In this document: piece by piece, positions 1-38,298 of the stretch
Position numbering within the stretch: position 1 is the first letter of the stretch
How the letters are laid out: each line of letters opens with the position of its first letter
Origin: a virus
Strand: one strand, 5' to 3'
IMG/VR virus record: IMGVR_UViG_3300020421_000064
Coordinates: 1-38,298 of that record
DNA: 38,298 bases
Translations under genes and position numbers: made by a program
Notes under the pieces: generated by a model
Told to the model about the DNA's origin: nothing
Database searches by the model: none
What the model saw: the letters and a program-made list of their open reading frames with translations, nothing else

Positions 1-326
1 ATCTCAAGAATACTAGCAAACGCTTCTAGATCGCCTGAAGCTGCTCCACCTTGTAGTTGAATGTAATCCCCTGCTTCGAGAACTAATTTAGAAGTACCTG
101 CAAGCTCTAATGTAGAATCAGCAGGAACTGTAATTGTATAAGCTATTCTTGAATTGGTTGTTGTATCGCTATCAATAACATCTGCTGTAATTGTATCGTC
201 ATTTGTACCATCTATATTTGTAATTCTTAACGTCAAAACTATTGCTGTTGTTGAAGCAGGACAAGTATATACAGTAGCTGCAGAGCTTGTAATATCCTGA
301 TATGCGTTTTTAAATGTTTCTGCCAT
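1..326 (-). CDS. Small tail-associated protein, 3' end cut by window
   Basis: An open frame starts at ATG 326 and runs to base 1 with no stop, giving at least 108 residues (starts MAETFKNAYQDI). A good ribosome site (AGGAAA) lies 7 nt before the ATG. The protein is Thr/Asp/Ala-rich and predicted all-beta, with the pattern YTCPASTTAIVLTLRITNID followed by ITVPADSTLEL and KLVLEAGDYI. I associate this pattern with small neck/tail/fiber-associated proteins in marine phages, where members are about 105-110 aa, so little is probably missing. It is the last of a run of small proteins downstream of the fibers. No enzymatic motif is visible. The function is inferred from position only. Confidence 0.75.
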   Translation of the reverse strand, partial: MAETFKNAYQDITSSAATVYTCPASTTAIVLTLRITNIDGTNDDTITADVIDSDTTTNSRIAYTITVPADSTLELAGTSKLVLEAGDYIQLQGGAASGDLEAFASILE

Positions 327-334
327 TTGCTTTC

Positions 335-586
335 CTAACTAAGTGCGACTACTAATCCTAGACTTGCACCAGAAGAACCAGTACTTGTATTCATAGTGTC
401 CCAACCACTTCCATTATACACCTCAACCTTACTTGTATCAGCGTTAAAGATCATCTCTCCTGCAGATAAACTAGTAAGAGCATCTCTTTCAGATACTGTG
501 TATGACTTAAGTCCTACAGGTACAGTAAAATCTACACTGGCTCCTGTAGTTCTTGGTCTTATTTCATTTACTTTTAATATTGACAT
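335..586 (-). CDS. Small fiber-type protein (83 aa)
   Basis: 83 aa, starts MSILKVNEIRPRTTGASVDF. The opening (S-x-L-K-V-N-E-I) resembles the N-terminal adaptor-like motif of the two fiber-type proteins upstream (877-2618). The segment around residues 42-62 (AGEMIFNADTSKVEVYNGSG) is the short beta element common near the ends of phage tail-fiber proteins. A strong Shine-Dalgarno (AGGAG) lies just after the stop of the preceding gene. It ends in a Ser/Gly-rich stretch. It probably attaches to or decorates the tail tip; no receptor or ligand can be inferred. Confidence 0.75.
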   Translation of the reverse strand: MSILKVNEIRPRTTGASVDFTVPVGLKSYTVSERDALTSLSAGEMIFNADTSKVEVYNGSGWDTMNTSTGSSGASLGLVVALS

Positions 587-595
587 TTATTCTCC

Positions 596-877
596 TTAAG
601 GTTTAGGGTTGTTGTCTTTTACTGCTTTTAATGTTGTATAGAAATCTCCTGTTTTATCAAGAGTGTTATTATCTATATCTTTAAAAAGCAAATCTAACTG
701 TTCTTCTAAACTTGGGTATTCTGATTTTCTTCCCATAATTGCTTCGCTGTACTCATAGGAATTGTTAGTTCTATTGTTATAAGAAATTATCATAGCTTCT
801 AATTTTTTCTCAATTTCTATTTCAGTAGGATTATATCCTTCTGGAAACAAAGCGAGTGCATCTTCTCTAGTAGGCAT
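596..877 (-). CDS. Small tail-fiber accessory protein (93 aa)
   Basis: The start chosen is ATG 877, which shares its A with the TAA stop of the upstream gene (TAATG), giving 93 aa. An ATG at 901 would add 8 residues and lengthen the overlap to 25 nt. Sequence: MPTREDALALFPEGYNPTEI..., with a C-terminal segment YPSLEEQLDLLFKDIDNN and ending TLKAVKDNNPKP. The YPS-x-x-x-QLD-x-L-(Y/F)-KD pattern is common in small phage proteins next to tail fibers, including the XkdW-like group. Its helical, acidic character suggests an assembly or attachment role. Exact function unknown. Confidence 0.75.
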   Translation of the reverse strand: MPTREDALALFPEGYNPTEIEIEKKLEAMIISYNNRTNNSYEYSEAIMGRKSEYPSLEEQLDLLFKDIDNNTLDKTGDFYTTLKAVKDNNPKP

Positions 878-1998
878 TATATTGTAAATTTCTGTGACCA
901 ATAATTATTATAATTATTTGTTATTTGTGTTGAGGTTAGTGCTGCATTCCATACAGCAATTCCATAAATTTTTCCTCCAAAACTCATATCTGCTCTATTT
1001 GGTTTCCAACCACCTACAGTCATAGGATTATTAGTAAGTCCAGAAAAAGTACCTGTACCATAATTTGTAAGAGTTTGACTTGTTGTGTTTATGTAAATAG
1101 AAGAGTTAGAAGCAACAATCACATCTGCTAATGTTGGCAAAACCCAAGTAACTACTAACTTAGTATTCTGAGAATGTGCAGGAGCTTCAAATCCTTGAGG
1201 AGACCAAATATCTGTACCAAATTGACCATCTAAAGAAACAAAGGCTGTACCAATATCTTGAGTATCATAAGTTTGTCCCAATACAGCATTAAAAGCACTT
1301 GTACTTTCCTCTGAAACTAATGCAGAAACTGTTAGAGCTTGTGAAGTTCCACTAACTCCACTATTACTATTACTAATTAAATATTCGCTAGCATCATCAA
1401 AATCAAAGTTACTATCTCCATTTCCATCAGTATTCCAAGTTGGACTTCCTGTTACAGTAAAGTTAAAACCATTTCCACTTAAGTCATTTACTGCTGTACC
1501 TGTGCCACTATAACAAGAAGAATCATTGAAATTAAGTTCAAATAGTAAATCGCTAAATCCTTCTAGTTGTGAGATATTATCAACTTTTTGATTAAATTTT
1601 ACAAAGGGTGTTCCTGCATTAACAAATGTAAAAACTAAAACATCTACTGTCGAGTATGTTGTTGACATAGTAAAGTCTAATGAACTTATTGTTCGAGCTA
1701 AAACCTCAGAGCCACCATTAACTGTTACTTTTTTTAAACTTACAGTTTTAGCTGATGATGCGTGTTGTGTAATGTGTAAAGTAAATTCTACTTGTCCAGA
1801 AGATGGTACATTTGTAAAGTCAATATCAGTTATATTTTCTGTAAGAGTTATTGTTCCTGATTTGCCACTATTCATATTAATAGAAAGCACTCCAGAGCTA
1901 GAAGTTAAAGTTTGTATTGTCTGCTTTAGACCATCTATAGCTACACCTGCACCTAATGTGTTTTCGCTTACTGTATCTACTTTTATTTCACTAGCCAT
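877..1998 (-). CDS. Tail fiber/receptor-binding protein with LamG-like domain
   Basis: 373 aa. Residues 1-24 (MASEIKVDTVSENTLGAGVA...) match the N-terminal motif of the neighbouring 206-aa protein (VDT-I/V-x-E-x-T ... GV-x-IDG). This suggests a shared attachment module. Residues 25-145 are a Ser/Thr-rich beta region. Residues about 150-373 look like a concanavalin A/laminin-G jelly-roll: LLFELNFND, a LSGNGFNFT turn, FDFDDASEYL, then VGGWKPNRADMSFGGKIYGI and AVWNAALT near the end. LamG-type domains bind glycans or proteins, so this is a good candidate for the host-recognition tip. The start is coupled to the upstream stop (TAATG at 1998). Confident as a virion surface protein; ligand unknown. 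Confidence 0.8.
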   Translation of the reverse strand: MASEIKVDTVSENTLGAGVAIDGLKQTIQTLTSSSGVLSINMNSGKSGTITLTENITDIDFTNVPSSGQVEFTLHITQHASSAKTVSLKKVTVNGGSEVLARTISSLDFTMSTTYSTVDVLVFTFVNAGTPFVKFNQKVDNISQLEGFSDLLFELNFNDSSCYSGTGTAVNDLSGNGFNFTVTGSPTWNTDGNGDSNFDFDDASEYLISNSNSGVSGTSQALTVSALVSEESTSAFNAVLGQTYDTQDIGTAFVSLDGQFGTDIWSPQGFEAPAHSQNTKLVVTWVLPTLADVIVASNSSIYINTTSQTLTNYGTGTFSGLTNNPMTVGGWKPNRADMSFGGKIYGIAVWNAALTSTQITNNYNNYWSQKFTI

Positions 1999-2618
1999 TA
2001 TGTACCATACCCATAAAGTAAGAAATCTCCTGACATTGTTCCTGTTGAAACATAAAGTCTAAATCCTGTACAAGATTCTTCACTATCGTGAGAAAGACTT
2101 GTTTGTAGTTGACCACCATCTTTCCAAGTACCTTGCATAAAACCTGTAGTTTTTTTAGTTGAAACAAATGGATTATAGAGTTCCATATTGAAACCATAAT
2201 CACTATTAGCAGCAGTACCATTAGTTAATGTTATATATGATTGCCCTGCACCACTTGTTCCCATAGAATATGAAGTTTGTGATGTTGTTAAGTAAGTATA
2301 TTTTGAATCATAGTTTGCAGTAATATCACTTCCAGAGGCACCACCATTTCTGAATACCATTCTAAAATCTGCTGTAGTGCTTGGCTCGTATGTAAAAACT
2401 AATTTATAAAACAAGTAAGAAGAGGTAAACACATTATCAAATACTACTTCGCCAACACCACTTACACCTGTAGAACTAGAAACCAAACCTATTGGGCTAG
2501 CAGATAATGTTGAAACATCTTTGCCATCAACTTGACCATCTTTAATTAATACACCATCTATGGTTACACCATTAGCAGCAGTTTGTTCGTTTATTGTATC
2601 TACATTAAGTTCTGACAT
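1998..2618 (-). CDS. Tail fiber-type protein (206 aa)
   Basis: 206 aa, starts MSELNVDTINEQTAANGVTI, the adaptor-like N-terminus shared with the 373-aa gene downstream. The rest (from about residue 50) is an all-beta, aromatic-rich module: FDNVFTSSYLFYKLVFTYEP, a central Gly/Ser/Thr region, and a C-terminus FRLYVSTGTMSGDFLLYGYG. This architecture is frequent in marine phage fiber-associated proteins. Start and stop are both coupled by TAATG overlaps (2618 and 1998), so it is translated as part of a chain. A structural/receptor-contact role is inferred from context. Confidence 0.8.
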   Translation of the reverse strand: MSELNVDTINEQTAANGVTIDGVLIKDGQVDGKDVSTLSASPIGLVSSSTGVSGVGEVVFDNVFTSSYLFYKLVFTYEPSTTADFRMVFRNGGASGSDITANYDSKYTYLTTSQTSYSMGTSGAGQSYITLTNGTAANSDYGFNMELYNPFVSTKKTTGFMQGTWKDGGQLQTSLSHDSEESCTGFRLYVSTGTMSGDFLLYGYGT

Positions 2619-2773
2619 TATTCTGTTCCTTCTTTTTTAAAGTAATTTTCAGAATCGTATGGACTGTCTACAATATCTGTTAATGACTTCTCTATCATAT
2701 TATAATCTATATCTCCTGTTTGCCATTCTACATAATCATTATCGTGTGTTGCTTTATGTAAATCTTTTATCAT
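2618..2773 (-). CDS. Small acidic protein (51 aa) between fiber genes
   Basis: A short gene between the 2048-aa fiber and the 206-aa fiber-type protein. ATG 2773 overlaps the TGA of the giant fiber (ATGA), and its TAA overlaps the next ATG (TAATG), so it fits the coupled chain on both sides and fills an otherwise empty 151-nt gap. 51 aa, starts MIKDLHKATHDNDYVEWQTG and ends ENYFKKEGTE; acidic and helical. Not recognised. The position suggests a fiber assembly or attachment helper. The two perfect overlap junctions are the main support. Confidence 0.7.
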   Translation of the reverse strand: MIKDLHKATHDNDYVEWQTGDIDYNMIEKSLTDIVDSPYDSENYFKKEGTE

Positions 2774-5700
2774 ACTACCACAAGTGTTCCTGCTACATCT
2801 ACTGTACCTTCTATATCTAAAGGTCCTGCAGCAACTGTTCCTGTATTAGCACTTATTGAAAAGCTTTCTCCTGAAGCAAGTGTTGTTCTATGAATAAAGA
2901 AACCACCGCCTGCTGACATTGTGGCATTATTGTCAATAATCATTCTTTCAGTGCCACCTGTGTCAATTCTTACTTTGTCTTCGTCAGCACTTTCTTCTAC
3001 GTGAACTCTTGTATCGCCATCAGCATCTTCTATATTTGTAGGTCTTTGAGGTACAAAGTTTGATCCATCATAAACTAAGCTATCACCTGTAGCAAGTCCT
3101 GTTGTGCTTGCATCAGTTAAATCATTAACACCTACAGATCCTCCTGAGTCTGCCCAACTAATTGTTCCAGATCCATTTGTAGTGAGTACTTGTCCGTTTG
3201 TTCCTGCACCACCATTTATTTTAAGTTTTGCAGATTTAATGTCAAAGACACCATCCGATTCAATTCTTACTCTTTCAGTTCCTGCAGTAAAAATTCTAAT
3301 GTCATCAATATCAGAAGTTGTTTCTACCTGTATCTTTGTATCGTTATCATTATCTGAGAAAGCTGTAGCACTTGCACTTGTTGATGTAATTTGAATTGGA
3401 TCAACAGTTCCGTCTGCGAGAGTTACTTCTACATCTGTTCCTGTTGCCCCAAGGTTTAAGAAGTCAATATCATCTTCAGTACCATCTTTAAGTGTAAAGT
3501 CTAATGCACCAGTTAATCCACCTGATGCTCCCCCACCAATATTTGATTTAGCAACTTTTTTATATACTCCAGCACTTGTGTCATATACAATAAGTAGGTC
3601 ATCATCAGCAGGGGAGCTATCTGCAGTAAGACCTGTTGTGAAACTTGTCGCAAGACCAGTAGCTGTACCTTCAAAAGTTGCAGCTACGAATGTTTCAGAA
3701 CCAACAGTCCACTTATCTGTACTTTCATCCCAAACAAGAGTCTTATTAGCATCATCGCCTCTCTCAATTTCAATACCACCATTCTCTGAAGCAGAGCCAG
3801 TTGCATTGGAATTTAGAGTAATTGTATTATCAGCTAAGTTGATTGTTTCTGTATTGACAGTAGTTTGAGTTCCGGAAACTGTTAAGTTACCACTAACTAC
3901 TAAGTCGTTAAATGTTACATCGCTTGTTGTAGCTACAGCCTGTCCGATTGCTACTTCACCGGAACTTATTGTTACGCCAGTCCCTGCAGTTATGTGTGCT
4001 TGAACCTCAGAGGCACTAGGACCTGTATAGGTAATTACACCAGTACTTGAGTTATAAGCTAATGAACCATCGCCACCGCTATCTGTTACGCTAATAGAAC
4101 CTCTAGATCTAGCATCTGTGTAGTAAAGATTTGTAGATCCCTCTCCTATATCATCTGTATCAGCAGTAAAGTTTATGAATGCAGAGCCATCATATTTTAT
4201 TAATTGACCACTTGATGCAGAAGTAATAGTTGTGTCTGTCAAACCACTTAATGTAGCTGTAACATCTCCCGGTTCAAATCTTGAATTGCTTGAACTATAA
4301 ACTAATGCTTGACCATTTGTAACTCCTGAAGTAGTTACATCACTTAAATCTCCTGCAGCTACAGTTCCAAAGTCTATATCAACTTCGTTATTACCTGTAT
4401 CATCAGTAATTGTTATCTTTGCAGAACCTGCATTTAGTTTTTTAAACTGTAAGTCTTCTCCGACTTTACCATCAAAGATTCCTACACCTGCTGTACCAAT
4501 GTTAGAGGCTGTATTTGTTTCTCCTGATCCTGATAGTCCAGAGACAGAAGATAAAGCAAAAGCTCCTGCAGAGTTATCCCAAGTCATAACTTTTTGATCT
4601 TCATTAGAACCCGGTGCTGAGAACCCAACATTTGCTAAGTCTTCTATATTAGCTAAAGCTATTCTTGCATCAGCTCTAGCATTTGTATAATAAAGATTTG
4701 TTCCTTCTGATAAATCTGCTGTATCAAATCCAGATAAAGATACAGTTGCATCAATAGCACCATCGTTGGCATCATCATAAGCAAAAGAAATACCCGTATG
4801 GGATCCATTTGTGACAATTTGAGCGCCTACTATATCTTGTACTTGTTCATTACTTAATGAAGCAGTATTAGCAATTGTTAATGTTCCTGCTGAGTCATCA
4901 TAAGTGACTGATATATCAGTACCAGCAGTTATTAATGAAGCTACTTGATCATCTACTCTTTCATTAGTAAAATAAAGATTAGTTCCCTCAGATAAGTCTG
5001 AAGTTGAATGATTAGATATGTCTGATACAGTACCTGTAACATTTCCTGTAACATTTCCAGTTAAGTTACCTTCAAATGTTCCTGCCACAAATGTTTCAGA
5101 ACCAACAGTCCATTTGTCAGTTGTTTCGTTCCAAATTAAAGTTTTGTTAGTGTCATTTCCACGCTCAATTTCTATACCACCATTTTCTGTAGCAGATCCG
5201 GTAGCATTAGAGTTTATAAGAATTACATTGTCTGCTAAAGCTATTGTTTCAGTATTTACGGTTGTAGTTGTTCCTGATACAGTAAAATCTCCTGATACAG
5301 TTAAATCGTTAAATGTTACATCTGAAGTTGTGGCTACTGCTTGACCTATACTAAATTCACCTGATGATAATGTAACACCAGTTCCACCAGTAAAATGAGC
5401 TCTTACTTCAGACGCACTAGGTCCTGTATATGTTACAACCCCTGTTCCAGAGTTATAAGCTAAAGATCCGTCACCACCAGAATCAGTTACTGATATCGCA
5501 CTTCTTGCATCGCTATCAACATATTGAGTAATTGTTGTTGCTACTTCACCAGAACCAGATATAGTTATTCCAGTTCCACCAGATAAATGTGCTAATACTT
5601 CAGCTTGACTTGGACCGGTATAAGTGATTACACCAGTGCTTGAATTATAAGATAATGAACCATCTCCTCCACTGTCTGTAACAGATATAGCACTTCTAGC

Positions 5701-8700
5701 CCTTGCATTTGTGAAATAAAGGTTAGAACTACCTTCTGATAAAGCATCTGTATCACTGTCTGATAATGACAATCCTTGAACAGAAACGACACCATTTCCA
5801 CCCATACCAGAATGATTTGTGCAGTAGTAGTAAAGAGTATCTGCTGTAGCAGCATTTACAACTATTTGAGTATATGCTCCTGCATTTCCCGGAGTTCCAG
5901 ATGTAGTAACTTGAGTTGTATATTCACTACCACTATTATGTGTTCCGTCTTTTGTAGAAGATAATCTTATTGGGTGTCCACTGTTAGAGTTATCTCCTTG
6001 ATCAAATCGGTAAACTGTTCCCGGAACTAACTGAATACTTGCTGATGTTTCTCCATCTAAGTGATATTTATTACCACCGACATTTGCTACTGTTACAGCA
6101 AACTCAACTATTGCACTTCCTTGTACATCAAGAACACCGCCACCCATTCCTGAGTGATTTTGACATTTGTAGAATAATCTATCTGCAGTAGCACCATCTA
6201 CAACTATTTGAGTATAAGCGCCTGAAGAACCTGCAGTTCCATTTGTAGTAACACCTGTTGTGTAAGTAGTTCCATCTAAACTTTCAGATAATAAAAATGG
6301 ATGACCTGAGTTAGAGCCGTCTGATTGATTAAATCTGTATGTAACTCCCGGTACAAGTTTTACACTTGCAGAAGCTTCTCCATCTAAAAAGTATTTATTA
6401 CTTCCAGAAGCATTAGATACTGTTACTGCAAACTCTATTATTGCAGTATTGTCTTCAAAATTTATTGTCTTATTTGTTAAAGTATCTGTAGAACTTTCTG
6501 TAACTACTGTGCTATCAATAGATATTGCACCTGAAGAGAAATCAATACCTGTACCACCACTTAAGTAACTCTCTACTCTTGCATCTGTATAATATAAGTT
6601 TGTACCTTCAGATAAATCAGAAGTTGAATGATTTGAAATATCTGAAACTGTACCAGTGACATTTCCTGTCAAAGCTCCCTCGAAAGTCCCTGCAACAAAT
6701 GTCTCTGAACCTATAGTCCACTTATCTGTAGTTTCATTCCATATAAAAGTCTTATTAGTATCGTTTCCTCTTTCAATTTCTATACCTGCATTTTCTGTAG
6801 GTGATCCTGTTACATTGTTATTAAGAACAATAATATTGTCATCTACAGTAAGTGTTTCTGTACTTATGGTTGTTGTAGAACCTTGTACTGTTAAGTTTCC
6901 AGTTAAAGTTAAGTTTGTAAATTGAGGGCTATCACTTGAAGCAATAGCCTGACCAATTGCTATTTCACCTGAGTTAAATGTTATACCAGTACCTGCTGAT
7001 AAATGTGCTCTAACTTCAGAAGCAGAAGGACCTGTATATGTAAATATTCCTGTAGAGTTATCGTAAGATAAGCTACCGTCACCACCGCTATCTGTTACAG
7101 ATACAGAAGTTCTAGCTCTAGCTTGTGTAAAGTATTGATTAGTAGAACCTTCAGAGAGACTGTCTGTATCGTGATTTGATAATGAGGATACAGTACCAGT
7201 AACATCTCCTGTTATGTCTCCTGTTACATTACCAGTAACATTACCAATTAAGTCAGCAGTTACTTGATTAAAAATTACATTGTTACCAGTTCCTATTGCT
7301 TGTGGTATTGATATTTCACCACTAGATATTGTTATACCTGTACCACCAGTAAAATGTGCTCTTACCTCACTAGCAGATGGACCAGTATACGTTACAACTC
7401 CTGTACCAGAGTTATAGCTTAAGCTACCATCTCCGCCTGCATCAGACGCTGATATAGCACCTCTTGCTCTACCATCTGTATAATATAAATTAGTAGAGCC
7501 TTCAGTTATATTGTCAGTATCAAACTCACTAAAATTTACATCTATTGTAAGAGTGTTTCCAGTATCATTGTAAGTTGTGGTTATACCAGTTCCACCAACA
7601 AATAAGTTTTGTATATTATCTTGTAGTGCTTCTACTACTTCTGTTAAGTCAGTAGTAAAACTAAGAGTTCCAGCAACGTCATCATAAGTAATGTCTATAC
7701 CAGAAGTGCTAGATGCTGTAATTAAAGCTGCTACTTGATCGTCTATTCTTTCATTAAGGTCTGTTGTTATTTCAGATAAATCTGTAGTTATTGTAAATGT
7801 ATTTGCGTTGTCATCATAAGCAACGGTTACACCGTCACCACCGACAACCATACCTGAACCTATTCTGTCATCTATTCTTTCATTTAAGTCAGAAGTGATT
7901 TCAGATAAGTCAACAGTAAATGAAAGTGTTCCAGAACTTTCTGATATATCAACTCCTGCACCTCCATCAAAAGTGACTGTGTCTCCAAGTGATATAGCAC
8001 TTGTATTGCTACCATCAGTGACACTAAAAGAACTATTGGTAAAAGCACTATTAGGAATATTCGTAATAGTGTTTGAACTACCGCTAATTGTTTTGTTAGT
8101 AATCGTATCGGTAGAACTTTGCGTAAGTATTTCGTCATAAGATTGATTTTCTCCTAACACCCACCTGTTTGCTGACACATCGTAAAAAACTCTTGCATCA
8201 TCTGTATCTGAGGTTTCAACAATAATACCTGCATCTACTTCTCCGTTGCCATTGTTGAGTTTTACGAAAGCATCGTCTACTGTGACGATAGTTGCTTGTG
8301 AATTAATAATTTCTGTCTGTATATCTAAGTTGCCAGTAACAGTTAGGTTGTCAAATGTTGGCGAGTTGGAAGTAGTCCAATCACTTCCGTCACCAACTAT
8401 TATATAATTTGTTGTGGGCGTAAGCCCTGCAATAGTATCCAAATTAGCATCAAATGCTTGGACATTAGATCCTATTGCAAGACCTAAACTACTTCTTAAT
8501 GTACTTCCACTTTCTAAAACAAAATTTGTACCATCACCAATTACTACGTATCCATCACTTGGAGTTAATCCAGCTATATCTGCAAGCTGTTGGTCATATG
8601 CTTGAACATCTGTTCCTATCGTTAAACCCAAAGATGTTCTAGCTGTTGCACCAGATTCTGCAACCCAATTAGTTCCATCAGAAACAATAAATTTACTATC

Positions 8701-8916
8701 TTCGTGTGTTAACGCGGCTATGGTTGTAAGATCAGAATCGTATGCTTGTACATTTGTACCTATAGACATACCTAGTGCAGTTCTAGCACCTGCTGCTGTA
8801 ATTGCACCAGTACCACCTTTTGAAATTGCTATAAATTCAGTTGATTGATATTCAGAAAAACCTGTAATTGCACCATTACCATCTTTAATCGCTCTAATTG
8901 GGGTTTTAGCTGACAT
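2770..8916 (-). CDS. Giant repetitive tail fiber with two cupredoxin-like domains (2048 aa)
   Basis: 2048 aa, start coupled to the upstream stop by TAATG at 8916. Residues about 42-185 hold three ~48-residue repeats (SLGLTIG-x-x-VQAYD... DGTNWVxESG). From about 190 come beta modules in several copies: DSGGDGSLSYN...TYTGPSASEV (five copies) and IEIERGNDTNKT...ETFVAGTFEG (three clear copies plus one degenerate). GNVTG/GDVTG stretches link them. Residues about 820-1049 hold two tandem domains with GHP...C-x2-NHSGM signatures (listed separately). The C-terminus (HRTTLASGESFSISANTGTV) resembles ends of marine phage fibers. Low-complexity Ser/Thr/Gly/Asp composition and length point to a long side or central fiber. 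No proteolytic or chaperone domain is visible at its end. Confidence 0.9.
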   Translation of the reverse strand: MSAKTPIRAIKDGNGAITGFSEYQSTEFIAISKGGTGAITAAGARTALGMSIGTNVQAYDSDLTTIAALTHEDSKFIVSDGTNWVAESGATARTSLGLTIGTDVQAYDQQLADIAGLTPSDGYVVIGDGTNFVLESGSTLRSSLGLAIGSNVQAFDANLDTIAGLTPTTNYIIVGDGSDWTTSNSPTFDNLTVTGNLDIQTEIINSQATIVTVDDAFVKLNNGNGEVDAGIIVETSDTDDARVFYDVSANRWVLGENQSYDEILTQSSTDTITNKTISGSSNTITNIPNSAFTNSSFSVTDGSNTSAISLGDTVTFDGGAGVDISESSGTLSFTVDLSEITSDLNERIDDRIGSGMVVGGDGVTVAYDDNANTFTITTDLSEITTDLNERIDDQVAALITASSTSGIDITYDDVAGTLSFTTDLTEVVEALQDNIQNLFVGGTGITTTYNDTGNTLTIDVNFSEFDTDNITEGSTNLYYTDGRARGAISASDAGGDGSLSYNSGTGVVTYTGPSASEVRAHFTGGTGITISSGEISIPQAIGTGNNVIFNQVTADLIGNVTGNVTGDITGDVTGTVSSLSNHDTDSLSEGSTNQYFTQARARTSVSVTDSGGDGSLSYDNSTGIFTYTGPSASEVRAHLSAGTGITFNSGEIAIGQAIASSDSPQFTNLTLTGNLTVQGSTTTISTETLTVDDNIIVLNNNVTGSPTENAGIEIERGNDTNKTFIWNETTDKWTIGSETFVAGTFEGALTGNVTGTVSDISNHSTSDLSEGTNLYYTDARVESYLSGGTGIDFSSGAISIDSTVVTESSTDTLTNKTINFEDNTAIIEFAVTVSNASGSNKYFLDGEASASVKLVPGVTYRFNQSDGSNSGHPFLLSESLDGTTYTTGVTTNGTAGSSGAYTQIVVDGATADRLFYKCQNHSGMGGGVLDVQGSAIVEFAVTVANVGGNKYHLDGETSASIQLVPGTVYRFDQGDNSNSGHPIRLSSTKDGTHNSGSEYTTQVTTSGTPGNAGAYTQIVVNAATADTLYYYCTNHSGMGGNGVVSVQGLSLSDSDTDALSEGSSNLYFTNARARSAISVTDSGGDGSLSYNSSTGVITYTGPSQAEVLAHLSGGTGITISGSGEVATTITQYVDSDARSAISVTDSGGDGSLAYNSGTGVVTYTGPSASEVRAHFTGGTGVTLSSGEFSIGQAVATTSDVTFNDLTVSGDFTVSGTTTTVNTETIALADNVILINSNATGSATENGGIEIERGNDTNKTLIWNETTDKWTVGSETFVAGTFEGNLTGNVTGNVTGTVSDISNHSTSDLSEGTNLYFTNERVDDQVASLITAGTDISVTYDDSAGTLTIANTASLSNEQVQDIVGAQIVTNGSHTGISFAYDDANDGAIDATVSLSGFDTADLSEGTNLYYTNARADARIALANIEDLANVGFSAPGSNEDQKVMTWDNSAGAFALSSVSGLSGSGETNTASNIGTAGVGIFDGKVGEDLQFKKLNAGSAKITITDDTGNNEVDIDFGTVAAGDLSDVTTSGVTNGQALVYSSSNSRFEPGDVTATLSGLTDTTITSASSGQLIKYDGSAFINFTADTDDIGEGSTNLYYTDARSRGSISVTDSGGDGSLAYNSSTGVITYTGPSASEVQAHITAGTGVTISSGEVAIGQAVATTSDVTFNDLVVSGNLTVSGTQTTVNTETINLADNTITLNSNATGSASENGGIEIERGDDANKTLVWDESTDKWTVGSETFVAATFEGTATGLATSFTTGLTADSSPADDDLLIVYDTSAGVYKKVAKSNIGGGASGGLTGALDFTLKDGTEDDIDFLNLGATGTDVEVTLADGTVDPIQITSTSASATAFSDNDNDTKIQVETTSDIDDIRIFTAGTERVRIESDGVFDIKSAKLKINGGAGTNGQVLTTNGSGTISWADSGGSVGVNDLTDASTTGLATGDSLVYDGSNFVPQRPTNIEDADGDTRVHVEESADEDKVRIDTGGTERMIIDNNATMSAGGGFFIHRTTLASGESFSISANTGTVAAGPLDIEGTVDVAGTLVVV
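3660..7460 (-). repeat. Diverged tandem coding repeats within the giant fiber
   Basis: Two module families alternate. Module B (SVTDSGGDGSLSYN through TYTGPSASEVRAH and GGTGI) occurs near 7300-7460, 6960-7110, 5530-5690, 5340-5500 and 3960-4100. Module A (ADN-x-I-x-LNSNATGS through IEIERGNDTNKT and GSETFVAGTFEG) occurs near 6650-6880, 5060-5270 and 3665-3870, with a degenerate copy near 8100-8345. Protein identity between copies is higher than DNA identity, so the repeats are old enough for synonymous drift. The repeat order suggests duplication of an A+B block on each side of the cupredoxin pair. Confidence 0.75.
5770..6457 (-). other. Two tandem cupredoxin-like domains encoded inside the giant fiber
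   Basis: Residues ~820-935 and ~935-1049 of the fiber are a duplicated ~115-residue module (EFAVTV-x-N...KY-x-LDGE-x-SAS...LVPG-x-x-YRF-x-Q). Each copy has a GHP His and a Cys-x2-His-x2-Met cluster: H872/C918/H921/M924 and H981/C1032/H1035/M1038. This is the ligand set and order of type 1 (blue) copper sites, and the His-to-Cys spacing (46 and 51) is near that of plastocyanin (47). Cys-x2-His-x2-Met occurs in amicyanin. The residues are seen directly; copper binding is inference. Confidence 0.6.
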
Positions 8917-10037
8917 TATTCATCCATATCTATTTCTATATTGTTTGAAACTCCATTTTCATCAACAACTGACAAAAGTAAACTAGTTCCATCGCTCTTT
9001 GCTTGCATAGTAACATTTTCTACTGTGCCGCTTTCATTTGTCACTTGAACTACTCTAGTACTTGCACCAAACGTTACATTATTTAAAGTTTGGTTTATAA
9101 AATGATTATACAACCTAGCTCCTGTTGATATGCCATCTTCATCAGTAACTGGAACTTTTCCTGAGTAGGAATGAGTTTCTGGTATGTTAGCTTCAATGTT
9201 TAGTTTCTTTTGAGAAGTATCTGTAGTAACTGTTATTCTGTTTCTACCACTACCACCGTCAACTTCTAGTGTATCTGTTTCACTTGCAGCACTAACAGTA
9301 GATTGATTAGGTGCAGTAATACTAGTAAATGCATTCTGATTTGTTTCACCAGAAGAGGTACCAGTTATTGTTATTTGATCTGATGTAGGTGTTGTGTTTA
9401 AAGTTATACCAGAACCAGCTACAAGTGTTAAGGTATCTCCATCTGTATCAGCTATAACTGGTGTACCAGAAGAAGAACCACCAGAAGAAGTAACAGCAAA
9501 GTTTTTAAATGCATTAGCTGCAGATCCTGTATTCGCAATTTGAATTGTTTTAGTTGAAGTATCAGTAGTAATTTCTATACCAGAACCAGCAGCAAGAGTT
9601 ACTTGTTCTGAAGTTCCTGTAGCTGATATTGTATTTTGACCACTAACCGCAAAACTACCTACTGCAAATTGTGTATAATCTACTGTTTGCCAATATAAGT
9701 TACCGTTACCATCAGTAGAAAGAACTTGTCCAGAAGAACCAGTAGTTTTACCAGAGCCTAATGACATTTTTGCTGTTAATAAGTTTAAAACACCATTGTG
9801 ATCTAATTCAACGTGCGGAGTATTTACTGTACCAAAATATAAAGAATCATTTGTATTTTGAGTTCCTATAGCAAGACTGCCATCAGAAATAATTGTCTTA
9901 CCATCAAGATATAATATATCTTGTGAAGATTCTACTTTTACTGTGTAGTCGGTTAATTGATAGCCTTCGAATGAATGCTCAAAATTAGCACTAGTTGCTA
10001 TTTGAGCTGTATCGTTAGTATGTGTTGTTTGAGTCAT
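8916..10037 (-). CDS. Tail fiber/tip protein (373 aa)
   Basis: 373 aa, starts MTQTTHTNDTAQIATSANFE. All-beta, Ser/Thr/Gly-rich, with fiber-type phrases such as LSLGSGKTTGSSGQVLSTDG-like text at residues ~91-108 and repeated AAGSGI / VAGSGI elements (about residues 149 and 206). The C-terminus (VTMQAKSDGTSLLLSVVDENG) is acidic at its end (IEIDMDE). Coupled at both ends by TAATG (10037 and 8916). It lies between the hub/S74 protein and the giant fiber, so it may connect the two. Called as fiber/tip by composition and context; no specific family assigned. Confidence 0.75.
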   Translation of the reverse strand: MTQTTHTNDTAQIATSANFEHSFEGYQLTDYTVKVESSQDILYLDGKTIISDGSLAIGTQNTNDSLYFGTVNTPHVELDHNGVLNLLTAKMSLGSGKTTGSSGQVLSTDGNGNLYWQTVDYTQFAVGSFAVSGQNTISATGTSEQVTLAAGSGIEITTDTSTKTIQIANTGSAANAFKNFAVTSSGGSSSGTPVIADTDGDTLTLVAGSGITLNTTPTSDQITITGTSSGETNQNAFTSITAPNQSTVSAASETDTLEVDGGSGRNRITVTTDTSQKKLNIEANIPETHSYSGKVPVTDEDGISTGARLYNHFINQTLNNVTFGASTRVVQVTNESGTVENVTMQAKSDGTSLLLSVVDENGVSNNIEIDMDE

Positions 10038-10294
10038 TAGTCACTTTTTTTCATTCTATTGAAATCGTAGTTGCCACCTAATTCGTCAAATTCCTCTCTT
10101 AATTTATTTATTTCCAATATTGTTGATTTATAGTTGTATTCCCATTCTGGATGATTAGGATCTTCAACTATAGGTTCATCAAATGATAACTGATACAGAG
10201 ATTGCTCTAACTCAGTTAACAGTTGATAAAGTATAGATATTTTAGCTTCTACAGTCAGTATTTTATACTTAAATGTGTTATCTTCTTCAGACAT
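10037..10294 (-). CDS. Small coiled-coil protein (85 aa)
   Basis: 85 aa, starts MSEEDNTFKYKILTVEAKIS. Helical heptads around residues 12-38 and 58-72 suggest a coiled coil, separated by a Pro/acidic segment (DEPIVEDPNHPEWEYNYK). It is coupled to the hub gene by TAATG at 10294, with a GGAGGG Shine-Dalgarno inside the end of the hub gene, and to the next gene by TAATG at 10037. Not recognised. The position between hub and fiber is compatible with a fiber adaptor or assembly factor. Confidence 0.75.
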   Translation of the reverse strand: MSEEDNTFKYKILTVEAKISILYQLLTELEQSLYQLSFDEPIVEDPNHPEWEYNYKSTILEINKLREEFDELGGNYDFNRMKKSD

Positions 10295-13200
10295 TATCCC
10301 TCCAATGTTTCTATTCTAGCAGTTAAGTCTGAAACTTGAGTGCTTAATTCTTGTACTGCTTTTGTTAACACAGGTATAAGTTCTACTGTTCTTAACCCAT
10401 ATTGTTCAACAGGTGTTTCTACTTCTACTAATTCTCCATCTTCATTTTCTTCATATTGAGTTTCGTAAGAAGCTTGTGTGTACATCGCCATATTTTGGTC
10501 AGAACTTTTATGAGTAATTAATTTTTCTTTTATATCTTGTGCAGAAAAACCTAAATGTGTTCTAACTCCATCATCTTTCCAAGTAAATTCAATAGGTGTT
10601 AAATCATTTATAAAATCTATACCTAAATCAGTATTAACAATATTTTCTTTTAGAGTTATATCAGAAGTTTGTATAGACGAGTTTGTAGCGTAAACATCAT
10701 CCCATCTAGCAAAACTAGCACCTAAGTCAAAAGTGTTGTCTGGAGAAGGTCTTAGGTCATCGTAAGAAGTGTTTTGTGCAGTTGTTGAACGAAACTTACT
10801 AGAACCATTTGGTTTTATATCAATAAAAGAAGAAGCAAAATCTATAAGACTTGAACTATCTTCATCTCTTACTTGTGTTCCTTGTAAATAAGAATCTGCA
10901 CTAATGTAACTGCCAGACCTTATAAATGAACCGAAAGTTCCAGATGATGTTGCTACAATTGCACCAGTAATTCCTAAGTTAGAGGCTGTTAAACTAGTAA
11001 ACCCTGCTGAACCTGTAAAGTAACTAGCATCTATTGTTCCACCAGATATAGTATCTGCATTAATAGAAACAGCTGTTACTTTATTAAACTCAACACTATC
11101 AATTTTGTCATTAGTTACTGCATTACTTTGAATCTTGTTACTACTAATAGCATTATTTTCTATTTGATTTCCATTTAATGAGCCTGTAGTTATATTATCT
11201 GCATTTAAATTAGTAACAGTAATATTGCTGCCATTTATGGTTCCACCAGAAATTATGTCTGCGGATATACTTCCACCAGATATTTGGTCAGCAGAAATAG
11301 AACCAGTAAATGTACCGCCAACAGCAGAAAGTGTTCCTGAGAAAGTTCCTGTAGCAGCACTAAGTGCTCCTGAGAATGTACCACTTGCTCCAGTTATGTC
11401 TCCCCTAAAGTTACCATCATTGAACTCAACATCACCATTAGATTTAATTTGAAAGCCAGCTGAACCACTAGAAAAGTTACTAGATTCTATTGTTGAGTTT
11501 GTTCCTGAGTCTGTAGCTAATGTAATTGTTTTACCAGATATAGAACCAGAAGTAATTTTACCTGCTTCTAAAGTATCAATATTTGCATTTGTTACTTGAG
11601 CTGTTCCAATATGTGCAGTCGTAATGACTGCTGTTCCAATATGTGATGAATCAATTAAAGAATTAGCACCACCGCTATCAAAAACATCTGAAGGTTCTGA
11701 TTCCCTACCAGATATATTTACTGCTGAAACTCTATAATAAACTGTATCGTTACTTGTAAGATTTAAAGAGTCTAGATTTATAGTTCCAACAACAGGAATG
11801 TTTAAATCAACGTTACCGTTACTAGCAGGTAACATACCTAAATAGTAAGTATCTCTATCTGAATCAGAAACTTTTTTATTTGTACTGTCGTAAGACAATG
11901 TAAATGAAGATGTTGCACCATAAACATTTAAATGTGAAATATCTCTATCTAAAGTAAAATTAACAGGCGAACTTATAACATTCCCATCGTTATCTTTTAC
12001 TTGAGCAAGTTTGTGTTCTATCTGAGCTCTTAACAATCCATTAGCTAAACTGCCGAATGTATTTTCTGGTTTAGCAGGCTTATTAGGAGCAATACTTGAT
12101 CTTGGTATTTGTATAGCTGCAACTTGAACAACATCAGAACTATGATTTTTTAAATCAAAAGCAAATAGTCTTACTGTATAAGTAAATCCTATATTTAAGT
12201 TTTCTATAACATATCGTGATTGTTCAAAATCTACAGAAGCAGATTGATAGTCAGATGTATCTAAAGCTACATCATTGCTGTCTAAAATACTATTGCCATC
12301 TCTATCGGAAACCATTCGCCATTGTATTAAGAAATGACTTCCGTCAAGTATGGTTGTACCATTTTTATTTTGAGGTTTTGTCCAGTCTAATTTTATAAAT
12401 CCTTTTACGGCACCAGCACCATCTCTATATGTACCTACAGAATTATCAAAGCCAACTGTGCCATCGGATGGTTTAGTAGGTTGATCAGGAACAGTAAAGT
12501 CATCATTACTATCTACAGCTATAACAGAAGCTGCAGTAGAAAAGTCTGTTGATAATGTTTGCCCTACATCACCTATTTCTAAACTGATATCTCCTGTCTC
12601 AAAAATAATGTAATCTGTTAAATCTGTAATTACACCAGTAGAGCTGTTTCTATAATAAACACCCATACCATCTTGTACAGGGTAAGACATACCTACTACT
12701 CTTATTTTTTCTGGGTTGATAGTAGAACCTTGATATGTAACTTGATGGATACTTCTACTCTCTAAAGCTGCTTTAGATGAAGTATCTTCAAAACCAACTT
12801 CTGGGTCGTATATGAATATTTTGTCACCAACTTTAAAAGAACCAGAAATATCATAACCTTCAAGAGAAACATTAACTGTTTTTTTAAGTCTGTTGTATTC
12901 ACTGAGTGCTTTATTAGCTCTTGCTTGAAAGTTTGACTCAGTTGCACTTGCATCTTTTACTACTTGTATTCTTTTTAAGTTTGCATCAAATAAATCTTTA
13001 TACTCATTAACAGAAACTGTAGCTTCCGCCATAGAAACTTCTTTAGTTGCACCTGTAGGAATAAGCTCTACTTTAGTAACATATTCTTCTGCATCAAATC
13101 CTGTTGTAATTCCAGCAGGTATGAAACCTTCTATATTTGGATCTTCTCCCTGTCCTTGTCTAATAATGATTGCATCAGGATTATTAGTATGTCCGTTAAA

Positions 13201-13782
13201 TAATACTTCCGGTCTACCAGCATAAATAAATCCTTCATTATCTACATAGAACTCGCAATCAAAATGTTCTGCTACATATTTTACAGCTCTATATGTTGAC
13301 TCTAAATAATGATCTCCTGTGTAAGTCGTTGTTCCTGTTGTAGGATTAGTAATACTTCCTGATTTAGTTCTTACAGCTTGTTGAGCTGCTGTGTCACCAG
13401 TTCTTAATATTCCATAAGGTGTGCTGGTTGTTCTGTCTAAGACATCACTTAATGAATCAGCTGTATAGCTTCTTACAGCACCACTACCAGATGTTTCAGA
13501 AACAACTAAACCTCTAGAATCAGTATCTCCCAAGTAAACCATAGTTCCTTTACCACTTACTTGAAAAGAATCTAAATCGTATTGTAAATTTTGTACTACT
13601 CCTACATATCTTGCAGTTTTAATCATATCTTGATTAGATATAGTATTTTCATCTACACGAGTACTATGAATTAATATTTGTCCCCAAGGGTCAATAGAAT
13701 TTATTATAGAGTTTGGTGTTGTTGTTGCATTGAGCTGTACTGTAAAAGTACCTGATGCCATAACCTTTTCTTGAACACTCAC
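10294..13782 (-). CDS. Tail hub/central tip protein with C-terminal S74 chaperone domain (1162 aa)
   Basis: 1162 aa. The N-terminal ~400 residues resemble tail-hub/Tal-type proteins that close the tail tip. Residues ~430-700 contain fibronectin-III-like segments (e.g. GFTYTVRLFAFD; TVYYRVSAVNISGRESEPSD). About 705-1000 is a Gly/Ser/Thr/Ile beta-fiber of short repeats (GTFSGALSAATGTFSG, SISADQISGG). The C-terminus is an intramolecular chaperone (S74): SDITLKENI at S1040-D1041, HLGFSAQDIKE, and terminal helix VQELSTQVSDLTARIETLEG. In this family self-cleavage occurs at the Ser-Asp, releasing a trimerised fiber. The start is GTG 13782 overlapping the upstream stop (GTGA); ATG 13761 (residue 8) is an alternative. 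Confidence 0.85.
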   Translation of the reverse strand: MSVQEKVMASGTFTVQLNATTTPNSIINSIDPWGQILIHSTRVDENTISNQDMIKTARYVGVVQNLQYDLDSFQVSGKGTMVYLGDTDSRGLVVSETSGSGAVRSYTADSLSDVLDRTTSTPYGILRTGDTAAQQAVRTKSGSITNPTTGTTTYTGDHYLESTYRAVKYVAEHFDCEFYVDNEGFIYAGRPEVLFNGHTNNPDAIIIRQGQGEDPNIEGFIPAGITTGFDAEEYVTKVELIPTGATKEVSMAEATVSVNEYKDLFDANLKRIQVVKDASATESNFQARANKALSEYNRLKKTVNVSLEGYDISGSFKVGDKIFIYDPEVGFEDTSSKAALESRSIHQVTYQGSTINPEKIRVVGMSYPVQDGMGVYYRNSSTGVITDLTDYIIFETGDISLEIGDVGQTLSTDFSTAASVIAVDSNDDFTVPDQPTKPSDGTVGFDNSVGTYRDGAGAVKGFIKLDWTKPQNKNGTTILDGSHFLIQWRMVSDRDGNSILDSNDVALDTSDYQSASVDFEQSRYVIENLNIGFTYTVRLFAFDLKNHSSDVVQVAAIQIPRSSIAPNKPAKPENTFGSLANGLLRAQIEHKLAQVKDNDGNVISSPVNFTLDRDISHLNVYGATSSFTLSYDSTNKKVSDSDRDTYYLGMLPASNGNVDLNIPVVGTINLDSLNLTSNDTVYYRVSAVNISGRESEPSDVFDSGGANSLIDSSHIGTAVITTAHIGTAQVTNANIDTLEAGKITSGSISGKTITLATDSGTNSTIESSNFSSGSAGFQIKSNGDVEFNDGNFRGDITGASGTFSGALSAATGTFSGTLSAVGGTFTGSISADQISGGSISADIISGGTINGSNITVTNLNADNITTGSLNGNQIENNAISSNKIQSNAVTNDKIDSVEFNKVTAVSINADTISGGTIDASYFTGSAGFTSLTASNLGITGAIVATSSGTFGSFIRSGSYISADSYLQGTQVRDEDSSSLIDFASSFIDIKPNGSSKFRSTTAQNTSYDDLRPSPDNTFDLGASFARWDDVYATNSSIQTSDITLKENIVNTDLGIDFINDLTPIEFTWKDDGVRTHLGFSAQDIKEKLITHKSSDQNMAMYTQASYETQYEENEDGELVEVETPVEQYGLRTVELIPVLTKAVQELSTQVSDLTARIETLEG

Positions 13783-15020
13783 GACTTAACTACTCTAACT
13801 GTTTCAAATATAGAATCTATATATTGATCTCTTATACTATCTGATGTATTAGCACCAGACGCAGTACCTATTTCACCTCCAATGAAACCTTTGACTGCTG
13901 TTGAACCTGATACAGATATTCCTAGATTTGATGTATCAGCTGTATAAGTCGAAGGTGTACCAATAATATATTTATTACCTTGTCCATCTGATGAAGTAGC
14001 TTTTATATAACCAGTATCATTAGTACCTGCTAAAGAAGTAACAGCTTTTACGTTTAACTGTTGTACTTGCCATTGAGAAGCAACAAACTCTAAATGTCTA
14101 GCTCCTCTTTTCATAGTTATATCAAAAACTAATCGTCCATCTTTGTTAGTAGCATCGTAGTGTGTTGTAAGCCTTATAGTAGCTATCTGAGGCTCATTTT
14201 TTAATATTTGGATAGATTGCCAGCTCTGCCATTCAGTTTCGCTTCCTGTTGCAGATATAGCCCAAGTTTGTGCCGATGTATAGTCATCAGAGTCGGGATC
14301 ATATAAATGTGTAGTAAATCTACATTGAGATGTATTGTCGCCAAGAACTGTTAATTTAATTAAACCATTTTCTACAATCGCATCAGTAGGTTTATTATCA
14401 GAGTCTCTACCGGCTCTAAGTCTTAACTGATCGTGATAATCTTTTATTTTTATTTCAACAGCACCTTCATAATAATTCTCTGGATCAACATTGTAAGTTG
14501 CGTTACTATCTCTTAAATTACCACCAGTTTTTATAATTGTTGATTGGTTTTGCAATTGTTCCCTAGATGTATTTGTTAATGTGCCAGTGTGATAGTAAGT
14601 ATAATGTTGTCTTGGGGGAGAATGCATTTGATTTGTTGTACTTGTTATAGAGTGACTATTTTCAATTAGAGCACCAGAAAAATGACTTTCTAAATTAACT
14701 TCTCCGGGTTTACCTAACCACAGCAAGTCTATGTTGTAATCTATACCTCCAATAGAGTATCTACTTATATCTATAGAAGAACTTTCAACGTAACAATAAC
14801 CTTTTAATGTAGAATCTCCAGTATATGTAAAAGCTACTGGACAATCTTGTTTAGACATAGATATCAGTTCGTCTCTTAAAGACTTTGCATCATCTAGGTC
14901 GTCAACAGCTAATTTACCACTAATATTTACTGAATTATTTGGTTGATTAGTAGAACCAGAAAAAGACAAACTACCGGGTGATGTAAATGTTAATCTACCT
15001 ACTGTTACTGTATTAGCCAT
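13779..15020 (-). CDS. Distal tail-type protein (413 aa)
   Basis: 413 aa, starts MANTVTVGRLTFTSPGSLSF. It sits directly between the tape measure and the hub, the usual position of the distal tail protein. The N-terminal half has ISGKLAVDDLDDAKSLRDEL and KQDCPVAFTYTGDSTLKGYC, a pattern of minor tail proteins that build a ring below the tube. The C-terminal half is beta-rich with W-x-S-WQSIQILKN and RLTTHYDA-type strands and could be a carbohydrate-binding jelly-roll. The assignment is by position and fold impression. Its stop overlaps the GTG of the hub gene. Confidence 0.65.
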   Translation of the reverse strand: MANTVTVGRLTFTSPGSLSFSGSTNQPNNSVNISGKLAVDDLDDAKSLRDELISMSKQDCPVAFTYTGDSTLKGYCYVESSSIDISRYSIGGIDYNIDLLWLGKPGEVNLESHFSGALIENSHSITSTTNQMHSPPRQHYTYYHTGTLTNTSREQLQNQSTIIKTGGNLRDSNATYNVDPENYYEGAVEIKIKDYHDQLRLRAGRDSDNKPTDAIVENGLIKLTVLGDNTSQCRFTTHLYDPDSDDYTSAQTWAISATGSETEWQSWQSIQILKNEPQIATIRLTTHYDATNKDGRLVFDITMKRGARHLEFVASQWQVQQLNVKAVTSLAGTNDTGYIKATSSDGQGNKYIIGTPSTYTADTSNLGISVSGSTAVKGFIGGEIGTASGANTSDSIRDQYIDSIFETVRVVKS

Positions 15021-15143
15021 TTAACACATATCCTTTTCTCTGCATTGCTTGCAGTATCTATATTTAGGTCCATAAAAATAATTTCCACAATCCCAGTCAG
15101 ACTTACAAGATTTTAAATAAGTTTTTTCTTTATTATCAATCAT
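15021..15143 (-). CDS. Small Cys-rich, zinc-ribbon-like protein (40 aa)
   Basis: An ORF filling the gap between tape measure and distal tail genes: starts MIDNKEKTYLKSCKSDWDCG and ends KQCREKDMC. Cys at 13, 19, 31, 34 and 40 (C-x5-C-x11-C-x2-C) could bind one zinc. ATG 15143 is 3 nt after the tape-measure stop, and the TAA stop directly abuts the next ATG, exactly the tight spacing of its neighbours. Too short for a family call. Similar tiny Cys proteins elsewhere in this window (35617-35757, 34381-34626) suggest zinc-binding small proteins are a theme here. Confidence 0.65.
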   Translation of the reverse strand: MIDNKEKTYLKSCKSDWDCGNYFYGPKYRYCKQCREKDMC

Positions 15144-15146
15144 CTG

Positions 15147-18100
15147 TTATCTTCCTAGTATAGAGGAGCTACTACCTTCCTTCTCTAAGTTAACTAAAGC
15201 TTTTCTAATAGACATAGCTGCTTTTCTTGCAGACTGAGGATCTGAAGGTACTCCTGTAACATTAACATTAAGATTATTAACTGTAACGCCCCCGCCTACT
15301 CCTCCAATACCGGTAGGAGTTACTCTTGTTCCTTTTGGACCAACACTAATTATTTCTGGACCAAATTCTCCGACTAATGCTCTTTTACCAATATTTGCAA
15401 ATCCACCTTTATACATCACATCGTCAATAGTTACACTGCTGCTTGGTGGTTTAATTGGAGGTACTGAAACTTCTGTATTTTCAGCATTAATAGCTAATTG
15501 AGATCTTATGTATTCTATGTCATATAGTTGTCTTGCTATTTTGTCAAATATATCGTGCATTCTTTGACCTGATGTCTCTGCTCTTGCTACAAGATTATCA
15601 ATTGCAGTTTCTGGCATACCCACTGCTAGAGCTATGTTTCTAAATTGTTTTTCGCCTTCTGGTCCTAAAGAAATAAGCTCATCTGCAAGTTCCATTAATT
15701 TTAACTGAGTTTGAAATTGTTCAAACTTAGCAGACTGAACAGCTGCTTGAGCTATAGCTTCTTTATCAGCTTGATCAGTAATGTTATCTTGTATGTCTGA
15801 AATCTTACCTTGTGCATCTGCAACTTCGTCAGAAGCTTCCTTTTGCATAACTTTCATATTTTCAATAAGATCTTTTTGGAATTGAATTTGAAGTTCCATA
15901 ATGTCTTTTTGAAGCTTAAGCCTATTTTCAAAAGAATCTCTGTCTTGAAAGCCATCAATGCCTTCTGTAGTTCCTTGCATTTCAGCTAAAGTTTCTCTAG
16001 CTGCTTGAAGTTCATCTTCAGAAGCAACACCTCTTTTAACTGCTTGCTCTAAAAATTCTATGTCTCTTTTTGCTGATTTAAGTGCAAGTCTCTCAGAAGC
16101 AGTATCAGTTTTATTAGCATCGCTAATCATATTTGCTAAACTTAACTGTTGTTTCATTAAGTTTAATTTTTCAAAATCAGTTTGCACTCCTTCAGTACCA
16201 AATTTTTTAAGTGTATCTGAAAGTTCCTTATTAGCGTCTACTAATTGTTCTGTTAATTTTAAACCATTTTTTCTGGTTGTTTCTAATTCTCTTTCAGCTT
16301 TTCTAACTGCTAATGTTCCATTAGCAACACTATCTAGCCCTTCAGCAAATCCTGTATATAAACCAAATATTTCTGACAGTTCTGTTTTAGTAGTAGCTAA
16401 TCCTGATTTGTATTTATCACTACTAAAATCTATGTTAGTCTTCTCTACTAGTTTTTCAGCTTGATCTACAGCTGGAGAAACAACATCTTGCATAGTCGAA
16501 GCTAGTTCATCTTTTTTACTTCTTACTCCTGCAATAATACCATCAATAAGTGGCACTCCAATACGGTTAAATGTAACCATAGATGGAGAACTTATTGCAA
16601 ATGTTACTTCTAATCCTTCTATACCTTTATTAACAGTTTCTATTAGAGCTTCTCTAATAGCTTTATCACCAGCTCTAACACCTTCTGCCAAACCGTCTAC
16701 TAAATTTTCACCGGTTCCGAAGAAAGCGTCTCTAAGTTCTGCATCAGAAGCACCTAACTCCTCAGACATATCTGTTAGTTCTCTAAGAAAACTTGTATTT
16801 GATTCTGCTATTTTTCTTTCTGCTTCTTCAGCAAGTAGAGGACTATTTAGAAAGTCTTGTGCGACTGCTAATGCTTTAGGTCCTTCTTTAGCAAGCATTC
16901 CAGCAAGAGCTACGAAACCAGCTTCTTGTAACTGAGTAATAGTTGCCATAAACTCAATACCAAGTGCTGCTTGATCTTGAAGGTTTCTTGTTACCTCAGA
17001 AGCTGTTGCATTAACTTGATCTGGTATATCTTCAAATAAACTGACTATTGATTCCGCAGATTTTTTAGCTATGGCATTAACTTTTTCAATAGCTATTTCT
17101 CTTTCACTTAAATCAAATAATGTAGCTTCAGCATCTTGGCGAGCTTGTGTAGCCATTTGTTCTTGAATAGCTAGTTCTGCTTGTTTTACTCTTAATGAAT
17201 GTTCTGTATTCGCTATTTCGTCTTCGGAGATACCTCTTTTCTCCATCTGTCTTTTTCCTAATTCTCTTTCAGCTTGTATTTCAGATACTAATTTAAGCAT
17301 TTGACCTTCATTTAAAATCTCTAAACCTTCTGCTTGTATTACTTTTTGTGCAGCAATTTCAGCAGATGATTTTTGAGCTTCTGTAAATGCGTCTTCTAAA
17401 TCTACAACTTCTCCAGATAATTTTTTAAGTTTATTTATATCGTTAATAATTTTTTGTTGCTCTTTAGTTGGTGTTGCACCAAAAGAAAATTGAAATTCAT
17501 CAAAACCAGCTTCTGTCAAATCTGCTTCTAATGCTTCTATAGCTGGTTGAATTTGTTCTTGGTTAAATTTTTTAATTAATATTTCAGGATCAGAACCACC
17601 AATAAGCACACTGTTTAATAATTCATCTACAGCGCTCTTATCAAGATTGGTATCTGCAGTAATTCCTGTAAAAAATGCACCTACTGAACCACCAGAACCT
17701 GTAAGTTTTTCTATTTGATTTTTTATTATAAAGTCAATACTGTTATCTAGTCCTTCTATCTGACCGTCTATAAATTCTATATCTGCTTCTAACTGTTCTA
17801 AGTTATTTTTTTGTGATTCAGTCATATTAGGAGTATTGTTTTTAAATTTGTCTGCTTCTTCCTGTAATACTTTTCTCCTCTCTTGAAGAGCTTGTTTAGC
17901 TTTAGCAGTTCCTGCACCAAAATTTTCAGCAGTTCCAATTGCATCTCCAAAAGCCAATGACCCCATAGTTCCACCTATATCTAATGCAGCAATTTCTCTT
18001 CCAAGTTCTGAAAATAATGCGGTAACTAGAGCGATCGAACCTGCTATGATAACAAAATTTGTAGGATTTATTACTGTTTGTAATATAGCAAATGATTTGG

Positions 18101-19397
18101 CAAGAAGTGAAGTTATTGTTGCGCCTTTTATCATAGCCGCACCTAAAGCTTTAAATCCAAGAGAGGCTGCTAATATCTTTAAGGATAGTCTCCCAAGATT
18201 AATTAAAGCAGGACCTGAAATATTTGTTACAAATGCTTGTAAGAAAAACACAACTCTTCTAACAACTGGTAAAAATTCATCTGCCATACTCATAGTTAAT
18301 TCTTTAACTTGATTTCTAAGTAATACCATTTGTTGAGCTGTTGTTGTAAATTTCTTAGCTGCTTCTACTTGTAACGCAATATTTGCATCAAATGCTGTAC
18401 GTGAAGTTTGTAAAACTTGTGTTAATAAATCTCCAGATGCTGCTAAACCATTTATTGCTAACTGTGTTCTTCTTTGTGATAAGTTAAGTTTTTTAAGAAT
18501 GTCTTGAACTTTAAGACCTCTGTCTCCTGCAGTTTCAAGTCCTTGTATAAATTGAGCAACTGCCATAGCTGCATCTTCTCCAAAGAGCTGTGCAAACTCC
18601 TTCATTTCAACTCCAGCTACTTTTGCAAATAATTGAAGTTGTTCATCTCCGTTTTGTATAGCTCTTTCTATTTCTTGAAAGACACGAGAAATAGCAGTAC
18701 CACCAGCTTGTGCTGGAACACCAATAGCTTGTAAAGCAGTAGCAAAAGCTAAAGCATCAGCAGTAGAAGCACCAGTTTGTTTAGCTGCAGTAGCAATACG
18801 CAAGACAGTTGTAATGATTTCATCTTCAGTCGCTGCAAAGTTGTTACCTAAATCTACTAAAGCAGAACCTGTTCTTTCAAAAAAGTCAGACATAGCTTCT
18901 TCAGGTATGTTTGCAATAGCAGCTAATCTAGCTAAAGCTAATGCAGCAGTTTCTGTACTTAATACAGTAGCAACACTTAATTTAGATACAGTGTCTATAA
19001 AAGCTGCAAGTGACTCAACTCCAATACCTAACTGACCACCAAGCTCACCTATTCTAGCTAACTCTGTTGCAGCAATTGGAAGTTCTGTTGCTAGGTCTCT
19101 AATTTGACCAGAAAGCATTTCTAATGTTTGACTATCAGCATCTACAGTTTTTCTAACACCTGCAAATGCGTCTTCAAAAGCTATTAAAGATCTAACTCCT
19201 AGTACTGTTGCTGAAGCTATAGTACCTAGAGAAGCAGCAGCGCCCACCATACCCATAGTTGCAACTCTTGAAATATTTTGACCGGCTCTCTGTATACCAG
19301 AAAGCTCTTTAGTCATATCTTTTGTAATCTCATCAATGTCAACTAGCTGGGCTGTAATAGCCAGCCTCAGTTGCATTTCTTGATCTACACCTGCCAT
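15147..19397 (-). CDS. Tail tape measure protein (1416 aa)
   Basis: The longest tail-module gene except the fiber, placed directly after the tail assembly chaperone. Residues ~90-290 match the TP901-type tape-measure core (LATELPIAATELARIGELGG..., GVPAQAGGTAISRVFQEIER, ALQAIG). Hydrophobic segments lie near residues 390-470 (LLAKSFAILQTVI; FVIIAGSIALVTALFSELG), expected for a protein ejected through the membrane. Long coiled-coil stretches follow (about 620-740 and 1030-1270). The C-terminus has VGEFGPEIISVGPKGTRVTP, typical of these proteins. By the usual ~1.5 angstrom per residue rule the tail would be about 210 nm. No lytic transglycosylase or peptidase domain is obvious. Confidence 0.93.
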   Translation of the reverse strand: MAGVDQEMQLRLAITAQLVDIDEITKDMTKELSGIQRAGQNISRVATMGMVGAAASLGTIASATVLGVRSLIAFEDAFAGVRKTVDADSQTLEMLSGQIRDLATELPIAATELARIGELGGQLGIGVESLAAFIDTVSKLSVATVLSTETAALALARLAAIANIPEEAMSDFFERTGSALVDLGNNFAATEDEIITTVLRIATAAKQTGASTADALAFATALQAIGVPAQAGGTAISRVFQEIERAIQNGDEQLQLFAKVAGVEMKEFAQLFGEDAAMAVAQFIQGLETAGDRGLKVQDILKKLNLSQRRTQLAINGLAASGDLLTQVLQTSRTAFDANIALQVEAAKKFTTTAQQMVLLRNQVKELTMSMADEFLPVVRRVVFFLQAFVTNISGPALINLGRLSLKILAASLGFKALGAAMIKGATITSLLAKSFAILQTVINPTNFVIIAGSIALVTALFSELGREIAALDIGGTMGSLAFGDAIGTAENFGAGTAKAKQALQERRKVLQEEADKFKNNTPNMTESQKNNLEQLEADIEFIDGQIEGLDNSIDFIIKNQIEKLTGSGGSVGAFFTGITADTNLDKSAVDELLNSVLIGGSDPEILIKKFNQEQIQPAIEALEADLTEAGFDEFQFSFGATPTKEQQKIINDINKLKKLSGEVVDLEDAFTEAQKSSAEIAAQKVIQAEGLEILNEGQMLKLVSEIQAERELGKRQMEKRGISEDEIANTEHSLRVKQAELAIQEQMATQARQDAEATLFDLSEREIAIEKVNAIAKKSAESIVSLFEDIPDQVNATASEVTRNLQDQAALGIEFMATITQLQEAGFVALAGMLAKEGPKALAVAQDFLNSPLLAEEAERKIAESNTSFLRELTDMSEELGASDAELRDAFFGTGENLVDGLAEGVRAGDKAIREALIETVNKGIEGLEVTFAISSPSMVTFNRIGVPLIDGIIAGVRSKKDELASTMQDVVSPAVDQAEKLVEKTNIDFSSDKYKSGLATTKTELSEIFGLYTGFAEGLDSVANGTLAVRKAERELETTRKNGLKLTEQLVDANKELSDTLKKFGTEGVQTDFEKLNLMKQQLSLANMISDANKTDTASERLALKSAKRDIEFLEQAVKRGVASEDELQAARETLAEMQGTTEGIDGFQDRDSFENRLKLQKDIMELQIQFQKDLIENMKVMQKEASDEVADAQGKISDIQDNITDQADKEAIAQAAVQSAKFEQFQTQLKLMELADELISLGPEGEKQFRNIALAVGMPETAIDNLVARAETSGQRMHDIFDKIARQLYDIEYIRSQLAINAENTEVSVPPIKPPSSSVTIDDVMYKGGFANIGKRALVGEFGPEIISVGPKGTRVTPTGIGGVGGGVTVNNLNVNVTGVPSDPQSARKAAMSIRKALVNLEKEGSSSSILGR

Positions 19398-20065
19398 TTA
19401 TCTATCCTGTACTTCATTCATAAATTGATCTATTGAAATTTGCTTTCTTGGTTTATCTTGACGACCACGAGCTTTATCAAGTTGTTTTTTATACCATCTT
19501 CTGTCATCGTCTTCGGGTTTATAATCCTCTCCTGCTTTTGCAGATTGATATAGAGGTAAGAAAAATACAGAATCTTCAAACGGCATATTAGACATAAGTC
19601 TTATAAATCTTCTCCAACTTACTTCTAATGGTTCGTTTATATTATAGTAGCGTAGAAAGTCTGCTTCTAAAGCACCCCAGCGTTCTACTATTTCAACTGG
19701 AGTGAAATTTATTTTGGGTTATCACCCTCAACTTCAACAGTTTCATCTACGGCTTCTAACTCAGCAGACACTCCGTATTCTTCTAGAAGGTATGTTAAAA
19801 GTTTTTGCAATTGTTCCCAAGATGCTCCATCTTCTAACATTTGATCTAGATTACCTTGACCTACTAATGTTGCTAACCATTCAGGAATTTGTGCTGCAGC
19901 TAGTTGACCAGTGTCGTCCATAAACCGCAACTGTCCTAATACTACCCTTGCAGGCAGTTCAGGTGGAAATTCATAATTTCTACCTGCCATTTTGACTTCA
20001 ATCGATTCTTTGTCAGACTCTTCGACTGCAGCATCAAAATCCTTAAATCTTGTCTTCTCACTCAC
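19398..20065 (-). CDS. Tail assembly chaperone, -1 frameshifted long form (222 aa)
   Basis: Long product of a programmed -1 frameshift: frame 1 from ATG 20065 to 19712, then a one-base slip back, and 19712 to 19398 in the -1 frame (118 + 104 residues). The slip site CCCAAAA lies 1 codon before the frame-1 stop. The second frame is open from the slip through IVERWGALEADFLRYYNINE, EVSWRRFIRLMSNMPF and on to the stop, directly before the tape-measure ATG. W-GA-x-EADF-x-RYY and WRRF-x-x-L are hallmarks of the downstream part of siphovirus G-T chaperones. The 65-codon ORF at 19398-19595 is therefore not a separate gene. The long form is expected to bind the tape measure during tail assembly. Confidence 0.85.
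19709..20065 (-). CDS. Tail assembly chaperone, short form (118 aa)
   Basis: Frame-1 product, starts MSEKTRFKDFDAAVEESDKE, with the tail-chaperone-like segment NYEFPPELPARVVLGQLRFM and an acidic, helical rest ending EVEGDNPK. It sits between the major tail protein and the tape measure, the canonical place for gpG-type chaperones that coat the tape measure before tube polymerisation and are absent from the virion. Termination at 19709 is the majority event; slippage gives the longer form. Confidence 0.88.
   Translation of the reverse strand: MSEKTRFKDFDAAVEESDKESIEVKMAGRNYEFPPELPARVVLGQLRFMDDTGQLAAAQIPEWLATLVGQGNLDQMLEDGASWEQLQKLLTYLLEEYGVSAELEAVDETVEVEGDNPK
19712..19718 (-). other. -1 ribosomal slippery heptamer CCCAAAA
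   Basis: In the chaperone reading frame the codons are AAC-CCA-AAA-TAA; the last C of AAC plus CCA-AAA forms C-CCA-AAA, a perfect X-XXY-YYZ slip site. Re-pairing to CCC-AAA keeps the cognate anticodon pairing largely intact. The stop immediately follows in frame 1, and the -1 frame is open for 104 codons with recognisable chaperone motifs. Confidence 0.85.
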
Positions 20066-20084
20066 GTTTTTCTCCTATCTAATA

Positions 20085-20780
20085 TTATGGGTTACTTGAT
20101 CCACCTGAACCGGCAGCGTTGGTATTATCAACGATGTCGAACAAGTAGCTATAACCGTTACTATCTGAACCAACATTTAATGTTGAATCAGGTACTAGTA
20201 TCTTGAACTCTGTGCTCAAAACAACTTTTTGTGGGGCTTTAGCGTGTGCCATAGAGAAAGAACCTACGCTTACTGCGCGTGGGATTCTTACGTGTCTAGT
20301 GGCAACTCCGTTTGTGCCTTTTGGACCATCAGCAACTAACAACATTGCATACTCGTTAAATGCAGATGATGTTGGAGGTACTAAGGTGTTATAACCTGTA
20401 GCACTTGTTCCAGCAGCACCGGCTGCACCACTTCCGATTACATCGGATGTTGAGGATCCACCACCAAGAGCAATAATTAACTTAGCGTGTGAAGCTTGTG
20501 AAAGCTCACCTGTTAGTCTCACTTCTTGAGCGGTTTTAATTGTTTTAATTGGATCTACTTCTTCAGCCACCATAATGTCTTCAAAAGTTTTATCCATTTC
20601 AAGAGTCCAACCATCTTCTGAATAGCCTACTTCTTCCCAAGCAGGTGTCATAGCTGTTGGCGTATCAAACGCCCCAGATGCATCTGTTGGAAAAGCTAAA
20701 GAAGCTGTTGTTCTGTCCTTTATGTAAAGGACTCCAGTACCGATCAATACTTCAGATATTGAACCATTTGTAGCTGGCAT
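20085..20780 (-). CDS. Major tail tube protein (231 aa)
   Basis: 231 aa, starts MPATNGSISEVLIGTGVLYI. The position before the chaperone pair is diagnostic. Features of siphovirus tube proteins: WEEVGYSEDGWTLEMDKTFE at residues ~46-65 and DPIKTIKTAQEVRLTGELSQ just after, then a Gly/Ser/Ala-rich loop (~105-130) and beta strands toward the C-terminus (QKVVLSTEFKILVPDSTL). Shine-Dalgarno AGGAG lies 6 nt before the ATG. The upstream 65-nt spacer contains strong inverted repeats, which may set the high expression of this gene. Confidence 0.9.
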   Translation of the reverse strand: MPATNGSISEVLIGTGVLYIKDRTTASLAFPTDASGAFDTPTAMTPAWEEVGYSEDGWTLEMDKTFEDIMVAEEVDPIKTIKTAQEVRLTGELSQASHAKLIIALGGGSSTSDVIGSGAAGAAGTSATGYNTLVPPTSSAFNEYAMLLVADGPKGTNGVATRHVRIPRAVSVGSFSMAHAKAPQKVVLSTEFKILVPDSTLNVGSDSNGYSYLFDIVDNTNAAGSGGSSNP

Positions 20781-20808
20781 TATACTCTCCTACTATATAT
20801 CTTATACT

Positions 20809-20840
20809 TCAATTGTCGCGACAATTGACTCACGTCAATT
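20809..20840 (-). promoter_or_regulatory. Two overlapping inverted repeats upstream of the major tail protein gene
   Basis: 20809-20828 is a perfect 20-bp palindrome centred on TCGCGA (half-site TCAATTGTCG). 20823-20840 is a second perfect inverted repeat, AATTGAC, 4-nt loop, GTCAATT. They share AATTGA, so the two RNA hairpins cannot form together. No U-run follows, so neither is a standard terminator. Possibilities: mRNA processing or stabilising hairpin, attenuator, or protein-binding operator. Confidence 0.55.
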
Positions 20841-20845
20841 ACCTA

Positions 20846-21148
20846 TTACTCTTCTTCTGCTTGAAACCAATCAGTTGAAGGGTCTTCTTCCACGACTTCG
20901 TCAACTTCAACCTTGTCGGTGAGATCAACGCGCTCAATTACTTGGTTAGTGGCAATAGACTCATCTTCAGCGATGAAGACTTGTCCCTGCATATGTTCGC
21001 TCATTGGCTTCATATGCTTGCTCATATCTTTCCAAGTAGATTCTGAGACTTCTACCCAAGAATTTTTCGTAAATAGAGTTTCATCACCATTAATATCCCA
21101 CCACACTTGTGTGAAAGGCATTAATGGATTAACTTGTACTTTCTTCAT
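20846..21148 (-). CDS. Hypothetical protein (100 aa) in the connector-tail region
   Basis: 100 aa, starts MKKVQVNPLMPFTQVWWDIN. The N-terminal half has aromatic residues and a Met/His/Lys stretch (STWKDMSKHMKPMSEHMQGQ); the C-terminal third is very acidic (DKVEVDEVVEEDPSTDWFQAEEE, residues ~78-100, partly quoted). Start coupled to the upstream stop (TAATG at 21148). Not recognised. Between tail terminator and tail tube it may be a minor connector or chaperone. Confidence 0.75.
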   Translation of the reverse strand: MKKVQVNPLMPFTQVWWDINGDETLFTKNSWVEVSESTWKDMSKHMKPMSEHMQGQVFIAEDESIATNQVIERVDLTDKVEVDEVVEEDPSTDWFQAEEE

Positions 21149-21618
21149 TATGTATCATACCTATATGTCATTCCTATAGTAATAGTATACAACCCCAACC
21201 CAGTTTCTGTTTCCTCTACTCGTGAAATTCCTTCTATGATTTCCATACCGTAAATAAAGGCTTTTGAACTATCAGAAAGTGTTAAGGCTACGTTTGATTC
21301 ATTATAAGCTGACTGCTGAACTGCAGATGCTAATGAATAAGCTGTAGAGTAATCTGCATTAGTATCTGTAGCGTCTCCGCCCCATCTACCTGCATAACAA
21401 CTTATAGGAATAATAGCTTCTTCTATAAGAACTTCACTTCTAGGACTAACAGGTAAGCCACCTCCTCTAAAAAACACTAAAAAAGGTAATGTAGCGTTTC
21501 TTGGAAGTCTTGTTGCTACTCTTTGACCACATATATCTGTGATTGGAGTCCTGTTTATTGCCCAAGCTCTAAATGTTACTTCTGCATCTGGAGCTGAGTT
21601 TTGATTACCGTATACCAT
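21148..21618 (-). CDS. Tail terminator/completion-type protein (156 aa)
   Basis: 156 aa, starts MVYGNQNSAPDAEVTFRAWA. It lies where HK97-type and lambda-type phages encode the protein that caps the tail tube and joins it to the head. Pattern: FRAWAINRTPITDICGQRV near the N-terminus, TLPFLVFFRGGG, then IPISCYAGRWGGDATDTN and a C-terminal TGLGLYTITIGMTYRYDT strand pair. This alternation (short helix, variable beta strands, late beta hairpin) fits tail-completion proteins. Assignment by order and fold impression. Confidence 0.7.
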   Translation of the reverse strand: MVYGNQNSAPDAEVTFRAWAINRTPITDICGQRVATRLPRNATLPFLVFFRGGGLPVSPRSEVLIEEAIIPISCYAGRWGGDATDTNADYSTAYSLASAVQQSAYNESNVALTLSDSSKAFIYGMEIIEGISRVEETETGLGLYTITIGMTYRYDT

Positions 21619-21620
21619 AA

Positions 21621-24600
21621 TTATCTATCTTCAAATCTTAACACAATAGAGCCATCGTTAGCATAGCTTTGCTTAAAGCCTCCAGTTGCTCTGTTTCTAG
21701 GTTTTTCAATCTTTTCATTATTAATACCACTTTCTAAAAACATTAAATCTTCTAGTAATGAAGCTGTAGATACATCATCAGCCGTTCTTCTAGAAGTAAC
21801 AGGTGTAATTTTACTTCCTGATTGATCTTCATACCTTACTGTTGTTTTGCTTCCTTGTTTTGTAAACCTTTGCCTTAATACAAGTTGTGCAGTTGGTAGC
21901 TGCGGATCTTTATAAACTAAATCTACTGCACCGTTTTTTCTTCTATTTACAATTGGTTTTATGGTTCTACCTCTATTTGAATGACCACCACCTAATTTAG
22001 GTTTATGAACTTTTGCAGTATAAGCAAACAATCCTAATTCTTGTGCTCTATCTTTTGATATGTCAGTTTTGAAAAAGAAAGATAAAGTTGGTAAAGCCTG
22101 TCCTTGATCATCAGCAGAAGCAATAGCTTGAAAAGTATCTGATTGAATCATATCTTTATTTACAATATTTCCCCTTGAAGCAATAACACCTGAAGTACCA
22201 GAAACATTAACACCTTTAAATATTGAAGGCAATTTATTTTTATTATATTCTTCTACTGCATTAATACCAGCTTTTTTAGCTTGAGCTCCTCTACCTGTTC
22301 CAAACCTCTTACCTTGTATAGCAACAACTCCACCACCCTGAGATGAAAAAATACTTTGTTCTTTTGCTCGTTCTTTAAATAAATTATTTAATGTTTTCTT
22401 TTCACTTCTAAGGTCAGATGATATAGATTTACGCTCTTTCTCAAGTTTTTTTAGTTTTGTTGTAGATAGTGCTGTCTTGCTAATAGTTTTTTCACCTGTA
22501 AGATCTGCTATTTTCATTTGAGGCTGAGGTAAAACTGGTATTGCTTCACCTTTTTTAAGTGGACCAAAGCCATCTATATATGTATCAGCATTTGCTTTAT
22601 GTTTTCCAACTTTCCAAAATATTTGATCTACTTCAGAATCGGTAGGTTTCACATAACCTTGTTGTTTCAAACGTTTTGTTGCTGCTCTAACATCTATCTT
22701 GTCCGTATTGGCTGGTTTGACTAAATCATCAAGTCTATTTGCTTCAGCTCTTACTTTATCTTCTGCTTTTGATAATCTAGTTTCTAATTTTTGAACATTT
22801 CTTTGTTTTGATATAATTTGTTTGTCTGTATTGCTGACAACAGTAGCTCTTCCTTCACCATCTATCTTGACTTCAAAGAATCCTTTTCTAGTTCTAACTG
22901 TCTTTGTTTGTGCTTCCATATATGCAATATGTGGATCATTCAAACGTTGACCGGTAGCGTTTAACTGTCGTCTGAAAGCTCTTTTTTCATTAGCATTGGT
23001 TAATGTGTGTAGATGCTCTCTATTTGATTTTCCTGTAGCTCTTCTGCCCGCTCCTGCAACAGTTGTTTTATTATTTACATAAGTGTATGGAAGTTGTTTA
23101 TTAACTTCGTTTACGATTGCTTTTACAGCATCTACTTCTGCTTGAACTCTTGCTGCATCTTGAGCGCTAGTAGCAATGACAGTTTGACCTCTAGCACCAC
23201 TACCACTTACTTTAGAACCAGTAGCATATCCACCTTGACCTTTAGCTTTTAAAGTTTGATTTATAACGTCAGTAGCATCTTCACCTCTAGATAAGTAATT
23301 AGGATCTCCTACTGCTCCTCTACCTATAGATTCTATTTCTAATTCTTTTACAAATTTATCTACATCTAAAACTTCTATTTCATACTTACCAGTTTTAGTG
23401 TCCCTAACAGACCGTATAGTTCCTTCTCTTTGCATTTTTTGTAGTTTAGTTTTTACAGTATCGGTCATAACAACTTCACCTAAATCAAATCTATAATCTT
23501 TTTGTATAGATACTTTAGATGGTTCTAATACTGTATTCTTGTAATGACTGTTAGCTCCTCTACCAGCTTTCCATTTACCATTTACATTTTTTAGTTCTCT
23601 CATATCTGCATAGATAGGAACACGACCAGTTCCTGTTGTTATAGCATAAGGAATTTTTTCAACGGTTTGTTCTTTAACTCTTGTACGTCTTTTGTTAGTT
23701 GGTTTTGTTTTTCTGAGAACTTCTTTTTCAGTAATTTTTTCATAATACTCATCACCATACATAATTCTCATAGCTGCCATAGCACCATCTTCTTGAGCAT
23801 CTTGAAACATTCTTCCAGTCTTATCATATTCTTTTACACCGAAATGTTTTTGGTAGTATTCCATAAAGTCTTGATTACCAGCTTCACGTGAAGAGTATGA
23901 TGTTGAAACTGTTTTACCACCTTTGTTAGCTTTTTGCATTTCTATTTGTTTTTCTAAGGCTTCTCCATCTTTTGATAACCATATTTTCTGTAAGCGTTTA
24001 TGTGTTTGAGAATAAGAACGAGAAACAAATTTAGAAGGATCCATTTTCATATTTTTAGCAGCTATTTCATCAAGTACACTTTGAGGAGTGAATACTTCGT
24101 ACATCTTTTTTATTACTGGTTTATAAGTTCTTTCTATAAATTCAAGAGATCTTTCTGCAAAAAAAGTGGGACCATAAGGTTTATTCTTAGTAGGATCTAG
24201 TGGGTTGAACATCATACCACCATAATTAGCTATCCAAACATAAGGAGCTTTATCTGCAGGACCTTCTGGATTATTTCCACCTACAGAAACTGCCCATTTA
24301 GCTATTACATTTTCTTCAGGATTTCTCTGAACAGGATGAATCATTACAGATTCTGATAAGTTGTCTGGACTAAAATCTACTCTTGTTCCACCGCTATTCA
24401 TACTAAATTCTGTTCTAGGAGCTAGTGCTCTTAACGAAAATGCTAATTGATTTTGCATTTGTATAAATAAACTTCCACTCTCCATATCAAATATTTCTTT
24501 ATGGGCTTTGATAGTAGCTTTAGAACCAAAAACTTCTAAAACATTAAAACGTTTTGTTTTTTTGTGAATAGCTTTATTTAAATAACTACCTATCTGAGCA

Positions 24601-24917
24601 CGAGCTAAACGAAGTACAACGTTGTTAGTGTTAGGCAAGATTGCATTAACAGCTAAACCACCCAACCTTCCTTTAACACGGTTGTTAATACGAGCACCAA
24701 CTTTTCCTTTAGCTAGAGCGTTTATATCTCTACCTGCTTTTTGTAAACTTAAAGCTTTTCCACGTCCTGACCTTAAACCTCTAAATGAGCCGGGAGATAA
24801 AGATAAACCAAAACCTGCTGCTTTAGATAATGTAATAACAGTCGAGGATATCTTATTAGATACAGATTGATTTCTGATCTTCCTAGGATTTTTTTTAGTT
24901 GTTTTGCTTTTAGACAA
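21621..24917 (-). CDS. Giant basic protein with gp10-like N-terminal part (1098 aa)
   Basis: 1098 aa and strongly basic, starts MSKSKTTKKNPRKIRNQSVS. Residues ~130-275 resemble the HK97-gp10 family of head-tail joining proteins: QNQLAFSLRALAPRTEFSMN, APYVWIANYGG, and PTFFAERSLEFIERTYKPVI. Family members are normally about 100-180 aa; here the domain has a ~130-residue basic front and ~820 residues behind it. The C-terminal part has helical/coiled-coil stretches (about 700-740 and 800-850: KLEKERKSISSDLRSEKKTL) and basic, Gly-rich ends. No enzyme motif recognised. Possible roles: connector plus internal DNA-contacting or ejected protein. Function unproven. Confidence 0.75.
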   Translation of the reverse strand: MSKSKTTKKNPRKIRNQSVSNKISSTVITLSKAAGFGLSLSPGSFRGLRSGRGKALSLQKAGRDINALAKGKVGARINNRVKGRLGGLAVNAILPNTNNVVLRLARAQIGSYLNKAIHKKTKRFNVLEVFGSKATIKAHKEIFDMESGSLFIQMQNQLAFSLRALAPRTEFSMNSGGTRVDFSPDNLSESVMIHPVQRNPEENVIAKWAVSVGGNNPEGPADKAPYVWIANYGGMMFNPLDPTKNKPYGPTFFAERSLEFIERTYKPVIKKMYEVFTPQSVLDEIAAKNMKMDPSKFVSRSYSQTHKRLQKIWLSKDGEALEKQIEMQKANKGGKTVSTSYSSREAGNQDFMEYYQKHFGVKEYDKTGRMFQDAQEDGAMAAMRIMYGDEYYEKITEKEVLRKTKPTNKRRTRVKEQTVEKIPYAITTGTGRVPIYADMRELKNVNGKWKAGRGANSHYKNTVLEPSKVSIQKDYRFDLGEVVMTDTVKTKLQKMQREGTIRSVRDTKTGKYEIEVLDVDKFVKELEIESIGRGAVGDPNYLSRGEDATDVINQTLKAKGQGGYATGSKVSGSGARGQTVIATSAQDAARVQAEVDAVKAIVNEVNKQLPYTYVNNKTTVAGAGRRATGKSNREHLHTLTNANEKRAFRRQLNATGQRLNDPHIAYMEAQTKTVRTRKGFFEVKIDGEGRATVVSNTDKQIISKQRNVQKLETRLSKAEDKVRAEANRLDDLVKPANTDKIDVRAATKRLKQQGYVKPTDSEVDQIFWKVGKHKANADTYIDGFGPLKKGEAIPVLPQPQMKIADLTGEKTISKTALSTTKLKKLEKERKSISSDLRSEKKTLNNLFKERAKEQSIFSSQGGGVVAIQGKRFGTGRGAQAKKAGINAVEEYNKNKLPSIFKGVNVSGTSGVIASRGNIVNKDMIQSDTFQAIASADDQGQALPTLSFFFKTDISKDRAQELGLFAYTAKVHKPKLGGGHSNRGRTIKPIVNRRKNGAVDLVYKDPQLPTAQLVLRQRFTKQGSKTTVRYEDQSGSKITPVTSRRTADDVSTASLLEDLMFLESGINNEKIEKPRNRATGGFKQSYANDGSIVLRFEDR

Positions 24918-24920
24918 ACT

Positions 24921-25256
24921 TTACTCCCTATATAAACAAGAAGCTACGGTATAGCAGTCATCACCTTTCGAGTCTCTTATAGTATTAACTGCAATAATTT
25001 CATAATACTTTGAGCCATCTTTAATTCTATCACTAGCTTTTACATCAACAACGTCACCAAAGTATAGAGTAAGGGATTCGACTACTGTATTTCTACCATC
25101 TCTATCTTCGGTTGTACCACCACTTACTTTTCTACAATCAGCACTAGCAGTAGCAGTAGCCCAATCATCGGCAGTGTTACCTCTTGAATCTAAACCGGTC
25201 GTTGTTATTCTTTGAATCTCTACTGAGTCATTTAATATATGTGTGTTAAGGGGCAT
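24921..25256 (-). CDS. Head closure (stopper) protein (111 aa)
   Basis: 111 aa, starts MPLNTHILNDSVEIQRITTT. The DSVEIQR ... DSRGNTADDWATATASADCR pattern followed by LTLYFGDVVDVKASDRIKDG is the usual small beta-barrel of SPP1-gp16/HK97-type head closure proteins. It closes the portal channel after packaging and receives the tail. The order (connector, stopper, gp10-like, terminator) supports it. Three nt separate it from the next gene. Confidence 0.8.
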   Translation of the reverse strand: MPLNTHILNDSVEIQRITTTGLDSRGNTADDWATATASADCRKVSGGTTEDRDGRNTVVESLTLYFGDVVDVKASDRIKDGSKYYEIIAVNTIRDSKGDDCYTVASCLYRE

Positions 25257-25286
25257 ATAATTATCATAGCTTATACACCCAACCGA

Positions 25287-25619
25287 TTAGAAGAAATCAT
25301 CTATGAAGATGGGTCCATATTCCCCGTAAGATACAGAATAGATACTGTGACCATAAAAATCTAAAGCCATTTGCCAAGCTTGATCATTTTTGCCCATACC
25401 AGCAGTTTCTTCATCTTCCCAATCAATACTTTTGTCATCTATATATTCACTAAATAAATTATTAACAATAATTGCTGATGAATAAGCAACACACTCACCT
25501 AATTTAGGAACAGCTGCAACACCTAGTATTGCGTTATCGTGTCCATCTAGCATTTCTGCTTCAGGATTAGCATCCTGTATATATCTAATTACTTCTTGTA
25601 TCTTTTGTTCCTGATTCAT
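25287..25619 (-). CDS. Conserved-type small acidic protein of unknown function (110 aa)
   Basis: 110 aa, acidic, starts MNQEQKIQEVIRYIQDANPE. The pattern LDGHDNAILGVA-x-x-P..CVAYSS, then GKNDQAWQMALDFYGHSIYSVSYGE...GPIF, resembles a small uncharacterised phage protein group that I know by pattern but not by function. Its start lies inside the last 35 nt of the HNH gene in another frame. It is not obviously structural and may be accessory. Confidence 0.75.
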   Translation of the reverse strand: MNQEQKIQEVIRYIQDANPEAEMLDGHDNAILGVAAVPKLGECVAYSSAIIVNNLFSEYIDDKSIDWEDEETAGMGKNDQAWQMALDFYGHSIYSVSYGEYGPIFIDDFF

Positions 25620-25890
25620 TCCACTTTCCTTTCAAGTAAGCAGTTAGCAACATTCTTATAGCATAAGAGCTGCCCTGTTGTTTGCGACCATCATAAATAT
25701 CGTGATGTGTCATACATAAGACAGCAACGTTTTCAGGATCATACTTTCTACCTTCATTGCCACCCATACCTTTGCCGTGTATGTGTGCAAGTTGTAGTTG
25801 AGACCTTGAATTACAATCAGCCCATTCACATTGATTCTTTGCTCTGATAAAAGCGAACAATCTAAGCTTTGTCATTCTGTCATCTGCCAT
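25585..25890 (-). CDS. HNH endonuclease (101 aa)
   Basis: 101 aa. Zinc ligands C21, C26, C59 and H62; active-site region LAHIHGKGMGG with H36/H38, N54 (DPENVAVLC) and H63 (CMTHHDIYDG). Small HNH proteins near terminase and head genes take part in DNA packaging cleavage in many siphoviruses; elsewhere they are homing enzymes. Here it is separated from terL by the head genes, so either role is possible. There is no Shine-Dalgarno before ATG 25890, but a -10-like TATACT lies exactly 6 nt upstream, suggesting leaderless translation. Confidence 0.88.
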   Translation of the reverse strand: MADDRMTKLRLFAFIRAKNQCEWADCNSRSQLQLAHIHGKGMGGNEGRKYDPENVAVLCMTHHDIYDGRKQQGSSYAIRMLLTAYLKGKWNESGTKDTRSN

Positions 25891-25896
25891 AAAACA

Positions 25897-25902
25897 AGTA
25901 TA
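25897..25902 (-). promoter_or_regulatory. Candidate leaderless -10 element (TATACT) for the HNH gene
   Basis: TATACT, then 6 nt, then ATG 25890, with no ribosome site. This spacing would put the transcription start on the A of the ATG. It lies immediately after the terminator at 25916-25943, so a new transcript start is needed here. No good -35 is seen. Confidence 0.45.
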
Positions 25903-25915
25903 GGCACATAATGCA

Positions 25916-25943
25916 AAAAGCCGGGTTTTTACACCCAGCTTTT
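25916..25943 (-). terminator. Rho-independent terminator after the zinc-finger gene
   Basis: On the minus-strand RNA: AAAAGC-U-GGG, 8-nt loop, CCC-G-GCUUUU, followed by another U. This is a continuous 10-bp stem with one U-G wobble. On the plus strand the same position is a C-A mismatch, which indicates minus-strand use. It would end transcripts of the 213-aa gene and of the structured region before HNH. Confidence 0.7.
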
Positions 25944-26030
25944 AAGCAATCAATTAAGGAGGCTACTTATGTTCTTGAAGGTAAAGGTTAATTACCTGAG
26001 ATCATTTATAACCAGTTCTTATTTTACCTT
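25916..26030 (-). ncRNA. Candidate small structured RNA ending at the terminator
   Basis: This gap between two minus-strand genes (25891-26054) has no minus-strand ORF but is highly structured. An 8-bp stem (25978-25985 with 26023-26030, AAGGTAAA/TTTACCTT) encloses a 5-bp stem (25986-25990 with 26009-26013, GGTTA/TAACC). Next, in minus-strand order, comes CCTCCTTA (25955-25962), identical to the anti-Shine-Dalgarno core of 16S rRNA, then the terminator. Either a small RNA or a structured 3' UTR. On the plus strand the same bases give AAGGAGG and a 29-codon ORF (25969-26058), the competing reading. Confidence 0.35.
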
Positions 26031-26054
26031 ATGTGTTAGCTATATACAAAACTA

Positions 26055-26696
26055 TTAAGAAGTTTTTTCTCTATTTGATTTTCTATGACATAATGAACAA
26101 ATAGATTCTCTTTTATTTTTATCTCTTTTAGATTTATTAAATTTGTTTAAAGGTTTTTCTTTTTGACAAACTAAACAAACTTTACTATTTTCATCTGATT
26201 TAAGAGTTTCTTTATATTGATGAGTTTGATCCCTAAGACCTACTAAGCAATCTTTGCAATATAAAGTATAACCACTTTTATATTTTTGAGATTTTTCAAA
26301 ATTATTAACATCTTTTTCTTCTCCACATTCTAAACATTTTTTCCAAGTAGGATTCCAAGATAATTTATCAGCTTCTTCTTTTGCTTTGTTTACTCTCTCT
26401 ACAAGCTCTGGATTGTCTTTCATCCAAGCTTTAAATCTTTCATACCCTATAGGAAGTTCTTCATAAGTTTTTGAAGTAGTTAAAGAGCCTTTTCCCTCAG
26501 CAATTCGGTCTAAAACTATTTGTGCTATTTCTGAATTGTAAGCTGACCTAGGTGCTATTCCTGCCTGTTCTCTTAGTTGTCTGACTCTTTCATCCGAAAC
26601 TCCCCATTCCTGAGCCCATAAAGATAACTTCTTATGAGGATCGTTTAAAAATAAATCTCTAGCTTCTTCTACTGTTGGTGCTATTCTATTTGGCAT
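26055..26696 (-). CDS. HTH plus double zinc-finger DNA-binding protein (213 aa)
   Basis: 213 aa, starts MPNRIAPTVEEARDLFLNDP. Residues ~22-48 read as a helix-turn-helix (SLWAQEWGVSDERVRQLREQ). Two C-x2-C pairs form zinc finger 1 (C121, C124, C147, C150) and finger 2 (C174, C177, C200, C203); both follow the C-x2-C...FxKSxxxK...C-x2-C pattern seen in HNH-associated and phage DNA-binding proteins. The tail is very basic. GGAGGG Shine-Dalgarno. It is non-structural in appearance, inserted among connector genes and followed by its own terminator, as expected for a moron-type insertion. Likely DNA-binding; target unknown. Confidence 0.75.
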   Translation of the reverse strand: MPNRIAPTVEEARDLFLNDPHKKLSLWAQEWGVSDERVRQLREQAGIAPRSAYNSEIAQIVLDRIAEGKGSLTTSKTYEELPIGYERFKAWMKDNPELVERVNKAKEEADKLSWNPTWKKCLECGEEKDVNNFEKSQKYKSGYTLYCKDCLVGLRDQTHQYKETLKSDENSKVCLVCQKEKPLNKFNKSKRDKNKRESICSLCHRKSNREKTS

Positions 26697-26714
26697 TTTC
26701 CCTCCTATCCTGTA

Positions 26715-27365
26715 TTAATCGAAAAATATCCTTTTATAAGGCATAAGTGCCGTTATGTCAAAAGCTGTAAGAGCTGGACCAAGTGGTGCGTTTAGAGGAT
26801 CTCCATAAGCCAAACTTAAATCTGAGATGCTTTCGCTTTGTACTGAATAAAAATTACCGTCATTTCCTGATGCATCACTTTTATGTGATTTAATTTCTGA
26901 TTTTGGTTGTTGAGATGAAAGTTGTAAAGCTCCATTTAGTAATCTAGAAACTGCTCTGGCAGATGTAAATCTTATTACTTCAGGAATTGTTTGAAAACCA
27001 GCTGCATATGTAACAGTTATGTTCTGCATACGAGCATCAGACCAACGTGATTTGCTTGTTTTTACTAAATATCCTTCTTCTAAATAAGCTACATAATCTG
27101 CATCATTACCTGAAGTTAGGGTGAAACCATCTTCTACAACTGAGGTTATAGAAACAACTGGAACTACTTTTAAAAATAAATGTGTTTTTTCTTTTCCATC
27201 GAATTTTTCGGTTATAGACGCATTATATTCTACATCATAACCTAAGAATCTTTTAATTGCCGAATCTACGTATGGAATAAATACGTTTGTTATATCGGTT
27301 TGTAAAGCAGATTCATAGTCTAGTTGACTAATTGATTCTACATCAGAAACACTACAAAGAGCCAT
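26715..27365 (-). CDS. Head-tail connector (adaptor) protein (216 aa)
   Basis: 216 aa, starts MALCSVSDVESISQLDYESA. The N-terminal helical part (TDITNVFIPYVDSAIKRFLG) and the following FDGKEKTHLFLKVVPVVSIT ... NITVTYAAGF pattern are characteristic of the HK97-gp6/gp15-type adaptor that docks under the portal. It lies two genes after the capsid protein and before the stopper, as expected. The C-terminal tail is long (about 60 residues) and of unclear role. Confidence 0.82.
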   Translation of the reverse strand: MALCSVSDVESISQLDYESALQTDITNVFIPYVDSAIKRFLGYDVEYNASITEKFDGKEKTHLFLKVVPVVSITSVVEDGFTLTSGNDADYVAYLEEGYLVKTSKSRWSDARMQNITVTYAAGFQTIPEVIRFTSARAVSRLLNGALQLSSQQPKSEIKSHKSDASGNDGNFYSVQSESISDLSLAYGDPLNAPLGPALTAFDITALMPYKRIFFD

Positions 27366-27374
27366 TAGGACTCC

Positions 27375-27635
27375 TTACTTGTCTTCTGTGTCTTTTGGCT
27401 TTACAGCTTTATTTTCTACTTTTTTTGATTCAGCAGCTTTTTTAGGTGCAGCTTTCTTTTTAGCAGGAGCTTTTTCTTTTTTACCCCAACCTTGCTCTTT
27501 TAACCAAGCTTCGGGATATTCTCTCCCTGCTTTAGCTACAAGTGCAGCATTACCTGATGGTGCGTCTTTAAGATCTCCCTCAAAAAGCGTTCCATCTTCT
27601 AGCTTCCAAATATTTTTTTCTACTACTGTGAACAT
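27375..27635 (-). CDS. Small protein with Lys/Ala-rich tail (86 aa)
   Basis: 86 aa, starts MFTVVEKNIWKLEDGTLFEG. Residues 1-50 form a small domain with EYPEAWLKEQGWG; residues ~51-86 are a histone-H1-like Lys/Ala/Pro tail (KKEKAPAKKKAAPKKAAESK). Such short proteins often sit just after the capsid gene and may be decoration or DNA-contacting proteins. It is the first gene after the capsid terminator; a -10-like TAATAT lies exactly 6 nt before ATG, and the only Shine-Dalgarno-like GAGG is too distant, so a leaderless start is likely. Function not established. Confidence 0.78.
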   Translation of the reverse strand: MFTVVEKNIWKLEDGTLFEGDLKDAPSGNAALVAKAGREYPEAWLKEQGWGKKEKAPAKKKAAPKKAAESKKVENKAVKPKDTEDK

Positions 27636-27641
27636 ATCTTT

Positions 27642-27647
27642 ATATTA
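27642..27647 (-). promoter_or_regulatory. Candidate leaderless -10 element (TAATAT) for the 86-aa gene
   Basis: TAATAT, 6 nt, ATG 27635: the same geometry as before the HNH gene. It lies 26 bp beyond the capsid terminator (27674-27699), where a fresh promoter is expected. The -35 region is unremarkable. Confidence 0.45.
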
Positions 27648-27673
27648 CCTCATATACCTAATTCTTAAATAGT

Positions 27674-27699
27674 AAAGCGGTAGATAAATCTACCGCTTT
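27674..27699 (-). terminator. Strong terminator hairpin after the major capsid gene
   Basis: Perfect 11-bp stem AAAGCGGTAGA / TCTACCGCTTT with a 4-nt loop, flanked by further A/T pairing with one bulge. A U-rich tail follows in the minus direction (TTTACTATTT). It lies 22 bp after the capsid stop. A terminator after the capsid gene commonly lets capsid be made in excess over downstream connectors. Confidence 0.85.
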
Positions 27700-27720
27700 T
27701 ACTAAAACTGTCAACAAACT

Positions 27721-28983
27721 TTAGAAGTTTGTTATTGAACAGAAAGCTGTTGCTTTATAAATAGGGAAACCCATTCTCATTGTTAATCTGATTGCTAGTT
27801 GATTCTTCGCAAAGAAATCACTATGGCTATCAGAAACAGCAAGATCAACACCTTGTCTCATTACTAAATGTGCAGCTTCACCACCACCGAATTTACCGAC
27901 TAATGCAGTACCTTCGGATATTACTGTGGATGGAACAACTTTTAGACCCCAAAGTCTTGGAGCAGCGTCAGCACCAAATCCGCCTGCGACTACGAATAAA
28001 GGATTCTTAGCTGCAGCACCACTTGTTGTGGTTGCGATATCTGCCACGGATGTGACAACTTGGTACCAGTCTGAAGGATGCATCACAATAGCGTCTGCTT
28101 CTGTGAATGCGTCTTTTCTAATTTCAGTGATGGCTTGGTAAATTTGTCCAAGTCTTGCTAGTTCTCCTGAGTAAGAGCTGTAATCAAATGTATTGATTCC
28201 AGTTTTATTCAAAATACCAGTCAAGTTTGGAGCTGAACCAGAACCACCAATAATTTGGTCGTCCATATTTAGCTTCATCATTGTTGAGAGACGAGAGTTT
28301 ACATAACCTTGTACACCTGCTACATCTGCTAATAATTCATCAGTTACTGGCAAGAATGTTGCCATTTTTCTGATGGATTCTGTTCTCTCAGTGAACGCTA
28401 ATGCGCTTTCGTTGGCTGAAGAAATATCTCCAGCTTCTGCGATAGGACCGGAGTTATCTGTGAAAGTTGTTTCTTCAAGATACACATATGCATTCTGGTT
28501 TGTTTGAATTTGATCAAACAATCCGATAACGCTATCTGGATCTCTTAAAGCAGTTTCTAAGATGCCCGGAGCTCTGAGAGATTCTGGCGGATAACCAGTT
28601 GTGTTTAAAGTTGTTTTAAACTCGTATGGATTAAAATCACCTTTTGAGTCAACACCTTTTACTCCTTGATTCTTGTATGCTTTATAAGCATCTGAATCAG
28701 TAAGTTGCTCACCAATTGTTTTAAAAGCTTTTGGAGCTTCTACTGGTGGAACAGGCATTTCGTTTACAGGTTCTTTATCTATTTCAAGAGCTTTCTCGTT
28801 TTTAGCTTTTGATTCTTCGATTTTGAGATCGTCAACCATATCTGCTAAGTCAGTATTTGCTTTCGCAATACTTTCTTTTTGATCAGCAGTATATTTACCG
28901 TTTTCGTCTGCGCCATCGAATATATTCTTAAGCTCTTCACGAGACTTTACAATCTGTTCTCTAAGATTGTCTACTTTACTCAC
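27721..28983 (-). CDS. Major capsid protein, HK97 fold (420 aa)
   Basis: 420 aa, GTG start with AGGAG 6 nt upstream. Residues ~1-90 are a charged coiled coil (VDNLREQIVKSREELKNIFD ... DLKIEESKAKNEKALEIDKE), the delta/scaffold domain normally removed by the protease. The HK97-fold body follows: PNLTGILNKTGINTFDYSSY, DAIVMHPSDWYQVV, and FFAKNQLAIRLTMRMGFPIY near the C-terminus. It follows the protease and portal genes, the standard HK97 order, and is followed by a strong terminator. Confidence 0.95.
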   Translation of the reverse strand: MSKVDNLREQIVKSREELKNIFDGADENGKYTADQKESIAKANTDLADMVDDLKIEESKAKNEKALEIDKEPVNEMPVPPVEAPKAFKTIGEQLTDSDAYKAYKNQGVKGVDSKGDFNPYEFKTTLNTTGYPPESLRAPGILETALRDPDSVIGLFDQIQTNQNAYVYLEETTFTDNSGPIAEAGDISSANESALAFTERTESIRKMATFLPVTDELLADVAGVQGYVNSRLSTMMKLNMDDQIIGGSGSAPNLTGILNKTGINTFDYSSYSGELARLGQIYQAITEIRKDAFTEADAIVMHPSDWYQVVTSVADIATTTSGAAAKNPLFVVAGGFGADAAPRLWGLKVVPSTVISEGTALVGKFGGGEAAHLVMRQGVDLAVSDSHSDFFAKNQLAIRLTMRMGFPIYKATAFCSITNF

Positions 28984-29006
28984 TATTATCTCCTATGATA
29001 AATTAC

Positions 29007-30221
29007 TTATACTTCTATGTCTACAGTCTCGGCTATAAGCCTTTGACCTTCGACCCATTCAGCGTCAAAATCTTCGTCAGTTGATTCGCTGTTATCCTCT
29101 GATTCTTCGGACACTTCGGAGACAGGAGTCTCTTCAGTTTCTTCTTCCTCAGAACTGTTGTCGTCTAGAATTTCTTCTTCGACTTCAACATCGATAGCTT
29201 CTTCGACTACACCGTTATTCTCATCGGGTTCACTATCATCAGTTGGTTGCTCTTCTACTTCTGACTCTAAAACAGCTTCATTACCGAACTCATCGACAAA
29301 TGAATCTAATTCTGCCCAAGCATCGCTAAGATCGTCCTGAACCGTGCGAAGTGCTTCAGTAGCTTTTGCGCCTAACTTTCTACCGTCTTTTTGACGGAGA
29401 TGCGAAATTGCTTTCGCTCTAGTTATAAGGTCATCCAATGCAGCAAGCACATCTTTAACCTCTTCCGAAAAAGTCTTAGTGACTTCTTCTGAAACTTTTA
29501 ATTCTTTTTCTTCTTCTTCAACCTCTTCAAATTCTGTATCTATTTCATCAATTTCTTCATCAGAATCTTCTTCAGCTGGAGCTTCTTCAACTTCAACTTC
29601 TTCAGCTGGAGCTTCTTCTACAGGAACTTCCTCAGCGGGAACTTCTTCAGCTGGAGCTTCTTCTTCTGGGTCTGGTTGATTCATACTTTCTGTAGTCATT
29701 ACAGCTTTTGCTTCTGCAATTTGTTCTACTAATTCATTATTAGACTTAATAGCCATTGTGTATGTTTCTTGATTAGCACCAACAAGAACTGGTGATACTT
29801 CGTAAACAGTTAGACCTTTAAGGTACCTAACGCTTTCTTCATCATCACTACCGTCTTTTTGTATTTTTCCATATTCGGAATCATCTACTTTAAAACCAAA
29901 AGACCATTGTTGTAAATCGCCCATTGCTTTTACTAAGTTGTAAGCTTCTTTTCCAGACTCTGTGTCCATAAAGAACTCACCTTTAAATGTCGCTTTATCA
30001 TCATCTTGTATGATTTGACCTTTACCAATTGGCATATCCCACTTATGAGCCCATACCATAGGCACATCACCTGATTTAAAACCTGATTTGATTGAGCCTG
30101 ACTTTACTATGTCGCCATCTGAATCTACTTTATCGAAGACTGAAAAAACTGCAGCGACTTCGCCTTTTCCATCATCTTTAATCTCTAAGTCTATTGACTT
30201 AATATCAAAATTTTCTGACAC
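29007..30221 (-). CDS. Prohead protease with long acidic C-terminal extension (404 aa)
   Basis: GTG start (30221) with AGGAG upstream. Residues ~1-165 form the HK97 (U35-type) prohead protease: EVAAVFSVFDKVDSDGDIVK, catalytic-type His59 in VWAHKWDMPIG, Ser107 in QQWSFGF, and VYEVSPVLVGANQETYTM. The family is about 180-250 aa. Here ~230 more residues follow, very acidic and low complexity (EEAPAEEVPAEEVP-type repeats at ~190-225, Glu-rich to the end) with a helical island (~258-310: EEVKDVLAALDDLITRAKAI). The extension could be an internal scaffold. The capsid protein has its own delta domain, so a second scaffold is unusual. Confidence 0.9.
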   Translation of the reverse strand: MSENFDIKSIDLEIKDDGKGEVAAVFSVFDKVDSDGDIVKSGSIKSGFKSGDVPMVWAHKWDMPIGKGQIIQDDDKATFKGEFFMDTESGKEAYNLVKAMGDLQQWSFGFKVDDSEYGKIQKDGSDDEESVRYLKGLTVYEVSPVLVGANQETYTMAIKSNNELVEQIAEAKAVMTTESMNQPDPEEEAPAEEVPAEEVPVEEAPAEEVEVEEAPAEEDSDEEIDEIDTEFEEVEEEEKELKVSEEVTKTFSEEVKDVLAALDDLITRAKAISHLRQKDGRKLGAKATEALRTVQDDLSDAWAELDSFVDEFGNEAVLESEVEEQPTDDSEPDENNGVVEEAIDVEVEEEILDDNSSEEEETEETPVSEVSEESEDNSESTDEDFDAEWVEGQRLIAETVDIEV

Positions 30222-30251
30222 TTAAACTCCTAAATATATAAAATTGCCAAT

Positions 30252-30294
30252 TTCATATTTAATTCTATCAGTAGAGGTCAATTCTCAACGACCT
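30252..30294 (-). promoter_or_regulatory. Weak promoter/inverted repeat in the 88-bp portal-protease gap
   Basis: In minus orientation TTGACC (30281-30276) and TATGAA (30257-30252) are 18 bp apart, a weak sigma-70-like pair. An inverted repeat AGGTC/GACCT with a 10-nt loop (30275-30294) overlaps the -35. A second small repeat CCTTT/AAAGG lies at 30292-30303. Nothing else is seen in this gap. Confidence 0.25.
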
Positions 30295-30309
30295 TTTTAA
30301 AGGGATTTA

Positions 30310-32973
30310 CTAAGTTATGTCAGATATGATTCTTAGGCTAGATATAGGTTGAGTTACTCTTCTATCTGTCTTTTTGTGTGAACCGTCTTCTAATATTGCC
30401 CAGACTTGCATTGTAGCTTCTTTATCTCCGCTATTAACAGATACTACAACACCGTGAACTGTTGAAGGTGGCTGTGGACTTTTATCTATACTCCAAGATA
30501 CAGATTGACCGACTTTTACAGACTTAGCTTTAGACTCACTTTTACTTGATTTTGAAGGATGACCTGATGGAAGTAAATCAGTATCATAAGGCTTTCTTTT
30601 AAATCTTCCAGTTCTCAATGCTCTCAAAAACCCGTTAACTCTGGCTAACGCCCACTGGTCAGCAGATCTTACGTTACCTCTGACTGAACCCGGATTTGTT
30701 CTATAAGCACCAACACCTCTGTTGAACACTTTAGCTAAAGTTCCTGTAGTTGTTCTAAATTTAGGATTACCTGCATTATGCTCTGTAACCTTGTCTTTTA
30801 AAATTTTTCTAATTCTTGCAGATACAGCTTTCATTGCCATTTCATCAGCAAGGTCAGAAGCTTTTTTTCTTCTTTCCCTAACTAACTTCTTGCGTTCGTT
30901 TATAACTGCTTTCATAGCTGGAACTCCTATGTTAAGAACTCCACCCCATTTGATAGCAGCAATAACACCATTTAATCTTTTATCGTTTTGATGTCTTCCC
31001 ATATATCGTTCTCTTCTTCTTACCCAATTAAGAACAGATTCACTTCTATCTCCTGATTGATAAGCACTCCATCTTCTGAAAGCATCGTTACCAGTAAATG
31101 ATGTTGGAGGATTACCACCGTTACCAGCCATTCTCCATATTTCTCCCCAATTTTCTTTTAAGTCTTTTGCATAACTATAAGGAAATTGTTTATACTTTGA
31201 ATTTGAAATTCTAACTGCTTGATTCATATCAGGACTTGGAAAGTTAGTATCGTCTTTCCCTTTTTCTTCTGGACTTTGCAAATCGTCACCTCTCTCGTAC
31301 ATTGCTTCTGCTTCTTCTAATGATACTTTAAGTTCTTCAACCATTTTCTCTATATAAGACTTTTTTGTACTTTGATAAGATTCGTGAGATTCGCAAGGCA
31401 TATAGTATGTAACATCTTCTATCTCGTGAGTATGAGAGCCTTCACATCCTATTTGTTTTGCTCTTTCTTCTGCTGCTTCTTGATTGTTAAACATATCCAT
31501 TCCTCTTGTGGGAGTTACCGCTATTGCTTGTCTTGTAGATTCAGGAATAGCATCTCCTGTGTCCATAACATCTTTTGTTTGTATGTCTTCTTCTAAACCA
31601 AAGGTTTGATCAATAGTAGCTGCTGGAATGTCCAGTGGGTCGTCTCCTCCGACAGGTACTGAAGTATCTTCAGCGTTCTGTTGTGCTGGAACTTCAGAAG
31701 CACCTACTTGTTGCATATTAAGTGGTCTTAAGTAAACATTGTGAGAGTCATCAGCAGGTAGTCCTACCATATTTCTAGCTTCACCTATAGTTGCCCAACC
31801 CCCGCTTACAGCAGAGTTCATTCTTTTGTACAATTCATCTTGATCTTGAGATAAAGCCCTTACGCTTTCAACATCATACTTACAATAAATATTGTCGTTG
31901 TCATCAAACTCAGGTAATAACTGATAAGTTAATTCATCAGCTACTGTTCTCCAAAGAGGTACAAGTTTTTGCTCAGTAAAGTATTCTCTTAATTCTCTTG
32001 TATTGCTATAAGTTGCTGAATTTAAACCAGCTCCTAAACCAGCAAGAACAGCAGGAACACCCATTACAGCTGCAACTCTTTCTTCTGGTAATCTTCTAAG
32101 TTCTATTAAGTTCATATCTGAAGGACTGAATGAAACAACATCTATATTCATAGCACCTGTCAACACCATTGGTTGTCCTCTATTTTCTCCACCAAATTTT
32201 GCTTTGTACATTTCAGATATAGCTTCTGCTTCTTCTCTTGTTGGTCCACCCATTGCATCACCAGATGGAGATAATATAACTCCGGGGATTGCCATATTGT
32301 GTAATAAAGCAGTAGAGTATTGACCTGCAGCTTCATCTCCAAGTATTTCTCTTAAAACTGTTTTTATAGGAGCGTAACCTCTTCTGTGATCATTAGGGTC
32401 TACACCTGTTCTAATATGAATTATGTCATTAGTTGGAATGTCTACTGTGTCTGTATTAGGTGTATATTCGTAATGTGTTATAAGTTTTTCTGTATTTCCT
32501 TTTGCGTGTATATAAGAAGGCATTAAAGGAACTAGTTGAATAACCTGTCCATTTTTATTTCTATTCTTATAAAGATATGCATCACCCTCAACACTCATAG
32601 AAGAAACTAAGTAATGTGAAAGTATTGCTCCAGACATAAAAGGATTAGGTCTTTTAAATAATTTAGATATAGGATGTTTAGATAATTGAACATCTTGACC
32701 TGCATCATCTTCTTGAAATACTTGTAATCTAGGTTCAGCAAAAGCTGTAGCTAATACACTTAAACAAGCGGCTACTGCAGAGTTCCCGGAACCATTGCCA
32801 ATATCTTCTAATTTATCTGAAGGAAAATATCCTGATTGTGTGTTGTATCCATATACAGATCTATCTAGCGCTGATGCTAGTGATTGATTGTAATTTAATC
32901 TTTTTAACTCGTCTCGTCCTGATGGAGTTAATCGTTTCGTAAATCTTTGAAACGCATTTAATTCGTTAGCCAT
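30310..32973 (-). CDS. Portal protein fused to a multi-domain C-terminal extension (887 aa)
   Basis: Residues ~1-420 are an HK97-type portal: GYNTQSGYF, HPISKLFKRPNPFMSG, VPLMPSYIHA, GVILSPSGDAMGGPTREEAE, LPEERVAAVMGVPAVLAGLG. Portals of this type are ~400-450 aa. The rest looks like added modules: 490-545 with a C510/H514/H516/C527/H530 cluster (possible zinc site); 585-695 with NWGEIWRMAGN and RRERYMGRH...GVIAAIKWG; 735-805 with VFNRGVGAYRTNPGSVR and QWALARVNGFLRALRTGRF; and 820-885, SH3-like (VGQSVSWSIDKSP, TMQVWAILEDGSH). I know several of these by pattern from marine phages as separate or fused head proteins; their functions are unknown. It begins 12 nt after terL. Confidence 0.9.
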   Translation of the reverse strand: MANELNAFQRFTKRLTPSGRDELKRLNYNQSLASALDRSVYGYNTQSGYFPSDKLEDIGNGSGNSAVAACLSVLATAFAEPRLQVFQEDDAGQDVQLSKHPISKLFKRPNPFMSGAILSHYLVSSMSVEGDAYLYKNRNKNGQVIQLVPLMPSYIHAKGNTEKLITHYEYTPNTDTVDIPTNDIIHIRTGVDPNDHRRGYAPIKTVLREILGDEAAGQYSTALLHNMAIPGVILSPSGDAMGGPTREEAEAISEMYKAKFGGENRGQPMVLTGAMNIDVVSFSPSDMNLIELRRLPEERVAAVMGVPAVLAGLGAGLNSATYSNTRELREYFTEQKLVPLWRTVADELTYQLLPEFDDNDNIYCKYDVESVRALSQDQDELYKRMNSAVSGGWATIGEARNMVGLPADDSHNVYLRPLNMQQVGASEVPAQQNAEDTSVPVGGDDPLDIPAATIDQTFGLEEDIQTKDVMDTGDAIPESTRQAIAVTPTRGMDMFNNQEAAEERAKQIGCEGSHTHEIEDVTYYMPCESHESYQSTKKSYIEKMVEELKVSLEEAEAMYERGDDLQSPEEKGKDDTNFPSPDMNQAVRISNSKYKQFPYSYAKDLKENWGEIWRMAGNGGNPPTSFTGNDAFRRWSAYQSGDRSESVLNWVRRRERYMGRHQNDKRLNGVIAAIKWGGVLNIGVPAMKAVINERKKLVRERRKKASDLADEMAMKAVSARIRKILKDKVTEHNAGNPKFRTTTGTLAKVFNRGVGAYRTNPGSVRGNVRSADQWALARVNGFLRALRTGRFKRKPYDTDLLPSGHPSKSSKSESKAKSVKVGQSVSWSIDKSPQPPSTVHGVVVSVNSGDKEATMQVWAILEDGSHKKTDRRVTQPISSLRIISDIT

Positions 32974-32985
32974 TCATCTCCTAAA

Positions 32986-34212
32986 CTAGTAAGCTGTCCA
33001 TTGTCTACGCTCGTTCAAGTTCAGGATACCATACCCGAGTGCATCTACCATATCATCGTGGGCTCCAACAGGAAAGGTGAATAACTCTCTTTCCATAGCA
33101 TCGAGCCAAGGAGCATCTGTCTTAAAATAGACATCTCCAGCTTCCATCCTAGCAGATAAAGTCAATGCTCGTGCTACTTTATCTTTATCTGGTTTAACAT
33201 CTTTTACACGCATTCCTTGACGTTTAGCCATTTGGATTAAAGAAAGTTGGAATCCTTGTCTTTCCATAGTTACCCATCCAGCTTGATGTTTATCAATCAT
33301 TTTCTTAATAGCAGTCAATATATCTGGTCCTTCATACTTTTCACGTAAACAATCGACAACAATCATTTTGTTATCTTTCGTCAAAGCAATAGCTATTATA
33401 GCAGTATAGTCTGCATCTTCCTCAACAGAAGTAGCTATATCTGTAGCTAAAAATATTGTGCATTCATTTTTGTCATAAACCTGTCCATTTAATAAATAAT
33501 TACCACTTTCGTCATATGACCAATATTGCATCCATTCAGGTTTAATCATACCTTGACCAGCTTCTACAAACTCTGCAAGATATTCTTGCGCAAAAACAAT
33601 AGAACCAACTTCTGTTTTTGCTTGGTCAACTTCATCAGGATCTATTCTTGGATTGTCGTAAGTTGAAAATCTAAACCTTTCCCAATTATCTGCATTTTCA
33701 GCTGTTTCCCATAAGTTATAAAACCAGTTGTTCATCCCCATAGGTGTACTAATAAATAAAGCAGATCCTTTTCTTTCAGTAAGAGTAGGTCTCAATACCT
33801 CAGCCCAAACTTCAGGCTTAACAAAAGCAGCCTCATCCATAACAATAAAATCTAAACCTTCACCTCGAAGCCTTTGTGGGTTGTCAGCTGACCTAACAGC
33901 AATTTGACCACCATTTGCTAATGTAAACTCCATATTAGCAATAGATATTTCTGGTTCTATTTCTTTAGGAAAAGATTGTGCTGTTGCTTGTATGTCTCTC
34001 CAACCTACTCTAGCAATAGCAAAAGTAGGAGCAATCCACCAAGCTCTGCCACCTCTAAGTGCTGTTTCCATACACATCTGAACACCTAGTCTTGTTTTAC
34101 CAAATCGTCTACCTGCGCATAAAATTTTCCAACGTGCATCAGAATCAAAGACTTGTTGCTGTGCAGAATGTAAAGAAGGTAGCTTTGGAATATATAAAGT
34201 GTTATCTGACAT
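32986..34212 (-). CDS. terL: Terminase large subunit (408 aa)
   Basis: ATPase-nuclease motor that packages DNA through the portal. Walker A is AGRRFGKT at residues 33-40 (K39, T40); Walker B is FIVMDEAA with D126 and E127; the coupling motif STP is at 155-157. Nuclease acidic residues: D258 (LATDIA), D268, E317 and HDDMVDALGYG with D386, D387 and D390. Complete at 408 aa, slightly short for the family. No small terminase subunit is recognised next to it. The region just upstream has phased repeats that could be its DNA target. The only Shine-Dalgarno-like bases (AGGA) sit in a hairpin directly before the ATG. Confidence 0.95.
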   Translation of the reverse strand: MSDNTLYIPKLPSLHSAQQQVFDSDARWKILCAGRRFGKTRLGVQMCMETALRGGRAWWIAPTFAIARVGWRDIQATAQSFPKEIEPEISIANMEFTLANGGQIAVRSADNPQRLRGEGLDFIVMDEAAFVKPEVWAEVLRPTLTERKGSALFISTPMGMNNWFYNLWETAENADNWERFRFSTYDNPRIDPDEVDQAKTEVGSIVFAQEYLAEFVEAGQGMIKPEWMQYWSYDESGNYLLNGQVYDKNECTIFLATDIATSVEEDADYTAIIAIALTKDNKMIVVDCLREKYEGPDILTAIKKMIDKHQAGWVTMERQGFQLSLIQMAKRQGMRVKDVKPDKDKVARALTLSARMEAGDVYFKTDAPWLDAMERELFTFPVGAHDDMVDALGYGILNLNERRQWTAY

Positions 34213-34234
34213 ATGGCTATCCTAAGATAGCCAT
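34213..34234 (-). promoter_or_regulatory. Hairpin directly abutting the terL start, covering its ribosome site
   Basis: Perfect 9-bp stem ATGGCTATC / GATAGCCAT with a 4-nt loop; the terL ATG begins at the next base. The Shine-Dalgarno (TTAGGA) spans the loop and the start of the 3' arm. The hairpin also contains a 5-codon ORF (ATG GCT ATC TTA GGA TAG). It may limit or tune terminase translation. TAGGAT also sits 6 nt before the ATG, the leaderless geometry seen elsewhere in this window. Confidence 0.5.
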
Positions 34235-34245
34235 TGATGGGAGGA

Positions 34246-34266
34246 AGTCGGAGTGGAAGACCGACT
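34246..34266 (-). promoter_or_regulatory. Second hairpin in the terL leader
   Basis: Inverted repeat AGTCGG / CCGACT with a 9-nt loop, 6-bp stem, 11 bp from the first hairpin. Also inside this leader is a 19-codon ORF with a good ribosome site (starts MVKFISRSSTPTSSHQWLS, ATG 34285) that overlaps both hairpins. It could be a leader peptide; I do not call it a gene. Confidence 0.35.
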
Positions 34267-34310
34267 AATGAATTTTACCATATGACACCCCTTCTAAATG
34301 CTTTTTCTTT

Positions 34311-34361
34311 ATTATATAATCTAATCTCATCTAATCTCATCTCTTCTTATCTCCTCTTATC
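34311..34361 (-). repeat. Five 10-bp phased repeats upstream of terL (candidate packaging/terminase site) with a TATAAT box
   Basis: Read on the minus strand, GAT recurs at exact 10-bp intervals five times, with ATC on the plus strand ending at 34361, 34351, 34341, 34331 and 34321. The first four follow GAT(A/G)AGAnnA; two copies are identical (GATGAGATTA). Ten-bp phasing puts every copy on one face of the helix, typical of protein-binding iterons such as terminase small-subunit sites. The last unit runs into TATAAT (34316-34311), a consensus -10, so the repeats could also be an operator. Confidence 0.55.
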
Positions 34362-34380
34362 TATATGAGTTAGTAACGCG

Positions 34381-34626
34381 TTACCATTTGTACTTAACTT
34401 TCTTAGCTTCATTATACTGTTTGAAAGATTTTTCAGTTAAATCACTAGGATCTCCATCCCACTCAACATCTACAGGAGTTTCAAACATTACATTTTTAGA
34501 AACTTGTCTTTTGGTTGGACTTTCACAAAGTATACACTTAATGGAAGGATCTTCAGTTATTTTATGAGTTATCTCGAACACTTGTTCGCATTTACCATTT
34601 AGGCATTTATAATCGTATCTAGGCAA
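34381..34626 (-). CDS. FmdB-type zinc-ribbon protein (81 aa)
   Basis: 81 aa, starts MPRYDYKCLNGKCEQVFEIT. Zinc ribbon C8, C13, C31, C34 in the FmdB style (MP-x-YDYKC ... C-x2-C followed by PTKRQVSK). The C-terminal part is unrelated (FETPVDVEWDGDPSDLTEKS). The start codon is TTG 34626, overlapping the previous gene by 8 nt, with AGGAG 6 nt upstream; no ATG is available. Small FmdB-like proteins are common near terminases in environmental phages; role unknown, possibly regulatory or DNA-binding. The stop lies in a 12-bp palindrome (34373-34384). Confidence 0.8.
   Translation of the reverse strand: MPRYDYKCLNGKCEQVFEITHKITEDPSIKCILCESPTKRQVSKNVMFETPVDVEWDGDPSDLTEKSFKQYNEAKKVKYKW

Positions 34627-38298: not shown

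Follow-up and report, generated by a model that had tools for sequence, protein, structure and literature searches.

Tandem cupredoxin-like domains with predicted type-1 copper sites in a putative phage tail fiber

In cells, blue copper proteins serve as electron carriers or as domains of enzymes. The small members usually carry Asn or Ser after the first ligand histidine, and one of their ligand histidines usually lies near the surface; in amicyanin, the ligand loop is spaced C-x2-H-x2-M, while stellacyanins have an axial Gln instead of Met. Multicopper oxidases carry Pro after the first ligand His, and their ligand loop is longer than C-x2-H-x2-M. On the viral side, Ig-like domains in the tail and head proteins of phages are mobile beta-sandwich modules of the particle surface. 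Here, we place beside these systems a tandem pair of repeats from a phage structural protein, which are likely to be virion-borne type-1 (blue) copper domains, each with a full ligand set.

The phage repeats share with the small blue copper proteins (plastocyanin, pseudoazurin, amicyanin, and rusticyanin) the predicted fold, the order of the ligands, and a Cys at the end of a strand, and with amicyanin in particular the C-x2-H-x2-M loop. Unlike those proteins, they score below the Pfam cut-off, carry Pro after the first His (GHP), and lie in tandem within a 2048-aa fiber. Multicopper oxidases and two-domain laccases have in common with them the fold and the first-ligand His-Pro; in contrast, the phage domain is without a known trinuclear site and has the C-x2-H-x2-M loop in place of the longer oxidase loop. 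The N-terminal cupredoxin of three-domain copper nitrite reductase (6tfo, 2dv6), the best match in the second of two structural comparisons at 19% identity, is a domain of a cellular enzyme. Phage Ig-like domains are likewise mobile beta-sandwich modules on virion surfaces, but lack such a metal site. Domains in three cyanophage proteins—the C-terminal part of gp9, gp7, and T4-GC 345—belong to the same family as the fiber repeats, a membership judged by HMM, or by eye for those that the HMM did not detect; the site is likewise intact in gp9 and in the first copy of gp7, whereas the second gp7 copy and T4-GC 345 are site-less.

The window, by which we mean the whole stretch of DNA analysed, comprises 38,298 bases (G+C 0.355) of virus record IMGVR_UViG_3300020421_000064. 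Its large open reading frames lie on the minus strand and encode a terminase, portal, protease, major head protein, head-tail adaptor, a protein matching Ig-domain and major tail families, a tape measure protein (15147..19397; PHROG 13339, E 4.7e-76), and tail fiber or tail tip proteins, among them the neighbor of the fiber discussed here (10294..13782; PHROG 7121 tail fiber protein, E 6.3e-15). Because it holds this set of head, tail, tape measure, and fiber/tip genes, we take the window to be that of a long-tailed phage, and the relatives of the phage indicate that it is probably marine. Three further observations concern neighboring minus-strand genes: the end of the 10294..13782 protein resembles, by eye, an S74-type chaperone; a 1098-aa protein between the head and tail genes (21621-24917) has no PHROG match at E 0.001; and a 213-aa protein among the head-tail genes (26055-26696) matches endonuclease VII/HNH and Lar-like families.

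Both domains reside in a protein of 2048 residues (8916..2770, minus strand), encoded by the last large tail gene, on the same strand as, and beyond, the tape measure and tail fiber/tip genes. It matches PHROG 697, a structural protein filed under head and packaging, over 10 stretches (E 2.4e-46), and the tail fiber family PHROG 30742 (E 1.7e-37), for which the best stretch falls on domain 1. Homology to fiber and structural proteins, together with a position in the tail cluster, argues for a phage tail fiber. There are two Cys in the 2048 residues, Cys918 and Cys1032, and both are predicted copper ligands. The initial annotation had proposed a copper- or redox-sensing fiber, or a metal-stabilized fiber tip; the sensor or tip is unsupported, the pair occupying residues 826-1048, in the middle of the protein, and relatives occurring in baseplate proteins.

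Domain 1 (residues ~826-934; 6115..6441, minus strand) is delimited by an HMM in which the ligand positions were masked (residues 825-934, E 1.3e-36) and by a two-domain model; domain 2 (residues ~935-1048; 5773..6114, minus strand) by the same masked HMM (residues 935-1050, E 9.3e-48), a confident model, and cupredoxin matches in the PDB. Residues 820-1049 correspond to window positions 6459..5770; the extent first given for the pair, 5770-6457, needs a small correction, since the repeats span residues ~826 to 1048 and domain 1 begins at about 6441 rather than 6457. In domain 1, the predicted ligands are His872 (codon CAT, 6301..6303, minus strand) and the loop Cys918-x2-His921-x2-Met924 (6145..6165, minus strand), all in conserved columns; in domain 2, they are His981 (CAC, 5974..5976, minus strand) and Cys1032-x2-His1035-x2-Met1038 (5803..5823, minus strand). 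Reading out the codons placed all eight residues exactly where they had been assigned. The His-to-Cys spacing is 46 in domain 1 and 51 in domain 2, the C-x2-H-x2-M loop is present in both, and both repeats thus display the type-1 ligand order His...Cys-x(2-4)-His-x(2-5)-Met/Gln. A chance motif was ruled out in two ways: H-x(44-52)-C-x2-H-x2-M occurred in none of 20,000 shuffles of the fiber, with C-x2-H-x2-M in a single shuffle, and the full ligand pattern was absent from 1,302 further open frames, each 150 codons or longer, in the fetched loci (362,911 aa), a control set drawn from six frames and hence containing many non-genes.

Structure prediction gives both repeats the Greek-key beta-sandwich barrel of cupredoxins. 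Domain 2 was modeled with a mean pLDDT of 93.8 and a pTM of 0.87 from an alignment of 86 single domains, being 86 of 87 non-redundant copies (one cut copy was omitted) from loci found partly via the ligand motif. The two-domain model, from 19 sequences, reached pLDDT 81.8 and pTM 0.57, and cupredoxin or multicopper-type folds were matched in both of its halves, with domain 1 matched over model residues 4-114. Foldseek searches of the PDB with the domain 2 model returned as the best 50 rows cupredoxins, multicopper oxidases, copper nitrite reductases, and one factor VIII, which we take to be a relative of the cupredoxin fold; the five rows at E<=0.001 were all rusticyanin (best 4.6e-4). The second structural comparison of domain 2 gave the copper nitrite reductase N-terminal domain (Z 9.5, rmsd 2.5, 98 residues), rusticyanin (Z 8.7, rmsd 3.1, 106 residues), and multicopper oxidases and two-domain laccases (Z ~8, rmsd 2.7-2.8, 100 residues), with the tool's own caution that a Z below 8 may reflect merely a common arrangement. 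The ligands fall at the canonical places: in both models, the next-to-last strand has the Cys at or close to its end, and the His and Met lie in the loop preceding the last strand, while the first ligand His is placed just ahead of a strand. A predicted fold other than a cupredoxin barrel would have spoken against the initial annotation; the predicted models and structural matches are cupredoxin-type. The structural matches also led us to reject a plain Ig-like or antibody-like sandwich.

In sequence-based searches, the pair retrieved from the PDB weak rows only, comprising two antibody chains, protein G, and a blue copper protein at E 0.98; the 86-member profile retrieved one weak row, a phage capsid protein (E 0.22); and the best of eight matches to the gp9 domain was copper nitrite reductase (E 0.13), the other seven being mostly antibody chains. 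The domain scores 18.3 bits against Pfam PF00127 Copper-bind, for which the cut-off is 21.2, and so we do not file it as a member by sequence; one of the 86 family members reaches E 0.01 with that model. Against the NCBIfam plastocyanin model TIGR02656, the score is 11.6 bits (cut-off 87.85), and PF25489 (At5g54830-like) matches four of eight relatives weakly, below its cut-off. An hhalign comparison with three proteins above the Copper-bind cut-off, from Bacteroidetes, Prochlorococcus, and SAR11 genomes, gave a probability of 89.4 (E 2.1e-6), with H, C, H, and M all aligned on their counterparts, in agreement with the earlier suggestion that the ligand order is that of type 1 copper proteins.

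In the first set of viral relatives, the four ligands are complete in 110 of 111 copies, and the exception is changed in all four. Because the ligand motif had served in part to find the members of this set, two further scans were made with query fragments taken from before the first ligand (N-terminal) or from between the first and second (middle), as was a survey with the ligand-masked profile. Each of the three viral-contig scans kept 80 loci, out of at least 593, 514, and 417 relatives. With identical copies counted once, the loci found with N-terminal fragments carry H, C, H, and M (HCHM) in 55/55 complete copies and those found with middle fragments in 68/69, copies cut by a contig end (2/57 and 2/71, respectively) having been dropped; with identical copies included, the N-terminal set comprises 92 HCHM and three cut copies, and the middle set 84 HCHM, one DCHL, and two cut. 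In the DCHL copy, L191, the first His and the Met are gone and the Cys and second His remain; this copy sits within an intact cluster and is invisible in the cluster count below. The ligands are therefore not variable in close homologues, where variability would have spoken against the initial annotation; among farther relatives, entire clades have lost the site.

The ligand-masked survey yielded 413 domains, which fell into 186 clusters at 85% identity. Four rows with fewer than 70 filled positions were omitted beforehand: two cut copies, the second copy in ACG-2014a gp7, which is site-less, and one part of an S-BM3 hit that was split in two, the other part of which carries C-x2-H-x2-M. HCHM is found in 169 clusters and HCHQ in three (L156, L170, L173), where the axial Met is replaced by Gln and the other three ligands are intact; the remaining 14 are site-less. 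When axial Gln is accepted as a ligand and a gap is counted as a loss, 172 clusters have lost none of the four, none has lost one or two, four have lost three, and 10 have lost all four. If ligands were lost independently, 41.9 clusters would be expected to lack one ligand, 4.7 two, 0.23 three, and 0.0 all four, a comparison that does not amount to a formal test because clusters are related. The site-less clusters retain 7-16 of 18 other conserved positions, so the fold does not depend on the ligands. On a tree computed without the ligand columns (89 rows: 74 intact, 15 lost), the intact/lost label requires six changes, at least three of which are forced by the starred branches, a count made with one row labeled otherwise. 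In essence, these alignments indicate that the predicted site is selected and lost as a unit, and that the fold outlives it.

Cyanophages illustrate both states of the domain. Read by eye, the C-terminal domain of marine T4-like cyanophage gp9 is an intact family member in 10/10 records, and the first copy in gp7 is intact in 8/8. The second gp7 copy has lost the Cys, second His, and Met in 7/7, some of these copies retaining a His close to the first ligand position, and tail proteins of the T4-GC 345 kind are site-less in all 11 that were read. These names come from annotation for gp9 in S-CAM22 and ACG-2014a, for gp7 in S-CAM22, and for T4-GC 345 in S-SM1 and S-MbCM6; in other records, gp9 and gp7 were assigned by position, size, and the tblastn listing of the gp9 domain, and T4-GC 345 by size, position, or likeness, with S-WAM1 and S-SZBM1 standing slightly apart from the rest. 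All 11 records with a site-less T4-GC 345-kind protein carry an intact site in another protein, gp9 in nine and a protein of 495-500 aa in two. A site-less and an intact copy coexist within one protein in ten cases (L028, L138, L159, and the gp7 of seven cyanophage records), and a family match was present in 22/22 phage records searched whole. Site-less forms are common in cyanophages, so the module can be of use without copper, a point against the copper reading.

The family is large and mostly marine, and occurs in phage fibers and baseplate proteins as well as in some ocean bacteria. A tblastn search with the domain pair matched 300 of 50,697 phage records; the names of 288 contain Synechococcus, Prochlorococcus, or cyanophage, and the remainder, except two, are SAR11, Methylophilales, or marine virus records; the gp9 domain matched 337 records, 329 of which are cyanobacterial by name. 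At least 593 stretches with relatives were found by the viral-contig scan, and 68 matches at E<=0.001 in a library of predicted viral structures. The open reading frames at the viral loci, many of them cut, hold one copy in 166 cases, two in 32, and three in one. Carriers among virion proteins include fibers, gp9, gp7, an annotated peptidase S8, and a structural protein encoded near the portal. The NHSGMGG phrases to which the initial annotation pointed in marine phage structural proteins belong to this cupredoxin family. Plasmids gave no match in a search with one family member.

Cellular genomes contributed 64 loci, some of which resemble phage contigs. In the SAR86 order, 91 of 199 genomes hold a match, strong to weak and in some cases possibly on phage contigs, and the domain also occurs there in open frames of 3,259 to 3,684 residues. 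SAR86 proteins of ~170-190 residues and an Actinomarina protein combine a start that appears lipoprotein-like by eye with the domain and the same ligands. In four from SAR86 (L111, L118, L127, L132) and the one from Actinomarina (L106), the domain is the main or last part, which makes them candidate copper proteins of the cell surface in major ocean bacteria. In another lipoprotein-like SAR86 protein, L133 (571 aa), the domain is found close to the C terminus and follows a region, perhaps a metallopeptidase, that contains an HEYFH stretch.

Given the predicted fold and ligands, it is probable that the domains bind copper. Each would hold one copper ion that locks the two ligand loops together, producing a rigid module on the fiber exterior, and one ligand His near the surface may make contact with a partner on the cell. 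Against this reading, the cytoplasm in which a phage protein folds is an unnatural place for copper loading; since the fiber is made in that reducing compartment, the metal would enter after lysis or come from sea water. Also weighing against it are the Pro after the first His, the sub-threshold Pfam score, the partly motif-derived alignment behind the model, and the two ligands lost in L191. The persistence of the fold without ligands implies that the site, where kept, serves something besides folding. Because the site is kept beyond the needs of folding and the module is reused across virion and cell proteins, we favor a metal-stabilized module for display or docking. As to the use of the predicted site, this stabilized module or docking surface is our first guess, somewhat better than even; a redox trigger or sensor comes second and is unlikely, and copper capture, third, is more unlikely still.

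The strongest competing explanation is that these are cupredoxin-fold modules that bind sugars or proteins of the host surface in the manner of Ig-like domains, the metal site only stabilizing the fold. A general-purpose display module would be expected to occur, as this domain does, in various virion and cell proteins; forms without the site persist, and six of the 86 members show weak matches to the carbohydrate-binding family CBM_4_9, below the cut-off where one is given. Stability alone demands no metal, however, given that a clade of site-less copies persists, yet the full ligand set is found in 172 of 186 clusters; we consider this explanation less likely than not.

Mimicry of the host is also conceivable, the module having been taken from the surface cupredoxins of marine bacteria and docking on a partner of these proteins, be it a donor, an acceptor, or a copper importer. 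This would be the copper counterpart of the Ferrojan horse proposed for iron, and is attractive because marine bacteria bear the same domain on lipoprotein-like proteins: those of SAR86 and Actinomarina carry it with its ligands, nearly half of the SAR86-order genomes match, strongly to weakly, and viral and cellular rows are intermixed on the tree. The tree is, however, poorly resolved (47 of 86 inner branches are open), phage and cellular trees resolve too weakly to answer in which direction transfer ran, and the baseplate copies in gp7 and gp9 are not expected to be receptor binders, all of which leaves mimicry an unlikely account.

Less likely again is a trigger that responds to redox or copper, in which the fiber or baseplate is altered when the state of the copper changes, and its release is thereby timed. 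Such a role fits the intact sites of gp9 and of the first copy in gp7, which are connector and wedge proteins in the baseplate of cyanophages, and T4 gp9 takes part in the trigger; on the other hand, the same module sits in proteins without a known trigger role, and cupredoxin sites change little between redox states. Finally, retention of the ligands by descent in a recently spread domain, without selection for metal, would suit a mobile family with many closely related copies, but is highly improbable, as the 74 intact rows diverge widely (mean pairwise identity 0.40 outside the ligands, 5th percentile 0.25) and the 14 site-less clusters each lost three or four ligands together.

The kind of domain is already known; it is the intact sites in phage fibers and baseplates that are new relative to the open-access literature searched, in whose titles and abstract openings no description of phage fiber or baseplate cupredoxin domains was found, and two passages of PMC10792529 are unrelated to them.

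The wider prospect—a speculative one, which we think rather doubtful—is that many ocean phages are cuproproteins, with working blue copper centers in their tails that act in attachment or triggering and render infection copper-dependent. T4 baseplates contain 18 copies of gp9 and six of gp7; at these copy numbers, the baseplate of a marine T4-like cyanophage would carry ~24 copper ions in gp9 and gp7, and the present phage would bear two per fiber chain. By rough estimate, 24 ions on every one of 10^10 particles per litre amount to ~0.4 pM, and so the virions would be no copper reservoir. The number of copper atoms per particle is a prediction that is cheap to measure, and for which intact and site-less sister domains provide natural controls. 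If the reading is true, copper would be a component of the virion, and infection would be tied to a scarce and toxic metal.

Follow-up and report, generated by a model that had tools for sequence, protein, structure and literature searches.

What is the function of the short repeats at positions 34311–34384 of a marine phage contig (IMGVR_UViG_3300020421_000064), which lie in the gap upstream of its large terminase gene? The whole stretch of 38,298 nt was analysed and is called the window here. The initial annotation had described helically phased decamers and a palindrome, and proposed a packaging initiation site, to be bound by the small terminase, or an operator.

Repeats and a pentamer array upstream of terL

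The gap between terL (32986–34212, minus strand) and an 81-aa zinc-ribbon ORF (Zn_ribbon_8; 34381–34626, minus strand) is the largest non-coding gap in the window, at 168 bp (34213–34380). Read on the minus strand from the zinc-ribbon ORF to terL, the order of elements is GTAACGCGTTAC, TAACTCATATAG, nine AGANN units, TTATATAATAAAG..., two hairpins and the terL ATG. The palindrome GTAACGCGTTAC (34384–34373) is present as annotated, and its sequence alone is nothing unusual. It is followed by a degenerate second copy, TAACTCATATAG (34372–34361), and the pair forms iteron-like repeats (34361–34384, minus strand) that overlap the stop codon of the zinc-ribbon ORF and correspond to tandem 11-bp copies in relatives.

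Five GAT decamers are indeed spaced at exactly 10 bp, but the true unit is 5 bp rather than 10: the decamers are part of a pentamer array, (AGANN)x9 (34318–34362, minus strand, 31% GC), with (NNTCT)x9 on the pyrimidine strand. Against this run of nine units, shuffling the whole window 400 times by dinucleotides gave at most four, and a run of seven was reached in one of 5,000 local 56-bp shuffles. A test for repeats upstream of the array was significant in most relatives and not in the window itself, because its iterons are few. Adjoining the array is an A+T-rich stretch (34297–34319, no strand assigned, 13% GC) holding the TATAAT box that had been noted earlier; by its likeness to lambda-type origins (PMC5043065), this stretch is a probable DNA-unwinding segment.

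Conservation of the module and its residence in initiator genes

Conservation of the repeats in relatives had been suggested as a check, and AGA every 5 bp is kept across 17 distinct relatives. In their alignment, the two letters between successive AGAs vary, and every insertion or deletion within the array measures either 5 or 10 bp exactly. Phasing of GAT at 10 bp is particular to the window's sub-lineage, and the palindrome represents a single copy of the 11-bp tandem repeat TAACGCGTTAx, present two to three times in close relatives. Phages with TerL proteins 60–65% identical to that of the window carry the same array, with 9–12 units in most and usually AGAGT, AGAAT or AGACT as the unit. 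There it is located approximately 2.5–3.3 kb upstream of terL and ahead of a small-ORF operon, directly after other palindromic repeats, either GTCAC-AT-GTGAC (GTGAC repeating at 10 bp) or TCGGAATTCCG; in a phage with the G012-type initiator, described below, the repeats are GTCACATGTGAC. Iteron sequence changes between sub-lineages while the array persists, and each record has one array, contigs of 82–85 kb included. Judged from these alignments, the repeats and the array are one module, conserved and relocated together.

The module is also found within genes. IMG/VR was scanned for (AGANN)8AGA, which returned at least 120 contigs, and 57 arrays were left once simple repeats had been set aside. 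Among the matches listed, 47 of these 57 non-simple arrays of at least eight units lie within a sense ORF, the array-bearing ORFs are mostly 220–300 aa long with the array near codon 125–150, their Pfam matches are Lin1244_N (9), Phage_rep_org_N (4), Phg_2220_C, Rep_Org_C, DnaB_2 and DUF1376, and the PHROGs they match are replication initiation protein, replisome organizer, DnaD-like helicase loader and O-like. In 78 of 95 cases the 90 bp preceding the array are enriched in repeated 6-mers, against 10 of 95 for the 90 bp following it, and the polarity from iterons to AGANN is identical in coding and non-coding copies.

Cultured phages carry such origin-like modules in their initiator genes, namely Vibrio phage douglas 12A4, Pantoea phage PdC23, Pseudoalteromonas phage BS5 and Roseburia phage Shimadzu, whose records have no origin annotation there. 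Like the window, all four have repeats, of the GTCATGA type or the GACGACCG type, followed by AGANN units (five to seven, at codon 129–137 of the initiator); unlike the window, their modules are in-gene, with a shorter array and another iteron sequence. In six cultured phages, one of the two genes following the initiator codes for a helicase loader of the DnaC-like or P-like kind, a DnaB-like helicase or a DnaC replication protein. A scan of bacterial genomes returned mostly simple microsatellites (117 low-complexity) among the matches listed, and is weak as an independent replication because these dominate; the matches listed also include three complex arrays, each after iteron-like repeats as judged by eye, one of them inside a phrog_9474 initiator.

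Because the AGANN pattern itself selects arrays, initiators were also chosen by protein similarity. A set of 26 distinct initiators, made up of those gathered in this way and lambda O, was tested for 5-nt periodicity against codon shuffles, with the six initiators of the free-array family described below set aside. A significant 5-nt periodic tract (p<0.05) was detected in 17 of the 20, mostly near codon 120–150 and spelled AGANN or ACCNN. By the same test, no 5-nt periodicity was found in the six set aside, and none that was significant in lambda O or the Streptococcus phage SM1 initiator. The array is not universal among phage initiators. Many of the 17 are spelled ACCNN (e.g., L329, L334 and Paenibacillus phage Harrison), and the shared property is therefore a 5-nt register beside iterons and not the letters AGA. 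ACCNN arrays follow iterons at approximately codon 135–150 in initiators free of AGANN (L329, L334, L330, L339, L340 and L367), and the L334 iterons, TAACGCGTTACaGTAACGC, resemble those of the window.

Five relatives, G018, G007, G012, G029 and G031, have both an array and an initiator in the same phage, and the two are arranged in complementary ways. In G018, whose TerL is 60% identical to that of the window, the array is inside a 296-aa initiator (phrog_9474, 2e-37), 24 kb from terL and 20 kb from terS. The initiators of G012 and G007 are homologous to it (phmmer E about 1e-44) and array-free. Together with those of G029 and G031, they lack exactly the linker segment that encodes the iterons and array in G018, and each of these four phages has exactly one free-standing array, 18–26 kb away. 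G029 and G031 were picked by similarity to the initiator and searched for arrays only afterwards. The most economical account of these comparisons is that the module departed from the initiator gene in one piece, the outward direction of the move being presumed.

The phage of the window is a member of this free-array family. By phmmer and HMM searches, no initiator was found in the window, a partial contig, in its close relatives G001, G002 and G003, or in G025. The 56.4-kb contig of G025 has terL at 1.3–2.6 kb and, at the opposite end, a relative of the 538-aa protein encoded in the window. Since genes that are neighbours in the window thus lie at its two ends, G025 may represent an almost complete genome of approximately 60 kb, circularly permuted and without a recognisable initiator.

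A two-hairpin element beside terL

The rest of the gap is filled by an element that is separate from the repeats and array (34213–34267, minus strand; defined by sequence and a covariance model). It consists of a hairpin GTCGG..CCGAC, an invariant TCCTCCCATCA and a second hairpin, TGGCTATC..GATAGCCA. Six nt before it is a TAAAAT hexamer resembling a -10 box (34266–34277, minus strand), called by eye rather than by an independent promoter test and, again by eye, TAnnAT-like in close relatives. A covariance model built from ten copies recovered the element in nearly all relatives, with E values down to 1e-22. It is always on the late-operon strand, mostly 0–2.6 kb upstream of terL and up to 3.2 kb in L028; in the window's clade it abuts the terL start codon. 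Further copies are at L348:667–724, L061:3198–3255, L035:3042–3098 and L296:1786–1843 (minus strand). Across the family, the feature that keeps its place within about 3 kb upstream of terL is this element and not the decamers.

Hairpin 2 shows compensatory changes in four pairs (69 cells, versus 15 in column shuffles), counts that lean towards the model because the alignment was fitted to it. In distant relatives, a T-run follows hairpin 2 and a -10-like hexamer precedes hairpin 1, a pattern that would fit a terminator-bearing small RNA. The conserved single strand is complementary to Shine-Dalgarno sequences. The element is probably an unreported small RNA or a terL leader; as a candidate small RNA, it could pair with Shine-Dalgarno sites. 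A search of Rfam with positions 33900–34700 gave no match near any gathering score, and an exact search of bacterial genomes for the two-hairpin core found none. A translated leader peptide was rejected as the reason for the conserved hairpins because frames differ between relatives.

Nine contigs (L039, L052, L114, L116, L122, L125, L135, L150 and L348) start 530–705 nt upstream of the two-hairpin element, with L114 and L150, from two metagenomes, starting at the same base. These starts are possibly a physical genome end or an assembly break. Among loci of the window's clade, 10 of 24 contigs end approximately 2.0–2.6 kb upstream of the element, which corresponds to 36.3–36.8 kb in the window, near the boundary between the 118-aa and 538-aa genes; this interval may be a variable region or a genome end.

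A probable replication origin and the alternatives to it

We conclude that 34311–34384 is most probably an initiator- and iteron-type phage DNA replication origin, separated here from its initiator gene. We prefer this to a packaging or operator site because arrays sit in initiator genes, repeats precede the arrays, and relatives show complementary gain and loss. What holds of the site as initially annotated is that it is an iteron-like, predicted protein-recognition site conserved in relatives; its assignment as a small-terminase target or operator is not supported. Neither of the binders proposed at that time, the zinc ribbon and a 213-aa protein, is needed.

For packaging initiation, a pac or cosB site would be one where the small terminase binds the array beside terL, and in the window the array does adjoin terL, with terS 2–6 kb from the array in most relatives. 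A fixed terminase-gene neighbourhood was nevertheless not found: terS in those relatives is not at the array itself, the array is kilobases upstream of terL in distant relatives and farther from both terminase genes in G018, the identical module is embedded in initiator genes of many, unrelated phages, and it is the two-hairpin element that keeps its place beside or near terL. We regard packaging initiation as unlikely. In G002, a relative with 89% TerL identity, a terS homologue is found at 33834–34253 (minus strand), about 4.85 kb upstream of terL, and by synteny with it the terS gene of the window probably begins just past the contig end (beyond 38298).

Equally improbable is a transcription operator or promoter of the late operon, with palindrome and array as regulator sites. 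The site heads the terL operon in the window's clade and the small-ORF operon in others, and -10-like hexamers lie downstream, but promoter-consensus matches in the region are at chance level (4 observed, 2.4 expected). Such a function would also leave unexplained both the residence of the same module in the replication-initiator genes of many phages and its complementary loss from them.

Still less probable is an RNA target for a TRAP-like ring protein, which would read KAG triplets 2 nt apart in a late-operon 5' leader. The 9–12 xAGNN triplets would suit such a protein, as would the position of the array in distant relatives, between palindromic repeats and the Shine-Dalgarno site of the small-ORF operon. 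However, C is tolerated before AG in 36 of 869 units, and arrays are mostly mid-gene in initiators and not in leaders. The TRAP-type site was rejected because the gene for TrpBP (PF02081) is absent from the relatives (0 of 11 phage records, with a positive Bacillus subtilis control; a host might still supply such a protein). That the array is a coding repeat for a charged protein linker (R-x-E-x-x) mistaken for a DNA element is very improbable: it does encode such a linker in initiator genes, but neither in the window nor in its relatives is it coding, the peptides encoded by ACCNN arrays are different, and in GC-rich phages the arrays keep to AGA where the remainder of the gene favours other codons, a count biased by retrieval through the pattern.

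Returning to the replication origin, the window shows the tandem repeats beside a strand-asymmetric, easily melted region that are expected of a lambda-like origin, where initiator binding would be predicted. Lambda has an established in-gene ori, in which iterons are followed by an A+T-rich region where one strand carries nearly all the purines (PMC5043065), and these iterons, within gene O, adjoin that region. The module resembles it in having iterons flanked on one side by such a region and in its polarity, from iterons to purines on the coding strand, and its many in-gene relatives share the initiator gene context. It differs in that lambda has no strict 5-nt array, and in that the module of the window is outside any initiator gene. 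The sign change of GC skew in G007, G012 and G031 is located 6–7 kb from the array, not at it, and tracks gene direction.

In the mechanism we propose, a phage initiator (replisome organiser) would use its N-terminal DNA-binding domain to bind the TAACGCGTTAC iterons as double-stranded DNA, and this binding would open the AGANN array and the A+T-rich stretch beside them. The initiator or its helicase loader might then hold one exposed array strand in a register of 5 nt, and capture of that strand would place the replicative helicase with a defined polarity. The DnaA-trio/DnaD element of bacterial oriC is similar in being a short phased repeat beside initiator boxes with a single-strand reading, although its register is 3 nt versus 5 nt in the array of the window. 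DnaD of Bacillus subtilis requires a pair of TnnT on the same strand (PMC10201434), and on the plus strand of the window every (NNTCT) unit junction is TnnT. This match is not a general rule, because in related initiators the complement of an ACCNN array contains no TnnT. A model of the G012 initiator gave no significant Foldseek match and weakly resembles winged-helix folds, including the DnaD N-domain (VIA-align Z of 4.0–4.7 at most).

There is perhaps an even chance that a broader statement holds: that many phage origins carry a previously unrecognised loading array in a 5-nt register beside their iterons, in at least two spellings (AGANN and ACCNN), which initiators or helicase loaders would read as single-stranded DNA, and which would be the phage counterpart of the DnaA-trio/DnaD element. 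In this marine phage family, it would have moved out of the initiator gene and would work in trans. Among titles and abstracts of the open-access literature (PMC), we found no description of a 5-nt array in phage origins. If this interpretation is right, visual inspection or a simple pattern search could locate the origins of many uncharacterised phages, even where the ori is far from the initiator, and it raises the question of which protein reads DNA in five-nucleotide steps during helicase loading. The split between ori and initiator gene in this family would separate selection on the DNA from selection on the protein, which is impossible for an in-gene origin.
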